From Halomonas sp. ML-15 (GTDB lineage Bacteria; Pseudomonadota; Gammaproteobacteria; Pseudomonadales; Halomonadaceae), in NCBI RefSeq assembly GCF_014779595.1, contig NZ_JACXZT010000019.1:248001-312000 (forward strand): DNA of 64,000 nucleotides, read 5' to 3'. Made by a program: the position numbers and the translations under genes. Positions 1-64,000 of the stretch are shown one piece after another. The notes beneath the pieces are model-generated. The model was not told the origin of the DNA. It saw only the letters and a program-made list of their open reading frames with translations, and ran no database searches. Within the stretch, counting starts at the first letter, position 1. Each line of letters begins with the position of its first letter.

Positions 1-374
1 ATGGTCGAAGGGGCGATCCAGTAGAGCAGGCGCGCATTCTCGTTGGGCGTGTCCTCGAAGCGACCAATGCCGTTATACATTTCGTAGCCGACAAGCGCCT
101 CGGTGAAGGCCAGGTCCAGTTCGTCGCGGCCCAGGCGAATGGCGTTCTCGCGGGTGCCACCTGTCTCACGAACGGAGATCTCGTAGGGGGTATTGGCGCT
201 GATCACTCGGGCACCTTCGGAGATACCGAAAAACCAGCCGGTACCCGTCGGCACGGCGCCAATATTCAGTGAATCCTGGGCTTGGGCGACACCGGCAGCG
301 ATACTGCCGACCGCGAGCAGGGAGATCGGCAACAGCTGGCGAGCCTTGCGGAAGGACTTGAGCGTAGCGTTCAT
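1..374 (-). CDS. TRAP transporter TAXI-family solute-binding protein (5' part only)
   Basis: The reading frame starts at an ATG with a GAGG ribosome-binding site 8 bases upstream and runs off the window edge, so only about 124 residues are visible. Residues 1-33 form a signal peptide (basic start, hydrophobic core, AQA-type cleavage), followed by the TAXI-family opening SLNIGAVPTGTGWFFGISEG. TAXI proteins are periplasmic receptors that pass carboxylates or amino acids to a fused TRAP permease, which is presumably beyond the window edge. A possible sigma-70 promoter (TTGATC, 18 bases, TATAAC on the minus strand) spans about 396-425. The ligand cannot be told from this fragment. The LysR gene just upstream on the same strand may control it, which is inference. 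Confidence 0.85.
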   Translation of the reverse strand, partial: MNATLKSFRKARQLLPISLLAVGSIAAGVAQAQDSLNIGAVPTGTGWFFGISEGARVISANTPYEISVRETGGTRENAIRLGRDELDLAFTEALVGYEMYNGIGRFEDTPNENARLLYWIAPST

Positions 375-596
375 CGGGTTTACCTCGATTATGTTGTTAT
401 ATGCAACGTTTTAGCAACGGATCAATATAATAGTTGTATCTCGGCATCCGTTCGGTTCGGCGTGAGTGGCCTCCTTGGGCAACGACTGCCCTTGAACAGA
501 ATATAGTGGAGTATTGCGCGGGGTTGTAGATGCATATCGGCAACAGGCAATAGTCATTCATGATCCCGCCATCGCGAAATACGATGGCAAAAATTC

Positions 597-1517
597 TTAA
601 CCACTATCTGTCGATTCAAGCGAGCTTTTCTGCGAAGACTCCACCAGATGTTCGACAAAAAGACGTGCTGCCATGGGCAGGGATTCGAACGAATTAATGA
701 AAATTGCAAGCTTGCGCCTTGCCCACTCATCGCGCAGTGCAATCACCTTGATCCCGATCCCGCCAGCATAGGGTCTCAGCGCACCGCGAGGTACCACGCC
801 GATGCCCAATCCAGCCTCGACCATCACACATAGGGCATCGTAGCTGGTCACCTGAATACGGATATTCAGTGGGCGATTGGCCTGACTGGAGGCCTTGATC
901 AACTCAAGGTTGATGGCACTCGCCGACTGCAGCCCGACATAGGCATAGCCTAGGGTTTCATCGAAACAAATAATCTCATTGACCGCCAGCGGGTGGTCGC
1001 GGGGCGCCACCACTACCAGCTCGTCGGTATGGTAGGGAAAAGTCTCCAGGCTATGGCCATGAGGCAGCAGGGCACACACGCCAACATCGGCCCCATTACT
1101 CGCCACCTCGCGGGTAATGATAGGACTGACTTTTTCCTCAAGATGGATATTAATTTCCGGGTGTTTAAGGAAAAATGATTGTATCTCTCCAGGCAGGTAC
1201 TGCGTAATGGCCGACATATTGGCATAGACACGAACATTGCCGCGCAGGCCGCTCGAATATTCACGCATCTGAACGAAAATATCGTCGAGGTTATGCAGCA
1301 CACTCCGCGCCATATTGAGTAAAGCGATGCCCGCTGCAGTCAGCTCTACGCCCTTGTTGGTACGCGTCAAAAGCGGCGTATTGAACACCTCCTCCAGCTC
1401 GCTTATCCGCTTGCTAACTGCCGAGGTGGCGATAAACTCGGCCTCCGCGGCAGCGGCAATCGTGCCCTTTTCAGCGACTCTGACGAACAACTTGAGTGAC
1501 GTAGTGTCAAGCTTCAT
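597..1517 (-). CDS. LysR-family transcriptional regulator
   Basis: A 306-residue protein with the typical LysR layout: an N-terminal winged helix-turn-helix (about residues 1-60, including the stretch TSAVSKRISELEE) and a two-lobed effector-binding domain (about 88-295). The ATG at 1517 is preferred over an in-frame TTG at 1535, because residues just after it match the normal LysR start (MKLDTTSLKLF). It begins 14 bases after the stop of the HAD gene on the same strand, so the two probably share a transcript. The cut-off TRAP-TAXI gene lies 222 bases downstream on the same strand, so it is a plausible target. The effector is unknown. Confidence 0.9.
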   Translation of the reverse strand: MKLDTTSLKLFVRVAEKGTIAAAAEAEFIATSAVSKRISELEEVFNTPLLTRTNKGVELTAAGIALLNMARSVLHNLDDIFVQMREYSSGLRGNVRVYANMSAITQYLPGEIQSFFLKHPEINIHLEEKVSPIITREVASNGADVGVCALLPHGHSLETFPYHTDELVVVAPRDHPLAVNEIICFDETLGYAYVGLQSASAINLELIKASSQANRPLNIRIQVTSYDALCVMVEAGLGIGVVPRGALRPYAGGIGIKVIALRDEWARRKLAIFINSFESLPMAARLFVEHLVESSQKSSLESTDSG

Positions 1518-1531
1518 GGCAGCGTTTCGCC

Positions 1532-2263
1532 TCAACTCCGCAACAGTTGATCGGCCAGGTCGTGGAAGTCATGCGCCACGTAGTCGAATACCGGATCGAG
1601 ACTCAGGTCGGGCTCGGCATCGGGGCCATGCTCCAGCGGGCGCATCACATAGGCGGTACGGAAGCCTTCGCGGTGAGCGGCCTGCAGGTCATCCTGATGG
1701 GCAGCAACCAGCATGATCTGCTGTGGGCGCAGGTCGAGTAACCGAGCCGCCATCTGATAGACCTCGGGATCGCGCTTATAGTGCCCGGCCAGTTCCGCCG
1801 AGAGAATGCAGTCCCAGGGCAGACCGGCGTGCTTGGCCATATTGACCAGCAGCGACATATTGCCATTGGAGAGGGTGGCCAGAATGAACCCCTGGCGCAG
1901 CTGATGGAGCCCCTCGACACTATCGTCCCAGGGCGTCAGCCGGTGCCAGACCCGGTTGAGATGCTGCTTGTCGGCTTCACTCAACGAATGGATGGCGAAC
2001 TCGTCGAGGAGCCTGTCCAGCGTCATGCGATGCAGTTCATCGAGACGCGTCCACGGCAGCTCGCCACGGCGCACGCGATCCATGGCCGGCGCATAACCGC
2101 CGCGCCAGGCATCGGCGAAGGCCGGCCAGTCGACATTCAGTCCCCGCGCCGCGCCCAATGCCTGGCACTCACGGATCACACTGCTGCGCCAGTCGACGAC
2201 GGTGCCAAAGACATCGAAGGTCAGCGCCTTGACGCCGGCCAGTTCGGTGGGAGACAGGCTCAT
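1532..2263 (-). CDS. HAD-superfamily, haloacid dehalogenase type II-like hydrolase
   Basis: A 243-residue cytosolic HAD hydrolase. The nucleophile motif is TFDVFGTVVDW (Asp17), the second motif is ATLSNGN (around residue 118), the lysine motif is HYKRDPEVY, and the acidic motif is VAAHQDDLQAA. This combination is that of the L-2-haloacid dehalogenase (type II) subfamily, whose members remove halide from 2-haloacids with inversion. Many relatives instead act on phosphorylated or unknown substrates, so dehalogenation is not proven. Its ATG overlaps the stop of a 33-codon upstream reading frame, and the LysR gene follows 14 bases downstream. Confidence 0.88.
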   Translation of the reverse strand: MSLSPTELAGVKALTFDVFGTVVDWRSSVIRECQALGAARGLNVDWPAFADAWRGGYAPAMDRVRRGELPWTRLDELHRMTLDRLLDEFAIHSLSEADKQHLNRVWHRLTPWDDSVEGLHQLRQGFILATLSNGNMSLLVNMAKHAGLPWDCILSAELAGHYKRDPEVYQMAARLLDLRPQQIMLVAAHQDDLQAAHREGFRTAYVMRPLEHGPDAEPDLSLDPVFDYVAHDFHDLADQLLRS

Positions 2264-2361
2264 ATCCGCTCCCCGCCAGGCCGCATGAACAGCATCTCGA
2301 TATCCAATGTCGCAGGGGGACTCAGCGCGATCTGGCCGATTCGATAGGGGCGCGTAGGCAT
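2260..2361 (-). pseudogene. Remnant of a maleate isomerase/Asp-Glu racemase family gene (N-terminus only)
   Basis: This 33-codon frame begins MPTRPYRIGQI and ends at a TGA that overlaps the ATG of the HAD gene. From memory, the start closely resembles the conserved opening of maleate cis-trans isomerase/arylmalonate decarboxylase-type racemases (consensus near YRIGQIVPSSNTTMETEIP). After about 27 residues the similarity is lost in a Gly/Arg-rich tail. The usual protein is about 240-250 residues, so this would be a deletion remnant whose start and stop are still coupled to the next gene. It could instead be a short upstream peptide that affects HAD translation. The match is recalled and has not been searched. 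Confidence 0.4.
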
Positions 2362-2407
2362 GGCGGTCTCAGCGTGTCGTTATGTAAGAGATGGGGGTTA
2401 ATCTAAA

Positions 2408-2485
2408 ATGGTATACAACTCTTCTCGTTTTGACGCCAATATAGGCCCATATTGTGCGATATTTCAAACAATGGTACACAATATG
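2408..2485. promoter_or_regulatory. Candidate GntR operator region between divergent genes
   Basis: Two near-identical boxes lie between the divergent HAD operon and the gntR gene: ATGGTATACAAC at 2408-2419 and ATGGTACACAAT at 2471-2482. The second is embedded in a perfect 9-base inverted repeat (CATATTGTG at 2448-2456 and CACAATATG at 2477-2485). TGGTATACAA-like sequences are typical of FadR/FCD-type GntR operators. The simplest reading is that the adjacent regulator binds here and controls both directions, which is an inference from position and pattern. Confidence 0.5.
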
Positions 2486-2538
2486 CGCTACGACCTTAGT
2501 CATGCCTCGTCGCGCCGTGCCCTGAAGAGAGTGAGTTC

Positions 2539-3210
2539 ATGATTGCCGCCGACCGCGTCTACGCCATCATCAAGCAGCGCATCCTGGACGGGCACTATCC
2601 GGCCGGCAGCTATGTACGCGAGGCCACCATCGGCCAGGAGCTGGAACTCAGCCGCACACCGATCCGTGAGGCCCTGCGCCGTCTGGTGTCTGACGGCTGG
2701 GTCGAGGTGATACCTCACCACGGCGCGCGGGTCGTTTCCTGGACCCAGCGCGACGTGGAGGAGGTCTTCGAGCTGCGGGTTCTGCTCGAGCCCCAGGTGG
2801 TGAGGCGCGCGGCCACGCGCATCGAGGCCTCGCAGCTGGATTCGCTGGGCGAGCTGGCCTGCCACATGGAGCAGCTGTGCGAGCGCGGCGACAACCAGGC
2901 CATCGACGAGATCGCGGGACTCAACAACCGTTTCCACGCCGAGCTGATCACTGCCGCCGACAGTCCGCGGCTACAGCGTCTTCTCGAGGCCATCGTCCAG
3001 GTGCCGGTGTCGCGCCGCAGCTTTCACCACTACAGCGACGAAGAGCTTCGCGGCAGCATGCGCCATCACCGCGAGATCATCCGCGCGCTGGCGGCCGGTG
3101 ACGGCGAATGGGCCGCGTCGGTGATGCGCGCGCACATCCTTGCCGCGCGTGCCGCGCAGATGCACCCACCCGCGCGCCAAACCAACGAACCACGACAACA
3201 ACACGCCTGA
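2539..3210 (+). CDS. GntR-family (FadR/FCD type) transcriptional regulator
   Basis: A 223-residue regulator. Residues about 3-70 form a GntR winged helix with the recognition stretch SRTPIREALRRL (39-50). Residues about 75-210 match the all-helical FCD ligand-binding domain, which usually binds a carboxylate through a metal ion. The start is an ATG preceded by a GAGAGTGAG purine run. The aconitase-family gene starts 10 bases after the stop, so the two are co-transcribed, and repeated candidate operators lie just upstream. This suggests control of a carboxylic-acid pathway that includes the aconitase-like enzyme and perhaps the divergent HAD gene. The inducer is not known. Confidence 0.92.
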   Translation: MIAADRVYAIIKQRILDGHYPAGSYVREATIGQELELSRTPIREALRRLVSDGWVEVIPHHGARVVSWTQRDVEEVFELRVLLEPQVVRRAATRIEASQLDSLGELACHMEQLCERGDNQAIDEIAGLNNRFHAELITAADSPRLQRLLEAIVQVPVSRRSFHHYSDEELRGSMRHHREIIRALAAGDGEWAASVMRAHILAARAAQMHPPARQTNEPRQQHA

Positions 3211-3220
3211 GGCACACCCC

Positions 3221-5194
3221 ATGACTTCTTCCAGCGCCCCGCTCAACCTTGCCCAGCAGCTGGTCCGCAACCACCTTCTAGAAGGCGACTTGACCCCTGG
3301 CAGCGAGATCGCCCTGCGCATCGACCAGGCTCTGCTGCAGGACGTGCTCGGCACCCTGGTGATGCTAGAGCTCGAGGCCATGGGCCTCGACCGCGTGCAC
3401 ACCTCACCCAGCGTGCAGTACATCGACCACGGCCTGGTGCAGGCCGACCAGCTCAATGCGGAGACCTATCTGTTCCTGAAGAGTGCCTGTGAGCGCTTCG
3501 GGGTCTGGTACTCCGGTCCCGGTAACGGCATCAGCCATCCGGTGCATATGGAGCACTTCGGTGTGCCGGGGCAGTCGATCGTCGGCTGCGACAGCCACAC
3601 CACGGCGGCCGGCTCGCTGGGCATGCTGGCCATCGGCGCCGGCGGCATCGAGGTGGCCATGGCCATGGCCGGCGAACCGCTCTACCTGAGCATGCCGGAG
3701 ATCTGGGGCATCCGCCTCGAGGGGCGCCTGCCCGACTGGGTCTCGGCCAAGGACGCGGTGCTGGAGCTGCTGCGCCGACACGGCGTGGCCGGCGGCAAGA
3801 ACACCATTATCGAGTACCACGGGCCAGGCCTCGACGGCCTGTCCGCCATGGACCGTCACGTGATGGCCAATATGGGCACCGAAATGGGGGCCACCGCCAC
3901 GCTATTTCCCAGCGACGCGGAGACCCGCCGCTTTCTGGCGGCCCGCGGCCGAGAGGCTGACTGGCAGCCGCTCGCCGCGCAGCCGGGCTGCACCTACGAC
4001 CGCGAGGAGACCCTCGACCTGTCGAGTCTCGAGCCGCTGATCGCGCTGCCGTCGAGTCCCGACAAGGTGGTGCCGGTGCGCGAGGTGGCCGGCGAGCCGC
4101 TGCATCAGGCCTATATCGGCTCCTCGGGCAATCCGGGCTACCGCGACTTTGCGGTGGTCGCCGAAATGGTGCGCGGGCGTCGCGTGGCCGAGGGCGTTTC
4201 GCTGGACATCAACCCGTCGTCGCGCCAGGTGCTGACCAACTTGATCGACGAGGGCTATCTGGCCGATCTGGTCGCCTGCGGTGCGCGACTGCACCAGACC
4301 GGCTGCAACGGCTGCATCGGCATGGGGCAGGCACCGGCGGCGGGCCTCAACAGCCTGCGCACCGTGCCGCGCAACTTCCCGGGCCGCTCCGGCACCCGCG
4401 AGGACAGCGTCTTCCTGTGCAGTCCCGAGACCGCTACCGCCTCGGCGCTGAGTGGTGTGATCACCGATCCGCGTAGCCTCGACATGGCCTATCCACGGAT
4501 CCAGGAACCGGCGCGCATGGTGATCAACCGCGACCTCTTCACGGCGCCGCTGGCACCGGCCGAGGCACGCCTCAAGCCGCTGCAGAAGACCGATAACACC
4601 CCGGCGCTGCCCGAGCTCGCCTCACTGCCCGACACCCTGGAAGTGCCGGTGCTGCTGGTCACCGGGGACAACATCTCCACCGACGACATCATGCCGGCGG
4701 GCCAGCGGGTCATGCCCTACTGGAGCAGCGTCTACGCCTCGGCACCGTTCACCTTCGAGGCGGTAGACCCGGACTACGCTACGCGCGCCGAGGCAAGCCG
4801 CACACGCGGCGGCCACGCCATCGTTGGCGGTCACAACTACGGTCAGGGGTCGAGCCGCGAAAACGCCGCCCTGGTGCCACGCTATCTGGGACTGCAGGTG
4901 GTAGTGGCCAGGAGCTTCGCGCGTATCCACTGGCAGAACCTGGTGTGCTTCGGAGCGCTGCCGCTCACTTTTGTCGATGACAGCGACGCCGAGCGCCTGG
5001 CACAGGACGACCGCCTCATCATCCGCGACCTACACGCCCAGCTAGCCGCCGGTCCCACGCTTGCCGCCGAGGTCGTCGGCAAGGGCGAGATGCGCCTGCA
5101 CCACGGCCTCAGCCAGCGTCAGCGCACGCTGCTGGCCGCCGGCGGCGTGATCAACCATCTCAAGGTGCGGCCCGCGGATAGGCTCAGCGGATGA
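3221..5194 (+). CDS. Aconitase-family hydratase (short, putative aconitate hydratase type)
   Basis: A 657-residue iron-sulfur hydro-lyase of the aconitase superfamily. Cluster-ligand cysteines are visible at Cys123 (GCDSHT) and Cys362/Cys365 (GCNGCIGMG). The C-terminal swivel domain has the active-site stretch GGHNYGQGSSRE near residue 537. The length is shorter than AcnA (about 890) or AcnB (about 860) and fits the compact putative-aconitase subfamily. The ATG at 3221 was chosen because upstream in-frame codons overlap the gntR gene and do not resemble the family. Its place in a GntR-controlled unit, opposite a HAD enzyme and an isomerase remnant, suggests a dedicated carboxylate pathway rather than the housekeeping TCA enzyme. 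The substrate is uncertain. Confidence 0.88.
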   Translation: MTSSSAPLNLAQQLVRNHLLEGDLTPGSEIALRIDQALLQDVLGTLVMLELEAMGLDRVHTSPSVQYIDHGLVQADQLNAETYLFLKSACERFGVWYSGPGNGISHPVHMEHFGVPGQSIVGCDSHTTAAGSLGMLAIGAGGIEVAMAMAGEPLYLSMPEIWGIRLEGRLPDWVSAKDAVLELLRRHGVAGGKNTIIEYHGPGLDGLSAMDRHVMANMGTEMGATATLFPSDAETRRFLAARGREADWQPLAAQPGCTYDREETLDLSSLEPLIALPSSPDKVVPVREVAGEPLHQAYIGSSGNPGYRDFAVVAEMVRGRRVAEGVSLDINPSSRQVLTNLIDEGYLADLVACGARLHQTGCNGCIGMGQAPAAGLNSLRTVPRNFPGRSGTREDSVFLCSPETATASALSGVITDPRSLDMAYPRIQEPARMVINRDLFTAPLAPAEARLKPLQKTDNTPALPELASLPDTLEVPVLLVTGDNISTDDIMPAGQRVMPYWSSVYASAPFTFEAVDPDYATRAEASRTRGGHAIVGGHNYGQGSSRENAALVPRYLGLQVVVARSFARIHWQNLVCFGALPLTFVDDSDAERLAQDDRLIIRDLHAQLAAGPTLAAEVVGKGEMRLHHGLSQRQRTLLAAGGVINHLKVRPADRLSG

Positions 5195-5204
5195 AGAGGC
5201 AGCC

Positions 5205-5384
5205 TTACAGAAACAGGTGCACTGCCAGGGCGACGCCCCCCACCAACAGCGCCAGGGTAACGGCGATGTCGACGCAGCGGTTCAACCAGTCATCGAAGCG
5301 GGAATGACTCCGCATCGGCATTAGCCGCGGCGTTGCCCCATGGGAGCGACGCGACCCGAAGCGGCGCTTTCTGAACAGCGGCAT
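5205..5384 (-). CDS. Small predicted membrane protein (59 residues)
   Basis: This short frame starts MPLFRKRRFG, has a strongly basic first half, a DDWLNRCVDI stretch and a C-terminal hydrophobic segment of about 20 residues (IAVTLALLVGGVALAVHLFL) ending at TAA. A positively charged N-terminus followed by one membrane span is coherent for a small inner-membrane protein. It lies between the BCCT carrier terminator and the converging aconitase gene. The ribosome-binding site is weak (GGAG about 17 bases upstream), so it may not be expressed. No family is recognised. Confidence 0.45.
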   Translation of the reverse strand: MPLFRKRRFGSRRSHGATPRLMPMRSHSRFDDWLNRCVDIAVTLALLVGGVALAVHLFL

Positions 5385-5435
5385 GGTCAGCGCGGTGCTC
5401 CTGTTATTGTCGTCATGGTCTGAGCACCATCATAA

Positions 5436-5475
5436 AACGCCGCGCCCGCGTCTGCCATGTCAGACACGGGCGCGG
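5436..5475 (-). terminator. Rho-independent terminator of the BCCT carrier gene
   Basis: An inverted repeat (about CGCGCCCGCGTCTG at 5441-5454 with CAGACACGGGCGCG at 5461-5474, one internal mismatch) is followed on the minus strand by CGTTTTAT. It stands 18 bases beyond the carrier's stop codon. Confidence 0.8.
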
Positions 5476-5492
5476 TGCATATTACGCTCCAC

Positions 5493-7124
5493 TCAATTAT
5501 CGCGGGTATTGATACGGCGATTGATCACATTGGGTGCGCGACGCACACGCTCCTCCTCGCTGAGCAACTCAGCCTCGAAGACGTCGGCGCCTACCGGGGT
5601 CTCGCCGTGGCGGCGGTAGAGCTGGGTCAGCATCGCCTTGCGGTCGGCACGCAGCTCATTGATCAGCACATAGGCCATGCCGTAGAGAATAAAGGTAAAC
5701 GGCAGTGCCGAGAGCACCGCGGCCGACTGCAGGCCGGTGAGTCCGCCGGCGGCGATCAGCGTCAGGCAGATGGCGGCGATCAGCACGCCCCACACCACCC
5801 GCTTGTAGAGCGGCGGGTTGATCGAGCCGTTATCGGTCATCTGGGCGACGATATAGGACGCCGAGTCGGCCGAGGTCACCAGGAAGATGAAGATCAGGCA
5901 GATGGCGACCAACGACAGCACCGGGGTGAACGGCATCAGCGCAAACATCTCGAACAGCGCCACCGTAATGTTAGCCTCAGTGGCCGCTGCCAGGCCGACG
6001 TCGCCGCCAAGCTCCATATGCAGTGCCGCACCGCCGAATACGCCGATCCACAGGCAGGCCAGCAGCGGCGGCACCAGCAGCACGCCAAACACGTACTCCT
6101 TGATGGTGCGGCCCCGCGATACCCGCGCCACGAAGGTACCGACGAACGGCGACCAGGCGATCACCCAGGCCCAGTAGAAGATCGTCCAGGTGCTGGCCCA
6201 GGTATTGTCGCTATAGGGCGAGATGCGCAGGCTCATGCCGATGAAGTTCTGCAGGTAGTCGCCGAGCCCCAGGGTGACGGTCTCGAGAATCGCCAGGGTC
6301 GGGCCAGTGATCAGCACGTAGAGCATCAGCCCGATGCACAGGATCATATTGAGGTTGGAGAGCCGCTTGATGCCCTTGTCGAGCCCCGACCAGGTCGAGG
6401 CCATATAGGCCAGAAACATCACGAACAGGATGATGAACTGCCACAGCACGCTCTCGGGCACGCCAAAAACCGCATTCAGTCCGCCGTTCATCTGCAGCAC
6501 GCCAAGCCCCAGCGAGGTGGCCACCCCCATCACCGTGGCCACCACCGCGAACACGTCCAGCGCCGGCGCATAGGGCCGCGCCTTGGGGTATTTGGCGGTC
6601 ACCGACGACAGCACCGAGGAGACCAGCCCGGCCTGGCCCTTGCGGAACTGGAAGTAGGCGATGATCAGCCCCACCAGCGAGAAAGCCGCCCACTGGTGGA
6701 CGCCCCAATTGAAGTAGCTGTACTGAATGGCGTAGCGCGCCGCAGCGGTGGTTTCGGCCTCGACGTCGCCGTAGGGCGGCTCGATGTAGTGAGACATCGG
6801 CTCGGCCATGCCGTAGAACACCAGCCCGACGCCGAAGCCGGCGGCCAGCAGCATGCTGACCCAGGAGAAGAAGCTGTAGCTTGGCGAGCTGTCCTGGGGA
6901 CCGAGGCGGATCTTGCCGTACTTGCTGAACGCCAGGGAGAGCAGGAACACCACGAAACCGAACATGGAAAACAGGTAGAACCAGCCAAACAGCTGGGTGA
7001 CGCTGGCCAGGGCGGACTCTGCACCGGCACCGAAGCGCTCGGGGAAGATGGCGCCCACCGCCACCAGCGCAATAATAAGTACCGCTGACACCGAGAAGAC
7101 CCGTTGCCCTCCGGGGTTGGCCAT
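5493..7124 (-). CDS. BCCT-family betaine/carnitine/choline-type transporter
   Basis: A 543-residue integral membrane carrier with about 12 hydrophobic segments. The glycine-rich unwound helix of the family is seen as GFGVGLVFYGMAEPM (residues 96-110). The BCCT signature around the eighth helix is seen as FYWAWVIAWSPFVGTFVARVSRG. BCCT carriers import betaine, choline, carnitine, ectoine or DMSP with Na+ or H+, and are typical of halophiles. The substrate cannot be fixed from sequence alone. The start ATG has GGGAG 9 bases upstream. The gene is a single-gene unit with its own terminator. Confidence 0.93.
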   Translation of the reverse strand: MANPGGQRVFSVSAVLIIALVAVGAIFPERFGAGAESALASVTQLFGWFYLFSMFGFVVFLLSLAFSKYGKIRLGPQDSSPSYSFFSWVSMLLAAGFGVGLVFYGMAEPMSHYIEPPYGDVEAETTAAARYAIQYSYFNWGVHQWAAFSLVGLIIAYFQFRKGQAGLVSSVLSSVTAKYPKARPYAPALDVFAVVATVMGVATSLGLGVLQMNGGLNAVFGVPESVLWQFIILFVMFLAYMASTWSGLDKGIKRLSNLNMILCIGLMLYVLITGPTLAILETVTLGLGDYLQNFIGMSLRISPYSDNTWASTWTIFYWAWVIAWSPFVGTFVARVSRGRTIKEYVFGVLLVPPLLACLWIGVFGGAALHMELGGDVGLAAATEANITVALFEMFALMPFTPVLSLVAICLIFIFLVTSADSASYIVAQMTDNGSINPPLYKRVVWGVLIAAICLTLIAAGGLTGLQSAAVLSALPFTFILYGMAYVLINELRADRKAMLTQLYRRHGETPVGADVFEAELLSEEERVRRAPNVINRRINTRDN

Positions 7125-7343
7125 ATACGACGCTCCCTATCGATTTGTCACATTTTTGTACAACCTAACATACCCCAATAGCAGTAACACCCGCTGCAGG
7201 GATCTCGCAACACGTCACTCCCGGCCACTCAAGCAAGGGACGCCGGGGGCGGGCCGAGACACAAAGCATTTGCAAAATATCGCGGCCACCCCCATAAGGG
7301 AGTGACAGATAGAAAGCACGCTAATGACTTTTCCGGGGGACCC

Positions 7344-8339
7344 ATGGGCCAACTCGCCACTACCCGCCTCTCGGTGCTCGACCTGGCGGCCATCCGCCAC
7401 GGTGGCAGCATCGCCGACAGCTTCGCGGATAGCGTGGCTACCGCTCGCCACGCCGAAGCGCTGGGCTTCACCCGCTACTGGCTCGCCGAACACCACAGCA
7501 TCGACGGCATCGCCAGCGCCGCGACCTCGGTGCTGATCGGTCATATCGCCGGGGCGACCCAGCGTATCCGCGTTGGCAGCGGCGGCATCATGCTCCCCAA
7601 CCACCCGCCGCTGGTGGTCGCCGAGCAGTTCGGCACCCTGGAGACGCTCTATCCCGGGCGCATCGACCTGGGCCTGGGCCGCGCGCCGGGCTCCGACGGC
7701 GCCACCATGGCTGCGCTGCGCCGCCATCCCAACGCCGGGGTCGACGACTTTCCCGAGCGCCTCGAGGAGCTGCGCGGCTACCTCGATGACGCCAAACCCG
7801 GCCAGCGGGTGCGCGCGATTCCCGGCCAGGGCACTCAGGTACCGCTGTGGCTGCTCGGCTCCAGCGGCTACAGCGCCCAACTGGCCGCCAAGCTAGGGCT
7901 GCCGTTCGCCTTCGCCGCACAGTTTGCGCCCGGCTACCTGCACGAGGCGCTGCGCCTCTACCGCGACAACTTCCGCCCGTCGGCGCTGCTCGACGCCCCC
8001 TATGCGATGGTCGGCCTGCCGGTGATCGCCGCCGACAGCGATGCCTACGCTCACTATCTGGCCACCACCGCCGAGCAGAAATTCCTCAACCTGATCCGTG
8101 GCCGCAGTACTCGCGCTCAGCCCCCTCAGGAGCAGCTCGACTGGTCGCCCATGGAGCAGGCCCAGGTCGGTCAATTCCTCGGCGCCGCGGTGATCGGCGG
8201 GCCCGAGACGGTACGCCAGCAGCTCAGCGAGTTCGTCGCCCGCACCGGCGCCGACGAGCTGATCATGACCACCGACGTCTACGCTCAGGAAGATCGCTTG
8301 CGCAGTCTGTCGCTGACCGCCGAGGCCTGGCAGAGATGA
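7344..8339 (+). CDS. LLM-class flavin-dependent oxidoreductase (luciferase-like)
   Basis: A 331-residue luciferase-like protein of the MsnO8 type. It starts with a beta strand [13 protein letters not shown], then [18 protein letters not shown], the glycine-rich [20 protein letters not shown] and [14 protein letters not shown], all characteristic of this TIM-barrel family that uses reduced FMN. The ATG at 7344 (GGGGGA just upstream) is preferred to an in-frame GTG at 7302, because homologues begin around this point. The stop overlaps the start of azlC (ATGA), so it heads an operon with the amino-acid exporter. The substrate is unknown. Confidence 0.88.
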
Positions 8340-9046
8340 GCGCCCGGCTCGACTGGCCGGGTACTTTAAAAGGCCTCAAGCGCATGGCGCCGCTGTCGCT
8401 GTTCGTGATCGCCTTCGGGCTGGCGTTTGGCGTGGCGGCCATCCAGCGCGGGCTGTCAGGGCTCGAGACGCTGCTGATGAGTGGGCTGGTATTCGCCGGC
8501 GCCTCGCAGTTCGCCGCCCTGGAGCTGTGGGGGCCGCAGATTCCGCTGATTGCGCTGATCGCCTCGACCTTCGCCATCAATGCCCGCCACCTGCTGATGG
8601 GCGCCGCGCTCTACCCCTGGCTGCGCCATCTACCGGTGCGCCAGCGCTACGCCAGCCTGGCGCTAATGAGCGACTCCAACTGGGCCATGGCCGCCGCCGA
8701 CTACCGCCGCGGTGAGACCAACGTCGGCATGCTGGTAGGCGGTGGTATCGCGCTGTGGCTATCGTGGATGCTCGGCACCCTGCTCGGAGTGGTGTTTGGC
8801 AGCGGTATCAGCGAGCCCGAACGCTTTGGCCTCGACGTGATCATGGGCTGCTTTCTGCTGGCAATGCTGGTCGGCGGCAAGCTCGACTTCGGCGTGCTGG
8901 TGCCCTGGGCCGCCGCGGCGCTGGCCGCCCTCGCTGCCCTGGCCTGGCTGCCGGAGAACTCCCATGTGATCGTCGGCGCCCTGGCCGGCGGCATCGCCGG
9001 CCTGCTGATGCCACCGCGCAACACGCCCAAGGGGAGGTCGTCATGA
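8336..9046 (+). CDS. azlC: AzlC-family branched-chain amino acid exporter, large subunit
   Basis: A 236-residue membrane protein with the AzlC hallmarks [27 protein letters not shown] and [18 protein letters not shown]. AzlC works with AzlD as an exporter of branched-chain amino acids (BrnFE/YgaZH type). The start ATG overlaps the upstream oxidoreductase stop and its own stop overlaps the azlD start, which indicates tight translational coupling. Upstream in-frame codons belong to a shadow of the previous gene. Confidence 0.92.
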
Positions 9047-9351
9047 GCTTGCCACTGACGCCCCTGGGCGCGCTACTGGCTATCCTGATCATGGCGCTGG
9101 TCACCTACCTGACCCGTAGCGGCGGCGTGCTGGTGATGTCGCGAGTGCCCATCGGCCCGCGGGTCGAGCGCTTTATCAACGCCATGGCCGGCTCGGTGCT
9201 GGTGGCGGTGATTACCCCGATGGCGGTCTACGGCGACTGGGGCGCGCGCCTGGCGCTGGTCGCCACCTTTGGCGTGATGCTCGCCAGCCGCAAGCCGCTG
9301 CTGGCGATTGCCGCCGGTATCGCGACCGCCGCCGGCTGGCGACTAATATAG
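9043..9351 (+). CDS. azlD: AzlD-family branched-chain amino acid exporter, small subunit
   Basis: A 102-residue protein with about four membrane segments. It contains the family opening LLAILIMALVTYLTRSGG and the middle stretch RVERFINAMAGSVLVAVITP. It is the small partner of AzlC. The ATG overlaps the azlC stop (ATGA), and GGGGAGG lies 6 bases upstream. Confidence 0.92.
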   Translation: MSLPLTPLGALLAILIMALVTYLTRSGGVLVMSRVPIGPRVERFINAMAGSVLVAVITPMAVYGDWGARLALVATFGVMLASRKPLLAIAAGIATAAGWRLI

Positions 9352-9424
9352 CCATACGGAACGATCCGCGGCGGGTGGCTTCCAATGGCCACATGCTCGA
9401 CTTAATGCTTTTTCGGAGCCCCTA

Positions 9425-9769
9425 ATGCCCAATTCTCGAGACCCACGCGACAATCCCGCCTGGCAGGCCGCACAGCAGTGGCGGGAGCGCACTCGTCAGG
9501 GGCGGCCCAGCGGCCTGCGCCTGTTCTTCACCTGGCTGCTGTTCGGCACCCTGATGATCGTCGGCACCGTCATCGGGCTGTTCTTCCTGCTGATCGGCTG
9601 GGCCATGCTGCCATTTATGCGTCACCGTATGAAGAAGCGCATGGAGCGCATGCGCGCCGAGCAGGCTGAGGATATTGGCGGCGGCCAAGGCCCTCGGCAT
9701 CATAGTCAGCAGGTGCTGGAGGGCGACTACGTGGTCAAGGATGAGCCTGATACGCGGCGCCCGGACTAG
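9425..9769 (+). CDS. Small conserved-looking membrane protein, function unknown
   Basis: A 114-residue protein: a polar N-terminus (MPNSRDPRDNPAW), one long hydrophobic hairpin-like region at about residues 32-64, then a very basic stretch RHRMKKRMERMRAEQAED and a polar tail ending EGDYVVKDEPDTRRPD. The EGDYVVKDE tail resembles C-termini of small Halomonas/Pseudomonas inner-membrane proteins that I cannot name. The ATG is preceded by GGAG. It is 73 bases downstream of azlD on the same strand and might be co-transcribed. No function is assigned. Confidence 0.7.
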   Translation: MPNSRDPRDNPAWQAAQQWRERTRQGRPSGLRLFFTWLLFGTLMIVGTVIGLFFLLIGWAMLPFMRHRMKKRMERMRAEQAEDIGGGQGPRHHSQQVLEGDYVVKDEPDTRRPD

Positions 9770-9871
9770 CGGATTTGCCGCGGCGCCGACTGCGACTGAT
9801 AGAGACTGGCGAAAGTGCGGCGCCTGGCATAACGTTAAAGGGTCACCACGCCGACTCAACTGAGGTACTAC

Positions 9872-10240
9872 ATGCGCCATAATAATAAGATGCGCTACGC
9901 CGTCCCGCGCTCCGTCCTAGCCTCCCTGGCGGTCGGATTGCTGTTCGCAGCGCCCCTGGCAATGGCCAATGACTACCCCACTTCGACCCGCGTCGACTAT
10001 GTGCTCGGCTGCATGGCCGCCAACGGCCAGAACCATCTGGTGCTGCAGCAGTGTTCCTGCAGCATCGATGTGATTGCCGATCTGATTCCCTATGACGAGT
10101 ACGAATCCGTCGAGACGGTGATGCGCATGAACGACCAGCGCGGCGAACTCGGGGTGCTGTTCCGCACCGAGCGCGGCCTGCAGGATCAGGTACGCCAGTT
10201 CCGCAGCGCCCAGGCCGAAGCCGATCTGCGCTGCTTCTGA
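9872..10240 (+). CDS. Exported cysteine-containing protein of the XoxF cluster, function unknown
   Basis: A 122-residue protein with a signal peptide (residues 1-32, ending AMA before NDYPTS) and four cysteines in the mature part (Cys47, Cys61, Cys63 and Cys121, including QQCSCSID). Even-numbered cysteines in a periplasmic protein suggest disulfides or metal/haem-related chemistry. GAGG lies upstream of the ATG. It is followed 28 bases later by a cytochrome c gene and sits at the end of the xoxF/ABC cluster. From memory, small proteins of this kind accompany PQQ alcohol dehydrogenase clusters, but none has a role I can cite. No function is assigned. Confidence 0.72.
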   Translation: MRHNNKMRYAVPRSVLASLAVGLLFAAPLAMANDYPTSTRVDYVLGCMAANGQNHLVLQQCSCSIDVIADLIPYDEYESVETVMRMNDQRGELGVLFRTERGLQDQVRQFRSAQAEADLRCF

Positions 10241-10268
10241 ATCGCCGGTCTCCAGGAGCGCTGACGCG

Positions 10269-10655
10269 ATGCCCCTTTCCCGCTGGCCGGGCCCCAGGCT
10301 GCCGGTCGCTGTGCTACTGGCTGGCGCAGTACTGCCGGCGCTGGCCGATGATGTTCGCGAAGGCGAACGGGTCTTTCGCAACCACTGCTACGGCTGCCAT
10401 GCGCTACAGGAAGGCGTGCATCGCGCCGGTCCCAGTCTGTTCGAGGTGATCGGCCGCCCGGTCGGCGGCCTGGACGATTTCGACTACTCCACGGTGCTGG
10501 ACGCGGCGGACTTCCGCTGGGATGCCGAGACGCTGGATGCGTTTCTGGCCGACCCCGAGGCGCTGCTGCCGGGCAACCGCATGGTGCTGTGGGGGCTGGA
10601 CGACACCCCGCGCCGGGCGCTGATCCACTATCTAGAAGCGCAATCCAGCGATTGA
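10269..10655 (+). CDS. Small c-type cytochrome (class I)
   Basis: A 128-residue exported monohaem cytochrome. It has a signal peptide (about residues 1-26), the haem motif CYGCH (Cys40, Cys43, His44), the conserved GPSLFEVIGRPVG and a likely methionine axial ligand in PGNRMVLWG (about residue 102). It belongs with the preceding Cys-rich gene. Its position beside a PQQ dehydrogenase cluster suggests electron transfer from that system toward a terminal oxidase, in addition to XoxG. AGGAG lies about 12 bases before the ATG. Confidence 0.88.
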   Translation: MPLSRWPGPRLPVAVLLAGAVLPALADDVREGERVFRNHCYGCHALQEGVHRAGPSLFEVIGRPVGGLDDFDYSTVLDAADFRWDAETLDAFLADPEALLPGNRMVLWGLDDTPRRALIHYLEAQSSD

Positions 10656-10666
10656 TGCTCTTGGCC

Positions 10667-11470
10667 TCAGTCGCCGCCCCCGCCCTTGCGCGCCATCATG
10701 CCCCGCGCCGGATTGTAGCCGAGGATCGCCAGCGCCAGTAGCACCAGGGTGGTGGCCACCACGATCATCACCGCCTCAAGGTTGAGCTGCTCATAGAGCG
10801 CGAAGCGGATCATCTCCACGGCGTAGGTGAAGGGGTTGAGCGCGGCGATCTGATAGACCAGATAGCTGCCCTCGCGGATTCGCCACAGCGGGTAGAGCGC
10901 CGAAGAGAGAAAGAACATCGGGAAGATCACGAAGTTCATCACCCCGGCGAAGTTCTCCAGCTGCTTGACGAAGGTCGACAGCAGCATGCCCAGGGCGCCA
11001 ACCATAAAGCCGGTGACGATCAGCGCCGGCAGGATCCACAGGTAGCCCATCACCGGTGCCTGGATGCCGTAGAACCAGGCGATGGTCAGGAAGACGTAGA
11101 CCTGCACGATCGACACCATGGTCCCCGCCAGCAGCTTGCAGATCAGCAGATACCAGCGCGGGAAGGGGCTGACCAGCAGCACCCGCATGCTGCCCATCTC
11201 GCGGTCATAGACCATCGACAGCGAACTCTGCATGCCATTGAACAGCTGAATCATCCCCACCAGGCCGGGGATGATATAGACCTCATACAGGATGTAGGTC
11301 TTGTAGGGGTCGGTCATCGCCACGCCCAGCGCCATGCGAAAGCCGGCGGCGAACACGAACAGCCAGATCAGCGGCCGTACCAGCGCCGCCACGAAGCGCG
11401 TGCGCTGGTGCAGGAAGCGCAGCAGCTCGCGACCTACCACGCCGCGCAGGCAGTGCAGGTAGCGGTTCAT
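10667..11470 (-). CDS. pedC: ABC-2 type permease of the PQQ-alcohol-dehydrogenase-associated ABC system
   Basis: A 267-residue inner-membrane protein with about six hydrophobic segments and the ABC-2 family layout: a basic N-terminus, LIWLFVFAAGFRMALG, and the MRVLLVSPFPRWYLLICKLLAGT loop helix. Its ATG overlaps the stop of the ATPase gene (ATGA). The family is the PedC-type permease found next to PQQ-dependent alcohol dehydrogenases. ABC-2 permeases normally export, yet a periplasmic binding protein is encoded in the same operon, so transport direction and cargo are unresolved. Related systems in Pseudomonas (Ped) and Methylorubrum (Lut) have been linked to lanthanide handling. Confidence 0.88.
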   Translation of the reverse strand: MNRYLHCLRGVVGRELLRFLHQRTRFVAALVRPLIWLFVFAAGFRMALGVAMTDPYKTYILYEVYIIPGLVGMIQLFNGMQSSLSMVYDREMGSMRVLLVSPFPRWYLLICKLLAGTMVSIVQVYVFLTIAWFYGIQAPVMGYLWILPALIVTGFMVGALGMLLSTFVKQLENFAGVMNFVIFPMFFLSSALYPLWRIREGSYLVYQIAALNPFTYAVEMIRFALYEQLNLEAVMIVVATTLVLLALAILGYNPARGMMARKGGGGD

Positions 11471-12231
11471 ATGGTCACCTCGGCGGGACCCAGGGTCAGG
11501 GTGTCGAAGGCCTCACCGATGGAGGTGGCGCCGCTGGCGGCGAGCACCTCGCTGACGCTGCCGCTGGCGCGCACCCGCCCGGCATCGAGCACCACCACGC
11601 GATCCTCGGGGTAGACCTCGTCGATCAGGTGGGTGGCCCAAAGCACCGCCACGCCCTCCTCCACGCACAGCCGATGGACCCGCTCGACCAGGTCGCGGCG
11701 CGCGGCAATATCCAGCCCCACGGTGGGCTCGTCGAGCAGCAGCAGCCGCGGCCGATGCAGCAGGCCGCGGGCGATCTCCACCCGCCGCCGCTGGCCGCCG
11801 GAGAGCTGGCGCACCCGGGTCTTTAGCGACTCGCCCAGCCCGACCCGCTGCAGCTGCTCCTCGGCACGCCGACGCGCCTCACGTGGGCCCATGCCATGCA
11901 GGGCGGCGTGATAGGTGAGGTTCTGGCGTACCGTGAGATCGAGATCCAGGGTCGGCTGCTGGAAGACCACGCCCATCCGCGCGTGGGCCGCCACGGCATC
12001 CCGGCGCAGCTCATAGCCGCCGACGTGAATGCTGCCCACGCGGCGGTCATAGAGCCGCGTGATCAGCGAAAACAGGGTGGTCTTGCCGGCCCCGTTGGGA
12101 CCCAGCAAGACCGTGAACTGCCCCGCCTCGAGGCGCAAGCCGACCTCCTGCAGCACCGGCTTGCCGCTGTAGCTGAAGCTCAGCCCTTCCACCTCGAGCG
12201 CGGGGACCTCTGTGTTCTCGCCCAACGTCAT
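11467..12231 (-). CDS. ABC transporter ATP-binding protein of the PQQ-associated ABC system
   Basis: A 254-residue ATPase: Walker A GPNGAGKTT (residues 44-52), Q-loop VVFQQPTLD, signature LSGGQRRR (143-150), Walker B LLLLDEPTVGLD and H-loop ATHLIDE. The ATG at 12231 overlaps the stop of the beta-propeller gene, and a longer in-frame extension upstream only shadows that gene. It pairs with the downstream ABC-2 permease. The order binding protein, beta-propeller, ATPase, permease is the conserved layout of the PQQ-alcohol-dehydrogenase-linked ABC system. The cargo is unknown, with lanthanide or cofactor handling the leading ideas. Confidence 0.92.
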   Translation of the reverse strand: MTLGENTEVPALEVEGLSFSYSGKPVLQEVGLRLEAGQFTVLLGPNGAGKTTLFSLITRLYDRRVGSIHVGGYELRRDAVAAHARMGVVFQQPTLDLDLTVRQNLTYHAALHGMGPREARRRAEEQLQRVGLGESLKTRVRQLSGGQRRRVEIARGLLHRPRLLLLDEPTVGLDIAARRDLVERVHRLCVEEGVAVLWATHLIDEVYPEDRVVVLDAGRVRASGSVSEVLAASGATSIGEAFDTLTLGPAEVTI

Positions 12232-13232
12232 GGCTGGACGATTACCCCCCACGGGAAGCGCCCTACCGGGATCGACTGCAGCGCGGTGAGATTCTCGACG
12301 TCGATCACCGTGACGTCGCCGCTGACGCCATTGGTGGTATAGAGCCGCGTCTCGTCCTCGTTGAGCGCCAGATGCCAGACCCGCTGGCCGACCAAGATAT
12401 AGTCGAGCACCTCGTAGGTCTGCTGGTCGACTACCGCCACGCGGTTGGAGGGCCCCAGCGCCACGAAGCCGTAGCGGCCGTCGGAGGTGAGCTGGATGCC
12501 TACCGCCTGCACGGTTTCCCGCGGCACCCCGGGCACATCGAAGCGAATGGTGTGCTCGACGTCGAAGCTGTCGACCATATCCAGTATCGAGACGGTGGCG
12601 GCGATCTCCGCCGAGACCCACGCCTCGCGGCCGTCGTGGGTGAACTCGGCATGGCGCGGGCGCGCCCCCACCAGCCGGTGGTACACGGTCTCCATCAGCT
12701 CGGTGTCGATGATATGCGCCATATTGGAGGTCTCGGTGGTAGAGACCAGCCAACGGCCGTCGGGACTGATACCCAGCCCCTCCGGCTCGACCCCTACCGG
12801 GATTTCGGTGACCAGGGTGCGCCGTTCGTAGTCGAGCACCGAGACGATATTGTCGTCCTCGTTGGAGACGTAGATATAGGGTCGATTGGGGTCGACGCGA
12901 ATCACCTCGGGATCCTCGCCAGAGGCCTGGCTGCGCACTACCTGCAGCGTCTCCAGGTCGATCATGTCGATCGCCTCGTCGTCGCCCACGGCGACGAACA
13001 GCTCGCTGCCGTCGCTGCTGAAGGCCATCGAGCGTGGCCGACGGCCGACGTCGATGGTCTCGACCACCTCCAGGCTCGCGCCGTCGATCACCGAGATGGT
13101 GTTGTCCTTCTCATTGGAGACGAAAATGCGTTCGGCGCTGGCGGCCAGCGGGGTCAGGGCCAGGGCGCCCAGCGCCAGCCCGAGCAGCGTCGGCTTGAAC
13201 ATGGCGGCAGTCTCGCGGCTTAGAATTGGCAT
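12228..13232 (-). CDS. Exported YVTN-type beta-propeller protein of the PQQ-associated ABC system
   Basis: A 334-residue periplasmic protein built of seven or so beta-propeller repeats of the YVTN type, e.g. RIFVSNEKDNTISVID, YIYVSNEDDNIVSVLD and RLYTTNGVSGDVTVID. A signal peptide ends at AASA. Two starts are possible. The ATG at 13232 has a strong GGGGGA 6 bases upstream and overlaps the binding-protein gene by 13 bases. The ATG at 13202 gives a shorter, more standard signal peptide. I chose the first because of its ribosome-binding site. Homologues are known only by association with PQQ dehydrogenase ABC clusters. The protein may bind a metal or cofactor for the transporter, which is speculative. 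Confidence 0.88.
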   Translation of the reverse strand: MPILSRETAAMFKPTLLGLALGALALTPLAASAERIFVSNEKDNTISVIDGASLEVVETIDVGRRPRSMAFSSDGSELFVAVGDDEAIDMIDLETLQVVRSQASGEDPEVIRVDPNRPYIYVSNEDDNIVSVLDYERRTLVTEIPVGVEPEGLGISPDGRWLVSTTETSNMAHIIDTELMETVYHRLVGARPRHAEFTHDGREAWVSAEIAATVSILDMVDSFDVEHTIRFDVPGVPRETVQAVGIQLTSDGRYGFVALGPSNRVAVVDQQTYEVLDYILVGQRVWHLALNEDETRLYTTNGVSGDVTVIDVENLTALQSIPVGRFPWGVIVQP

Positions 13233-14449
13233 TGTGATTCCCCCTCGTCGACACCCATGGCATCCAGTGGCGTACGCGGATGCAGATAGCCCTCCTGGGG
13301 CGAGACCGAGGCCACCATGCGCGGCCCGCTGATCAGGATCGGCTGGCGCAGCTGATGGTTCCAGGTGCGGTAGCTGACCGGGAAGCCCAGATAGCCGGCC
13401 AGTTCGAACTCGTCGCTGAGCATATACTCGACCACGTCGTCGCGCTCCACCGAGCCGGTACGCGCGGCGGCCTCGCCCAGCGAGCGCACCGCCAGCCAGG
13501 CGCCGAAGTCCTGGGGCGTCATCCAGCGGTCGGCGATCCGCTCGAAGCGCCGCTGCAGCTGCACCGCCCCCCAGGATTCATGGGAGCGATGCCAGGCGGT
13601 GGCCATCAGCCCCTGGGTGCCGGCCACCGGCCGCGGCAGCCAGGTCTGATTGGGGAAGAACTCGCCGAAGTAGTCGGTCTCGTCGGAGATCACCAGCACG
13701 TCGTGCTCGGCGAACTCCTGGAGGAACACCGGGATCTCGCGCTGGATATCGTGGAAGCCCCCCTCGGAGCGGCGCGCCATGGCCTCGTAGGGCCACATCT
13801 CTTCGCTGACCACCTCATGGCCAAAGCGCTCGGCGGACTCGCGCAGGGCCTCGGCGAACAGCCGATCCTGATCGGTATTGCCGTAGACCAGCCCCCAGCG
13901 GTCCCACTGCTTGTAGCCGAGGAACTGCGACAGGGCATCGGCCAACATGCGTCGGCTGGGGACGCTGTGGAACAGCTGGGCGTGGCACGACTCGCTGCGC
14001 AGATGGTCGTCGCGGGCCGCGGCGTTGAACACCACCCGCTCGCCAAGCGCCTGATGCTCGAGCAGCGTACTCAGGTCATCGGCATTCAGCCCACTGATGA
14101 TCCAGTCGGCGCCCTGCTCGATCAGCTGCTCGAGGCCGGCGGACACGTCACCGCCGGGCTCGACCATGGCCTCGACGAGCACGAACTCCTGGCCAAGAAA
14201 CTGGCCGGTGGCGTTGTTGTCGTTGACCGCCAGACGCGCCCCCTGCACGCCATCGTCGTCGATCACCGGATCGAGCACCGAGAGCGGCTCGAGATCGTCG
14301 GGTCGCTCCATGCCCAGGTAGCCCAGGGTAATGGTGGCGACCTCGTCGTCCTGCGCCAGCGCGGGACTCGCCAGCGCCACCGCAGTGGCCAGCGTGCCCG
14401 CCACCAGCCAGCCCGTCAGCGGACGGACACCCACGTTACCAGCCCACAT
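13220..14449 (-). CDS. Periplasmic type-1 binding protein of the PQQ-associated ABC system
   Basis: A 409-residue exported protein with signal peptide ending PALAQ, followed by ITLGYLGMERPDD and two Rossmann-like lobes typical of Leu/Ile/Val-type (peripla_BP) receptors (for example DWIISGLNADDL and WGLVYGNTDQDR). The ATG at 14449 has GGGAG 5 bases upstream and is favoured over an in-frame GTG two codons earlier. In this conserved neighbourhood the receptor is coupled to an ABC-2 permease, which is unusual because such receptors normally serve importers of another permease class. The mature chain is rich in Asp and Glu, fitting either halophily or metal binding. Confidence 0.88.
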   Translation of the reverse strand: MWAGNVGVRPLTGWLVAGTLATAVALASPALAQDDEVATITLGYLGMERPDDLEPLSVLDPVIDDDGVQGARLAVNDNNATGQFLGQEFVLVEAMVEPGGDVSAGLEQLIEQGADWIISGLNADDLSTLLEHQALGERVVFNAAARDDHLRSESCHAQLFHSVPSRRMLADALSQFLGYKQWDRWGLVYGNTDQDRLFAEALRESAERFGHEVVSEEMWPYEAMARRSEGGFHDIQREIPVFLQEFAEHDVLVISDETDYFGEFFPNQTWLPRPVAGTQGLMATAWHRSHESWGAVQLQRRFERIADRWMTPQDFGAWLAVRSLGEAAARTGSVERDDVVEYMLSDEFELAGYLGFPVSYRTWNHQLRQPILISGPRMVASVSPQEGYLHPRTPLDAMGVDEGESQCQF

Positions 14450-14508
14450 ATGCACTCCCTAGCGGGGATCACCCGCGCCTATTGTCGTTGTTAGCGCCTC
14501 TTGGCGGC

Positions 14509-15159
14509 CTACATCCCGGCGTCGATGATGCGTACCATCTGGCCGAGCCGTTCCTCGAGCAGATAGGGCTGCTCGCACAGCGCCGGCAGGGACTGCTGGC
14601 GCGTCTGGAAAGTGCGCTGCTCCCAGAACAGCGCCTTGGAGAGCTCCTCCTCCTGGTGTGGGTCGATGTCATCCTCGGCGCGCAGCGCCTCGAGTTCGTC
14701 GACCATCTCGGCGACCTTCTCGAGCCGCGCGACCTGGGCCCGCGAGGCGCCCCGGATACGTTCGATGGTGCGGCTACGCTCGCGCTGAGTGAGCTCGAAG
14801 AGGCCCGAGAAGAGCAGCGTCAGGCGCTCCTCGCGTTCGGCGGGGTCGTCGTCGGCGAGACTCTCGACGAACTCGCGTACCCGCTGCATGGCGTCGTCGC
14901 TGCGGGTCTCCCGCGACATCGCATAGCGCACTACGCGCCCCACTTCCTGGTCGTCCCACCACGCCTCCTCGACCTCATCCAGCGGCGGGCCGGTCCAGAT
15001 AGCGCCCCATGCCAGCTCCGGCACCAGCCGCTGCACGCAGGGCCAGTCGGGGGGGCCAGTGGCGGCACGCTGGGCCTCGGCGTGGGGAGGTGACGACAGC
15101 GCCAGCAGCAGGCCCAGCGGCAGGCCCCACAGCAGGGCGGGGGTGCGGAAGGTTTTCAT
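14509..15159 (-). CDS. Exported helical protein of the XoxF cluster, function unknown
   Basis: A 216-residue protein with a signal peptide (residues 1-29, ending HAEA). The mature part is charged and predicted mostly helical (for example VREFVESLADDDPAEREERL and ERIRGASRAQVARLEKVAEM). There are two cysteines, Cys41 in PDWPCVQRLVPELAW and one near the C-terminus in LPALCEQPYLLEERLG, which could form a disulfide. Its ATG overlaps the xoxJ stop (ATGA), so it is translated with the methanol dehydrogenase accessory genes. It could be a chaperone or adaptor for the dehydrogenase. No recognised family, so no function is assigned. Confidence 0.75.
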   Translation of the reverse strand: MKTFRTPALLWGLPLGLLLALSSPPHAEAQRAATGPPDWPCVQRLVPELAWGAIWTGPPLDEVEEAWWDDQEVGRVVRYAMSRETRSDDAMQRVREFVESLADDDPAEREERLTLLFSGLFELTQRERSRTIERIRGASRAQVARLEKVAEMVDELEALRAEDDIDPHQEEELSKALFWEQRTFQTRQQSLPALCEQPYLLEERLGQMVRIIDAGM

Positions 15160-16007
15160 GAGGACGCCTCCCCATTGAACGTTGCCGGATCGAGCAGCAC
15201 GCCGCGGCGATCGAGCAGCGGCACCTGGTACTCGACCAGGATGGCGTTGATCTGGTCCTGATGGCGGTCGATGAAGTCGTTGATCCAGTCCTTCCACTGC
15301 GGCTCGCCGCGGCGGATCCCCATGGTGATGCGGAAGTCCAGGCGCACATCGCCGCCGTTTTCATGCAGCGGCAGCACCTTGAGGGGGGGATCGTGACGCG
15401 CGGCGAAGTAACCGGCCATCGGCCCCCAGATCACCGCGCCATCCAGGGTGCCGTTGGCCACGTCATCCACCGCGTCGCGCACCGGGGCACGCTCTCGGGT
15501 GTCGACCTGCAGCAGGTAGTTGCGCACCGTGGCGCCGCTGCGCCGCAGCGGCACGATGGGTGGCGTCTCGGCAATCACGCCGATATCGAGCCCCTCTAGC
15601 GCCGGATCGTCGAGGCGGGTGATCTCAGCCTCGAAGTCCGCCGGCACCACCAGCGAATAGACCGAGCGGTAGTACTCGTTGGTGTTCTGCAGGTGCTCGT
15701 AGCCCGCCACCACGCCGATCATCACGTCGCAGACGCGCAGCTCCAGGGTATTGCGCACGAAGCCCATGACCTGGGGTGCCCACACATAGCGCAGCGGCAC
15801 GTCCAGATCGTCGGCCATCAGCTCGGCGATGCGGTTCTCGAAGCCCTCGCCAGCGCTATTGGTAAAAGGCAGGTTGTTGCCGTCGGCGCAGACCCGCAGC
15901 TGGTCGCGCTCATACAGCTCGGGCAGGTCGGCGTGGGCCGAGCCGATGCCCTGGGTCAGCAGCCAGACGGCCGCCGTAAGACATGTCAGGGAACCGCATA
16001 ACCTCAT
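15156..16007 (-). CDS. xoxJ: XoxJ/MxaJ-like periplasmic protein for methanol dehydrogenase
   Basis: A 283-residue exported protein of the quinoprotein-dehydrogenase-associated binding-protein family. A signal peptide ends SAHA, then come LRVCADGNNLPFTNSAGEGFENRIAE (here split as LRVCADGNNLPFTN and GEGFENRIAELMADDL) and LRVCDVMIGVVAGYE. These are MxaJ/XoxJ signatures that differ from ordinary amino-acid receptors. XoxJ is thought to help activate XoxF in the periplasm. The ATG at 16007 begins the signal peptide, and upstream in-frame sequence has no coding character. It lies 64 bases after xoxG and its stop overlaps the next gene. Confidence 0.9.
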   Translation of the reverse strand: MRLCGSLTCLTAAVWLLTQGIGSAHADLPELYERDQLRVCADGNNLPFTNSAGEGFENRIAELMADDLDVPLRYVWAPQVMGFVRNTLELRVCDVMIGVVAGYEHLQNTNEYYRSVYSLVVPADFEAEITRLDDPALEGLDIGVIAETPPIVPLRRSGATVRNYLLQVDTRERAPVRDAVDDVANGTLDGAVIWGPMAGYFAARHDPPLKVLPLHENGGDVRLDFRITMGIRRGEPQWKDWINDFIDRHQDQINAILVEYQVPLLDRRGVLLDPATFNGEASS

Positions 16008-16071
16008 GACGCTCTCCGCTTGCCAAGGGGGAGGGGGATACCTATGGATGGCGGGCTCAGCGCCCGCTGCG

Positions 16072-16614
16072 TCATGACGCCTCGTCTTCCAGTTTCTCTT
16101 CGGCCTCCAGTGTCTCGTCGCTGATCTCCTCTTCGAGATGTTCGATGATCCGCGGCCGCCCCCGGCCGATATCGCCGGCCGCGCGGCCGCGCATGTAACT
16201 GTAGATATTCTCCAGGTTGCCGAGCACATAGGGGTCGTCGGCAAACGCTGGCATCACCTGGCCCGGCTGCACTTCTCGCCCGCCGGCAATGGTCCGGGCG
16301 AACTCGGCGAAATCACGCCGCTCCGAGGCGCGTACCAGATTGGGGGCAAACGAAGAGCCCAGCCCATCGGGGCCGTGGCAGGCCTGACAGGAGCGGGTGT
16401 AGGCGATATAGCCTTCGTAGGTGTCGGGGTCGACCTTGCCATCCTCGACCAGATACTCGCCGGCGGCGCTGGTATCGACCGCGTCGTCGTCCTTATCACT
16501 GTTGCTGCTGGCCACGGCCAGTGCGGACATGCTCAAGCCGGCAGCCATCAGGACGGCGACCAGCGAGGGTGTGGCAAAACGGGACGTCTGGCGTGACGTG
16601 AAGCGTCTAATCAT
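16072..16614 (-). CDS. xoxG: XoxG-like cytochrome c, electron acceptor of XoxF
   Basis: A 180-residue exported cytochrome c. A signal peptide ends near ALAVA, the haem site is CQACH (Cys76, Cys79, His80) followed by GPDGLGSSFAPNL, and a methionine ligand candidate is in GQVMPAFADDPYV. The N-terminal mature part (SNSDKDDDAVD) and the C-terminal tail (many Glu and Asp) are very acidic, as in halophile periplasmic proteins. XoxG takes electrons from the PQQ of XoxF and passes them to the respiratory chain. It lies downstream of xoxF, separated by a strong stem-loop, which fits lower expression than the dehydrogenase. Confidence 0.9.
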   Translation of the reverse strand: MIRRFTSRQTSRFATPSLVAVLMAAGLSMSALAVASSNSDKDDDAVDTSAAGEYLVEDGKVDPDTYEGYIAYTRSCQACHGPDGLGSSFAPNLVRASERRDFAEFARTIAGGREVQPGQVMPAFADDPYVLGNLENIYSYMRGRAAGDIGRGRPRIIEHLEEEISDETLEAEEKLEDEAS

Positions 16615-16729
16615 GTGCGTGCCCTTATATTCGAGCGCTGATGCGAGCCTCGTGGCGGCGCTCGTTATCTCGCCGGGCAGCGCCCGGCGCTGATTGTCAT
16701 GATGTTGCCGTCAGGAATTTGCGCTCATA

Positions 16730-16761
16730 AGGCGCCATGACGCCGCAGCGTCATGGCGCCT
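16730..16761 (-). promoter_or_regulatory. Stem-loop between xoxF and xoxG (attenuator or mRNA-stability element)
   Basis: A perfect 14-base inverted repeat (AGGCGCCATGACGC at 16730-16743 and GCGTCATGGCGCCT at 16748-16761) with a 4-base loop lies 7 bases after the xoxF stop. On the minus strand it is followed by TATGAGCG, with no real T tract. It is therefore better explained as a leaky terminator or 3'-end stabiliser than as a full terminator. Confidence 0.65.
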
Positions 16762-16768
16762 GTCCGAC

Positions 16769-18601
16769 TCAGGAGTCGGGCAGTTCGAACACGGTCAGCA
16801 CGCCGCCCAGTTCGGTATAGTCCGACAGGGCAGAGAACACGCCTACCGCACCGAGACCCTCCTCGGGATCCTCGAGCCCCGCCGCAAGACCGATGCCGGC
16901 CCAGCCACCGACCCCGGAGAGCACGGCGATATACTGCTTGCCCTCATGGCGGAAGGTGTTGACGTTGCCGATGATTCCGGACGGGGTCTTGAAGCGCCAC
17001 AGCTCCTCGCCGTTCTCGATGTCGACCGCCTTCACGTAGCCCTCGAGGGTGCCGTAGAAGGCCAGATCACCGGCGGTGGTCAGCGCGCCACTCCAGACCG
17101 CGAAGCGCTCGTCGACTTCCCACACCACTTCCCCGGCAACCGGGTCCCAGGCGATAAAGCTGCCCATGCGACCTTCCATGCCGCCGTTCTCCACCGGTGC
17201 CGGCATCATGGTCAGGGTCGCGCCCACATAGGGCTGGCCCGCCACGTAGTCGGTCTCGAAGGGCTCATAGTTCATGCAGATGCGGTTGATACCGGCATAC
17301 ATCAGCCCGGTTTCCGGCGAGAACGAACTCGGCTGCATGTTCTTGGCGCCCATCGCAGTGGGGCAGATATCGGTGGTATTGACGTCCACGCCCTGGGTGA
17401 AGGGGCTGTAGTCTTCGTCGAGTACCGGACGTCCGGTCTCCATATCGTAGTGAGTGGCCCAGTTGGTTTCCGGAGCGAATTTCTCGACGGTGATCAGTTC
17501 ACCGTTCTCACGATCCATCAGGAAACCGAAACCGGTACGGTCGATGATCGCCAGGCCTTTGCGGTTTTCACCGTCGACCTCGACGTCGATCAGCACGTTC
17601 TCGTTGACGCCGTCGTAATCCCACTCGTCGAACGGCACCTTCTGGTAGACCCACTTGGTCTCACCGGTGTTGGGGTCGCGGGCGAATACCGTGATGCCCC
17701 ACTTGTTATCCGCCGGCTCGCCGTCGATGGCGCGCTGGTCGGGGTTCCAGGTGCCCGGGTTACCGGTGCCGTAGTAGATCAGGTCGAGTTCGGGGTCGTA
17801 GGTTACCCAGCCCCAGGGCGCCCCGCCGCCACGCTCCCACTCGCCGTCGGGCCAGGTGGTCACGCCGAGATCGGCCTCGCCGATGGGTTCGCCCATCATC
17901 AGGGTGGTCTCGGGATCGATCAGCACCTCGGAGTCAGGCCCCTGGGAGTAGCCGCGCCAGGCCATCTCGCCGGTCTCGATGTCGTAGGCGGTGAGGTGGC
18001 CGCGGATGCCGTACTCGCCACCGCTGACGCCGACGATGACCTTGTCATGCACCACCAGCGGCGACATGGTCATGGTTTCGCCTTGGGTGTGGTCACCGTT
18101 GCTGACCTCCCATAGCACCTCGCCATCCTCGGCGTTGAGCGCCACCACGGTGTTGTCGGCCTGGTTGAGGAAGATCTTGCCGTCGGCGTAGGCCACGCCG
18201 CGGTTGACGGTATCGCAGCACATCACCGGGATGACACGGGAGTCCTGATCCGGCTCATAGGACCAGATCACCCGTCCATCTTCTTCCAGATCGAGGGCGA
18301 ATACCTTGTTGGGGAAAGGAGTGTGAATGTAGAGCCGCCCATCGCCGACATACAGCGGACCGCCCTCATGGCCGCGCAGCACGCCGGTAGAGAACTGCCA
18401 AGCGGGTCGCAGGTTATTGACGTTGTCGCGGTTGATATCGCTGAGTTTGCTGTAGCGGTGACCTTGGTAGTTACCGAGCTGGGTGGCCCATAGGTCGTCG
18501 TTTTCGAGTAATTCCATCAGGCTGTCATTGGCGTGGGTAGTCGCCGCTGTGACAGCCAGAAGTCCCGCGGCTGCGAGTGCGCAGCTCATCTTGAGATGCA
18601 T
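16769..18601 (-). CDS. xoxF: Lanthanide-dependent PQQ methanol dehydrogenase XoxF
   Basis: A 610-residue periplasmic quinoprotein, an eight-bladed beta-propeller that oxidises methanol and other primary alcohols to aldehydes with PQQ. A signal peptide ends THA before NDSLMELL. The vicinal disulfide pair is Cys128-Cys129 (VMCCDT). Metal ligands appear as Glu196 (GGEYGIRG) and Asn281 (GTGNPGTWNP). The catalytic Asp328 is followed two residues later by Asp330 in EWDYDGVNEN. The second aspartate marks lanthanide-dependent enzymes (calcium MxaF has Ala there). The ATG at 18601 has GGAG 8 bases upstream, and a 20-residue longer frame has no support. The genes for its cytochrome, XoxJ and PQQ synthesis surround it. 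Confidence 0.95.
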   Translation of the reverse strand: MHLKMSCALAAAGLLAVTAATTHANDSLMELLENDDLWATQLGNYQGHRYSKLSDINRDNVNNLRPAWQFSTGVLRGHEGGPLYVGDGRLYIHTPFPNKVFALDLEEDGRVIWSYEPDQDSRVIPVMCCDTVNRGVAYADGKIFLNQADNTVVALNAEDGEVLWEVSNGDHTQGETMTMSPLVVHDKVIVGVSGGEYGIRGHLTAYDIETGEMAWRGYSQGPDSEVLIDPETTLMMGEPIGEADLGVTTWPDGEWERGGGAPWGWVTYDPELDLIYYGTGNPGTWNPDQRAIDGEPADNKWGITVFARDPNTGETKWVYQKVPFDEWDYDGVNENVLIDVEVDGENRKGLAIIDRTGFGFLMDRENGELITVEKFAPETNWATHYDMETGRPVLDEDYSPFTQGVDVNTTDICPTAMGAKNMQPSSFSPETGLMYAGINRICMNYEPFETDYVAGQPYVGATLTMMPAPVENGGMEGRMGSFIAWDPVAGEVVWEVDERFAVWSGALTTAGDLAFYGTLEGYVKAVDIENGEELWRFKTPSGIIGNVNTFRHEGKQYIAVLSGVGGWAGIGLAAGLEDPEEGLGAVGVFSALSDYTELGGVLTVFELPDS

Positions 18602-18988
18602 GGCGTTGTCTCCTAGCACTGAAGGTGCATCCCCTCGCCCGGGACTGGGCCACGGATGCATCTTTCATTGTTATGGTTTTCCTAACAGCACACTGAAGGT
18701 CTAGCACAAGAATCCGCCATGCACCGGTCTTAAGCAGTGGGTTTTCGACTAACGAAATGGTCAAAAGACTTTTGCTGTGGCGGCATAATCGGCACGAAGT
18801 ATCCCGTCTCACCGAAAAATCGTCGTAAGGCCATGCTTTATAAGCAGTACCGGGATAGCACAACATCTGTTGAGCGAGCAGCGCGGGGCTTCTGACACTG
18901 GATGCGACTTAGGTAGCAAGGCGAGGAACCCACGACGTGCTTTACTGGTCACTGTAAGTGCCAACCCACCGTCGACAGGAGTGTTCCT
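18602..18988. promoter_or_regulatory. Divergent control region of xoxF and pqqA
   Basis: This 387-base stretch separates the xoxF operon (leftward) from pqqA (rightward) and holds no convincing gene. It must contain both promoters. I see an A/T-richer centre (about 18740-18850) with an 11-base palindrome GCTTTATAAGC at 18835-18845. No promoter pair is clear enough to name. The short frames inside have no ribosome-binding site or family resemblance. Confidence 0.6.
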
Positions 18989-19060
18989 ATGTGGACCAAA
19001 CCGACCTATCAGGATCTGCGTCTCGGCTTCGAAGTCACGCTCTACATCGCCAATCGCTGA
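18989..19060 (+). CDS. pqqA: PQQ precursor peptide PqqA
   Basis: A 23-residue peptide starting [20 protein letters not shown] and ending in Ala-Asn-Arg. The Glu15 and Tyr19 separated by three residues (EVTLY) are the two residues that PqqE cross-links and that become PQQ. AGGAG stands 7 bases before the ATG. The gene is the expected length for pqqA (22-24 residues), and the rest of the pqq operon follows on the same strand after a stem-loop. Confidence 0.96.
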
Positions 19061-19075
19061 TCATGGCCTACTGGT

Positions 19076-19108
19076 AAGACGCTCCGAATTTCGGGGCGTC
19101 TTGCTTTT
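19076..19108 (+). terminator. Stem-loop terminator/attenuator after pqqA
   Basis: An inverted repeat AAGACGCTCCG / CGGGGCGTCTT (one wobble) is followed by GCTTTT, 15 bases downstream of the pqqA stop. It looks rho-independent. As pqqB-F follow on the same strand with no other obvious promoter, it probably acts as a partial terminator that makes pqqA mRNA more abundant than the rest. Confidence 0.7.
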
Positions 19109-19213
19109 GGTGGGTATTAAACGCCGGCGTTTGATGATTATCTTATAAAGACTCATACAACAGCGCCCCCTTCGCAACACGGTGAAGGATGCGGTGATAC
19201 GCCAGGAGGTGGC

Positions 19214-20143
19214 ATGCAGATACTGGTACTCGGGGCGGCGGCGGGCGGCGGTTTCCCTCAGTGGAACTGCAACTGCCGAATGTGCCGTGGCGTGCGCGAT
19301 GGCAGCGTCCAGGCCACGCCACGTACCCAGTCGTCGATCGCCATCAGCAGCGACGGCGAAAGCTGGCTGCTGTGTAACGCTTCCCCCGATATTCGCGCCC
19401 AGCTAGCCGCCAATCCCGAGCTACACCCCAAGCGTATCCCCCGCGATAGCGGTATTTCCGGCGTGGTGCTGATGGACGCCCAGATCGATCACGCCACCGG
19501 CCTGCTGTCGCTGCGTGAAGGCTGCCCGTTCGAGGTGTGGTGCACGCCCAACGTGCACCAGGACCTGAGTACCGGCTTTCCGCTGTTTCGCATGCTCGAG
19601 CACTGGCAAGGCGGCCTGAACTGGCAGCGTATCGGCATCGACGACGGCCACTGGGAGGCCGAGTTCAAGGTGCCGGCCTGCCCCGGGTTGACCTTTACCG
19701 CGGTGGCCTTGACCAGCAACGCCCCGCCCTACTCGCCGCGCCGCGGGGCCCCGACACCCGGCGACAATATTGGCCTGATGGTCGAGGACACCAGCCGTGG
19801 CGCGCGACTCTTCTATGCCCCGGGGCTGGGCGAACTCGACGACCGCACCCGCGGCTACCTGCAGCAGGCCGACTGCATCATGGTCGACGGCACCCTGTGG
19901 CGGGACGACGAGCTGGTGCAGGCCGGGGTCGGCCGGGCCACCGGTCGCGATATGGGCCATCTGGCGCTGTCCGGCGAGCATGGCCTGCTCAGCGAACTCG
20001 ACGCCCTGCCCGAAACCACGCGGCGCGTGCTGATCCATATCAACAACACCAACCCGATCCTCGACGAGCGCTCCGAGCAGCGCGCCACGCTCACCGAGCG
20101 GGGAATCGAGGTGGCCTTCGACGGCATGCGCCTGGAGGTGTGA
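19214..20143 (+). CDS. pqqB: PQQ biosynthesis protein PqqB
   Basis: A 309-residue metallo-beta-lactamase-fold protein required for PQQ synthesis, thought to hydroxylate the tyrosine of the processed precursor. Family signatures include [19 protein letters not shown] at the N-terminus, with the cysteine-rich CNCRMC, and [19 protein letters not shown] and [11 protein letters not shown] later. The start ATG has a full AGGAGGT ribosome-binding site. The length matches the family (about 300-310). It lies 153 bases after pqqA and 62 before pqqC. Confidence 0.96.
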
Positions 20144-20205
20144 ACCCACGCTCGCCAACCGCGTCACACATAACAACGCCTCAAGCGCTTGCCAGGGAGC
20201 CTTAC

Positions 20206-20988
20206 ATGACCGCAGCCATCGCATCACCGCTAAGCGACACCTCGGGAGAGGCCATGAGCCCGGACGCCTTTCGTCGGGCGCTGCTGGCCAAGGGGGACTA
20301 CTACCATATCCACCACCCCTATCAGGTCGACATGGCCGCTGGGCGCGCCACCCCCGAACAGCTGCGCGGCTGGGTCGCCAACCGCTTCTACTACCAGATC
20401 AATATCCCCCAGAAGGACGCCGCACTGCTGGCCAACTGCCCGGATGCCGCCACCCGGCGGCGCTGGATACAGCGGCTGCTCGATCACGACGGCCACGATG
20501 ACGACGGCGGCGGTATCGAGGCCTGGCTGACCCTCGGTGAGGCGGTCGGCCTCTCCCGTGACGAGCTGTGGTCCCAGGAGCACGTGCTGCCCGGGGTGCG
20601 CTTCGCGGTGGACGCCTATGTCAACTTCGTGCGCCGCGCCGACTGGCGCGAGGCGGCGATCTCGTCGCTCACCGAACTGTTTGCGCCGGAGGCCCACAAG
20701 AGCCGCCTGGACACCTGGCCAACCCACTATCCGTGGATCGATGAGGCCGGCTATGGCTACTTTCGCAAGCGCCTCAAGGAGGCGCGCCGCGACGTCGACC
20801 ACGGTCTCGAGGTGGCCCTCGCCGTGTGCACCACCCGCGCCGCCCAGGAGCGCGCGCTGGAGATCCTGCAGTTCAAGCTCGACGTACTGTGGAGCATGCT
20901 CGACGCCATGACCCTGGCCTACCAGCTCGGCCGGCCGCCCTATCACACCGTCACCGACCAGCGCGTCTACCACCGGGGGCTAGCATGA
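20206..20988 (+). CDS. pqqC: Pyrroloquinoline-quinone synthase PqqC
   Basis: A 260-residue enzyme that closes the rings and oxidises the precursor to PQQ in the last step, without a metal cofactor. Visible family residues include [37 protein letters not shown] and [16 protein letters not shown]. The ATG at 20206 with GGGAG upstream was chosen, since the longer frame upstream shadows pqqB. The stop overlaps the pqqD start (ATGA). Confidence 0.96.
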
Positions 20989-21272
20989 ACCAGGAGGTCA
21001 TCGGCACTCGCGTTTACCGCCTGCGTCCCGGCTGGCGACTACAGTGGGAGGAGGCACAGCAGCGCCACGTGCTGCTGTATCCCGAGGGCATGGTCAAACT
21101 CAACGAGAGCGCCGGCGCGATTCTTGGCGAGCTCGACGGCCAGCGCGATGTCGTTACGCTGATCGAACGGCTTCAGGCCAAGTTTCCCGAGGCCCCCGAC
21201 GGGGCCATCGCCGAGGATGTCCACGCCTTTCTCGTCGACGCCCAACAACAGGGCTGGATCCAGCATGACTGA
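20985..21272 (+). CDS. pqqD: PQQ biosynthesis peptide chaperone PqqD
   Basis: A 95-residue peptide-binding protein of the RiPP recognition element class. PqqD presents PqqA to the radical SAM enzyme PqqE. Family features seen are [24 protein letters not shown], given here as [14 protein letters not shown] and [20 protein letters not shown]. It overlaps pqqC at its start and pqqE at its end by 8 bases. Confidence 0.94.
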
Positions 21273-22416
21273 TCACACCGATACCGCCACCGCCAACGGT
21301 GAAACCGGCGCGCCGCTGTGGCTGCTCGCCGAGCTCACCTACCGCTGCCCGCTGCAGTGCTCCTACTGCTCGAATCCCCTCGACTTCGCCGCGGTCAAGC
21401 AGGAGCTGACGACCGCGGAGTGGATCGACGTGCTGACCCAGGCCCGCGCCATGGGCGCGGTGCAACTGGGCTTCTCCGGCGGCGAGCCGCTGGTGCGCAA
21501 GGACCTCGAAACGCTGGTCGCCGAAGCCCGTCGGCTGGGCTTCTATACCAACCTGATCACCTCGGCGCTGGGCCTCGATGAAGCGCGCATTCACGCCCTG
21601 CGCGACGCCGGCCTCGACCATATCCAGATCAGCCTGCAGGCCTCCGACCCCGACGTTGCCGCCGCGGTGGCCGGATCAACCAAGGCCCACGCCAAGAAGC
21701 TGGCCATGGCCCGGGCGGTCAAGGATGCCGGCTATCCGATGGTGCTCAACGTGGTGCTGCATCGTCACAATATCGACCAGTTGGATACCATCATCGCGCT
21801 ATGCGATGACCTCGGCGCCGACGCCGTGGAGCTCGCCAACTGCCAGCTCTACGGCTGGGCCCACCTGAATCGCGCCGGACTGCTGCCGAGCCAGGCCCAG
21901 CTCGAGGCCGCCGAGGCCACCACCAACCGCTGGCGTCAGCGCCTGGCCGAGCGCGGCCGCGACATGCGCCTGCTGTTCGTGGTGCCCGACTACTATGCCG
22001 ACCGCCCCAAGGCCTGCATGGGCGGCTGGGGCTCGATCTTCATGACCGTGGCTCCCGACGGCGCGGTGCTGCCCTGTCACAGCGCCCGCATGCTGCCGAT
22101 GGACTTTCCCAACGCCCGCGAGCGACCGCTGCAGGAGATCTGGTACGACAGCGCTGCCTTCAACCGCTATCGCGGCGATGACTGGATGCAGGAGCCCTGC
22201 CGCAGCTGCGACGAGCGCCACAAGGATGTCGGCGGCTGCCGCTGCCAGGCCTATATGCTCACCGGCGACCCGGCGGCCACCGACCCGGTCTGCGACCTGT
22301 CGCCGGATCACCACCTGATCGAGGCGGCACGCCGCGAGGCCGCCGACGACAGCCGCTCGGCGCAGGCGCTGACGCTACGCAACGCCCGGGAGTCGCAGGT
22401 CTTCTGTCGCACCTAG
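21265..22416 (+). CDS. pqqE: PqqA peptide cyclase PqqE (radical SAM)
   Basis: A 383-residue radical SAM/SPASM enzyme that forms the Glu-Tyr carbon-carbon bond in PqqA. The SAM cluster is bound by Cys28, Cys32 and Cys35 (CPLQCSYC), the glycine-rich SAM site is [12 protein letters not shown], and the C-terminal auxiliary-cluster cysteines lie in [10 protein letters not shown] and [21 protein letters not shown]. The ATG at 21265 is internal to the end of pqqD and is the normal family start. The length is typical. Confidence 0.96.
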
Positions 22417-22429
22417 GCGAGGACGCAGC

Positions 22430-24877
22430 ATGCGCGCGAACCACAGCGACCTGAGCCAGGGCCTGCCGCCGGGCGGCCGCTGTCGCTCGCGGCGGCTCGC
22501 CAATGGGTTGTGGCTGGTCGCCGCAGAAGTGCCCGACGCCCACCTGACGCGCCTGGCCGGTGCCATCGATCTCGGCTATCTGGATGAGCCCGCCGTGCGC
22601 CCGGGGCTCACCCATCTCCTCGAGCACGCCCTGTTTCTCGGCAGCCGCCGCTGGCCTGAGGTCGATGCCCTGAGCCGCTGGGTCGGCGAGCAGGGCGGAC
22701 GCTACAACGCCTACACCGGCGACACCGCCACTGACGTTCATCTGCAGCTACCGCCCGCTGCCGCCGAGGCGGGTCTCGAACGGCTCTGCGACCTGCTGGC
22801 CAGTCCCTGCTTTGACCCGGCACTGATCGAGCACGAAGTCGGGGTACTTGACGCCGAGTTCCGTGCCCGGCTCGCCGACCCCGAACTGCACCGACTCGCC
22901 GCCCTCGGCCAGCTGTGTCGCCCGGGGCACCCCGCTCAGCAGTGCCACGCCGGCCATGCCACCAGCCTGGCCGGCAGCGGTGACGCACTGGCCGCCGAGC
23001 TGCGCGCGCTGCATCGCCACTACCGGCCCGCGCGCATGGCGCTGGCCATGCTCGGCCCGCAGCCACTGGAGCAGCAGCTCGACCTGCTGGCGCACCATGC
23101 CGCCCTGCTGGCACCCGTCAGCGTGTCGGCTGAGCCTGCAGCGTCGCGGACCTGGCGCTGGGCCGAGCCCGGCGGCGTCGTCTGGCAACTGCCCGACGCA
23201 GCACAGGACTCGAACCACTGCGTGGAGCTGCTGTGGCCGCTGCCCACTCCCCTGGCCAACGCCTATCGGCCCTATCTCGACGGCGTGGCGGCACGCCTCG
23301 CCGATGGCGCCCTGGCCGAGGCACTCAGCCGGGTGATGCCACTCACCGATATGCAGGTCACGCCTTGGCCTGCCGGTGCCGGCCCGGCACTCTCGCTGCG
23401 GCTCGCGACGACGGCTACACCGCCGCCGCTCTCCGATCTGCTGGCGATTCTCGTCCCGGCCCTGAACGAGGCCCGACGCCGGCCCCTGGCGGCACCGGCC
23501 GGCCTCGCCAGCGCTGAACGGGAAACCCTCGACCGCTGGCCAAGGCATCACGCCAGGCGCCTCGCCGGACAGCCCCCCGGCGGGACGGCGCCGGCGCTGG
23601 GCGACGGCCAGGAGGCACTGGCCGCCTGGCTGGCACCCGACCAGTGCCGGCTGCTATGGCAGCAGCCCAGCGCGGCATCAAGCTGCCACGACTGGCGCCG
23701 CCTGGCGGAGACCGGCACCCCCGTAAAGCGGGTAGCGCTGCCGCAACCGCGCGCCTCATTCACGCTGCCGCCCCGTCAACCCGGGCCAATGGAGGGCGAG
23801 CTTGCGGCCTCTGCCGGCGCCCAGCGGGTGCGTGGGCACCCCGCCTGGCCGGGGTCCGAGGCTATCAGCCACTGCGCCCTGGGCTGGCCGGCCGTCCACG
23901 ACAAGGCGCGCCTCGGACGCTGGCGCCAGCGCTGCCTGGCCCTTGGCCAGACGGCCACAGCAGAGGGCGCCGCCCTGCAGCTCGGCGGCGATCGCCTCGG
24001 CGACTGGCTGCTCGCTATCGGCACGCCGGACCAGGTACTTGCCCTGACCGAGCAGGCCCTGATGGCCTGGCCGGCGACCCCCGCTGCCGCCCAGGCCCCG
24101 GCCACCAATGGACTGGTGGCCCAGCGCCTGCTCGACCTGCTGGAAACCGCGCCGCCGCCCTCCGACCCCCCTGCGGCGAAGGCGCAAGCCGCCCTGTGCT
24201 GGTCAAGCGATCGCCTCGGCGACGCCGAACTGGCGCCGCTGCTGGGCCGCTGCCCGGTGCCATCGGCCGCGGCCCAGGCGGCGACGCCTCCGTCAGCGAC
24301 GCTATGGCTCGCCCCCCAGGCCGCGGACCATGCCGTGATGCTCGAGGTGATGGGCGCCGACGCCAGCCCGCGCAGCCGCTGGCTGCTGCGCTTGCTCGGC
24401 CAGTGCCACGACGCCGCCTTTCAGCAGGCGCTACGCCAGCGCCAGGGGCTCGGCTACGCCGCCGCGGTGCGCTACCGCGAGGCGGCGGGCTGGCCGCGGC
24501 TCGGCTATGTGGTGCAGTCGCCACATGCCGACATCGACGCCCTGCGCGGCGCCATCGAGGCCTTTATCGCCGCCGAGACCAGGACGCTATCGCACCTCTC
24601 TTCCGCGGCGCTGGCCACCCAGCGCCGCGGGCTGCTGGCACGCCATGCGCCGCCGGAGACCTACCCCGATGCGCTCAAGCGGGTGTGGCAGCGACTCCGC
24701 CAGGCACCGCCCTCGACCCTACCGTCGGCCTTGCCCGAGCGCTGGCTATGCCCCTGGCAGGAGGATGCGGAAAAGCTCGCGCACCTGACCCCCCAGGACC
24801 TGCAAGACAGCGCCCGCGCCCTGGCCGCGCAGGTGCTGCCGCAGCGCTGGTGGTATCACCGCCCGGCCGGCCACTAA
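22430..24877 (+). CDS. pqqF: PqqF-type zinc metallopeptidase (M16 family)
   Basis: An 815-residue M16 (insulysin-like) peptidase. The inverted zinc motif HLLEH (His62, Glu65, His66) is intact, and a second conserved stretch GRYNAYTGDTATDVHL follows. PqqF is thought to cut the cross-linked PqqA to release the modified dipeptide, usually with PqqG. No pqqG follows here, so this long protein may act alone or with another protease. The C-terminal half is Ala/Pro-rich and diverged, as usual in the inactive M16 half. It starts 13 bases after pqqE. Confidence 0.93.
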   Translation: MRANHSDLSQGLPPGGRCRSRRLANGLWLVAAEVPDAHLTRLAGAIDLGYLDEPAVRPGLTHLLEHALFLGSRRWPEVDALSRWVGEQGGRYNAYTGDTATDVHLQLPPAAAEAGLERLCDLLASPCFDPALIEHEVGVLDAEFRARLADPELHRLAALGQLCRPGHPAQQCHAGHATSLAGSGDALAAELRALHRHYRPARMALAMLGPQPLEQQLDLLAHHAALLAPVSVSAEPAASRTWRWAEPGGVVWQLPDAAQDSNHCVELLWPLPTPLANAYRPYLDGVAARLADGALAEALSRVMPLTDMQVTPWPAGAGPALSLRLATTATPPPLSDLLAILVPALNEARRRPLAAPAGLASAERETLDRWPRHHARRLAGQPPGGTAPALGDGQEALAAWLAPDQCRLLWQQPSAASSCHDWRRLAETGTPVKRVALPQPRASFTLPPRQPGPMEGELAASAGAQRVRGHPAWPGSEAISHCALGWPAVHDKARLGRWRQRCLALGQTATAEGAALQLGGDRLGDWLLAIGTPDQVLALTEQALMAWPATPAAAQAPATNGLVAQRLLDLLETAPPPSDPPAAKAQAALCWSSDRLGDAELAPLLGRCPVPSAAAQAATPPSATLWLAPQAADHAVMLEVMGADASPRSRWLLRLLGQCHDAAFQQALRQRQGLGYAAAVRYREAAGWPRLGYVVQSPHADIDALRGAIEAFIAAETRTLSHLSSAALATQRRGLLARHAPPETYPDALKRVWQRLRQAPPSTLPSALPERWLCPWQEDAEKLAHLTPQDLQDSARALAAQVLPQRWWYHRPAGH

Positions 24878-25043
24878 TCCCGAGTGGCAAGGCTGACGCC
24901 GCGGTACTGTTGCCGCCAGGCAATATTGTCTCTGGGCAACGCTGTTATGCCACTGCCGCATAATCCCCCTTCCGAAGCTCACCTAGACTGTCATCAGCGC
25001 TTACCGGTCCACGACCGGTCCTTGCGGGTCGTAAACAGCACCC

Positions 25044-26208
<1,165 letters not shown>

Positions 26209-26256
26209 GAGAGGACCACGAGGTAACAACAACAAGACCAAGAGAGGTTAACTGCC

Positions 26257-26988
26257 ATGCTGACACGAATGAGCCTAAACCCGGAGCGCAAGCCCATGAG
26301 CCTGATGGACACCCTGAAACGCTGGTTCGGCGGCCAGAGCGCCACCCCCGCCGCCAGCAGCCATCGCCATGAGGCCAAGGCCGCACCCAGCGCTGCCGCC
26401 GCCACCCAGGCACCACCCGCCAGCAATACCAAGATTCACCCCGCGGTGGACAGCGGCGTGAAGGCCGGCAGCGACGCCTTTAGCGGCGGCACCCTGCACT
26501 GCCACTGCGACAGCAACAAGGTCGAGGTGACCGTCAAGGCGCAGTGCGCCCACAACCACGTATGCGGCTGCACCAAGTGCTGGAAACCCAGCGGCGCCAC
26601 CTTCTCCATGGTCGCAGTCGTGCCCCGCGACAGCCTCAGCGTCGCCGCCAACGAAGACAAGCTCGAGGTAGTGGATGCCACAGCGGCGATCCAGCGCCAC
26701 GCCTGCAAGGGCTGCGGCGTGCACATGTACGGGCGTATCGAGAACACCGACCACCCCTTCCACGGCCTGGACTTCATCCACACCGAGCTCTCCCACGACA
26801 GCGGCTGGGCCGGCCCGGAATTCGCCGCCTTCGTCTCCTCGATCATCGAGGGGGGCACCCACCCCGACACAATGGGCGACGTGCGCAGCCGCCTCAAGCA
26901 GCTCGGCCTGGAGCCCTACGACTGCCTGTCGCCGCCGCTGATGGACGCCATCGCCACCCACACCGCCAAGGCCAAGGGCGTGCTCTGA
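26257..26988 (+). CDS. gfa: Gfa-type glutathione-dependent formaldehyde-activating protein with N-terminal extension
   Basis: A 243-residue protein. Residues from about 60 on ([30 protein letters not shown]) match the Gfa/S-(hydroxymethyl)glutathione synthase family, with zinc-site cysteines in [11 protein letters not shown] and [13 protein letters not shown]. Gfa catalyses or aids formaldehyde-glutathione adduct formation, and its exact role is debated. The family is usually about 190 residues. Here a 55-60 residue Ala/His-rich extension (including [12 protein letters not shown]) precedes it. The ATG at 26257 has GAGAGG 9 bases upstream, and Met14 (26296) is an alternative start. It follows frmA by 48 bases and shares its pathway. 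Confidence 0.9.
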
Positions 26989-27001
26989 CCCTGCCTGGCA
27001 C

Positions 27002-27042
27002 CAACGCCAACGGGCCACCTCCTGGGTGGCCCGTTTGCGTTG
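27002..27042. terminator. Bidirectional terminator between gfa and the M20 gene
   Basis: A long inverted repeat lies between the converging genes: CAACGCCAACGGGCCACC, a 4-base loop TCCT, then GGGTGGCCCGTTTGCGTTG, with one bulge. There is only a short T run, but the position between two converging operons supports a terminator in both directions. Confidence 0.75.
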
Positions 27043-27058
27043 TCGGGAACTGTCACGT

Positions 27059-28360
27059 TCAGCCCAGGTAGGCCAGCGCTCCCACCGCCATCGCCTCGAT
27101 GCCGGTGCGCAGGGTCACGTCATTGCCGGGGAAGTAGTAGGGCGAATGCGGCATCTCCAGATGGCGCATCTTCTCGGCGACGCTGGTTCCCGGCGTGTCC
27201 GCCCAGCGCTCCGCGGGGGTGGCGCCGATAAACCAGTAGACGCAGGGGATATCCTCACCGCCGAAGCCGCCGGCCTCGGCGTTGCCGAACAGCGGGAAGT
27301 CCTCGCTGCCGTTGAGCCGCGGCATCGCATAGAGGCTCGCCGTGCCGAAGTGCTCGGCATGGGCGCGGCGCACATGCTCCACCGCAGTGGGGTCGTTGTG
27401 CAGGGCGATGGTCTGGTTGAGCACGCGGATTTCCGGCGGCGTCGGCGAGCGACCCGCCTCGCACTCGGCGCGCACGATGCGCTCGATGGACGCCACCACC
27501 TGGCGGTGCAGGGCGTCGTCGAAGCTGCGGATATTGATCTCCAGCTCGGCCGAATGCGGAATAATGTTGGCCTGGGTACCGGCATGCAGCTTGCCGACGG
27601 TGACCACCACGCTCTCCTCCGGCGGCACCTCGCGGGAGACGATGGTCTGCAGGCGGGTCACCGCGTGGGCGGCGATCACAACCGGGTCCACCGTCTGCGC
27701 GGGCATGGAGCCGTGCCCGCCGGCGCCGTGGATGGTCACCGCCAGGTTGGTGCAGGCGGCCATGGTGCCGCCGGGGCGGTGGCCCAGGCTGCCCGCCAGG
27801 GCCGGCATATTGTGCTGACCGAGGATCACGTCCGGCCGCCCGAAGCGCGCGTAGAGGCCGTCATCGAGCATCGCCCTGGCGCCGCCGAAGATCTCCTCGG
27901 CGGGCTGACAGATCAGCATCAGGGTGCCGCGCCACTGCTCGCGCAATGCGGCCATCACGCCGGCGGCGCCCACCACGCAGCTGCTGTGCAGGTCATGGCC
28001 GCAGGCGTGCATCAGCGGCACCTCGTTGCCGTCCTCGGCGACGCCGGTCTCGCGGCTGGCGAAGTCGAGCCCGGTCTGCTCCTTGATCGGCAGCGCATCC
28101 ATGTCGCCGCGCAGCATCACCGTGGGCCCCTCGCCGTTGCGCAGCAGCGCCACGACGCCGGTGCCGCCCACGCCGCGGGTCACCTCATAGCCGAGCCCCT
28201 CCAGGGCCTCGGCGAGTCGTGCGCCGGTCTTGTGCTCCCGGAAGGGCAGCTCGGGGGTCTGATGTAGCTGGCGGTAGAGCGCCTGAACCTCGGCAAAGGT
28301 CGCCTCCACCTGGGCGCCGACGGCGTCCTTGAGATCCAGCGTGGTCGATGGATTGGTCAT
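27059..28360 (-). CDS. M20-family amidohydrolase/peptidase
   Basis: A 433-residue metal-dependent amidohydrolase of the M20D (hippurate hydrolase/IAA-amino acid hydrolase) type. It contains LRGDMDALPIKEQTG, HACGHDLHSS (metal ligands), CQPAEEIFGGARAMLDDG (catalytic Glu pair) and AGGHGSMPAQTVDP in the dimerisation lid. Such enzymes cut N-acyl amino acids or aryl amides. The ATG at 28360 has GGAGG 5 bases upstream and is preferred to the in-frame ATG at 28372, which would use that site as coding sequence. It is 18 bases from the symporter stop and in the same operon, so the symporter may import its substrate or product. Confidence 0.92.
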   Translation of the reverse strand: MTNPSTTLDLKDAVGAQVEATFAEVQALYRQLHQTPELPFREHKTGARLAEALEGLGYEVTRGVGGTGVVALLRNGEGPTVMLRGDMDALPIKEQTGLDFASRETGVAEDGNEVPLMHACGHDLHSSCVVGAAGVMAALREQWRGTLMLICQPAEEIFGGARAMLDDGLYARFGRPDVILGQHNMPALAGSLGHRPGGTMAACTNLAVTIHGAGGHGSMPAQTVDPVVIAAHAVTRLQTIVSREVPPEESVVVTVGKLHAGTQANIIPHSAELEINIRSFDDALHRQVVASIERIVRAECEAGRSPTPPEIRVLNQTIALHNDPTAVEHVRRAHAEHFGTASLYAMPRLNGSEDFPLFGNAEAGGFGGEDIPCVYWFIGATPAERWADTPGTSVAEKMRHLEMPHSPYYFPGNDVTLRTGIEAMAVGALAYLG

Positions 28361-28378
28361 CTTGGCCTCCATGGCAAC

Positions 28379-29827
28379 TTAGTGGCTGGGAACCGGGTGG
28401 CCATCGCGGCGGGCGGACCCCTGCCAGACCGCCACGACAGCGACGTTGAGGAGCATCGCCCAGACGCCGGCATGCCAGCCCAGCGGCGAGCTGAAGGCAA
28501 ACTCCATCAGCAGATAGGCTAGGCTGCCGACCAGGGCGCCGGCCATGACGCTGCCACGACGCAGCCGCGGCAGGAACAGCGCGCCGAGCACCATCGGGAA
28601 GAGCTGCACGATCAGGCCGTAGGCGCCTAACAGCAGCAGTACCAGCGAGGCGGGGTTGGCCAGGGCGAACAGGTAGGCGATCAGCGACAGGCCGAGCACG
28701 CTCCAGCGCGTCGCGCGCACCACGGCCTTCTCGCTGGCGCCTTTCATCACGGTGGGGCCGACCACGTCGCGGACCAGCACGATGGCCGCGGTATGCGCCA
28801 GGTTGGCACCGGTGGACATGGCCGCCGCCAGCGCCCCGGAGAGCATCAGGCCGATCACCCAGGGCGAGAAGTTGGCGACGTCCATGACCATGCGCAGCAG
28901 CACGGTATCGGCGCGCGCCAGCGGGTCGTCGGCGAACATCAAGATGCCGGCGAAGCCGATAAACAGCAGCGGTACCAGCAGGTAGGCGTAGAGCGGATAG
29001 AAGACGCTGACCTTGCGCAGGGTCCTGCCGCTGTCGGCGGAGTAGAACTTCATGAACAGGTGCGGCCACATGGCGCCGCCGAAGGCGCTGACCAGCACCG
29101 CGGTGCTGAAGTAGCCCCAGTTCATGCCGCTGGCCCCGGGCATGGTCAGATACTCGGGCATGGTCAGCTGGATCTGGCTGAACATCTCGCCGACCCCGCC
29201 GTAGAGGCGCTCGGAGATCGACAGGCCGAGGAACCAGGCGATGGCGATCATCATGATGCCCTGCACCAGGTTGGTCCAGCCGATGCCGTTCAGGCCGCTG
29301 CAGAACACGTAGGCGGCGACCACGATAAAGGCCAGCAGCGCGCCGAGCCAGAAGGGAATCAGGCCATCGGTGGCGGCCTGGAACAGCAGCCCGGCGCCGG
29401 CGATCTGGATGGTCAGGTAGGGCACCAGGGCCAGCACGCCGATCACCCCGGCGAGGATGCCCAGCGGCCTGCTCTGGTAGTGGTCGGCGATCATGTCGCC
29501 CTGGGTCAGGTAGCCCTTCTCGCGCCCCAGTTCCGCCACCCTCGGGCCCATGGCCCAGATGGTGATCGGCACCAGCGACAGGTAGGCGAGGATGTAGAAG
29601 GCCGGCGCGCCGTGCTGGTAGCTCCAGCCCGGTGCCCCCAGGAAGGCGAAGGCGGAGAAGATCTCGGCGCCGAGGATAAAGAACAGGATCACCACGCCGA
29701 CGTGCCGCCCACCGGCGACATAGCCCTCCAGGCTGGAGTTCTCCTGCCCCCGGGCGCGCAGCCCCACCCACAGCACCAGGGCGAGGTAGGTCAGGGTGAT
29801 GCCGACGACGATCAGCGAATCATTCAT
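28379..29827 (-). CDS. Sodium:solute symporter (SSS family)
   Basis: A 482-residue carrier with about 13 membrane segments. The LeuT-like SSS signatures include SLEGYVAGGRHVG (after helix 1) and GINGIGWTNLVQGIMMI-type text, seen here as SGLNGIGWTNLVQGIMMI, and QLFPMVLGALFLPRLRRG. The ATG at 29827 has GGAGG 8 bases upstream and overlaps the DUF3311 gene by 8 bases. Carriers of this family paired with DUF3311 import small organic solutes such as monocarboxylates or amino acids with Na+. The nearby peptidase and DadA-like gene suggest an amino-acid-derived substrate, which is inference. Confidence 0.92.
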   Translation of the reverse strand: MNDSLIVVGITLTYLALVLWVGLRARGQENSSLEGYVAGGRHVGVVILFFILGAEIFSAFAFLGAPGWSYQHGAPAFYILAYLSLVPITIWAMGPRVAELGREKGYLTQGDMIADHYQSRPLGILAGVIGVLALVPYLTIQIAGAGLLFQAATDGLIPFWLGALLAFIVVAAYVFCSGLNGIGWTNLVQGIMMIAIAWFLGLSISERLYGGVGEMFSQIQLTMPEYLTMPGASGMNWGYFSTAVLVSAFGGAMWPHLFMKFYSADSGRTLRKVSVFYPLYAYLLVPLLFIGFAGILMFADDPLARADTVLLRMVMDVANFSPWVIGLMLSGALAAAMSTGANLAHTAAIVLVRDVVGPTVMKGASEKAVVRATRWSVLGLSLIAYLFALANPASLVLLLLGAYGLIVQLFPMVLGALFLPRLRRGSVMAGALVGSLAYLLMEFAFSSPLGWHAGVWAMLLNVAVVAVWQGSARRDGHPVPSH

Positions 29828-30032
29828 GGCGGCCACCTCCGTGACGGATCACGTAGGCCAGCCACATGCCGAGAAACAGCACCAGCATCCACAGGATGTA
29901 CCAGAAGAACAGAAACGGCAGGCCCATGACGGTGGGCTCGATGCGATTGGCGATCAGGGCCCCCGGCCAGATCATGGCCAGGGTGCACAGCGCGAAGTGC
30001 AGCCCCGTCAGCAGGTGGTAGGTCTTGGTCAT
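29820..30032 (-). CDS. DUF3311-type small membrane partner of the symporter
   Basis: A 70-residue protein with two membrane segments (about residues 8-30 and 35-62). It has the DUF3311 pattern IEPTVMGLPFLFFWYILWML, i.e. a conserved Pro and Gly-Leu-Pro-Phe stretch. Such proteins are encoded directly before SSS symporters and probably form a complex or help fold them. The start ATG has only a weak GGA upstream. It overlaps the symporter gene. Confidence 0.85.
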   Translation of the reverse strand: MTKTYHLLTGLHFALCTLAMIWPGALIANRIEPTVMGLPFLFFWYILWMLVLFLGMWLAYVIRHGGGRHE

Positions 30033-30102
30033 GGCAGTCGTCCAGCTCGCCGAGGGCGAGTCTTGTTATGGGTTGTGCCTTGACTATGGCGCACGCCTTT
30101 CA

Positions 30103-30133
30103 ATAGCAAAAATATGGCTTTTAGATATCATCC
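30103..30133. promoter_or_regulatory. Candidate LysR box upstream of the DUF3311-symporter operon (copy 1)
   Basis: The segment starting ATAGCAAAAATATGG and continuing to TAGATATCATCC closely matches a segment at 31775-31805 upstream of the LysR gene (first 12 bases identical, then the shared AGATAT block). It lies 71 bases upstream of the DUF3311 start. The shared box suggests control by the neighbouring LysR regulator, which is inference from repetition. Confidence 0.5.
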
Positions 30134-30161
30134 ATACTTTTCTGGCATGGGCATGCCCCAT

Positions 30162-30193
30162 GGAAAAGGCTCCCGACGCGTACGCCGGGAGCC
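30162..30193 (-). terminator. Rho-independent terminator of the DadA-like gene
   Basis: The stem GGCTCCCG (30168-30175) / CGGGAGCC (30186-30193) is followed on the minus strand by TTTTCC. It lies between the DadA-like gene and the symporter operon, so the two are separate transcripts. Confidence 0.8.
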
Positions 30194-30247
30194 GATGGGA
30201 AGGGAAGAGCCCGCAAAGGGAAGTGGAGGGTGAAGAGAGGAGCGCGC

Positions 30248-31483
30248 CTAGCGGGCCGCGCTGAGCCGAGCGCCAGCGGGGCGCGCCACCGTTACCGAGT
30301 CGGCCACCATCTCGGCGGTGATCGCCGACAGGGTCCAGCCCAGGTGGCCGTGACCGGTATTGTAGAAGACGCTGGACAGTCGCCCTCTTCCCACCCGCGG
30401 CAGCATGTTGGGCAGCATCGGACGCAGCCCCGCCCACGGCACCACCCGCCGGGTGCTGACGCCGGGGAAGCACTGCTCGACCCAGTCGATGAGCGGACGG
30501 ATGCGGTCGTCGCGGATATCGCGATTGTTGCCGTTGAACTCGGCGGTGCCGGCGATGCGGAAGCGATCCTTGCCCAGTCGACTAGTGACCAGCTTGGCCT
30601 CGTCGTCGAGCAGGCTGATCATCGGCGCCGCTTGCTGGGAGGCGGCCTCGTCGAGATGCACGGTGATCGAATAGCCCTTGACCGGGTAGACATTGAGGCG
30701 ATCGCCGAGCTTGGCCGCCATCCCGCGACTCCCCACCCCGGCGCAGACCACCACACCATCGTAGGCTTCACGCCCCTCCGCGGTGGTCACCCAGGCGCCG
30801 CTGGCATCGGCCTCCAGATCGCAGACGTCATGCCCGTAGCGCGTCGTCACGCCGCGCCGCTCGATGGCCGCCGCCAGGCCGTGGGTAAACTTGTGGATGT
30901 CGCCGGTGGCATCGCTCTCGGTGAAGTAGCCGCCGTAGTAGTCGCCGGCCAGGCTGGGCTCGAGGGTGCGCATCTCGTCGGGAGTCACCGCTCGACGTTC
31001 GAGGCCCCCCTTAGCGAGCAGCTCGGAGACTCGGCCGGCATGTTCGAAATCCTGCCGGTGGCGATAGATATGTAGGATGCCGCGCTGTTCCAGATCGAAG
31101 TCGATGTTTTCCTCCCACGCCCACTGGTAGAGGTGGTCGCGGGCGGCGATCGCCAGGCGCGTGGTCTCGGTGGTGTTGTTGGCGTAGCGGGGAATGGCGG
31201 CCATGAACTCGGCGAACCAGCTCAGCTTGTGCCAGGAGGGCTTGGGATTGACCAGTAGCGGCGCATCGGCGCGCAGCATCCAGCGTAACCCCTTGAGCAC
31301 CGTGGGCCAGTGATTCCAGACCTCGGCATTGGAGGCCGATAGCTGGCCACCGTTGGCGAAGGAGGTTTCCATGGCCGCATAGCGGTGGCGTTCATAGAGC
31401 GTGACATCCAGGCCACGCTTGAGCAGGGCATAGGCGGTGGTGACACCGGTGATGCCTCCGCCGATAACGGCAATACGTTGCAT
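30248..31483 (-). CDS. DadA-like FAD-dependent D-amino acid (or glycine) dehydrogenase
   Basis: A 411-residue FAD enzyme of the DAO/DadA family. The dinucleotide motif is IAVIGGGITGVTTAYALLKRG (here IAVIGGGITGVTTAYAL), followed by ERHRYAAMETSFANGGQLSASNAEVW, split as ERHRYAAMETSFANGGQLSA and NAEVW, and the C-terminal GHGHLGWTLSAITAEMVADS. DadA enzymes oxidise D-amino acids to keto acids and pass electrons to the respiratory chain. The leader contains a tandem glycine riboswitch, so glycine, sarcosine or a glycine-yielding compound is a plausible substrate or signal here. The ATG at 31483 has GGAG upstream, and a longer frame runs only through the leader. Confidence 0.9.
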   Translation of the reverse strand: MQRIAVIGGGITGVTTAYALLKRGLDVTLYERHRYAAMETSFANGGQLSASNAEVWNHWPTVLKGLRWMLRADAPLLVNPKPSWHKLSWFAEFMAAIPRYANNTTETTRLAIAARDHLYQWAWEENIDFDLEQRGILHIYRHRQDFEHAGRVSELLAKGGLERRAVTPDEMRTLEPSLAGDYYGGYFTESDATGDIHKFTHGLAAAIERRGVTTRYGHDVCDLEADASGAWVTTAEGREAYDGVVVCAGVGSRGMAAKLGDRLNVYPVKGYSITVHLDEAASQQAAPMISLLDDEAKLVTSRLGKDRFRIAGTAEFNGNNRDIRDDRIRPLIDWVEQCFPGVSTRRVVPWAGLRPMLPNMLPRVGRGRLSSVFYNTGHGHLGWTLSAITAEMVADSVTVARPAGARLSAAR

Positions 31484-31830
31484 CGCTGTTCTCCAGACAC
31501 GTCGGGTTGACCCCGCTGCCGTTGGCACGCGAGGACCCCTTCCGTCATGGAACCTGAGAGATTCGCAACGCACCGTCGCCGATGCCCGCTTGCTCCTTCG
31601 GTGTGCCGACGGACGCTTGTCGCCGGCCGCTCTTCGGAATCTGTGACGCGACGGCGGTCCGGTGGCCTGAGAGTTTCCGGGGCAGTTGCTCCTTCGGCGC
31701 CGGCACCGTGGTTCACGGACCGGACTCTCCCGCTGTCGCGATGTCAGTTACTACACTATCCGCCCATGGACGCCATAGCAAAAATACCGATAATAGATAT
31801 TACCTATACCGTTAGAGCATTGCTCGGCCC
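31484..31830. promoter_or_regulatory. Divergent control region of the DadA-like gene and lysR, including LysR box copy 2
   Basis: This 347-base gap holds the glycine riboswitch (separate entry), the leader of the DadA-like gene, and a box starting ATAGCAAAAATACCG at 31775 that continues into TAGATATTACCT. It repeats the box at 30103-30133. The box is 25-55 bases upstream of the lysR start and just upstream of the riboswitch RNA start region on the other strand. It could therefore control both directions. No gene is seen in it. Confidence 0.6.
31535..31730 (-). ncRNA. Tandem glycine riboswitch in the leader of the DadA-like gene
   Basis: On the minus strand two glycine aptamers are visible in order. 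The first (about 31730-31655) has CGAAGGAGCAACTGCCCC followed by GGAAACTCTCAGGCCACC. The second (about 31648-31535) has CGAAGGAGCAAGCGGGC and later GAATCTCTCAGGTTCC. The GAAGGAGCAA and CTCTCAGG blocks are the two conserved elements of each aptamer. Tandem glycine riboswitches switch on expression when glycine is high. The downstream gene is the DadA-like oxidase, about 50 bases after aptamer 2. An expression-platform hairpin is not clear to me. Confidence 0.9.
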
Positions 31831-32730
31831 ATGGAATTCCGCCAGCTCAGCTATTTCGTCGCCGTGGTCGAGACCGGCTCCATCTCCGCCGCCAGCCGAC
31901 GCGTACATATCGCCCAGCCGGCCCTCACCCGCCAGATCCGGCTGCTGGAAGAGGACCTCGACACCCGGCTGTTCGACCGCCACGCCCGCGGCATGCGGCT
32001 CACGGTGGCGGGGCAGGCACTGTTTGAAGAGGCCCAGCAGCTGCTCGATGCGCGCACCCAGATCCGCGCGCGCCTGACGGCACTGGGCAGCGGCCTGACC
32101 GGCAAGGTCAGCCTGGGGGTGACGGTGACCCACCTCTGGGTGCCACAGGTGGCGGGCCTGCTCAGCCGCTATCGCGACCGCTATCCGCAGGTCGCCTTCG
32201 AGGTCTTCCCGCTGCTCTCGGGGCCTCAGTTGGAGCGGCTGCGGGAAGGCAGTCTGGATGCCGGCGTGCTCTATCTCGACGAGACCGACTATCCGGGGCT
32301 CGAGGCCCGCCGGCTGCAGAACGACCACCTCATTCTCGCCGTCCCCGAGCGCTCCATCTGGGCCCATACCCCGCCGCAACGCCTCACCGAGCTGGCCGGT
32401 GCCGACTTCGTGTGGGGCTTTCGCAGCGCCTCGCCGGTCTACTTCGACCGCATGCAGGCCCACTTCCAGCGCCTCGACTTCCATCCCCGCGTGGTGCAGT
32501 ACGGCGCCGACAATATCGCCATCCTGAGCATGGTGGCGGCAGGCCTGGGCATCGCCATCCTGCCTGCGGCCAGCAGCTGCCACCCAATGCCGGGGATCCG
32601 CTTCCTGCGCCTGCCGGAGCTCGACGCCTGCAGCATGCCGCTGTGGTTCGCCTGGCGCCCGGACAACCACTCACCGACGCTGCATAACCTGATTGCGCTG
32701 GTCGACGCTACGGCGCCAGGGGCGGTGTAG
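31831..32730 (+). CDS. LysR-family transcriptional regulator
   Basis: A 299-residue LysR protein: an N-terminal helix-turn-helix (MEFRQLSYFVAVVETGSISA, recognition stretch AQPALTRQIRLLEEDL) and a C-terminal effector domain with GLGIAILPAAS. It stands between the DadA-like gene/riboswitch and the benzoate carrier gene. The repeated box at 30103 and 31775 suggests that it controls the symporter operon, itself and perhaps the DadA-like gene. Its 3' end overlaps the converging benE gene by 60 bases. The inducer is unknown. Confidence 0.9.
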   Translation: MEFRQLSYFVAVVETGSISAASRRVHIAQPALTRQIRLLEEDLDTRLFDRHARGMRLTVAGQALFEEAQQLLDARTQIRARLTALGSGLTGKVSLGVTVTHLWVPQVAGLLSRYRDRYPQVAFEVFPLLSGPQLERLREGSLDAGVLYLDETDYPGLEARRLQNDHLILAVPERSIWAHTPPQRLTELAGADFVWGFRSASPVYFDRMQAHFQRLDFHPRVVQYGADNIAILSMVAAGLGIAILPAASSCHPMPGIRFLRLPELDACSMPLWFAWRPDNHSPTLHNLIALVDATAPGAV

Positions 32731-33876
32731 CACCAGGTAGGCGATACAGCCGATCACCACGCCCCAGAAGGCCGAGCCAAGCCCCCACAGGCTCATCCCG
32801 GAGGCGGTGGCCAGGAAGGTGATGATCGAGGCTTCGAGATGGTCGCTGTCGGCCGCGGCCTTGCTGATATTAGTGGCGATGGCACCGATCAGCGCCAGGC
32901 CCGCCAGCAGCGCCACGAAGGTGCCCGGCAGAGAAGTAAACAGCAGCACGATGCTGCCCGAGAACAGTGCCCCCAGCAGGTAGAAGACACCGTTGGCGAC
33001 CCCGGCAACATAGCGCTTGTCGGGGTCGGGGTGGGCCTCCTTGCCGGTACATAGCGCCGCGGTAATCGCCGCCACCACCGTGGTAATACCGCCAAACAGC
33101 GCCATCGGCAGCGAGACCAGGCTAGCCACCGTGAGGATCGGCCGCGCCGAGGTGCGATAGCCCGCCCCGCGCAGGATCGCCATGCCCGGCAGGAACTGGC
33201 CGGTCAGGCTGACCAGCGCCAGCGGAATCGCCAGGCTGAGGGTCGCGGCGAGTGTCCACTCGGGCCGGATCAGCTGCGGCTCCGCCAGCTGCCACGACAC
33301 GCCCTGCAGACTGGCGCCCTCGAACAGCACCGCCAAGGCGATGCCGGCCATCAGCAGCAGCACCAGAAAGTAGCGCGGTGACAGCCGCTTGAAGCCCAGA
33401 TAGGCCGCCAGCATGCCCACCGCCAGCGCCGGCGCCTGCTCCAGCGAGGTGAACACGCCGACGCCGAACTGGAACAGGATACCGGCCATCATCGCCGCCG
33501 CGATGCCCGGTGGAATCAGCCGGATGATGCGATCGAAGGTGCCGGTCACGCCGATCACCAGAATGATCGCCGCCGCGGTGATATAGGCACCGACCGCCTC
33601 ATTCAGGGACAGCCCCGGGAACAGGCTGACCAGCAGTGCCGTGCCTGGCGCCGACCAAGCCGTCACCACCGGCACCTTGAGCCATAGGCTCAGGCCGATG
33701 CCCGACACCGCGGCACCGATCGAGATCGCCCACACCCAGGAACTCATCATCGCCGCCGAGATCTCGGCACTCTGGGCGGCCTGGAAGAAGATCGCCAAGG
33801 GCCCGGCGTAGGAGATCAGCACCGCCACGAAGCCGGCGGTCAGGGTCGAGAGGGAAAGGTCCTTGTATAGCGACAT
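32671..33876 (-). CDS. benE: Benzoate/H+ symporter BenE family
   Basis: A 401-residue carrier with about 12 hydrophobic segments. BenE signatures include LISYAGPLAIFFQAAQ, VTAWSAPGTALLVSLFPG, RLIPPGIAAAMMAGILF and LVSLTGQFLPGMAILRGAGY. BenE takes up benzoate with protons. The ATG at 33876 is the family start, and a 23-residue longer frame lacks support. It lies downstream of the second BenE-like carrier and benABCD on the same strand. Its C-terminus overlaps the converging LysR gene. Confidence 0.9.
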   Translation of the reverse strand: MSLYKDLSLSTLTAGFVAVLISYAGPLAIFFQAAQSAEISAAMMSSWVWAISIGAAVSGIGLSLWLKVPVVTAWSAPGTALLVSLFPGLSLNEAVGAYITAAAIILVIGVTGTFDRIIRLIPPGIAAAMMAGILFQFGVGVFTSLEQAPALAVGMLAAYLGFKRLSPRYFLVLLLMAGIALAVLFEGASLQGVSWQLAEPQLIRPEWTLAATLSLAIPLALVSLTGQFLPGMAILRGAGYRTSARPILTVASLVSLPMALFGGITTVVAAITAALCTGKEAHPDPDKRYVAGVANGVFYLLGALFSGSIVLLFTSLPGTFVALLAGLALIGAIATNISKAAADSDHLEASIITFLATASGMSLWGLGSAFWGVVIGCIAYLVLHRPWRRSVDQRNQVMQRR

Positions 33877-33972
33877 ACCGCTCCTTGCTCGGCGCCCAGC
33901 GCCGTCACCGAAAAAAGACCCGCCGCAGCTCGTTCGGCAGGTCAAGGAGGATAATGGGCAAGGCCCGCCTGG

Positions 33973-35208
33973 CTACACCGCCGCCGGCTTGCCTTTAGCG
34001 AACTCGAAATCCTTGGTCTCGAAGATCATCGAGACGACCACGCCCAGCACCAGCGCCCAGAAGGTGGCGCCGATCTCGAGGATCTGGATACCCGAAGCGG
34101 CGATCAGGAAGGCGAACAGCGCGCCCATCTCGTGCTTCTTGCCAGAGAAGGCGATGGCCATCGATGAGGTGATCACCCGCATCAGTGCCAGGCCGGCAAT
34201 GATGGCGATGAAGTAGTCGGGCGTGGCTTCGAGAAGGCTCACCACATAGCCGTAGAAGGGCGCGCAGACCACGAAGATCGCGCCGGCGATCACTGCCGCC
34301 ACCCAGCGCTTGTCGTGTTCGCCGGCCTCCGGCGAGGAGCAGATGCCGGTCATCGGCGCGGCGATGCAAGTGCTGTGCAGGTTGAAGAAGGAAGAAACCA
34401 TAGTCCCCAGGCCGCCCACTGCGGTAATGCCGTTGGCCGGCACCTCCTTATAGCCCATGCCCTTGACCAGGCCGACCCCGGCCGGGGTTTCCATGCCTAC
34501 CAGGATGATCGCCAGGGGCAGACCATAGGCCAGGAAGGCGCCCAGGGTGAACTCGGGTGTGCTGAACTCGGGGAAGCGCACCGTGGCCTCGATGCCGGAG
34601 AGATCCACGCCGGTAGCGATCAGATAGACAATGCCCGCCAGCATGGCCACCACCAGCGGCGGTATCTTGCGAAACAGGCGCGCCGAGACGAAGAATGCCA
34701 GGATCATGATCGTTGCCGGTACGATGGCATTCTCCAGCGGCTTGACCATATTGAGGCCGAAGCTCAACAGCATGCCGGCCACCATGCCCATCACGATGGG
34801 CATCGGGATCAGCCGCATCACCATGCCCATCACGCCGGTCAAGCCGGCCACCAGCGAGATGGCTCCGGCGATCAGGGTCGCGCCCAGCGCCGCTTCCAGA
34901 CCCACCACCGGAATTACCGCGGCAAACATCAGCGCGCCGGGAATCGAGTTGGCCATCGGCAGCGGCAGGCGGTAATACGCCGGCACCAGCAGCCCGAACA
35001 GGCCGTTGATCATCAGGTAGCTGATCACCCAGATCATGATGAACGAGGAGTCGAGGCCGGCGGCGCTGCCGGCACTGATATGCACCACCCCGACGCTGAG
35101 CCCCAGGATGCCGGCCACCAGGCCGGTGCTGGCGTTGTCGACGTTAATATCTCTGACGAAGGCCCCAGGCGCGTGCCTGAGACTGATGCCTTTTTCGATG
35201 TGTTTCAT
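33973..35208 (-). CDS. Second BenE-type benzoate/aromatic-acid transporter
   Basis: A 411-residue membrane protein of the same BenE/NCS2-like fold but clearly diverged from the 32671-33876 gene. It has IPMPIVMGMVAGMLLSFGLN, GMETPAGVGLVKGMGYKEVP and NLHSTCIAAPMTGICSSPEA. It carries an N-terminal cytosolic extension (MKHIEKGISLRHAPGAFVRD) and about 12 membrane segments. A GGAG ribosome-binding site precedes the ATG. It lies 57 bases downstream of benD and 96 bases upstream of benE, so it is part of the ben operon. It may take up benzoate at a different affinity or a related aromatic acid. Confidence 0.85.
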   Translation of the reverse strand: MKHIEKGISLRHAPGAFVRDINVDNASTGLVAGILGLSVGVVHISAGSAAGLDSSFIMIWVISYLMINGLFGLLVPAYYRLPLPMANSIPGALMFAAVIPVVGLEAALGATLIAGAISLVAGLTGVMGMVMRLIPMPIVMGMVAGMLLSFGLNMVKPLENAIVPATIMILAFFVSARLFRKIPPLVVAMLAGIVYLIATGVDLSGIEATVRFPEFSTPEFTLGAFLAYGLPLAIILVGMETPAGVGLVKGMGYKEVPANGITAVGGLGTMVSSFFNLHSTCIAAPMTGICSSPEAGEHDKRWVAAVIAGAIFVVCAPFYGYVVSLLEATPDYFIAIIAGLALMRVITSSMAIAFSGKKHEMGALFAFLIAASGIQILEIGATFWALVLGVVVSMIFETKDFEFAKGKPAAV

Positions 35209-35265
35209 GGCGGTCTCCAGGGAGTTTTTGTCATTGGAATGTGCGGCAAGCAGCGAGCCGGAGGC

Positions 35266-36048
35266 TCAGCCGCTGTCGCCGCCGGCCACCGGCAATACGC
35301 TGCCGGTGATATAGCTGGCATCGTCGGACGCCAGGAACAGGATCGGCGCGGCCATCTCGTCCAGGGTGCCGTAGCGGCCCATCAGGCAGCTCTGCCTGGT
35401 CTGGTCGATATGCGCCTGGAACCAGGCCTGCTCGGTCTCGTTGCGCGGCTCGGGGGTGCCCCGCGAGATGCGCCGCGGTGGTGCCTCGGTGCCTCCCGGG
35501 GCGGTGGCCACCACGCGGATGCCATGCTCGGCGTACTCGAAGGCCAGCGAGGCAGTCATGGCGTTGACCCCACCCTTGGCTGCCGAATAGGGAATCCGGT
35601 GGATGCCGCGGGTCGCCGCCGAGGAGACGTTGACGATGACGCCGCCACCCTGGGCCACCATGCCCGGCAGTGCGGCGCGGCAGCACCACAGCGTGGGCAT
35701 CAGCGAGCGGGTGATCTCGGCCTGGATCTCGGCCTCGCTAAAGGCGGTAAACGGTTTGAAGTTGATCGCGCCGCCGACATTGTTGATCAGGATATCGAGG
35801 CGCCCGAAGTGGTCATGGGCCTGGCGAAGTGCGCCCTCGGCGCCTTGCCAGGTTTCCAGATCGGCCTGCAGGGCGATGGCGTCCACTCCCTGGTCGCGCA
35901 GCTCGGCGGCCACCCGATGGACATGCTCGGCGCGGTCGACCAGCGCCAGCCGCGCGCCTTCGGCAGCGGCCCGCTCGGCGACCCGCTGGCCGATGCCCTG
36001 GGCGGCACCGGTGACCAGCATCACGCGGTTCTCGAAGCGCCGGTTCAT
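35266..36048 (-). CDS. benD: Benzoate cis-diol dehydrogenase BenD
   Basis: A 260-residue short-chain dehydrogenase that oxidises 1,6-dihydroxycyclohexa-2,4-diene-1-carboxylate to catechol, CO2 and NADH. The NAD motif is VTGAAQGIG, the active-site Tyr-Lys is in YSAAKGGVNA, and NVGGAINFKPF is typical of BenD/XylL. The ATG overlaps the benC stop (ATGA), and upstream in-frame codons only shadow benC. It completes the benzoate to catechol step with BenABC. Confidence 0.95.
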   Translation of the reverse strand: MNRRFENRVMLVTGAAQGIGQRVAERAAAEGARLALVDRAEHVHRVAAELRDQGVDAIALQADLETWQGAEGALRQAHDHFGRLDILINNVGGAINFKPFTAFSEAEIQAEITRSLMPTLWCCRAALPGMVAQGGGVIVNVSSAATRGIHRIPYSAAKGGVNAMTASLAFEYAEHGIRVVATAPGGTEAPPRRISRGTPEPRNETEQAWFQAHIDQTRQSCLMGRYGTLDEMAAPILFLASDDASYITGSVLPVAGGDSG

Positions 36049-37085
36049 GCCGCCTCCTCCGCCGCGTTGGGGGTAAACTTCTCGTAGTAGAAGTTGGCCG
36101 GAATGATGTCCTGCTCGCGGAAGTGGCCGAGCACCGCATCGACCATCGGCGGCGGCCCGCACAGGTAGACGTCGACGTCGCCGTTGTGCAGCACCTCGGC
36201 CGGCATATGGTGGGTCACGTAGCCGCGCTGCGGATGCTGGCTCTGCTCGTCGACTACCACCGTGGTGTAGCTGAAATCCGGCAGGCGCTCGACGAACGCC
36301 TCCAGCGCCTCGCGCTTGACCAGATGATCGTCGCGGTTGACGCCATAGATCAGGTGGAGCGGCTGGTCGCAGCCCTGGCCTTCCTCGCACTGCTGGGCCA
36401 GCTGCTCGAGCATGGCGAGAAACGGCGCCAGGCCGGTACCGCCGGCCAGCATCAGCACCGGACGCACCACCTGGCGCAGGTAGAAGCTGCCCAGCGGGCC
36501 GGTCAGGGTCAGGCGGTCCCCCGCTGCGGCCCGCTCGCTCAGGTAGCCGCTCATCAGGCCCTGCGGCAGGTGGCGAATCAGGAAGCTGGCCCGGCGGCTG
36601 CCGGGCAGCGAGCTGAACGAGTAGGAGCGGGTGTGATCGCTGCCCGGCACCTGGATATTGACGTACTGGCCGGGCAGAAACGCCAGGCCCGCCTCGTCGT
36701 CCAGGTCGACCGCCAGCTCCAGGCTATCCTCGGAGAGACGCTCCACCGAGGCCAGGGTGGCCTCCACCGATCCCACCGCCGTCTTGCACAGGCTCGATGC
36801 CACCGGGACCTGAATCACGCAGTCCGACGACGGCACCATCTGGCAGGTCAGCACCTGGCCCTCGGCCTCCTCTTCTTCCGAGAGCGCCTCCTCCAGGTAG
36901 TCGTCGCCCATCTCGAAGGCGCCCTGCTCGCAGTGGCCCTTGCAGGTACCGCAGACCCCGTCGGAGCAGTCCATCGGCAGGTTGACCTTCTGCCGGTAGG
37001 CGGCGTCGAGCACCGTTTCACCGGCGTTACAGCCGATGAAACGGGTCACGCCGTCCTCGAAGTTGAGTGCAATGGTGTAACTCAT
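36045..37085 (-). CDS. benC: Benzoate 1,2-dioxygenase reductase BenC
   Basis: A 346-residue electron-transfer protein. An N-terminal plant-type [2Fe-2S] ferredoxin domain has Cys40, Cys45, Cys48 and Cys81 (CSDGVCGTCKG ... LTCQMVP). A flavodoxin reductase-like domain follows, with the flavin motif RSYSFSS and the NADH motif AGGTGLAPFLAML. It passes electrons from NADH to the Rieske oxygenase BenAB. The start ATG has GGAG upstream. benB lies 20 bases before and benD overlaps after. Confidence 0.95.
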   Translation of the reverse strand: MSYTIALNFEDGVTRFIGCNAGETVLDAAYRQKVNLPMDCSDGVCGTCKGHCEQGAFEMGDDYLEEALSEEEEAEGQVLTCQMVPSSDCVIQVPVASSLCKTAVGSVEATLASVERLSEDSLELAVDLDDEAGLAFLPGQYVNIQVPGSDHTRSYSFSSLPGSRRASFLIRHLPQGLMSGYLSERAAAGDRLTLTGPLGSFYLRQVVRPVLMLAGGTGLAPFLAMLEQLAQQCEEGQGCDQPLHLIYGVNRDDHLVKREALEAFVERLPDFSYTTVVVDEQSQHPQRGYVTHHMPAEVLHNGDVDVYLCGPPPMVDAVLGHFREQDIIPANFYYEKFTPNAAEEAA

Positions 37086-37105
37086 GCGGGTTCTCCTGCC
37101 ACCGG

Positions 37106-37594
37106 TCAGATGTGGTAGACGTCGATGACCTGGTGGATATAGTCGTTATTGAGCTGCACGACTTTCCTGGTGATCAGCGGCGTCTCGCCGGACACGTCCA
37201 GGGTGTAGAAGGAGGTGCCGAAGAAGCTGCTGGTCTGCTGGTAGCGATGGCTCAGGGTGTGCCAGTTGAAGCGCAGCTCGACCTCGCCGTCCGCCTCGCT
37301 CAGCACCTCGAGATTGCTGATCTGGTGCGTGGTGCGTGGCTCCGGGGTGCTGGCCCCCGAACGTTCGGTCTTGATGCGATAGACGCGATCCTCGATCCCC
37401 TCGCGATTGGAGTAGTAGATCAGCGAAATCTCGGCGTCGGGATCGCGGGTCAGCTGGTCATCGTCGTCCCAGGCCGGCATCCAGAACACCGCGTCGCTGC
37501 GGTAGCACGCCACCCACTCGTCCCACTGACGGTCGTCAAGCAACCGCGCTTCGCGGTATAGAAAGGCCTGAATCTGGTGAAAGTCGATACTCAT
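37106..37594 (-). CDS. benB: Benzoate 1,2-dioxygenase small subunit BenB
   Basis: A 162-residue beta subunit of the ring-hydroxylating dioxygenase (NTF2-like fold). Family features include FLYREARLLDDRQWDEWVAC and WMPAWDDDDQLTRDPDAEIS, and the C-terminal ITRKVVQLNNDYIHQVIDVY. The ATG at 37594 has AGGAGGAA nearby. The longer frame upstream is the benA gene in another frame. It forms the hexameric oxygenase with BenA. Confidence 0.94.
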   Translation of the reverse strand: MSIDFHQIQAFLYREARLLDDRQWDEWVACYRSDAVFWMPAWDDDDQLTRDPDAEISLIYYSNREGIEDRVYRIKTERSGASTPEPRTTHQISNLEVLSEADGEVELRFNWHTLSHRYQQTSSFFGTSFYTLDVSGETPLITRKVVQLNNDYIHQVIDVYHI

Positions 37595-37607
37595 GGTGCG
37601 TTCCTCC

Positions 37608-38987
37608 TCAGGCGCTCGCGGTGGCGGGCTCAGTTGGAATAAACCGGCTGCGTTCCTTGTCGATGGCGCGCAGCATTTCGTCGATCCAGTGCTTGTGGTG
37701 CAGCACGTAGAGGCCTTCGTCCTCGGGGGAGGCACCGCTGAGCAGCGGCTTCATATCGATGGCGCGGGCGTTGTCGTCGGCGCCCTCGATCCACTGCTTG
37801 GCGCCGCGGGAGAGATCGTTCCACTCGGCGTCGAGCCCGGCGTAACCGGCCTGGCAGGCACGGAACTCCTCGAGGTCGTCCGGGGTGCCCATGCCGCTGA
37901 CGTTGAAGAAATCCTCGTACTGGCGGATGCGTACGCGACGGTTCTCCGCCGACTCGCCCTTGGGCGCGAAGCAGTAGATGGTGACTTCGCTCTTGTCGAC
38001 GTCGATGGGACGGATCACGCGGATCTGGGTAGAGAACTGATCCATCAGGTAGACGTTGGGATAGAGGCAGAGGTTACGGGTCTGGTTGACGATGGAGTCG
38101 GCCCGCGCCTCGCCCAGCTCCTCCTCGATCCACTCTTTCTGGGTGTAGACCGGGCGCACCTCAGGGTTGAGCAGGCGGGTCCACAGCATCATATGGCCGT
38201 TCTCATAGGAGTAGAAACCGCCCTGGCTCTTCGACCAGCCGTCGGCGTCCACCGCCTTGGTGCCGCCGGCGTCGTAGTTGCGACGGTCCATGGTCGAGGC
38301 GTAGTTCCAGTGCACGGTGCTGACGTGGTAGCCGTCGGCGCCGTTCTCCGCGCCCAGCTTCCAGTTGCCCTGGAAGGTATAGGAGGAGGTGCCGCGCAGG
38401 ATCTCCAGGCCTTCAGGGGCCTGGTCGACGATATTGTCGATGATCTTGCGGGTCTCGCCGAGGTAGTCGTCGAGGGGCATCACGTCCGCGCTGAGGCTGC
38501 CGAACAGGAAGCCGCGATAGTTCTCGAAGCGCGGCAGGCGCTTGAGGTCGTGGGAGCCGTCCTGCTTGAAGCCGTCCGGATAGGCACCGGTCTTCTCGTT
38601 CTTGGCCTTGAGCAGCTTGCCGTCGTTCTTGAAGGTCCAGCCGTGGAACGGGCAGGTGAAGGTGCCCTTGTTGCCCTGCTTGCGACGACACAGTGTGGCG
38701 CCGCGGTGGGCACAGGCGTTGATCAGGCCGTGCAGTTCGCCCTGCTTGTCGCGGGTGATCACCACCGGCTGACGCCCCATGGTCACGGTGAAGTAGTCTC
38801 CCGGTTCGCTGATCTGGCTCTCGTGGGCCAGGAACAGCCAGTTGCCCTCGAAGATATGCTTCATCTCGAGGTCAAAGAAGTCGCGGTCGGTGAACATGCT
38901 GCGGTGGCAGCGGAAGATGCCGTTGGCGGGGTCGTCGACCACCGCGCCGCGGATGCGCGTTTCGAGTTGATCAAGCTTGCTGGTCAT
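37608..38987 (-). CDS. benA: Benzoate 1,2-dioxygenase large subunit BenA
   Basis: A 459-residue Rieske non-haem iron oxygenase alpha subunit. The Rieske cluster ligands are Cys92-His94 and Cys112-His115 (CAHRG and CPFHGW). The mononuclear iron site is in the stretch [16 protein letters not shown] (bridging Asp and two His). It adds both oxygen atoms to benzoate to give the cis-diol. It is the first gene of the ben operon (benABCD, then two carriers). The region upstream holds a perfect palindrome. Confidence 0.95.
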
Positions 38988-39150
38988 GATCCAGGTCCTC
39001 GGTATCTTGTCGTGTCGTACCGGCGAGCCCAGAGGGTCCCGGCGTCAAGGGAACAATCGTAGGGTTATCGCAGAGGCTTCCCTCGCACTCGGGGCTGTTC
39101 CGTCGGCAGGTCGACGGGGAGGCGCTGTAAACCCATCCCTGGGCGCTACC

Positions 39151-39170
39151 TTGCGCCATCCATGGCGCAA
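39151..39170. promoter_or_regulatory. Perfect palindrome upstream of benA
   Basis: A 9-base inverted repeat with a 2-base centre (TTGCGCCAT, CC, ATGGCGCAA) lies 164 bases upstream of benA and 65 bases after the catA stop. There is no T run on either strand, so it is not a terminator. A dimeric regulator site or RNA hairpin in the catA-benA gap is more likely. It does not match the CatM/BenM ATAC-N7-GTAT pattern. Confidence 0.5.
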
Positions 39171-39234
39171 ACCTCCCCTTTGACCTGCCCACGGCGCCCC
39201 TTGCGTGTCACTGCGGCGAAAGCTCTGGTACTGA

Positions 39235-40209
39235 TCAAACCTTGGCGGTGCTGGCCAGCTGGCTATGCTGGTCCTGCTCGTCTTCCTTGGCCCGCGGGCG
39301 GGCTGGGCGAGCCTGCAGCTCGGCCGCATCGGTCCGCGACAGCTCGACGTCGAACACCACCTCGGAGAAGGGGCCGTCCAGCTCGCGCTTGTCGATTTCG
39401 GCCGGGTCTTCGATACGGTTCGCTGGCACCACCAGCTCCTCGCGGGTGGCGAAGGCGAAGTCGTCCCAGGTGTACTTGTCGCCGGCCAGGTTGATCTGGG
39501 TAGTCAGGTGCTGATGGCCCGGCGCCGAGATGAAGTAGTGAATATGCGCCGGACGCTCGCCGTGGCGGCCCAGGGACTTGAGGACCTGATCGGTGGGGGC
39601 GCCTTGCGGCACGCCATAGCCGGAGGGGATGATGCTGCGCGCGGTGTAGCGGCCATCGCTGTCGGCGTAGATGGTGCGGCGCATGTTGTACTCGCTCTGG
39701 GTCGGGTCGAAGAACGAGTAGTTGCCCTTGGAGTTGCAGTGCCAGATCTCGACCTTGGCGCCGGGGATCGGCTGGCCATTCACGTCGCGTACCTGACCGG
39801 TCAGCCACATCACCTCGCCATCGGGGTCGCTGCCGTCATCCAGGCGGGCGAAGCCTTCGGCTTCCGGGGCGCCGGCCACGTAGAGCGGGCCCTCGATGGT
39901 GCGCGGCGTGCCACCGGTGCGCTTGGCCTCAGCGTCGGCGGCGTCCTGGCGCATGTCCAGGTAGTGGTCGAAGCCCAGGCCCGGAGAGAGCAAGCCGAAC
40001 TGGGTATCGTGGCCCAGCGCGTTGAGCAGGCTGACCGCGGACCAGTACTCCTCCTCGCTGACGTCGAAGTCGTCGATCAGGCGGTAAAGGTCGGAGAGCA
40101 GGCGGTGCATGATCTGCTTGGCGCGGTCGTTACCGCCCTCCTGCTCGAAACCGGCGACGGTCTTCAGAAAGTCTTGAACGTCCGGGGTGTCGAAAATCTT
40201 CACGCTCAT
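39235..40209 (-). CDS. catA: Catechol 1,2-dioxygenase CatA
   Basis: A 324-residue non-haem Fe(III) intradiol dioxygenase that opens catechol to cis,cis-muconate. Iron ligands are Tyr164 (KGNYSFFD), Tyr198 (PSGYGVP), His222 and His224 (PAHIHYF). An N-terminal helical dimer domain precedes them. The C-terminus (ARPARPRAKEDEQDQHSQLA) is longer and more charged than usual. GAGG lies 8 bases before the ATG. It follows catC by 68 bases. Confidence 0.95.
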   Translation of the reverse strand: MSVKIFDTPDVQDFLKTVAGFEQEGGNDRAKQIMHRLLSDLYRLIDDFDVSEEEYWSAVSLLNALGHDTQFGLLSPGLGFDHYLDMRQDAADAEAKRTGGTPRTIEGPLYVAGAPEAEGFARLDDGSDPDGEVMWLTGQVRDVNGQPIPGAKVEIWHCNSKGNYSFFDPTQSEYNMRRTIYADSDGRYTARSIIPSGYGVPQGAPTDQVLKSLGRHGERPAHIHYFISAPGHQHLTTQINLAGDKYTWDDFAFATREELVVPANRIEDPAEIDKRELDGPFSEVVFDVELSRTDAAELQARPARPRAKEDEQDQHSQLASTAKV

Positions 40210-40277
40210 GGGAATATCCTCATCGTTATCGTTATGGCCGCGGCTGTACGGCCTGTCTGGCGTGGCTCGTCGGTGCC

Positions 40278-40568
40278 TCAGCTATCGTCTTCGCGAACCG
40301 ACGATGGATGGCGACACAGCGGCGTGACGCTGATCTCCATATAGGGGAAGAGCGGCAGGTTGGAGACGATCTCCTGCAGCTCGGCGTTGTCCTCGACATC
40401 GAAGATGCTGACGTTGGCGTAGCTGCCGGCGACCCGCCACAGATGGCGCCACTTGCCGGCGCGCTGCAGCTCCTGGGAGTAGGCCTTCTCGGTCGCCTTG
40501 ATCTTGGCGGCCTGCTCGGCCGGCATCTCCGGCGGCAGTTTTACGGTCATTTCCACCTGAAACAGCAT
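40278..40568 (-). CDS. catC: Muconolactone delta-isomerase CatC
   Basis: A 96-residue protein of the muconolactone isomerase family (LFQVEMTVKLPPEMPAEQAA, WRHLWRVAGSYANVSIFDVE, LFPYMEISVTPLCRHP). It converts muconolactone to 3-oxoadipate enol-lactone. AGGAGGAG precedes the ATG. It is between catB and catA in a catBCA operon. Confidence 0.95.
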   Translation of the reverse strand: MLFQVEMTVKLPPEMPAEQAAKIKATEKAYSQELQRAGKWRHLWRVAGSYANVSIFDVEDNAELQEIVSNLPLFPYMEISVTPLCRHPSSVREDDS

Positions 40569-40597
40569 GTGCTTCTCCTCCTCAGTGCTGGCGCGGC

Positions 40598-41719
40598 TCA
40601 GTGGCTGCGCGAATAGTGCGCAAGCTTGTCTTCATCCAGGGTGATGCCGAGGCCCGGCCCGCGCGGAAGCGCGACGCCGAACTCGTGGTAGTTGAGGGAC
40701 TCGCTGACGATGTCGTCCTTGAGCAGCAGCGGACCGAACATCTCGCTGCCCCAGGCCAGCTCGGGCAGCGTGGCCCAGGCGTGCAGCGAGGCCGCGGTGC
40801 CGATGCTGCCCTCGAGCAGGGTGCCGCCGTAGAGGCCGATACCCGCGGCCTGGGCCACGTGGGCCAGTTCCAGCACGCCGTACAGGCCGCCGGACTTGGC
40901 GATCTTCAGCGCATAGGCGCCGCTGAAGCCGGCGGCGGCGAGATCGAAACCGTCGCGGGCGTCCTGCACCGCCTCATCGGCGAGCATCGGCACGCGGAAG
41001 CGGTTGGCAAGGCGGATCAGGCCGGCGTGCTCGCGGGCCGCAATGGGCTGCTCGATCAGGTCGATACCGGCCTCCTGCAGGGCGGCGATGCCGCGCACCG
41101 CGGTGGCTTCGTCCCAGGCCTGGTTGACGTCGACACGGACGCTGGCCCGGTCGCCCAGCGCGGCCTTGATCGCCGCCACATGGGCGACGTCCTGAGCCAC
41201 CGGGTTGGCGCCGATCTTGAGCTTGAAGTCGCCGTGGCGACGGTCGTCCAGGCGCTGAAAGGCCTCGTCGATATCACGCTGGGTATCGCCGCTGGCCAGG
41301 GTCCACAGCACCGGCAGGTGGGTCTGCTGCGCGCCGCCCAGCAGCTCGGCAACCGGCAACCCCAGGCGTTTGCCCTGGGCATCCAGCAGCGCGGTTTCCA
41401 GCGCCGACTTGGCGATCATGTTGCCGCGGGCATGGCGCTGCAGCCGCGCCCGCAGGGCATTGAGGTTGGCCGCCGGCTGACCGATCAGCAGCGGCGCCAG
41501 GTAGGTGTCGATATTGCGCTTGATGCTCTCCGGACTCTCCGGGCCGTAGGCCAGGCCGCCAATGGTGGTGCCCTCACCGAGGCCCTCGACGCCGTCGCTG
41601 TCGCGCAGCCGCACGATGACCATCGACTGGCAGGCCATGGTGGTCATGGAGAGCTTGTGCGGACGGATGGTCGGCAGGTCGACCAGCAGCGTCTCGATGG
41701 TGGTGATGACGGCGGACAT
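40598..41719 (-). CDS. catB: Muconate cycloisomerase CatB
   Basis: A 373-residue enolase-superfamily enzyme converting cis,cis-muconate to muconolactone. The active-site lysine motif is FKLKIGAN, metal ligands are in VRVDVNQAWDE, LIEQPIAA and MLADEAVQDARD, and YALKIAKSGGLYG follows. The ATG at 41719 has GGAGCG upstream, and the earlier in-frame stretch overlaps the control region. It heads the catBCA operon, divergent from catR. Confidence 0.95.
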   Translation of the reverse strand: MSAVITTIETLLVDLPTIRPHKLSMTTMACQSMVIVRLRDSDGVEGLGEGTTIGGLAYGPESPESIKRNIDTYLAPLLIGQPAANLNALRARLQRHARGNMIAKSALETALLDAQGKRLGLPVAELLGGAQQTHLPVLWTLASGDTQRDIDEAFQRLDDRRHGDFKLKIGANPVAQDVAHVAAIKAALGDRASVRVDVNQAWDEATAVRGIAALQEAGIDLIEQPIAAREHAGLIRLANRFRVPMLADEAVQDARDGFDLAAAGFSGAYALKIAKSGGLYGVLELAHVAQAAGIGLYGGTLLEGSIGTAASLHAWATLPELAWGSEMFGPLLLKDDIVSESLNYHEFGVALPRGPGLGITLDEDKLAHYSRSH

Positions 41720-41812
41720 AGGGGGTGGCGCTCCAGCAATCGATTTTCGTTGATTGGGGAGCAGTCTGATTGCGTCTGGCCAGCGCAACCAATATCGTTT
41801 GAGTGCCCAGCC

Positions 41813-41827
41813 ATACCCAGGAGGTAT
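41813..41827. promoter_or_regulatory. CatM/BenM-type operator between catB and catR
   Basis: The 15-base sequence is ATAC, seven bases, GTAT, the consensus site of CatM/BenM LysR regulators. It covers the ribosome-binding site of catR (GAGG) and lies 94 bases upstream of catB. This suggests autoregulation of catR at translation start or mRNA start, plus activation of catBCA. It was seen in the sequence and its function is inferred. Confidence 0.65.
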
Positions 41828-41828
41828 C

Positions 41829-42731
41829 ATGGAGCTTCGCCACCTGCGCTACTTCTGCGTCGTTGCAGAGGAGCTCAACCTCACCCGCGCGGCCGCCAGG
41901 CTGCATATGGCACAGCCGCCCTTATCTAGGCAGATCAAGCAGTTGGAGTCAGAAGTAGGTGCCGACCTGTTTCAGAGAAGCTCACGCGGCCTGCGCCTTA
42001 CGGCCGCCGGCCAGTTCTTTTATGAGCATACCCTGCAGATACTGGAGAAGGTCGAGGTAACCACTGCCGCGACACGCCGCATGGCCCGCAGCAAGCGCCG
42101 CCTGTTCGGCATTGGCTTCGTGCCGTCGGTGTTCTATGGCCAGCTGCCGCTGCTGGTGCGCGATTTACGACAAAAGGATGATGTCGAGCTGACCCTCGCC
42201 GAGCTGACCACCGTGCAGCAGGTCCAGGCGCTCAAGGCCGGTCGCATCGACATCGGCTTCGGGCGCCTGCGCATCGACGACCCCGACGTGGAGCAGGAGG
42301 TGCTGTTCGACGAGCCGCTGATGGCCGCGCTGCCCGCCGACCATCCGCTGGCCAACAGCCGTCCGACCCTGGCCCAGCTCGCCGACTACCCACTGGTGCT
42401 GTTTCCCGCCAAGCCGCGCCCCAGCCTGGCCGACATCACCTTGGGACTATTCCGCCGCCAGGGACTCAAGGTCAGCGTGGCTCAGGAAGCCAACGAGCTG
42501 CAGACCGCCCTGAGCCTGGTCGCCTCGGAAATCGGCATCACCCTGGTGCCGGAACAGGTCAAGCGCGTGCAGCGCGACGGTATCGTGTTCGTCTACCTGG
42601 ACGACCGCACCATCACCTCCCCGGTGATCTGCAGCCGCCGCAAGGGTGAACCGCCCTCCGACATCATGCGGCAGGCCAACACTATCCTGGAGGTACTGGT
42701 GGAGAACCGCCGCACCGGGCGCTATCCGTGA
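41829..42731 (+). CDS. catR: CatR/BenM-like LysR regulator of catechol/benzoate genes
   Basis: A 300-residue LysR regulator starting MELRHLRYFCVVAEELNLTR, with the helix-turn-helix AQPPLSRQIKQLESEVG. It has the effector-domain pattern of CatM/BenM-type proteins, which respond to cis,cis-muconate and benzoate (GFVPSVFYGQLPLLV and SEIGITLVPEQVKR). It is divergent from catB with an ATAC-N7-GTAT site in between. The ATG at 41829 is favoured by the family start and by GAGG just upstream. The operator overlaps its leader. Confidence 0.93.
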   Translation: MELRHLRYFCVVAEELNLTRAAARLHMAQPPLSRQIKQLESEVGADLFQRSSRGLRLTAAGQFFYEHTLQILEKVEVTTAATRRMARSKRRLFGIGFVPSVFYGQLPLLVRDLRQKDDVELTLAELTTVQQVQALKAGRIDIGFGRLRIDDPDVEQEVLFDEPLMAALPADHPLANSRPTLAQLADYPLVLFPAKPRPSLADITLGLFRRQGLKVSVAQEANELQTALSLVASEIGITLVPEQVKRVQRDGIVFVYLDDRTITSPVICSRRKGEPPSDIMRQANTILEVLVENRRTGRYP

Positions 42732-42775
42732 AGACACAGCGCTTGTCTCAGCCCTGCCGCCGTTGACCGGCCGTT

Positions 42776-42807
42776 ATTGAAAGGGGCGCCCACTCAGTGG
42801 ACGCCCC
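42776..42807 (-). terminator. Terminator of the enoyl-CoA hydratase gene
   Basis: An inverted repeat (GGGGCGCCCAC, TCA, GTGGACGCCCC, one mismatch) at 42783-42807 is followed on the minus strand by TTTCAAT. It also stands between the converging catR and hydratase genes and may work for both. Confidence 0.7.
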
Positions 42808-42844
42808 CGTAGGATCTCGCCTGATCATCCGCTCGGCTGTCGTT

Positions 42845-43618
42845 TCAACCACTCCGCCCTTTACCTGATGACACTTGCTTGGCAAAGAAGGCGTCGATGG
42901 CGCCCTGGGCTTCCGGGGAGCGACAGCGTTCCAGTAGCTGCTGTTCTTCGCGGTCGAAGGCGTGGCCGATCGCCTCGGCGTCGCCTTCCCGCAACAGTGC
43001 CTTGGTGGCCAGCAGCGCATCGAAGGGTTTGGAGAGAAGGCGACTGGCAGAGTCGAATGCCTGCTCCAGCGCCATCCCATCGGGGGTAGTGTCGGTCAAC
43101 AGGCCAAGCTCGCAGGCACGAGAGGCGGACAAGGATGCGCCCAACATGAGCATCTCGCTGGCCGCCTTGTTGCCGGCCAGCTTGGGTAGCATCAGCGTGG
43201 TGGCACCCAGGGGCGTCAGGGCAAAATTGACGAATGGCAGGTAGAAGGTGGTCGAGTTTCCCGCATAGGCGAAATCGCAGTGCATCAGGATCGATGAGCC
43301 AAGCCCCAGGGCGAGGCCCTCTGCGGCGGCGATGACCGGCTTGGGAAAGGCGTGCAGCCGACGCAGGAAGGTGATGGCTGGCACCTCGGTCGCCTGCGCC
43401 AGCGCCTTGTAATTGGCCAGGTCGTTGCCTGCGGTAAAGCAGTTCTCGCTACCGGTGATGATCAGGACCTTGACCTCGTCATCTGCCTCGGCCGCGGCAA
43501 GCGCATCGATCAGTTGGGCGTAGCTAGTCTCATCCAGGATATTGCGTCGTTCGGGGCCGCTGATCTTGAGCAGCGTGATGCCATCCGCCCTGCGTGACGT
43601 CGTGATTCGAGTCGTCAT
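42845..43618 (-). CDS. Enoyl-CoA hydratase/isomerase family protein
   Basis: A 257-residue crotonase-fold protein. The oxyanion-hole pattern is seen as NCFTAGNDLANYKALA and AEGLALGLGSSILMHCDF, followed by LPFVNFALTPLGATTLMLP. It lacks a clear pair of the two catalytic glutamates of classical hydratase in the standard spots, so isomerase or other crotonase chemistry is equally likely. It is transcribed alone, with a terminator downstream, between catR and the antiporter. The start ATG has GGAGGTAG upstream. The substrate is unknown. Confidence 0.85.
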   Translation of the reverse strand: MTTRITTSRRADGITLLKISGPERRNILDETSYAQLIDALAAAEADDEVKVLIITGSENCFTAGNDLANYKALAQATEVPAITFLRRLHAFPKPVIAAAEGLALGLGSSILMHCDFAYAGNSTTFYLPFVNFALTPLGATTLMLPKLAGNKAASEMLMLGASLSASRACELGLLTDTTPDGMALEQAFDSASRLLSKPFDALLATKALLREGDAEAIGHAFDREEQQLLERCRSPEAQGAIDAFFAKQVSSGKGRSG

Positions 43619-43896
43619 GCCCTACCTCCATTGCAGACAGAGAACCTGTTCCCAGCATAAGTAGTTTTTGATGAGCGTGCTAATTTTTCTTTGGTGGAGA
43701 GCCGTCACCGCCATTCGGTCACATACTTTCCTCAGACTTACCGAGACCCCAGTGTTACTGTGGGCGAATTGCAGGCGGCTAAGAGAGGGCCGTTTTCCTG
43801 ACATAACCATCCGTACAGCAGCTTCCTGAACTTGCCACTGAACACATGGACCGCCACTTAGGCTCTGGCCAGGGTTGCCAATCAAGGGGCATCCGC

Positions 43897-45603
43897 ATGG
43901 ACTTCATCAACACCCTTTTCCTGCTCAGTGGCGTCCTCCTGGCCTTGAGCATTCTGGCAAGCCGACTCTCCTCGCTGTTCGGCCTCCCCCTTCTTATCAT
44001 CTTTCTTGGCCTGGGCATGCTGGCGGGTGAGGAGGGTCTGCTCGGCATCCAGTTCGACGACTACTCCATGGCGTTCCTGATCGGCCACCTGGCCCTCGCC
44101 TTGATCCTGCTTGACGGTGGCCTACGTACACGCCTCAAGACGTTCCGTGCGGGTTTTCGGCCGGCGCTGTCCCTCGCAACGCTTGGCGTCTTCCTGACCA
44201 GCGGCATTACGGGACTGGTCGCGATGTGGGCCTTCGACCTGACCCTGGTGCAGGGGCTGCTGGTGGGTGCCATCGTCGGCTCTACCGACGCTGCGGCGGT
44301 GTTCTCGATGCTCAGCGGACGCGGCATCAACCTGAATGAGCGGGTCGGTGCCACCCTCGAGATCGAGTCGGGCACCAACGATCCGATGGCGATCTTCCTG
44401 ACCATCATGTTCATCGAGATCCTGGTCGGCGATATCGGCAGCATCGCCGAGACAACGCTGTTCCTGATCCAACAGTTCGGCGTGGGTATCGTAGTCGGTA
44501 TCACCGGTGGCTGGCTGACAGGCAAGCTCTTGCGCTGGGTCGACCTGGCGCCCGGACTCTACTCGCTACTGGCCCTGGCGATAGGCTTCTTCGTCTTCGG
44601 TGCCACCAGCGCGCTAGGCGGGAGCGGTTTCCTGGCCATCTACCTTTGCGGGCTGATGATCGGCAACCAGCCCGGGCGACATCTCAACTTCATTCTTCCC
44701 GTACATGACGGTCTAGCCTGGCTGAGCCAGATCGGGCTCTTCCTGGTGCTGGGGCTGCTGGTTACCCCGAGCGACCTGCTGGACTACACCCTGCCCGCCT
44801 TCCTGGTAGGACTTGCCTTGATCTTTGTGGCCCGGCCACTCGCCGTACTGATTTCCATAAAGCCCTTTTTCAAGTTCCGCTGGCGTGAGCTCGGCTTCAT
44901 CTCCTGGGTGGGGCTGCGCGGGGCGGTTCCCATCGTGCTGGCCATCTTCCCCTTCATCGGCGGAGTGGAAAATGCCGCTCTCTATTTCAACGTCGCCTTC
45001 GGCGTAGTGTTGATGTCGCTGCTCATCCAGGGTGGCACCATCACCCTGATGGCCCGCTGGATGAAGGTGCAACTGCCCCGCGCCACGGCGCCCAACCATC
45101 GCGGACCGCTCGGCATCCTGCCCGAGAATGACTATGAAATGTTCGTGTATCGGGTCGAAAACAAGAGCCTGGATGACGTGCCAATCCGGCTACTTCGCTT
45201 TCCCTCCGGGGCGCTGATTTCTGCCCTCTTTCGCGAGCATGCCATGCTGCACCCCAAAGGCAGCACACTGCTCAAGATCGGCGATGTCATCTGTGTCATC
45301 GGTCGCAATGAAGACCTGGCCTCCCTCAACAGGCTGTTTAGCGGCGATGCCAAGCTGAAGAAAGAGAAGGAGTTCTTTGGCCCCTTCACCCTCGATGCCG
45401 ACGTACGCCTGGGGGAAGTGGCCAGCGCCTATGGCATTTCCGTCACACCCGGGGAAGAGGAGATGATATTGGGCGATTTCATTTCGATGCGCGTGGGCGG
45501 CCACCCCGTCATCGGCGATGACGTGGCGTGGCACGGCATACACTGGGTAGTGAGTGAGGTGAAAGGTGACAAGGTCGTCAGGGTCGGCATGCGCTTTTAC
45601 TAG
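43897..45603 (+). CDS. nhaP2: K+(Na+)/H+ antiporter of the NhaP2/CvrA type
   Basis: A 568-residue CPA1 antiporter. About 12-13 membrane segments (residues 1-395) with the conserved GSTDAAAVFSML and ESGTNDPMAIFL motifs, then a TrkA-C (RCK-C) domain around residues 405-490 (GALISALFREHAMLHPKGS) and a CorC_HlyC-like tail. This is the NhaP2/CvrA layout (about 570-580 residues), a K+/H+ antiporter useful for osmotic and pH stress. The ATG at 43897 has AAGGGG 7 bases upstream. It stands alone among aromatic genes. Na+ versus K+ preference cannot be told. Confidence 0.92.
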   Translation: MDFINTLFLLSGVLLALSILASRLSSLFGLPLLIIFLGLGMLAGEEGLLGIQFDDYSMAFLIGHLALALILLDGGLRTRLKTFRAGFRPALSLATLGVFLTSGITGLVAMWAFDLTLVQGLLVGAIVGSTDAAAVFSMLSGRGINLNERVGATLEIESGTNDPMAIFLTIMFIEILVGDIGSIAETTLFLIQQFGVGIVVGITGGWLTGKLLRWVDLAPGLYSLLALAIGFFVFGATSALGGSGFLAIYLCGLMIGNQPGRHLNFILPVHDGLAWLSQIGLFLVLGLLVTPSDLLDYTLPAFLVGLALIFVARPLAVLISIKPFFKFRWRELGFISWVGLRGAVPIVLAIFPFIGGVENAALYFNVAFGVVLMSLLIQGGTITLMARWMKVQLPRATAPNHRGPLGILPENDYEMFVYRVENKSLDDVPIRLLRFPSGALISALFREHAMLHPKGSTLLKIGDVICVIGRNEDLASLNRLFSGDAKLKKEKEFFGPFTLDADVRLGEVASAYGISVTPGEEEMILGDFISMRVGGHPVIGDDVAWHGIHWVVSEVKGDKVVRVGMRFY

Positions 45604-45665
45604 CGCCACTGCCGACCTGGCCGACAGTAAGGTCGTGAGCTAGTCCCCGTAAAAACCAGCAAGTG

Positions 45666-46886
<1,221 letters not shown>

Positions 46887-47003
46887 TTAGTAGTTGTATT
46901 TTTCAGTGATAGAGAACGCTTTTTAAGACACAATCGGGCCATGAAGTAGGACAAATGACATATACTGACTAGACGTTAGTCGATGCCGCGACAGGAGTCT
47001 TCC

Positions 47004-47915
47004 ATGACTGCCCTCAGTCCCGACGCCGTGCCGGTTTTCAAGCTCTACGGCGAGACGCGACACTGGCCGACCCCAGACCTGTTGCACTGCGAGTCCATCG
47101 CCGAACGCAGCCGCCTGCATGATTGGCATATCAAGACCCACCGTCACGCCGACCTGCTGCATCTGCTGCATATCGCAGCCGGCGAGGTCGTACTAGATCT
47201 GGAGGGGAGCCAGACGCGCTTCTGCGGCCCGGCGCTGATCGTGGTACCGGCCATGGCGATTCACGGCTTTCACTTCGAGCAGCAGATTCGCGGTCATATC
47301 ATCACCCTGGCGCAGCCGCTGGCCGAGCACCTGATCGCTGCCCTCGGCCACCAGGGCGCCGCGCTGCAGCGCGGCGGCCACTATCGGCTGGTAGATAGCG
47401 GCGAAGCCCAGGCCATCGCCCTGCTGGTCGCACAGATCGCCGACGAGTACCGCCGCCCAGCGATCAATCGCGATCTGGTATTGCACGCGCTGATTCAGGC
47501 TCTGGCCGCCCAGGTCGCCCGCCGCGCCGAGCGCCAGCGTAGCCACCCCACCGCACTACGACCGACGCCGAGTGCCAGTGACCGAGGGCGCGCTCACTTG
47601 CAGCGCTTCCAGGCACTGATCGAGGCCCACTACCGCGAGCAGCCCACCATCGGCGCCCTGGCCAAGCAGCTCGGCATCACCGCCGCCCACCTCAATACCC
47701 TGTGCCGCCAGCTGGCCGACCGCAGCGCCCTGCAGCTGCTGCATGAGCGCATACTGCTCGAGGCCAAGCGCCAGCTCACCTACACCAATATGACCATCAG
47801 CGAGGTCGCCGATAGTCTCGGCTTCTCCGAGCCGGCCTACTTCACACGCTTCTTCAAGCGGCTTACCGGGCTCAATCCGCGTGATTTTCGCATGCGCCAA
47901 CACGCTCCCTGTTGA
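47004..47915 (+). CDS. pobR: PobR-type AraC-family activator of pobA
   Basis: A 303-residue AraC-family regulator with an N-terminal cupin-like sensing domain (about 20-160: HRHADLLHLLHIAAGEVVLD) and a C-terminal double helix-turn-helix (about 205-300: LGITAAHLNTLCRQLAD, VADSLGFSEPAYFTRFFKRL). It is divergent from pobA with a 153-base gap, the normal layout for the PobR (4-hydroxybenzoate) regulator. The ATG at 47004 has GGAG 6 bases upstream. Confidence 0.9.
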   Translation: MTALSPDAVPVFKLYGETRHWPTPDLLHCESIAERSRLHDWHIKTHRHADLLHLLHIAAGEVVLDLEGSQTRFCGPALIVVPAMAIHGFHFEQQIRGHIITLAQPLAEHLIAALGHQGAALQRGGHYRLVDSGEAQAIALLVAQIADEYRRPAINRDLVLHALIQALAAQVARRAERQRSHPTALRPTPSASDRGRAHLQRFQALIEAHYREQPTIGALAKQLGITAAHLNTLCRQLADRSALQLLHERILLEAKRQLTYTNMTISEVADSLGFSEPAYFTRFFKRLTGLNPRDFRMRQHAPC

Positions 47916-47929
47916 GATGGCGCCGGTCA

Positions 47930-48907
47930 TCAATCCTGCAGGCCACCTTCCCGCTTGCGCAGCTCCCCCGGCGACACCCCGTAGCGCTCACGAAACACCT
48001 TGGCGAAGTGCGCGCTATCGATAAACCCGTGCTCCAGGGCGATATGCGTAATGCTGCATCGCCGCTGGGCGCTATCCAGTAGCATCAGATAGCACTGCTC
48101 GAGGCGCAGCTCGCGAATAAAGGCGGCCGGCGGCACCATGCCGTGACGACGAAACTCGTCGTAGAGGCCCCGCATCGAGACGTTAAGAGCAGAGGCCAGG
48201 TCCTCGGGCGCCAACGAGGGATCGGCGATGCGCTCCAGTATCACGCGGCGTGCCTTGGTGATGCGTTCGCTGGGCAGAGGGGCGCATTGCAGCTGCTGGC
48301 GCTGATGGCGCCAGAACGAGCCAAATACCAGCTCGAGTGCCGCGTCCTCCACCTGGCCGACGGGCGGACCACCCTGCCAGCTCAGTTGAGAGCGCAGTAC
48401 CGCCAGGGACGCATGCGCACCGGCATCCCAAGGCAGCGCCTGCCCCTGACACCCTTCAGCCAATCGCCGCCACTCAGGCAGCTCGGCCAGGTCGATGCTC
48501 AGCATCAAGGCGCGATAGTCGCCGAATGTCTGTAACCGATAAGGCGTCGATAGGCGATAGACCGTCATCTTGCCGGGGCTAAGACGAATGCTGCGCCCAC
48601 CCTGCTCCATCACCGCTTCGCCGTGCAGCTGCCACACCAGCTTGAAGGTGTGATCACCCCCAGAGAGGCCAGCCAGCCGCGGCGTCCGCGTCACCCATAC
48701 CGGCGAACTGGCGAGCTTGATCAGGTGGCTTCTGTGCAGGCCCCGCCCACGCAGCCTGGCATGGAACAGCGGCGACTGCGGGACAACCTCCAGCGGCGGC
48801 AGGTGTGCCTCACTGGCTTGCAGGAAGCACTCCAGGTCGGTCGTGGTCAGTGCGCGTGGCGGCGCGCTGTCAGGACGTGCCACCGACGCTAGGGGGGCAG
48901 TATTCAT
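47930..48907 (-). CDS. AraC-family transcriptional regulator (AraC-binding-like/FeaR-type)
   Basis: A 325-residue regulator: an N-terminal AraC-binding-like domain (about 20-190: SHLIKLASSPVWVTRTPRLA, HTFKLVWQLHGEAVMEQGG) and a C-terminal helix-turn-helix (about 220-318: LASALNVSMRGLYDEFRRHG, SITHIALEHGFIDSAHFAKV). It is similar in layout to FeaR/aromatic-amine regulators. The ATG at 48907 has GGAG upstream. It is divergent from the coniferyl-alcohol dehydrogenase gene across 216 bases, so it could control that gene and the aldehyde dehydrogenase. A possible promoter is TTGTGA, 18 bases, TATAAC on the minus strand near 48930-48960. Confidence 0.88.
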   Translation of the reverse strand: MNTAPLASVARPDSAPPRALTTTDLECFLQASEAHLPPLEVVPQSPLFHARLRGRGLHRSHLIKLASSPVWVTRTPRLAGLSGGDHTFKLVWQLHGEAVMEQGGRSIRLSPGKMTVYRLSTPYRLQTFGDYRALMLSIDLAELPEWRRLAEGCQGQALPWDAGAHASLAVLRSQLSWQGGPPVGQVEDAALELVFGSFWRHQRQQLQCAPLPSERITKARRVILERIADPSLAPEDLASALNVSMRGLYDEFRRHGMVPPAAFIRELRLEQCYLMLLDSAQRRCSITHIALEHGFIDSAHFAKVFRERYGVSPGELRKREGGLQD

Positions 48908-49123
48908 AGGCTGGCGACTCCGCAACTACTGTTATAGGTATAATTTGTTGCTACTCACAACTATATAATCTGGTCCAAGCGGCCGAGATTGGCAAGTCGT
49001 CATGCAGAGACCAACAAGCGATCTGCAGGGATCGACAAGATGGGGAACCAGGCACGCGGCAGGCTAGGCGTTGTACGAAACGTCGCCGGCACAGGCGGCC
49101 CGTTCCAACCTTGAGGATATGAC

Positions 49124-49888
49124 ATGACACTGAACGGAAAGACGCTTGTGATCACCGGCGCTGCGTCCGGCATTGGCGCCGAAACCGCCCGTCTCGCTCG
49201 CTTTCAGGGCGCCACTGTGATCGGTATGGACCGCAATGATCCGATGATTACCCTCGATGAGTTCGTCAACGTCGACATGGCCGTGCCTGATGCCATCGAC
49301 ACAGCCGTTGCCGCCCTGCCCGACCGAATCGATGGCCTGGTGAATGCCGCCGGAGTCTCTGGTCTTGCCGACTGCGATCTGGTCGCACGCGTGAATTACC
49401 TTGGCCTGAGGCACCTGACCGAAGCGCTTGTGCCGAGGCTCAAGGGAGGTGCAGTGGTCAATGTCGCCTCGATCCTTGGCGTTGATTGGCCTGCGCGGCT
49501 CGGCGCGCACAGGGCGCTTTCAGAGACGCAGGATTTCGCCTCCGGCCTGGGCTGGCTTGCGGCCAACCCGGTTCCGCAAGAGACCTGCTATCAGTATTTC
49601 AAGGAAGCGCTGATCGTCTGGACCAAGAAGCGTGGCTACCGATTGTTCATGGATCATGATATCCGGATGAACGCAGTCGCCCCGGGGCCGGTCATGACCC
49701 CGATACTGGGTGAATTCGTGCAGATGCTGGGTGAAGAGCGTGTTGCCGCCGATGCAGAAAATATCAAACGCCCCGCCATCGCAGACGAAGTCGCGCCACC
49801 CATCCTGTTCCTGTGCTCGGACGCCGCGCGCTGGGTAACCGGGATCAGCCTGCCCGTCGATGGGGGAATCGATGCGCTCTACACCTGA
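49124..49888 (+). CDS. calA: Coniferyl-alcohol dehydrogenase-like short-chain dehydrogenase
   Basis: A 254-residue SDR. NAD motif VITGAASGIG, NAAGVSG, and the active-site Tyr-x3-Lys in ETCYQYFKEAL, with SILGVDWPARLGAHRALSET. The long insert and the ETCYQYFKEAL active site fit coniferyl-alcohol dehydrogenase (CalA), which makes coniferyl aldehyde from lignin-derived coniferyl alcohol. GAGG lies upstream of the ATG. The aldehyde dehydrogenase gene follows 84 bases later, so together they would yield ferulate. The family match is from memory. Confidence 0.85.
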   Translation: MTLNGKTLVITGAASGIGAETARLARFQGATVIGMDRNDPMITLDEFVNVDMAVPDAIDTAVAALPDRIDGLVNAAGVSGLADCDLVARVNYLGLRHLTEALVPRLKGGAVVNVASILGVDWPARLGAHRALSETQDFASGLGWLAANPVPQETCYQYFKEALIVWTKKRGYRLFMDHDIRMNAVAPGPVMTPILGEFVQMLGEERVAADAENIKRPAIADEVAPPILFLCSDAARWVTGISLPVDGGIDALYT

Positions 49889-49972
49889 TGCCTGTGCGCA
49901 GCCTCGATGAACCCAGACCATTTTCGTACCGAGCATGATAAATCCAAATCGCCATGCTGCAGGAGACACGCC

Positions 49973-51382
49973 ATGACCCTGACACACACCTTCCATGCCC
50001 TGATCGGCGGTGAGCTGAGCACCGGTAGCCGCCAGATGCCGGTGATCAACCCCAGCACTGAAGAGGTGCTCACCCACTGCCCACAAACCACGCATCAGGA
50101 GGCTGAGCGCGCCATTCGCTCGGCACGCGCTGCCTGGCCTGCCTGGCGCGATACTCCATTGGAACAGCGCCGCCGTGTGCTGCACGCCATCGCCGATCGC
50201 ATCGAGGCGAATGCCGAGGAGCTGCAGCGCTGGCTGACCCTGGAGCAGGGCAAGCCGCTGGCGGGGGCTGCCGTGGAGACCTCCCAGGCCCCCGCCATCC
50301 TGCGCTTCTTTGCTGAAGCCGACCTCTCCCCCCGCACCCTGCAAGACGACGAGCAGCAGTGTGCCGAACTGCATCGCCGTCCGCTGGGCGTCGTCGCCGC
50401 CATCGTGCCCTGGAATTTCCCCCTGGTGATGGCCTGCTACAAGCTCGGGCCGGCACTGATCACCGGCAATGTGTGCCTGATCAAGCCGAGCCCGACCACC
50501 CCGCTGGCGACACTGCGCCTCGGCGAGCTGATTGCCGACCTGGTACCACCCGGGGTGGTCAGCATCCTGCCGGATGGCGGGGATATCGGCCCCTTGCTGA
50601 CCGGCCACCCGGACATCGACAAGATCTCCTTCACCGGCTCCACCGCCACCGGCAGAAGCGTGATGCGCGCCGCCGCAGATAACCTGCAGCGCATCACCCT
50701 GGAGCTGGGCGGCAACGACGCCGCCATCGTGCTCGATGACGTGGACGTCGACGCCGTGGCACCGCAGCTGTTCGGCCTGGCCTTCGTCAACTCCGGCCAG
50801 GTGTGCATGTCGATCAAGCGCCTCTACATCCAGTCCGGCGTCTATGAGCGCATGTGTGATGCCCTCGCCGAGCTGGCGCGCAACGCCAAGGTGGGCGACG
50901 GCCTGGATCCGACCACCGAGTTTGGCCCAGTGCAGAATCGCAGGCAGTTCGAGACGATAAAGCGACTCCTCGAACTGGCGCCACAGCACGGGCGTGTCAT
51001 CGCCGGCGGCCGCGCTTATGGGCCGGGGTATTTCGTCGAGCCGACGCTGATCCGCGATATCGAGGAGGGCAACCCGGTGGTCGACGAGGAGATCTTCGGC
51101 CCGGTGCGCTCGCTGCTGCGCTTCGACGACGTCGAGGACGCCATACAGCGCGCCAATCGCTCGCCCTATGGCCTGGGTAGCTCGGTATGGACCCGGGATA
51201 GCGCGCGGGGCAAGCAGATCGTCTGTCGCTTGGAGAGCGGCAGCGCCTGGGTCAACCAGCACTTCGCCATGGCCCCACATATTCCTTTCGGCGGCCATAA
51301 ACAGTCAGGCATCGGCGTGGAGTTTGGCGAAGCGGGACTTCACGAATATACCGTCATTCAGTCGGTGGTCGTTGCCAAATAA
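49973..51382 (+). CDS. NAD(P)-dependent aldehyde dehydrogenase (aromatic aldehyde likely)
   Basis: A 469-residue aldehyde dehydrogenase. Catalytic cysteine Cys278 (NSGQVCMSIKR), catalytic Glu in LELGGNDAAIVL, cofactor loop FTGSTATGRSVM, and C-terminal PFGGHKQSGIG are present. Its place after calA suggests oxidation of coniferyl aldehyde to ferulate, though vanillin or another aldehyde is possible. The ATG at 49973 with AGGAG upstream was chosen, since the longer frame upstream runs over an intergenic stretch. Confidence 0.9.
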   Translation: MTLTHTFHALIGGELSTGSRQMPVINPSTEEVLTHCPQTTHQEAERAIRSARAAWPAWRDTPLEQRRRVLHAIADRIEANAEELQRWLTLEQGKPLAGAAVETSQAPAILRFFAEADLSPRTLQDDEQQCAELHRRPLGVVAAIVPWNFPLVMACYKLGPALITGNVCLIKPSPTTPLATLRLGELIADLVPPGVVSILPDGGDIGPLLTGHPDIDKISFTGSTATGRSVMRAAADNLQRITLELGGNDAAIVLDDVDVDAVAPQLFGLAFVNSGQVCMSIKRLYIQSGVYERMCDALAELARNAKVGDGLDPTTEFGPVQNRRQFETIKRLLELAPQHGRVIAGGRAYGPGYFVEPTLIRDIEEGNPVVDEEIFGPVRSLLRFDDVEDAIQRANRSPYGLGSSVWTRDSARGKQIVCRLESGSAWVNQHFAMAPHIPFGGHKQSGIGVEFGEAGLHEYTVIQSVVVAK

Positions 51383-51593
51383 TCCCTTCGGGCCACGAAG
51401 GAGAAGATCTTCCACGCCTTAGGCGCCGCCATCGACACTAGGGGCTGCTGACGGTGATTTAGCACGCAGATGCCGCGCTAGGTCCGCGCGGTATCTGCTG
51501 GCTCGTCGCTGCCTCTTCCCCAACGCCACCCCGCCGCTGAATAGCGCGAGTCCTCGACCAAAGGCTTAGCCATAGAAGGTGACCTCACGGCGC

Positions 51594-51634
51594 GACTGTT
51601 GTAACCTGCAACAATGTTTAGTACAACAACAGTC
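51594..51634. promoter_or_regulatory. Inverted repeat upstream of the aryl-CoA ligase operon
   Basis: A perfect 9-base inverted repeat, GACTGTTGT at 51594-51602 and ACAACAGTC at 51626-51634, spaced 23 bases apart, lies 41 bases upstream of the ligase start. A second imperfect dyad (TGTTGTAACCTGCAACA) overlaps the left arm. The 23-base gap puts the arms on the same helix face, which suits a dimeric or cooperative regulator controlling the side-chain degradation operon. The regulator is not identified. Confidence 0.5.
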
Positions 51635-51674
51635 ACTGCAGACAACATAATCTGCTGAAAACGCCGGAGCGGAT

Positions 51675-53534
51675 ATGACAGCCTCCACGCTCGACCCGAC
51701 ACACGCCTCCAGCAGTGCACCTCCTCAGGTGCACCTGGAACATCGCGACGATGGCTCCCAACTCCTCTACTCCACGATCCCGCTGGGCGATGACTACGCC
51801 CGCTGCTGTGGCGAGTGGCTGGAACACTGGGCTCGCGAGACGCCGGATCGCCTCTGGCTGGCCGAGCGCGCCCCCCAGGACGCCTGGCGAGAGCTCACCT
51901 ACGGCGAGGCGCGCCGTCGGGTGATCGCCATCGCCAGCTGGCTGTTGCACCAGGACCTCTCCCCCGAGCGCCCGCTGGTCATTCTCTCGGACAACAGCAT
52001 CGAGCACGCCCTGCTGATGACCGCCGCTATGCATATCGGTGTACCCTGCTGCTCGATCTCGCCGGGCAGCTCGCTGATGTCGACCGACCACGCCAAGCTC
52101 AAGCGCCAGATCCAGCTGCTGCAGCCCGGGGTGGTCTACGCCGACCCCATCGAACCCTATGCAGCGGCGCTGGCGGCCATCGATGAGTGCCACGACGGCG
52201 TGGTGGTGGCCGGCAGTCGCAGCGCAGCTAGCGAGGGCAGCACGCCCTTCACCGAGCTGGAGAAGCGCACCGACGAGACGGCGGTGATGGCCGCCTTCGC
52301 TACCCTCACCCCGGACACCATTGCCAAGTTCTTGTTCACCTCCGGCTCGGTGGGCACCCCCAAGGCGGTGCCCAACACCCAGCGCATGCTCTGCTCCAAC
52401 CAGCAGGCCAAGGCCCTGCTCTGGCCGACCCTGGCCGAGCGCCCACCGGTGCTGCTCGACTGGCTGCCCTGGAGTCACACCTTCGGCGGCAACCACAACT
52501 TCAACATCATCCTGCGCTGGGGCGGCACCCTCTACCTGGACGACGGCAAACCGACCCCGCAGCTGATCGAGAAAACCGCCCGCAACCTGCGCGAGGTCTC
52601 GCCGACCCACTACTTCAGTGTGCCGCGCGCTTACGACATGCTGGTGCCGCTGCTGCGAGACGACGCCGAACTCCGCGAAGCCTTCTTCCAGCGCCTGGAA
52701 CTGATCTTCTACGCCGCCGCGGCGCTGCCCGATCACCTGTGGAAAGAGCTCGAGGAGATGGCCCGCGAGACCACTGGCCGTGAGGTACTGATCGCCTCCT
52801 CCTGGGGCGCTACCGAGACCGCGCCGATCTGCACCGACTGCCATTTCCCGGCGGTACGCTCCGGGGTGATCGGCGTGCCGGTGCCGGGCACTACCCTCAA
52901 GCTGGTGCCCACGGCGGGCAAACTCGAGGTGCGGGTCAAGGGTCCCAACATCTTCGCCGGCTACTGGAAGCAGCCCGAGCTGTCGGCCAAGGCGTTCGAC
53001 GACGAAGGCTTCTACCGGATGGGCGATGCTGTACGCTTCGTGGATCCCCGGCGGCCCGAGCTGGGCCTGCTCTTCGACGGCCGCGTCAGCGAAGACTTCA
53101 AGCTGCTGACCGGTACCTGGGTACATGTGGGCGCCCTGCGCATGGCCGGGCTCGACGCCCTGAAGCCCATCGCCCAGGACATCGTGGTCACCGGCCACGA
53201 CCGCGACGAAATCGGCTTCCTGGTTTTCCCCCATCTGGCCGCATGTCGCCGCCTCTGCCCCGATCTCCCCGAGGGTGCGCCGGTCGCCAAGGTCCTTGCG
53301 CACCCTGTCGTGCTCGAGCAGGTGCGCAAGGCCATGCGCGCCATGCGGGCGAGCGGTGGCGGAAGCTCCACCTACCCGACCCGCGCCCTGCTGCTCGAGG
53401 AGCCGCCCTCGGCGGAGGCCGGGGAGATCACCGACAAGGGCTACATCAATCAGCGCAAGGTGCTGGAACGACGTGCCGATCTGGTCACCGCCCTCTATGC
53501 CGACACGCCGGCCGCGGCCGTCATCACCCTTTAA
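51675..53534 (+). CDS. fcs: Feruloyl-CoA synthetase-like aryl-CoA ligase
   Basis: A 619-residue acyl-adenylate-forming ligase. AMP motif FLFTSGSVGTPKAVPN, the middle motif SSWGATETAP, the adenylate motif RMGDAVRFVD and the C-terminal lysine region GEITDKGYINQRKV are seen. The length and motif spacing fit the feruloyl-CoA synthetase type, which activates ferulate, p-coumarate or similar acids with ATP and CoA. It heads an operon with a hydratase, SDR and acyl-CoA dehydrogenase. An upstream ATG is at 51675 with GGAG. The exact acid is uncertain. Confidence 0.88.
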   Translation: MTASTLDPTHASSSAPPQVHLEHRDDGSQLLYSTIPLGDDYARCCGEWLEHWARETPDRLWLAERAPQDAWRELTYGEARRRVIAIASWLLHQDLSPERPLVILSDNSIEHALLMTAAMHIGVPCCSISPGSSLMSTDHAKLKRQIQLLQPGVVYADPIEPYAAALAAIDECHDGVVVAGSRSAASEGSTPFTELEKRTDETAVMAAFATLTPDTIAKFLFTSGSVGTPKAVPNTQRMLCSNQQAKALLWPTLAERPPVLLDWLPWSHTFGGNHNFNIILRWGGTLYLDDGKPTPQLIEKTARNLREVSPTHYFSVPRAYDMLVPLLRDDAELREAFFQRLELIFYAAAALPDHLWKELEEMARETTGREVLIASSWGATETAPICTDCHFPAVRSGVIGVPVPGTTLKLVPTAGKLEVRVKGPNIFAGYWKQPELSAKAFDDEGFYRMGDAVRFVDPRRPELGLLFDGRVSEDFKLLTGTWVHVGALRMAGLDALKPIAQDIVVTGHDRDEIGFLVFPHLAACRRLCPDLPEGAPVAKVLAHPVVLEQVRKAMRAMRASGGGSSTYPTRALLLEEPPSAEAGEITDKGYINQRKVLERRADLVTALYADTPAAAVITL

Positions 53535-53564
53535 CCCATGTACTTTCCATCGCCGAGGCCCCTC

Positions 53565-54335
53565 ATGAGCGAGACACTCGTCAAGACGTCACTGGACGAC
53601 AGCATCTACACCATTACCCTGGCGCGGCCGGATAAGCGCAACGCCGTGAGCGACCGCCTGCTCGGCGCCCTGGAAGAGGCACTGATCGCCACTCCCGAGG
53701 ACACCCGGGTGATCATCCTGGCCGCCGAGGGCAAGCACTTCTGCGCCGGACTGGACCTCGCCGAGCATCAGCATCGCGACCCCTTTGGTGTGGTCCAGCA
53801 CTCGCGGGGCTGGCACCGTATCTTCGACCGCATCCAGAATGGCGGCATCCCGGTGGTCGCCGCCATGCAGGGCGCCGTCATCGGCGGCGGCCTGGAGCTG
53901 GCCACTGCCACCCATGTGCGCGTCGCCGAAACCAACACCCTCTATCAGCTACCCGAGGGGCGCCACGGCATCTTCGTCGGCGGCGGCGCCTCGGTGCGTG
54001 TCTCCAATATCATTGGTCCTGGCCGCATGTGCGAGATGATGCTCACCGGCCGCGTCATGGAGGCCGACGAGGGCCAGCGCCTGGGGATTTCCCACTACGT
54101 GGTCGGCGAGGGCGAGAGCCTCGACAAGGCCCGCCAGCTCGCCGCGCGTATCGCCGAGAACGCGCCCATGGCCAACTGGGCCATGGTCTCGGCCATCTCG
54201 CGTATCGATAACATGGCCAGCGAAGACGGCCTGTTCGTGGAGTCGCTGACCGCAGCCCTGACCCAGACCAGCCCCGAGGTCGCAGAACGCATCGGTAGCT
54301 TTTTCAAGAACAAGGGCCAAGGCCCACGTACCTGA
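53565..54335 (+). CDS. Crotonase-family enoyl-CoA hydratase in the aryl-CoA side-chain operon
   Basis: A 256-residue crotonase. The oxyanion-hole parts are HFCAGLDLAEHQ and GAVIGGGLELATATHV, with the catalytic-loop stretch LPEGRHGIFVGGGAS. It is not the feruloyl-CoA hydratase/lyase type, since the residues typical of that enzyme's N-terminus are missing. It would hydrate the aryl-enoyl-CoA double bond. The ATG at 53565 with GAGG upstream is favoured over a short upstream frame. It follows the ligase by 30 bases. Confidence 0.87.
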   Translation: MSETLVKTSLDDSIYTITLARPDKRNAVSDRLLGALEEALIATPEDTRVIILAAEGKHFCAGLDLAEHQHRDPFGVVQHSRGWHRIFDRIQNGGIPVVAAMQGAVIGGGLELATATHVRVAETNTLYQLPEGRHGIFVGGGASVRVSNIIGPGRMCEMMLTGRVMEADEGQRLGISHYVVGEGESLDKARQLAARIAENAPMANWAMVSAISRIDNMASEDGLFVESLTAALTQTSPEVAERIGSFFKNKGQGPRT

Positions 54336-54353
54336 TTGGGAAGGAGTGAGCAG

Positions 54354-55139
<786 letters not shown>

Positions 55140-55148
55140 GCAGTCACC

Positions 55149-56933
55149 ATGATCGATTACCAAGCGCCGCTGCGCGATATGCAGTTTATCCTCGACGAAC
55201 TGGCCGGCATCGAAGCCATCGCCGGGCTGCCCGGCTGCGAGGACGCCTCGCCCGATCTGGTGGGCGCCGTGCTGGAAGAGGCCGGCAAGTTCGCCAGCGG
55301 CGTGCTCGCCCCCCTCAACCAGACCGGCGACCGCCAGGGCTGCCGCCTGGAGGGCGAACGGGTGGTCACCCCCGACGGCTGGCAGGCGGCCTACGACCAG
55401 TTCCGCGATGCCGGCTGGATCGGCCTCTCGCTGCCCCCGGCGCACGGCGGCCAGGGGCTGCCCAAGCTGGTCTCCACGCCGGTGTGGGAGATGTGGTTCT
55501 CGGCCAATATGGCCTTCGCCATGCTGCCCCAGCTCAACGTGGGCCAGACCGAGGCGCTGATGATCGCCGCCAGCGAGGCCCAGAAGGACCGGTGGCTCGA
55601 CAAGATCGTCAGCGGCGAGTGGGCCGCCACCATGAACCTCACCGAGCCCCAGGCCGGCTCGGACCTGGCCGCCACCCGCATGCGTGCCGAGCCCACCGAG
55701 GATGGCCGCTACCGGCTCCATGGGCAGAAGATCTATATCTCCTACGGCGAGCACGAACTCACCCCCAATATCGTGCACCTGGTACTGGCCCGGTTGCCCG
55801 ACGCCCCGCCAGGGGTCAAGGGGCTATCACTGTTCCTGGTGCCCAAGTACCTGCTCGATGAGCAGGGTGAGCCAGGTGAGCAGAACGATATCCGCTGCAT
55901 CTCCATCGAACACAAGATGGGCATCCACGGCAGCCCCACCTGCACCCTCAGCTACGGCGATGACGGCGGCGCCCTGGGCGAGCTGGTCGGCGAGCCGCAC
56001 CAGGGGCTCAAGACCATGTTCGTGATGATGAACGACGCCCGCTTCAACGTCGGGGTGCAAGGGGTGGCGCTGGGCGAGCGCGCCTACCAGGCGGCGCTGA
56101 ACTACGCCCGGGAACGCGTCCAGGGGCGCGATATCGTCAGCGGCGACAGCGGCCGCCCGATCCTCGTCCACCCGGACGTCAAGCGCATGCTGGTGTCGAT
56201 GCGCGCCCGCCTGATGGCCATGCGTGGCCTGCTCTACACTGCCGCCGGCTGGTTCGACATCGCCCGCCATCATGCGGATAGCGAGGTCGCCGACAAGCAT
56301 CGCCGCTACGTCGACCTGCTGATGCCGGTGGCCAAGGGCTGGTGCACCGAGGTCGGCACCGACCTCTGCGACGAGGCGATCCAGGTGTTTGGCGGCATGG
56401 GCTTCGTCGAGGAGACCGGGGTCGCCCAGCTGTTTCGCGACGCCCGCGTCACCACCATCTTCGAGGGCACTACCGGGATCCAGGCCAACGACCTGCTGGG
56501 CCGCAAGATCCTCCGCGACGAGGGCGCCACCCTGCGCGAGCTGATCGCCGATATGCGCAACACCGCTACCCAGCTCGCAGACCATCAACACCTCGGCGAC
56601 CTGGCGGAATCCCTCAGCGAACAGGCCACGCTGCTCGACGAAACCAGCGACTGGCTGCTCGAGCACCGCACCGAGACCGCCAACCTCTACGCCGGCGCCG
56701 TGCCGCTGCTGCACTTGCTGGGCCTCGCCTGCGGTGCCTGGCAGATGGCGCGCCTGGCGCTGGCCGCCGAGGCGCGCCACGAGAACAAGGAAGGCGACGC
56801 CGACTACCTGCGGGGGTTGGTGGAGCTGGCCCGCTTCTATATGGCCACCCAAGCGCCCCAGGCTAACGCCCATGCCCATGCCGTTCGTCATGCCGGGCCG
56901 GTGCTGAGCGGGTTTCCCGAGGCCGCGCTGTGA
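55149..56933 (+). CDS. Acyl-CoA dehydrogenase (with C-terminal extra domain)
   Basis: A 594-residue flavin acyl-CoA dehydrogenase. N-terminal cap (MIDYQAPLRDMQFILDELAG), FAD-region MNLTEPQAGSDL and RLHGQKIYISYGEHEL, and the C-terminal IQVFGGMGFVEETGVAQLFR and FEGTTGIQANDLLGRK. The length (about 590-600) marks the large AcdA/FadE type with a C-terminal domain. It would introduce the double bond of a saturated aryl-propionyl-CoA. The gene follows the SDR by 9 bases, and no electron-transfer flavoprotein is nearby. Confidence 0.92.
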   Translation: MIDYQAPLRDMQFILDELAGIEAIAGLPGCEDASPDLVGAVLEEAGKFASGVLAPLNQTGDRQGCRLEGERVVTPDGWQAAYDQFRDAGWIGLSLPPAHGGQGLPKLVSTPVWEMWFSANMAFAMLPQLNVGQTEALMIAASEAQKDRWLDKIVSGEWAATMNLTEPQAGSDLAATRMRAEPTEDGRYRLHGQKIYISYGEHELTPNIVHLVLARLPDAPPGVKGLSLFLVPKYLLDEQGEPGEQNDIRCISIEHKMGIHGSPTCTLSYGDDGGALGELVGEPHQGLKTMFVMMNDARFNVGVQGVALGERAYQAALNYARERVQGRDIVSGDSGRPILVHPDVKRMLVSMRARLMAMRGLLYTAAGWFDIARHHADSEVADKHRRYVDLLMPVAKGWCTEVGTDLCDEAIQVFGGMGFVEETGVAQLFRDARVTTIFEGTTGIQANDLLGRKILRDEGATLRELIADMRNTATQLADHQHLGDLAESLSEQATLLDETSDWLLEHRTETANLYAGAVPLLHLLGLACGAWQMARLALAAEARHENKEGDADYLRGLVELARFYMATQAPQANAHAHAVRHAGPVLSGFPEAAL

Positions 56934-57015
56934 CGATAGAGAGAGCCAGCAGTCGCTTCGCAAAGATGCAAAGAATGATGCACAATGACATCAAACCAGA
57001 TGCGGAGCCTGTGCC

Positions 57016-57225
57016 ATGCGCACTACCATCACCATCGATGACGCCCTCTACGAGCAGGCGTTGAGCCTTGCCGAACCTGGCGTGGACAAACCCGCCGACA
57101 TCGTCCGTGAGGCCATCCAGACCTATGTGCGGGTCCAAGCGGGCCGGCGCCTTGCCGCCTTGGGGGCAACGGCACCCGACATGCCGGATATCCCTCGGCG
57201 CCGAAGCGAACCCACAGGGTCATGA
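57016..57225 (+). CDS. vapB: VapB-type antitoxin (ribbon-helix-helix)
   Basis: A 69-residue protein beginning MRTTITIDDALYEQALSLAE, a typical VapB ribbon-helix-helix antitoxin with a C-terminal polar tail that binds the toxin. GGAG lies upstream. The stop overlaps the toxin start (ATGA). VapBC pairs repress their own operon. Confidence 0.88.
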   Translation: MRTTITIDDALYEQALSLAEPGVDKPADIVREAIQTYVRVQAGRRLAALGATAPDMPDIPRRRSEPTGS

Positions 57226-57605
57226 GCGTACTCGTCGACACCTCGGTATGGGTAGATCACTTCAGGCACCGCAACGACACCCTGGTCGAACTGCTCGAAA
57301 GCGATCAGGTGATGAGCCATCCGATGGTAGTGGTCGAACTGGCCTGCGGCACTCCCCCTGCGCCACGTGCTCAAACCCTCAATGCCATTGAACTGCTACG
57401 CCCATGTCAGCAGGCAAGCTTGCGCGAAGTAAGGGAATTCATCGAGCACAACGCTCTCTATGGCCTGGGATGCGGCCTCGTGGATATGGCCTTGCTGGCC
57501 TCTGTACTGATTACCCCCGAGGGGCAGCTATGGACGCTGGACAAGCGCCTCGCCGAGATGGCGAGGCGCTTCGAGGTGGCCTATCCACCACCCCGCTACA
57601 TCTGA
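57222..57605 (+). CDS. vapC: VapC-type PIN-domain ribonuclease toxin
   Basis: A 127-residue PIN domain. Acidic metal-binding residues are visible in VDTSVWVDHF (first Asp), MVVVELACG (Glu), GLGCGLVDMALLAS (Asp) and LWTLDKRLAEMA (Asp). It would cut RNA (often tRNA) when free of VapB. Its 3' end overlaps the converging TRAP permease gene by 10 bases. It is a mobile-type module inside an aromatic catabolic cluster. Confidence 0.92.
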   Translation: MSVLVDTSVWVDHFRHRNDTLVELLESDQVMSHPMVVVELACGTPPAPRAQTLNAIELLRPCQQASLREVREFIEHNALYGLGCGLVDMALLASVLITPEGQLWTLDKRLAEMARRFEVAYPPPRYI

Positions 57606-58894
57606 GCCGGCAGGTAGAGCACCAGGGCCGGAAACAGGATCAGCAGTATCAAGCGCACCAGATCCGCCGCCACGAACGGCATCACCCCCTTGAAGATACG
57701 CCCCAGCGGTACGTCGGGGGCTACCGAGCGGATCACGAAGACATTGATGCCGATGGGCGGCGTGATCATGCCCAGCTCCACCGCCACGACCACGATGATA
57801 CCGAACCAGATGGGATCGAAGCCCAGGCTGGTGACCACCGGGTAGAGGATCGGCACCATCAGGATGATCATCGCCATCGGGTCCAGCACACAGCCGAGCA
57901 CCAGAAACAGCCCGAGGATCAGCAGCAGCACGCCATATTCTCCCACCGGCAGCGCGGTAAGCCAGGCGGTCAGCAGCTGTGGGGTCTGGGTCACGGTCAG
58001 GAAGTAACCGAACAGCAGCGCACCGATCAGGATGGTGAAGATCGCCACCGAGGTGCGCAGTGCGTCGAGCAGGCAGACCATGGTCGAACGCAGGGTAAGC
58101 CGCCGACGCAGCACGCCAATCAGGAAGGTGCAGAAGGCGCCTAACGCCGAGGCCTCCACCGGCGTTACCACCCCCAGATAGATGCCGCCCACAATGGCGA
58201 TGAATAGCAGTAAGACCGCCCAGATGCCGCGCAGAGAATCGAACTTCTCGCGCCAGTTGGAGCGCTCGCCGGCGGGCATGGCATCTGGCCGCAGCATGCC
58301 CATGATGCGGATAGTGATAAAGGCGAGCAGGATCGACAGCAGACCTGGGATCACCCCAGCCACGAACAGCTTGCCGATGTCCTGGTCGGTGAGGAAGCCA
58401 TAGAGCACCAGCACCACCGAGGGCGGAATCAAAATTCCCAGCGTGCCGCCAGAGGCGATCAAACCGGTTGAGAGGCTGTCGGCATAGCCGGCGCGGCGCA
58501 TTTCAGGCAGGGCAACGCGGGTCATGGTGGCAGCGGTAGCCACCGAGGAACCACAGATAGCCGCGAAGCCTCCGCAGGCGGCCATCGTCGACATGGCGGC
58601 ACCGCCGCGAAAGCCACCCAGCCAGGCCTGCCCGGCCCGAAACAGCTCGCGGCTCATGCCGGTGGCAGAGGCGAACACCCCCATCAGGATAAACATAGGG
58701 ATCAGGCTGAGATTGTAGTTGGTGACGGTGCGCAGCGGCGAGGTGGCCAGCACGCCCAAAGCTGCATCCAAGCTGGTGACGGCCGCGAAGCCGATCACCC
58801 CGACAATGCCCATGGCAATGCCCACCGGCACGCGCAGGGCGATCATCCCGAACAGACCGACGAACCCCAGCAGGGCAATCATGTTGTTATCCAT
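57596..58894 (-). CDS. dctM: TRAP transporter large permease (DctM family)
   Basis: A 432-residue membrane protein with about 12 hydrophobic segments. DctM features include GFAAICGSSVATAATMTRVALP, split as GFAAICGSSVATAATM and TRVALPEMRR, and LGILIPPSVVLVLYG, MITPPIGINVFVIRS. It is the ion-coupled channel of a TRAP carrier. It overlaps dctQ by 8 bases. The ATG at 58894 is chosen since upstream in-frame sequence is dctQ. Confidence 0.93.
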   Translation of the reverse strand: MDNNMIALLGFVGLFGMIALRVPVGIAMGIVGVIGFAAVTSLDAALGVLATSPLRTVTNYNLSLIPMFILMGVFASATGMSRELFRAGQAWLGGFRGGAAMSTMAACGGFAAICGSSVATAATMTRVALPEMRRAGYADSLSTGLIASGGTLGILIPPSVVLVLYGFLTDQDIGKLFVAGVIPGLLSILLAFITIRIMGMLRPDAMPAGERSNWREKFDSLRGIWAVLLLFIAIVGGIYLGVVTPVEASALGAFCTFLIGVLRRRLTLRSTMVCLLDALRTSVAIFTILIGALLFGYFLTVTQTPQLLTAWLTALPVGEYGVLLLILGLFLVLGCVLDPMAMIILMVPILYPVVTSLGFDPIWFGIIVVVAVELGMITPPIGINVFVIRSVAPDVPLGRIFKGVMPFVAADLVRLILLILFPALVLYLPAQM

Positions 58895-59423
58895 CGCGCG
58901 GCTCCTTGGGCACGTCGTCCAGCGTAGAGGCCGATACCGGCAGCGCATCGGGACGCCAGATCAGTAGCACCAGCCGCGCCAGGGCCAGCAGCGAAGCCGC
59001 CACCACGCCCAGCCAGGCCAGTCCGTAGAATGGCCATAGCGGTAGCTGCAGATCGGAGGTGGTCTGACCGGCGTTGAGGATGGTCTCAACGCGACCAAAC
59101 AACACCCAGGCCAGTACCAGCACGAAGGCGGTCACCATCAGGTGGGCCAGGATGTCCATCAGGCGGCGTAGCGCCTGTGGACACAACTGCCAGACCAGGT
59201 CCACCGCGATATGGTCGTTGCGCCAGGTGGTGGATCCCAGCCCCCACAGGATGGCAATGCCCAGCAGCAGACTGGCGATGGCATGAGCATCGGGAATCGA
59301 GGTGGCAAACAGGTAGCGCGACAGCGAGGCGACGAAGATCAGCAGGGTGATCACCGCCAAGCTGAGGCTAGCGATGCGCTCGATCACCGTTGCCACAGTG
59401 GTAATCATCGAAGGCGTTGCCAT
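58887..59423 (-). CDS. dctQ: TRAP transporter small permease (DctQ family)
   Basis: A 178-residue membrane protein with four segments (RIASLSLAVITLLIFVASLS, SIPDAHAIASLLLGIAILWG and others). It is the small TRAP subunit. GGAG lies upstream of the ATG. It is between a DUF3237 gene and dctM in a minus-strand operon. Confidence 0.9.
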   Translation of the reverse strand: MATPSMITTVATVIERIASLSLAVITLLIFVASLSRYLFATSIPDAHAIASLLLGIAILWGLGSTTWRNDHIAVDLVWQLCPQALRRLMDILAHLMVTAFVLVLAWVLFGRVETILNAGQTTSDLQLPLWPFYGLAWLGVVAASLLALARLVLLIWRPDALPVSASTLDDVPKEPRDG

Positions 59424-59473
59424 AGTAAGACTCCATCGGCGCCGGGCGGCACGGCAGATGTTGCGGTGCTTGC

Positions 59474-59959
59474 CTAGCCAACTCGGAAGACCTGGATCAA
59501 CACCCGCTCAGGCTCACGAATGCCCCGCGCAACGAACAGGTCGCGGGTCAGCCAGGCAAGTGCGGGATCGGCGGTCTGGAAAGTGGGCACGGTGCGAAAG
59601 TAGTACTGATCGGGTGCAACCGGCTCGCCACGAATCAGCCGTTGCATGATCGGTTCCGGAGCGTGACGCACCCCGCGGTTCTCGACTTCAATGAGGCTGC
59701 CCTGAGTGGTCCTGAGTACATAGCGAGCCATCACCTCGGCGCAGCCATCGGGGCGGATCAACTGCCAGTCTGCGCCGCCAGGCAGTACTTCACCGGCAAG
59801 CTGGGGGCCGTCGAAGGTGCCCCCCAGGATGGGAATGATGCGCCGACGGCCATTGACGAGCTCGCCGATCTCGAGGGGCGTGTCGACGTGTACGGCCAGG
59901 GTGGTGACGGGCTCGAGACGCGGCGGTGCATCGAGGTGGGTATGAGAGTCAGTGGCCAT
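59474..59959 (-). CDS. DUF3237-domain protein
   Basis: A 161-residue protein with the DUF3237 pattern LEPVTTLAVHVDTPLEIGEL, IIPILGGTFDGPQLAGEVLP, GGADWQLIRPDG and QYYFRTVPTFQTADPALAWL. The family is a beta-barrel of unknown function found near aromatic or steroid degradation genes. The ATG at 59959 has GGAG 6 bases upstream and is favoured over an upstream in-frame GTG. It lies between the TRAP receptor and permease genes, so it may be linked to the transported compound. Confidence 0.85.
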   Translation of the reverse strand: MATDSHTHLDAPPRLEPVTTLAVHVDTPLEIGELVNGRRRIIPILGGTFDGPQLAGEVLPGGADWQLIRPDGCAEVMARYVLRTTQGSLIEVENRGVRHAPEPIMQRLIRGEPVAPDQYYFRTVPTFQTADPALAWLTRDLFVARGIREPERVLIQVFRVG

Positions 59960-60018
59960 GCGGGTCTCCACAGGCTAGTGGGTCACACCGGCCCTTGGAG
60001 CCGGTCGACCATGCATCA

Positions 60019-61038
60019 TCAATCAGCCAGCGCATCCACTGCCGACAGGCGCTCTTCCAGATCGTCACGCAGGCTTTCTGGATCGTGGCCGGCATTCTGA
60101 ACACGCTCGGCCCAGGCCTCTCTCAGCGGCGCAGCAGCATCGCGCCAGGCCGTCATCTCCTCGTCGCTCAGCTCGATCATGGTGTGATCAGGCGAGTCGC
60201 GGAACTGCTCGTGCCCCTCACGCTCCATCTCTTCCCAGCCGCGGGTAATCCGCGTCGCCCACTCCCCGGTGCAGTGCTCGTCGATCACGCCCTGCTGCTC
60301 GGCACTCATCTGCTGGTAGGCATTTTGATTGATCAGCAGCGCCTGCCACGAAGAGTAAAGCGGGAATTCTATGTGGTAGGTGGTGATCTCATCGATGCCG
60401 AACAGGATGGTGGAGCCGGAGGGAAAGGTGATGGCATCCGCCACGCCGCGTGAGAGGGCTTCACGGGTCTCCGGCGCGGATACCTGCACGCTGGCTCCGC
60501 CCAGCTCGCTGACAAAATTGGCAATCGACGAGTTGGCCGGACGGATCGTCATGCCACTGATCTGGTCAGGATGGCGGATCTCCTCCTTGGCATGCAGGGT
60601 GCCGGGGTAGTGGCCATGAATCAGGCACATCACCACACCGTCCATCTCCTGGTCGGCGTGCTGCTGGTACCACTCGGTCGCCGCCGCAGCGCCGTTCAGG
60701 GTATCGCTGACGACGAAAGGCAGCTGCAGCAGGTCCGAAATCGGGAAGCGCCCGGCGGTATAGCCGGGATTGACCCAGGCAATATCGGCTATACCGTTGG
60801 CCACCATATCGTAATGGTCCTCGGCGCTGCCGAGCTGCTGGGCGGGGAACATCTGAAAGTCGATGGCGCCGTCCGACGCCTCGGTGATCGATTCGGTCCA
60901 CTCCTTGAAGCCAGTGGCGGGCAAAGGGTGCTGCTCAGGTAGCCAGTGAGCGAACCTCAGGGTCTGCGCCTCGGCGACTGCTGAGCCGGACCAGAGTCCT
61001 ACGCAGAGCGTGCTAACCAGGAGCTTGCGGTATGTCAT
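60019..61038 (-). CDS. dctP: TRAP transporter solute-binding protein (DctP family)
   Basis: A 339-residue periplasmic receptor. A signal peptide ends AVAEA before QTLRFAHWLPEQHPLPATGF. The family patterns GADHYDMVANGIADIAWVNP (here SAEDHYDMVANGIADIAWVNP shortened) and RPANSSIANFVSELGGASVQ follow, with an Arg expected to bind the carboxylate. It would bind an aromatic or other carboxylate for the TRAP carrier. AGGAG precedes the ATG. Confidence 0.92.
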   Translation of the reverse strand: MTYRKLLVSTLCVGLWSGSAVAEAQTLRFAHWLPEQHPLPATGFKEWTESITEASDGAIDFQMFPAQQLGSAEDHYDMVANGIADIAWVNPGYTAGRFPISDLLQLPFVVSDTLNGAAAATEWYQQHADQEMDGVVMCLIHGHYPGTLHAKEEIRHPDQISGMTIRPANSSIANFVSELGGASVQVSAPETREALSRGVADAITFPSGSTILFGIDEITTYHIEFPLYSSWQALLINQNAYQQMSAEQQGVIDEHCTGEWATRITRGWEEMEREGHEQFRDSPDHTMIELSDEEMTAWRDAAAPLREAWAERVQNAGHDPESLRDDLEERLSAVDALAD

Positions 61039-61121
61039 TGTTATCTCCTCATTGCAATTTGAGGCGCCTGCGCCTCACTCAAGCAAAGGGCCTGGCGTGG
61101 CCCTTCACGGTCTTACCTGTA

Positions 61122-62312
61122 TCACCCCACCTTGACGATCAGCGCCGCGGCGGAGTCGCCGGCCGCACAGCCGGTCACCAGGGCATAGCCGCCGCCCTTG
61201 AGCGCGGTCTCCTCGATCGCCTCGATCAGCAGGCGCGCCAGGGTCGGCGCCTGGGGGTGGCCGTAGACCAGCGAGGTGCCGTAGTTGTTGAAGGTGTTGG
61301 CATCCAGCCCCAGCGCCTTGGCCAGGTGCAGGTCATTGGCGATAAACGGCGAGTGATTCTTGACCGTCTTGATCTGGTCCAGCGTCAGGCCGGCCTGATT
61401 GAGCGCCCGCTTGACCGATTCCGCCGGCGCCATGGGCATGTGCGCCGGCTTGGTGCGCGCATGGCCATAGGCCACCACCTGCACGACCATCCGCGGGTCG
61501 CTGCTCATCGCCTCGGCCCGCTCGCGGGTGGTGACGATGATGCCGGCATTGGCATCCGCCGGGTGCGTCTGGGCGCCAAAGGTATGAATGCCGTCGGGCT
61601 GCACGCTGCGTAGCCTGGCCAGCGCTTCGGCGCTGGTAGCCGCGACGCCTTCATCGGCCTCGACCAGCTTGGTCTCCTTGCGCGAGACGGCGACCTCCAG
61701 CGGGAACATGTAGCGTTTCTGGAAGGCGCGGTCGTCGGCCAGCGCCTCGGCGTACTGCTCGTAGCGGCGCAGGGTCAGCTCATCGGCCTGCTCACGGCTG
61801 AAGCCGTGCTCGCGGGCGACGTTCTCGGCGGTGGTCAGCATGTCCTTGCCGGTAGCCGGATCGGCGGCGATGTTGTCCATGTTCCAGTTTTCCGCGATCA
61901 CCTCGCCGCCCGGGCCGTTGGGGTTGGGCCAGATGGTATGCGGGCCGTTGGAGGGGCGATCGGCGAGCAGGCAGTAGGTAGTCTCGAAGCTGCCGGAACT
62001 CACCGCCAGGGCGGCGTTGAATACCGCGGTAGTGGCCGTTGCGCAGGCCTGGGTGATGTTCTGGCCCGGCGCCTGGCCCGCGCCCATCATGGCCGCCGCC
62101 CAGGGCGCGCCGTAGAAGATCGACTTCTGGCCCACCGAAACGCCGAGATATAGGTAGTCGATCAGGGTGGGATCGAAATCCCGCGCGGCAAACCAGCGCT
62201 TGCTGGTGGCGGCGCCCAATTCGATGGAGTTGATATTGGCCAGGCTACCCATCCACTTGCAGAAGGGACTGGAGTAGTAGCCGCCGTAGGGGATATAGGC
62301 ATTGTTGAGCAT
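61122..62312 (-). CDS. Unusual thiolase-family protein
   Basis: A 396-residue thiolase-fold protein. Nucleophile Cys90 is in NITQACATATTAVFN, the C-terminal His is in SLVYGHPQAPTLARLL and the second Cys is in LVTGCAAGDSAAAL. The usual NEAF motif is replaced by KNHSPFIANDLHLA. It would cut the aryl-beta-ketoacyl-CoA with CoA to aryl-CoA plus acetyl-CoA. The ATG at 62312 is favoured by the family start. It follows the CoA transferase with a terminator-like stem between. Confidence 0.85.
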   Translation of the reverse strand: MLNNAYIPYGGYYSSPFCKWMGSLANINSIELGAATSKRWFAARDFDPTLIDYLYLGVSVGQKSIFYGAPWAAAMMGAGQAPGQNITQACATATTAVFNAALAVSSGSFETTYCLLADRPSNGPHTIWPNPNGPGGEVIAENWNMDNIAADPATGKDMLTTAENVAREHGFSREQADELTLRRYEQYAEALADDRAFQKRYMFPLEVAVSRKETKLVEADEGVAATSAEALARLRSVQPDGIHTFGAQTHPADANAGIIVTTRERAEAMSSDPRMVVQVVAYGHARTKPAHMPMAPAESVKRALNQAGLTLDQIKTVKNHSPFIANDLHLAKALGLDANTFNNYGTSLVYGHPQAPTLARLLIEAIEETALKGGGYALVTGCAAGDSAAALIVKVG

Positions 62313-62331
62313 GTCGGCTTCTCGTTCGGGG

Positions 62332-62372
62332 TGAAAAAGGAGGCCCCTCGACCTCACTCGGTGCGAGGAGCC
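62332..62372 (-). terminator. Terminator-like stem between CoA transferase and thiolase genes
   Basis: On the minus strand GGCTCCTCG pairs (one G-U) with CGAGGGGCC after a 13-base loop and is followed by TCCTTTTTCACC. It may end part of the CoA transferase message before the thiolase gene. Confidence 0.55.
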
Positions 62373-62387
62373 CCAACCTGATGATCG

Positions 62388-63944
62388 TTACGCCAGCAGG
62401 CGCTCGCGCAGCTCACCCCAGTGGGACTCAAAGATCCCCGCGGGCATCTCGCGCAGCTCCTCGGCGATACGCGGCACGAAGTCCATGGCCGCCAGGATGT
62501 CGCGCTCGACATCGATCCCCGGCGCCACCTCGGTGAGGGTAATCTCGCCGTCGAGCAGCTCGAAGACGCAGCGCTCGGTGACGAACAGCACCGGCTTGCC
62601 GGTTTCCTGGGCATAGCGGCCGCTGAAGGTGATCTGGTCGACGCGCTGCACGAACTTGCGGCGCGGCCCCTCCTGGCGAATCTGTATCCCCCCCTCGGCG
62701 ACGACCACCTCCCCCCCGTTGGTGAAGGTGCCGCAGAACACCACCTTGCGCGCGTTCTGGCTGATATTGATAAAGCCGCCGGGGCCGACCACCTTGTCGC
62801 CGAACTTGCTGACGTTGAGGTTGCCCTCGTGGTCGGTCTGGGCCAGACCCAGGAAGCAGACATCCAGGCCACCGCCATCGTAGAAGTCGAACTGGTAGCC
62901 ATGGTCGATGATCGCCTCGGCGTTGTAAGCGGTAGCGAAGTCGCCACCGCTGGCCGGCACGCCGCCGTAGGTCCCCAACTCGGTGGTCAGGGTCATCAGG
63001 TCGCTGACGCCCTCCTCGGCCGCCACGCTGGAGACGCCCTCGGGCATGCCGATGCCCAGGTTGACCATGCCGCCCGCAGGCAACTCCATGGCGGCACGCC
63101 GGGCGATGACCTTGCGCGGATCCAGGGCCAGCGGTTTGATGCCCCCCAGGGGCATTTTCAGATCACCGGAAAGTGCCGGGTTGTAGGTGGTGGTGATGGT
63201 CTGCATATGCTGTTCGGGCTCGGCCACCACCACATGGTCGACGAGATCTCCCGGCACCTTGACCTGCTTGGGATGCAGGCTGCCCTGGGTGGCCAGGTAC
63301 TCGACCTGGGCGATCACGATGCCGCCGCTGTTCTTGGCCGCCTGAGCCATGGAGAGCTGCTCGAGAAACAGCGCCTCGCGCTCCATGCTCAGGTTGCCGC
63401 GCTCATCGGCGGTGGTGGCGCGGATCACCGCCACGTCCACCGGGAAGGTGCGATAGAGCAGCCACTCCTCGCCCTCCAGCTCGACCAGCTTGACCAGGTC
63501 CTCCTCGGCGGCCCGGTTGGCCTTGCCCCCCTCGAGGCGTGGATCGACGAAGGTGCCCAGGCCCACCTTGCTCAGCACACCGGGTTTCTTGCCGGCAATA
63601 TGCCGCCATAGGTGGGCCAGCACCCCCTGGGGCAGCAGGTACCCTTCGGCACGGTTCTCGCGGAGCAGATCGCCCATGCGCGGCGCCTGCCCGGTATGGC
63701 CACTGATCAAGCGCTTGACCAGGCCCGCGTGACCAAGATGATTCATGCCGCGGGTCTTGCCGTCTCCACAGCCGCAGCTATGCGCCAAGGTCAGGTCCCG
63801 AGGCGACCCGGTTTCCAGAAAACGTGCCTCCAGCGCCGTAGCCACCGCTTCGGCAAAACCGCACAGGCCGGCGGTGGTCCAGATGACGGTATCGCCATCG
63901 CCAATCAAACCCGCTGCCGTGCTGCTGTCGATGATCTTGCTCAC
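62388..63944 (-). CDS. Acyl-CoA:carboxylate CoA transferase (YdiF/propionate CoA-transferase type)
   Basis: A 518-residue protein with both halves of a family I CoA transferase fused: an N-terminal DGDTVIWTTAGLCGFAEA and GMNHLGHAGLVKR, then a C-terminal MVNLGIGMPEGVSSVAAEEG with the catalytic Glu in LTTELGTYGGVPASGGDF. It moves CoA between short or aryl acids. The GTG at 63944 has AAGGGGA 8 bases upstream and gives the family start (SKIIDSSTAAGLIGDGDTV). A 16-residue longer frame lacks support. It would recover CoA from the aromatic acyl-CoA product or activate a new acid. Confidence 0.9.
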   Translation of the reverse strand: MSKIIDSSTAAGLIGDGDTVIWTTAGLCGFAEAVATALEARFLETGSPRDLTLAHSCGCGDGKTRGMNHLGHAGLVKRLISGHTGQAPRMGDLLRENRAEGYLLPQGVLAHLWRHIAGKKPGVLSKVGLGTFVDPRLEGGKANRAAEEDLVKLVELEGEEWLLYRTFPVDVAVIRATTADERGNLSMEREALFLEQLSMAQAAKNSGGIVIAQVEYLATQGSLHPKQVKVPGDLVDHVVVAEPEQHMQTITTTYNPALSGDLKMPLGGIKPLALDPRKVIARRAAMELPAGGMVNLGIGMPEGVSSVAAEEGVSDLMTLTTELGTYGGVPASGGDFATAYNAEAIIDHGYQFDFYDGGGLDVCFLGLAQTDHEGNLNVSKFGDKVVGPGGFINISQNARKVVFCGTFTNGGEVVVAEGGIQIRQEGPRRKFVQRVDQITFSGRYAQETGKPVLFVTERCVFELLDGEITLTEVAPGIDVERDILAAMDFVPRIAEELREMPAGIFESHWGELRERLLA

Positions 63945-64000
63945 TGTATTGGTCCCCTTATGGGAGGAGCTATACGCTACAAACCCATACAAATTGTTTA

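Follow-up and report, generated by a model that had tools for sequence, protein, structure and literature searches.

The window, by which the whole 64,000-nucleotide stretch of Halomonas sp. ML-15 DNA is meant, carries the genes listed in Table 1. Homology showed the presence of XoxF5, XoxG, XoxJ, PQQ biosynthesis, a Ped/Lut-type ABC system and glutathione-linked formaldehyde oxidation. Judged from these homologies, the genes very probably form a self-contained island for XoxF5-dependent oxidation of methanol (short alcohols) in a Halomonas-type bacterium. The system as a whole is of an already known kind. The end of the cluster was moved to about position 26988 by frmA and gfa, downstream of pqqF; these two genes, and the ABC genes beside xoxJ, had been overlooked in an earlier note on this DNA. 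The two exported proteins of unassigned family and the second cytochrome c mentioned there correspond to u122, u216 and the small class I cytochrome c. A search of positions 9000-27000 against Rfam gave no match.

Table 1. Genes of the XoxF5 island, with window coordinates and the basis of each assignment
Gene or product	Position	Strand	Basis and remarks
u122, exported, all-helical, four invariant cysteines	9872..10240	+	122 aa; no known family
Small class I cytochrome c, exported	10269..10655	+	NF043008 E 7.6e-14, below cut-off
ABC permease, PedC/LutF type	10667..11470	-	TIGR03861 419 bits, cut-off 241.35
ABC ATPase, PedB/LutE type	11467..12231	-	TIGR03864 335.4 bits, cut-off 302.25
YVTN beta-propeller protein, PedA2/LutB type	12228..13232	-	TIGR03866 441.1 bits, cut-off 287.3
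Substrate-binding protein, PedA1/LutA type	13220..14455	-	TIGR03863 433.6 bits, cut-off 413.6
u216, exported helical protein	14509..15159	-	No Pfam/NCBIfam match at E 0.001
xoxJ, periplasmic binding protein	15156..16010	-	PDB 6onp XoxJ E 5e-59; TIGR03871 over cut-off
xoxG, c-type cytochrome electron acceptor	16072..16614	-	PDB 6onq 'Cytochrome c XoxG' E 1.7e-23
xoxF, lanthanide-type PQQ methanol dehydrogenase, XoxF5 group	16769..18601	-	610 aa; TIGR03075, PDB, ligands, tree
pqqA, precursor peptide, Glu15-x3-Tyr19	18990..19061	+	23 aa (18990-19058); read by eye; no family match
pqqB	19214..20143	+	TIGR02108 over cut-off
pqqC	20206..20988	+	TIGR02111 over cut-off
pqqD	20979..21272	+	TIGR03859 and NF002535 over cut-off; start uncertain
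pqqE, radical SAM protein	21217..22416	+	TIGR02109 over cut-off; longest ORF, true start may be further in
pqqF-like M16 peptidase	22430..24877	+	TIGR02110 E 7e-48, 163.9 bits, cut-off 320
frmA, S-(hydroxymethyl)glutathione dehydrogenase	25099..26208	+	TIGR02818 over cut-off
gfa, S-(hydroxymethyl)glutathione synthase	26257..26988	+	TIGR02820 over cut-off

The methanol dehydrogenase and its cofactor genes

The xoxF open reading frame extends from 18661 to 16769 on the minus strand, with a likely start at 18601. In the resulting 610-residue numbering the lanthanide-type motif Asp328-Tyr-Asp330, described in the earlier note, was found at the same residues, and the metal ligands identified by alignment are Glu196, Asn281, Asp328 and Asp330. 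Of 86 aligned sequences, 85 carry the second lanthanide-binding Asp, the exception being the MxaF reference with Ala at this place; the vicinal pair Cys128-Cys129 is kept in all 86. MxaFI methanol dehydrogenase shares with the window enzyme the overall sequence family, PQQ and the vicinal cysteines, but MxaF differs by the Ala in place of the second Asp. XoxF scored 684 bits against TIGR03075 (cut-off 480), and its best PDB matches were the XoxF structures 6oc5 (E 5e-237) and 6dam; it is far closer to these than to 6zcv, 'Quinoprotein ethanol dehydrogenase' (E 3.3e-103). In a tree whose contrasting references were XoxF2 and MxaF, a single starred group united the window XoxF with those of M. 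extorquens and Grimontia marina, the XoxF5 of M. buryatense and a Phyllobacterium XoxF5 (so named in its record). According to a review table, the XoxF5 of Grimontia marina CECT 8713 has been measured with La-Nd, and the XoxF1 of M. extorquens AM1 is listed as XoxF5 in the same review (PMC11845868).

Among the 201 genomes sampled in the family, XoxF was present in 33. The nearest named XoxF sequences (97%) are those of Halomonas salipaludis, Franzmannia pantelleriensis and Halomonas socia, in agreement with the claim that a relative within the Halomonadaceae possesses a lanthanide-type XoxF with PQQ supply. When XoxF was used to search its own genome (6 of 13 first-look candidates scored), three matches were obtained, of which XoxF itself is the one listed down to E 4.6e-13; for scale, 46-49% XoxF homologues of other genomes reach E 2e-151 or better. 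The genome gave 13 PQQ_2 matches, representing further PQQ-propeller open reading frames. With XoxF as tblastn query against eight PQQ-propeller loci, a full match was obtained at xoxF only and short 30% matches in three. Both searches are consistent with the earlier observation that no second, MxaF-like enzyme is seen.

The assignments of XoxG and XoxJ were borne out by their best PDB matches (Table 1); XoxG also matched TIGR03874 (E 3.9e-27), under the cut-off. PDB matches of the small cytochrome c were c-type cytochromes such as c552. The pqqABCDEF set of the earlier note was recognized as well: pqqB to pqqE scored over the NCBIfam cut-offs, pqqA could be read by eye, and pqqF was matched by its model, though under the cut-off.

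Probable lanthanide import, formaldehyde oxidation and the source of the substrate

All four PedA1A2BC/LutABEF NCBIfam models were matched over their curated cut-offs by the adjacent genes between 10667 and 14455, and the encoded ABC system is probably a rare-earth importer. In reports on P. putida, PedA1A2BC is described as required for growth at low lanthanide concentration (PMC6839425, PMC12997753), and in M. extorquens poor or no growth on methanol plus La is described for mutants in each of lutA, B, E, F and G (PMC7391723). The four-gene ABC system of P. putida is identical to that of the window by name and NCBIfam model; PedH differs from XoxF in being an ethanol-type quinoprotein.

Homologues of u216 sit after the permease gene in the alphaproteobacterial lut clusters L109, L127, L129 and L130. 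In the window, u216 comes before the binding-protein gene and not after the permease gene. From gene position u216 is probably LutG. Within the family sample, 32 of the 33 genomes with XoxF also have u216, and none of the 168 others does. Foldseek gave no u216 match at E 0.001 or better; the top-ranked fold matches were long-helix proteins, such as BAR domains. The LutC-like protein of L109 was considered as LanD and rejected, since a PDB search to E 1 listed nothing for it. The profile matches of u122 and u216 among PDB sequences, a set that may lack 9C8X, did not include the lanthanide chaperone LanD/LutD (PDB 9C8X) up to E 10.

Genes for frmB and formate dehydrogenase, both over cut-off, were found elsewhere in the same genome. 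Together with Gfa and FrmA they would complete a gene set for the conversion of methanol to CO2. A second frmA, 97% identical, adjoins frmB. This duplicate would fit a reading in which methanol is incidental, the main substrate of XoxF being formaldehyde or another alcohol (ethanol, longer alcohols, ethylene glycol), and the glutathione genes serve general formaldehyde detoxification. XoxF substrate ranges do vary, as indicated by a report that the XoxF of Ideonella sakaiensis favours long-chain alcohols (PMC11166783). However, the grouping of the XoxF, lut, pqq and glutathione genes is that of S. meliloti, a species described as growing on methanol only if light lanthanides are supplied (PMC12628762), and we regard a main role with other substrates as possible but rather unlikely.

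Bacterial aryl-O-demethylases such as VanAB and GcoAB yield formaldehyde as product, and LigM and DesA hand the methyl group to tetrahydrofolate; we know of no bacterial aryl-O-demethylase that releases methanol. Because of this chemistry we rejected the proposal of the earlier note that methanol from methoxylated lignin aromatics feeds XoxF as an energy source, and consider it highly improbable. The window does contain the aromatic catabolism genes on which the proposal drew (benC, benD, benE, and genes for catechol 1,2-dioxygenase, muconate cycloisomerase, 4-hydroxybenzoate 3-monooxygenase and coniferyl-alcohol dehydrogenase), but they start more than 5 kb past gfa, outside the 10-kb flanks that were compared. 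The adjacent frmA and gfa would handle formaldehyde from either route, methanol oxidation or aryl-O-demethylation.

u122, an exported protein associated with XoxF5

No match was found for u122 in Pfam and NCBIfam at E 0.001. When Pfam matches up to E 1 were considered for 38 u122 rows, seven families appeared, each matched by only one or two of the rows, and the best E was 0.032. Foldseek likewise gave no match at E 0.001 or better, and the best match of a second structure search (Z 4.6, 6.4 A rmsd over 69 residues) may be due to chance, given the helical bundle.

The occurrence of u122 is associated with that of XoxF5. The gene was detected in all 33 XoxF5 genomes of the family sample and in none of the 168 others, in 35/35 against 1/363 genomes of a Pseudomonadota sample (E below 1e-20), and in 31/31 against 1/120 genomes of family f51. 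In the single exception among the 363, XoxF5 is cut by the contig end near u122; in the f51 exception, G623, u122 was found but no XoxF5 was, either at threshold or within 19.5 kb. When 18 XoxF5 genomes were checked for u122, it was not found in two MAGs, nor was it seen in the 27 kb around the XoxF of a Methylocystis plasmid (65% identical to Phyllobacterium XoxF5), the chromosome lying outside this search. Weak u122 matches (E 1e-5 to 4e-4) also turned up in four XoxF-less genomes of the genus g27. The surroundings of two of these contained no neighbour of the system except weak ABC-ATPase matches; the four were treated as chance and left out of the 1e-20 tally.

Inside the family the co-occurrence could result from inheritance of the island as one block. 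A further reading is that u122 and u216, which share a block with xoxF in the family sample, are mere passengers that do nothing for XoxF. We consider this second reading improbable, as in some genomes u122 is kept far from xoxF: about 334 kb away in G292 (the nearest on its contig), 815 kb in G384 and 527 kb in G628. Moreover, in G121 u122 adjoins a more distant, 61% XoxF, and in G737 two u122 copies accompany two xoxF genes. A mirror-tree comparison of u122 with XoxF gave r 0.84 (62 rows, 0/2000 permutations); it was not counted as evidence because shared descent alone produces such a correlation. Elsewhere, XoxF5 has genes for a SoxYZ-like carrier, a Zn-metallohydrolase and a CXXCW protein as neighbours; the halomonad flanks examined showed none of these.

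The association of u122 with XoxF5 is shown by these counts, and we read the protein as a putative dedicated accessory factor of that enzyme. The chances seem to us evenly balanced that u122 represents an unnamed family whose members, in Alpha-, Beta- and Gammaproteobacteria and in at least one Myxococcota MAG, act in the periplasm as obligate partners dedicated to XoxF5. They would be needed to make or keep lanthanide-PQQ-XoxF5 active (e.g. through its folding, cofactor loading or disulfide formation) and would mark the presence of XoxF5 as well as the enzyme itself does.

Related systems and a proposed mode of working

The closest known system is the 28.5 kb XoxF/GSH/lut/PQQ island of Sinorhizobium meliloti pSymB, a species described as growing on methanol with light lanthanides only (PMC12628762). 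In both, XoxF, XoxG, XoxJ, the four ABC genes, frmA, gfa and pqqBCDE occur together. A tblastn search of S. meliloti 1021 pSymB detected a u122 homologue at 185076-185345 (+) and a u216 homologue at 187601-188122 (-). The S. meliloti island differs in gene order, and S. meliloti possesses in addition CXXCW, SoxYZ-like, Zn-hydrolase and LutC-like genes and a Calvin cycle. In the window u216 is part of the xoxFGJ-lut run, and a cytochrome c gene forms a pair with u122. Methylorubrum extorquens AM1 resembles the window in having XoxF1, XoxG, XoxJ, pqq genes near xoxF and the LutA, B, E, F and G functions, but its lut cluster, as described, is separate and includes LutC, LutD/LanD, the TonB receptor LutH and lanmodulin (PMC7391723), and its formaldehyde route is different.

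In the mode of working that we propose, PQQ would be made by pqqABCDEF and then exported, while the ABC system would carry Ln3+ from the periplasm to the cytoplasm, with u216 as a probable periplasmic helper of the importer, as its LutG position suggests. XoxJ, as loading or assembly factor, would help to fit apo-XoxF with a light lanthanide and PQQ; u122 would be an XoxF5-specific periplasmic four-cysteine helper, most likely in folding, disulfide or cofactor maturation, or partner contact. Methanol would be oxidised in the periplasm by XoxF, the electrons passing to XoxG, possibly to the small cytochrome c, and then to a terminal oxidase. The formaldehyde would be converted by Gfa, FrmA and FrmB to formate, and by formate dehydrogenase to CO2 with formation of NADH.

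Among the papers searched, little on lanthanides was listed for the family of Halomonas, about a sixth of whose sampled genomes would possess a complete lanthanide-dependent alcohol oxidation module with its own probable importer. The u122 family offers a concrete new gene for studies of the conversion of apo-XoxF into the Ln-PQQ holoenzyme, and one that is carried by S. meliloti, in which lanthanide-dependent growth on methanol is reported as already measured (PMC12628762).

Organization of the XoxF island and class of the enzyme

The XoxF island, listed in the table with the aromatic block of the window, is a new example of an already known kind of system. The nearest described system is a region of S. 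meliloti 2011 with XoxF, GSH, Ln-uptake, Calvin-cycle and PQQ genes, and methanol growth of this strain is reported only with light lanthanides (PMC12628762). As in the island, homologues of u122 (an exported four-cysteine protein) and u216 (an exported helical protein) were found in the same region of S. meliloti 1021. Since a figure legend of PMC12628762 refers to genes that have homologues but whose role is not known, u122 may be drawn there unlabelled.

Features of the window, with positions and strands
Feature	Position	Strand
XoxF island	9872-26988	
u122	9872-10240	+
small cytochrome c	far end of island, with u122	+
four ABC-system genes	10667-14455	-
u216	14509-15159	-
xoxG, xoxJ	after xoxF, followed by u216 and the ABC-system genes down to 10667	-
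xoxF	18601-16769	-
pqqA, pqqB, pqqC, pqqD, pqqE	divergent from xoxF	+
pqqF-like gene	22430-24877, divergent from xoxF	+
frmA, gfa	divergent from xoxF	+
aromatic catabolism block: benE-type transporters, benD, benC, catechol 1,2-dioxygenase, muconate cycloisomerase, 4-hydroxybenzoate 3-monooxygenase, coniferyl-alcohol dehydrogenase, aldehyde dehydrogenase, acyl-CoA synthetase, enoyl-CoA hydratase	32674-55136	

The lanthanide-type motif claimed for XoxF in the earlier note was confirmed by alignment: Asp328-Tyr329-Asp330 is present, along with Glu196, Asn281 and Cys128-Cys129. The second Asp is common to 85 of 86 aligned sequences, the sole exception being the MxaF reference. XoxF is 58% identical to both M. 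extorquens XoxF (6oc5) and M. buryatense XoxF5 (6dam), 61% to Grimontia marina XoxF, 52% to XoxF2 (4mae) and 48% to MxaF (1lrw). In a quick tree built without XoxF1/3/4 it joined the XoxF5 references against XoxF2 plus MxaF; support was SH-aLRT rather than bootstrap, and the XoxF2 and MxaF branches are long.

XoxF of at least 61% identity occurs in 33 of 201 sampled genomes of the same family (Halomonadaceae, judging by the named relatives), in 7 of 24 genera. Among the best 80 of 246 relatives, examined as named loci, the nearest belong to Halomonas, Franzmannia and Billgrantia species, and relatives at 75-85% identity were found in Aquamicrobium and in MAGs placed in other families. These distant hosts and the patchy spread suggest horizontal transfer. 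Genome G121 of the family sample carries a divergent 61% XoxF and a 49% homologue (C7:155184, C22:16623), with u122 present and u216 absent; its XoxF was possibly acquired separately.

Within the pqq run the gene for the pqqF-like peptidase, which scores below the PqqF cut-off, changes fastest: compared with halomonad relatives beyond the 97% group, its identity is 38-49%, vs approximately 62-93% for the remaining pqq genes. It is directly followed by frmA and gfa. Elsewhere in the genome frmB (C8:341653), adjoined by a second, 97% identical frmA copy, and an over-cut-off formate dehydrogenase (C8:363922) were found, so that, judged by gene content, no step from methanol to CO2 is missing. The proposal that the methanol comes from methoxylated lignin was not supported. 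The aromatic block has the look of a coniferyl/ferulate branch.

Probable lanthanide importer genes and u216

The four ABC-system genes, unnamed in the earlier note, matched over cut-off the NCBIfam models for the permease (PedC), ATPase, beta-propeller and substrate-binding protein of the ABC system associated with PQQ-dependent alcohol dehydrogenases. The P. putida counterparts, pedC, pedB, pedA2 and pedA1, are described as the lanthanide transporter (PMC12997753), and deletions in M. extorquens showed that the counterparts LutA, LutB, LutE and LutF, and likewise LutG, matter for methanol growth with La (PMC7391723).

In Phyllobacterium (L109) and in three loci of the sampled family f51 (L127, L129, L130) the run is binding protein, beta-propeller, LutC-like, ATPase and permease, with u216 last. 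The published order lutA-B-C-D-E-F-G agrees with this and has LutG where u216 stands, whereas in the window u216 precedes the binding-protein gene. Judged by gene position, u216 would be LutG. It was found in 32 of the 33 XoxF genomes of the Halomonadaceae sample (all but G121 with its divergent 61% XoxF), in none of the 168 others, and in all 13 genomes tried of the 31 f51 genomes with XoxF5. A single long helical hairpin makes up most of its model (mean pLDDT 89.7), for which no match to a known fold reached E 0.001.

Co-occurrence of u122 with XoxF5

Among the best 80 of 246 XoxF relatives, 61 loci have the u122 gene near xoxF, at a distance of 33 to 9562 bp. For the other 19 loci 18 genomes were searched, and u122 was present elsewhere in 16; the two without it are MAGs. 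Co-occurrence was also counted in three samples that have a few genomes in common. In Halomonadaceae u122 was found in 33/33 XoxF genomes and 0/168 others. In Pseudomonadota, with XoxF matches defined by at least 52% identity (35 of 398 genomes) and u122 counted at E below 1e-20, the figures were 35/35 and 1/363; four further genomes with weak u122 matches (E 1e-5 to 4e-4) were left out of the tally. The single exception, G468, has a XoxF5 gene truncated by the contig end near u122. No u122 was found in G420, G453, G480, G554 and G589, whose XoxF/MxaF-type homologues reach only 44-48%. In f51, where a match to M. extorquens XoxF at E 1e-200 or better defined XoxF, u122 occurred in 31/31 XoxF genomes and 1/120 others. 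In this last genome, G623, no XoxF5 was found in 19.5 kb, nor genome-wide at E 1e-200. Its u122 (L125 9680 and downstream) stands with a SoxYZ-like carrier, a Zn-metallohydrolase, an ABC system and a cytochrome c.

Joint inheritance alone might produce such co-occurrence. In some genomes, however, u122 and the nearest listed XoxF5-type gene of the same contig are far apart, by 815 kb in G384, by 527 kb in G628 and by approximately 334 kb in G292, where a further such gene stands on a second contig; this argues for a functional tie. Against this tie counts a Methylocystis plasmid XoxF (65% identical to Phyllobacterium XoxF5) with no u122 in the 27 kb fetched, the chromosome being outside the search. 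In the plasmid collection 126 records matched u122 and 144 matched XoxF at E 1e-150, the latter including 47-50% homologues; these are separate tallies, not paired record by record.

In five Halomonadaceae loci (L010, L020, L021, L038, L041) u122 adjoins genes for the binding protein, permease and ATPase of an ABC system that is also near XoxF5 in Phyllobacterium; in L009, L042 and L060, the nearest relatives, this system was not observed.

The u122 protein

Alignment of 38 members of this 122-residue exported protein revealed invariant T37, R40, C47, M48, C61, C63, D66, G91, E92, C121 and F122. At E 0.001 neither Pfam nor NCBIfam gave a match to the u122 of the window, and other members gave only weak and scattered Pfam matches. 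The AlphaFold2 model, built on a shallow alignment, is all-helical (mean pLDDT 87.9); no convincing PDB relative was found for it. In the annotated plasmid records examined u122 is labelled 'hypothetical protein', and no description was found in the literature searched, mostly without subscription journals, which does not prove its absence from print. What is new in the island is the u122 family with its link to XoxF5. The secretion of u122, its cysteines and its co-occurrence with XoxF5 suggest a role in maturation, loading or partner contact.
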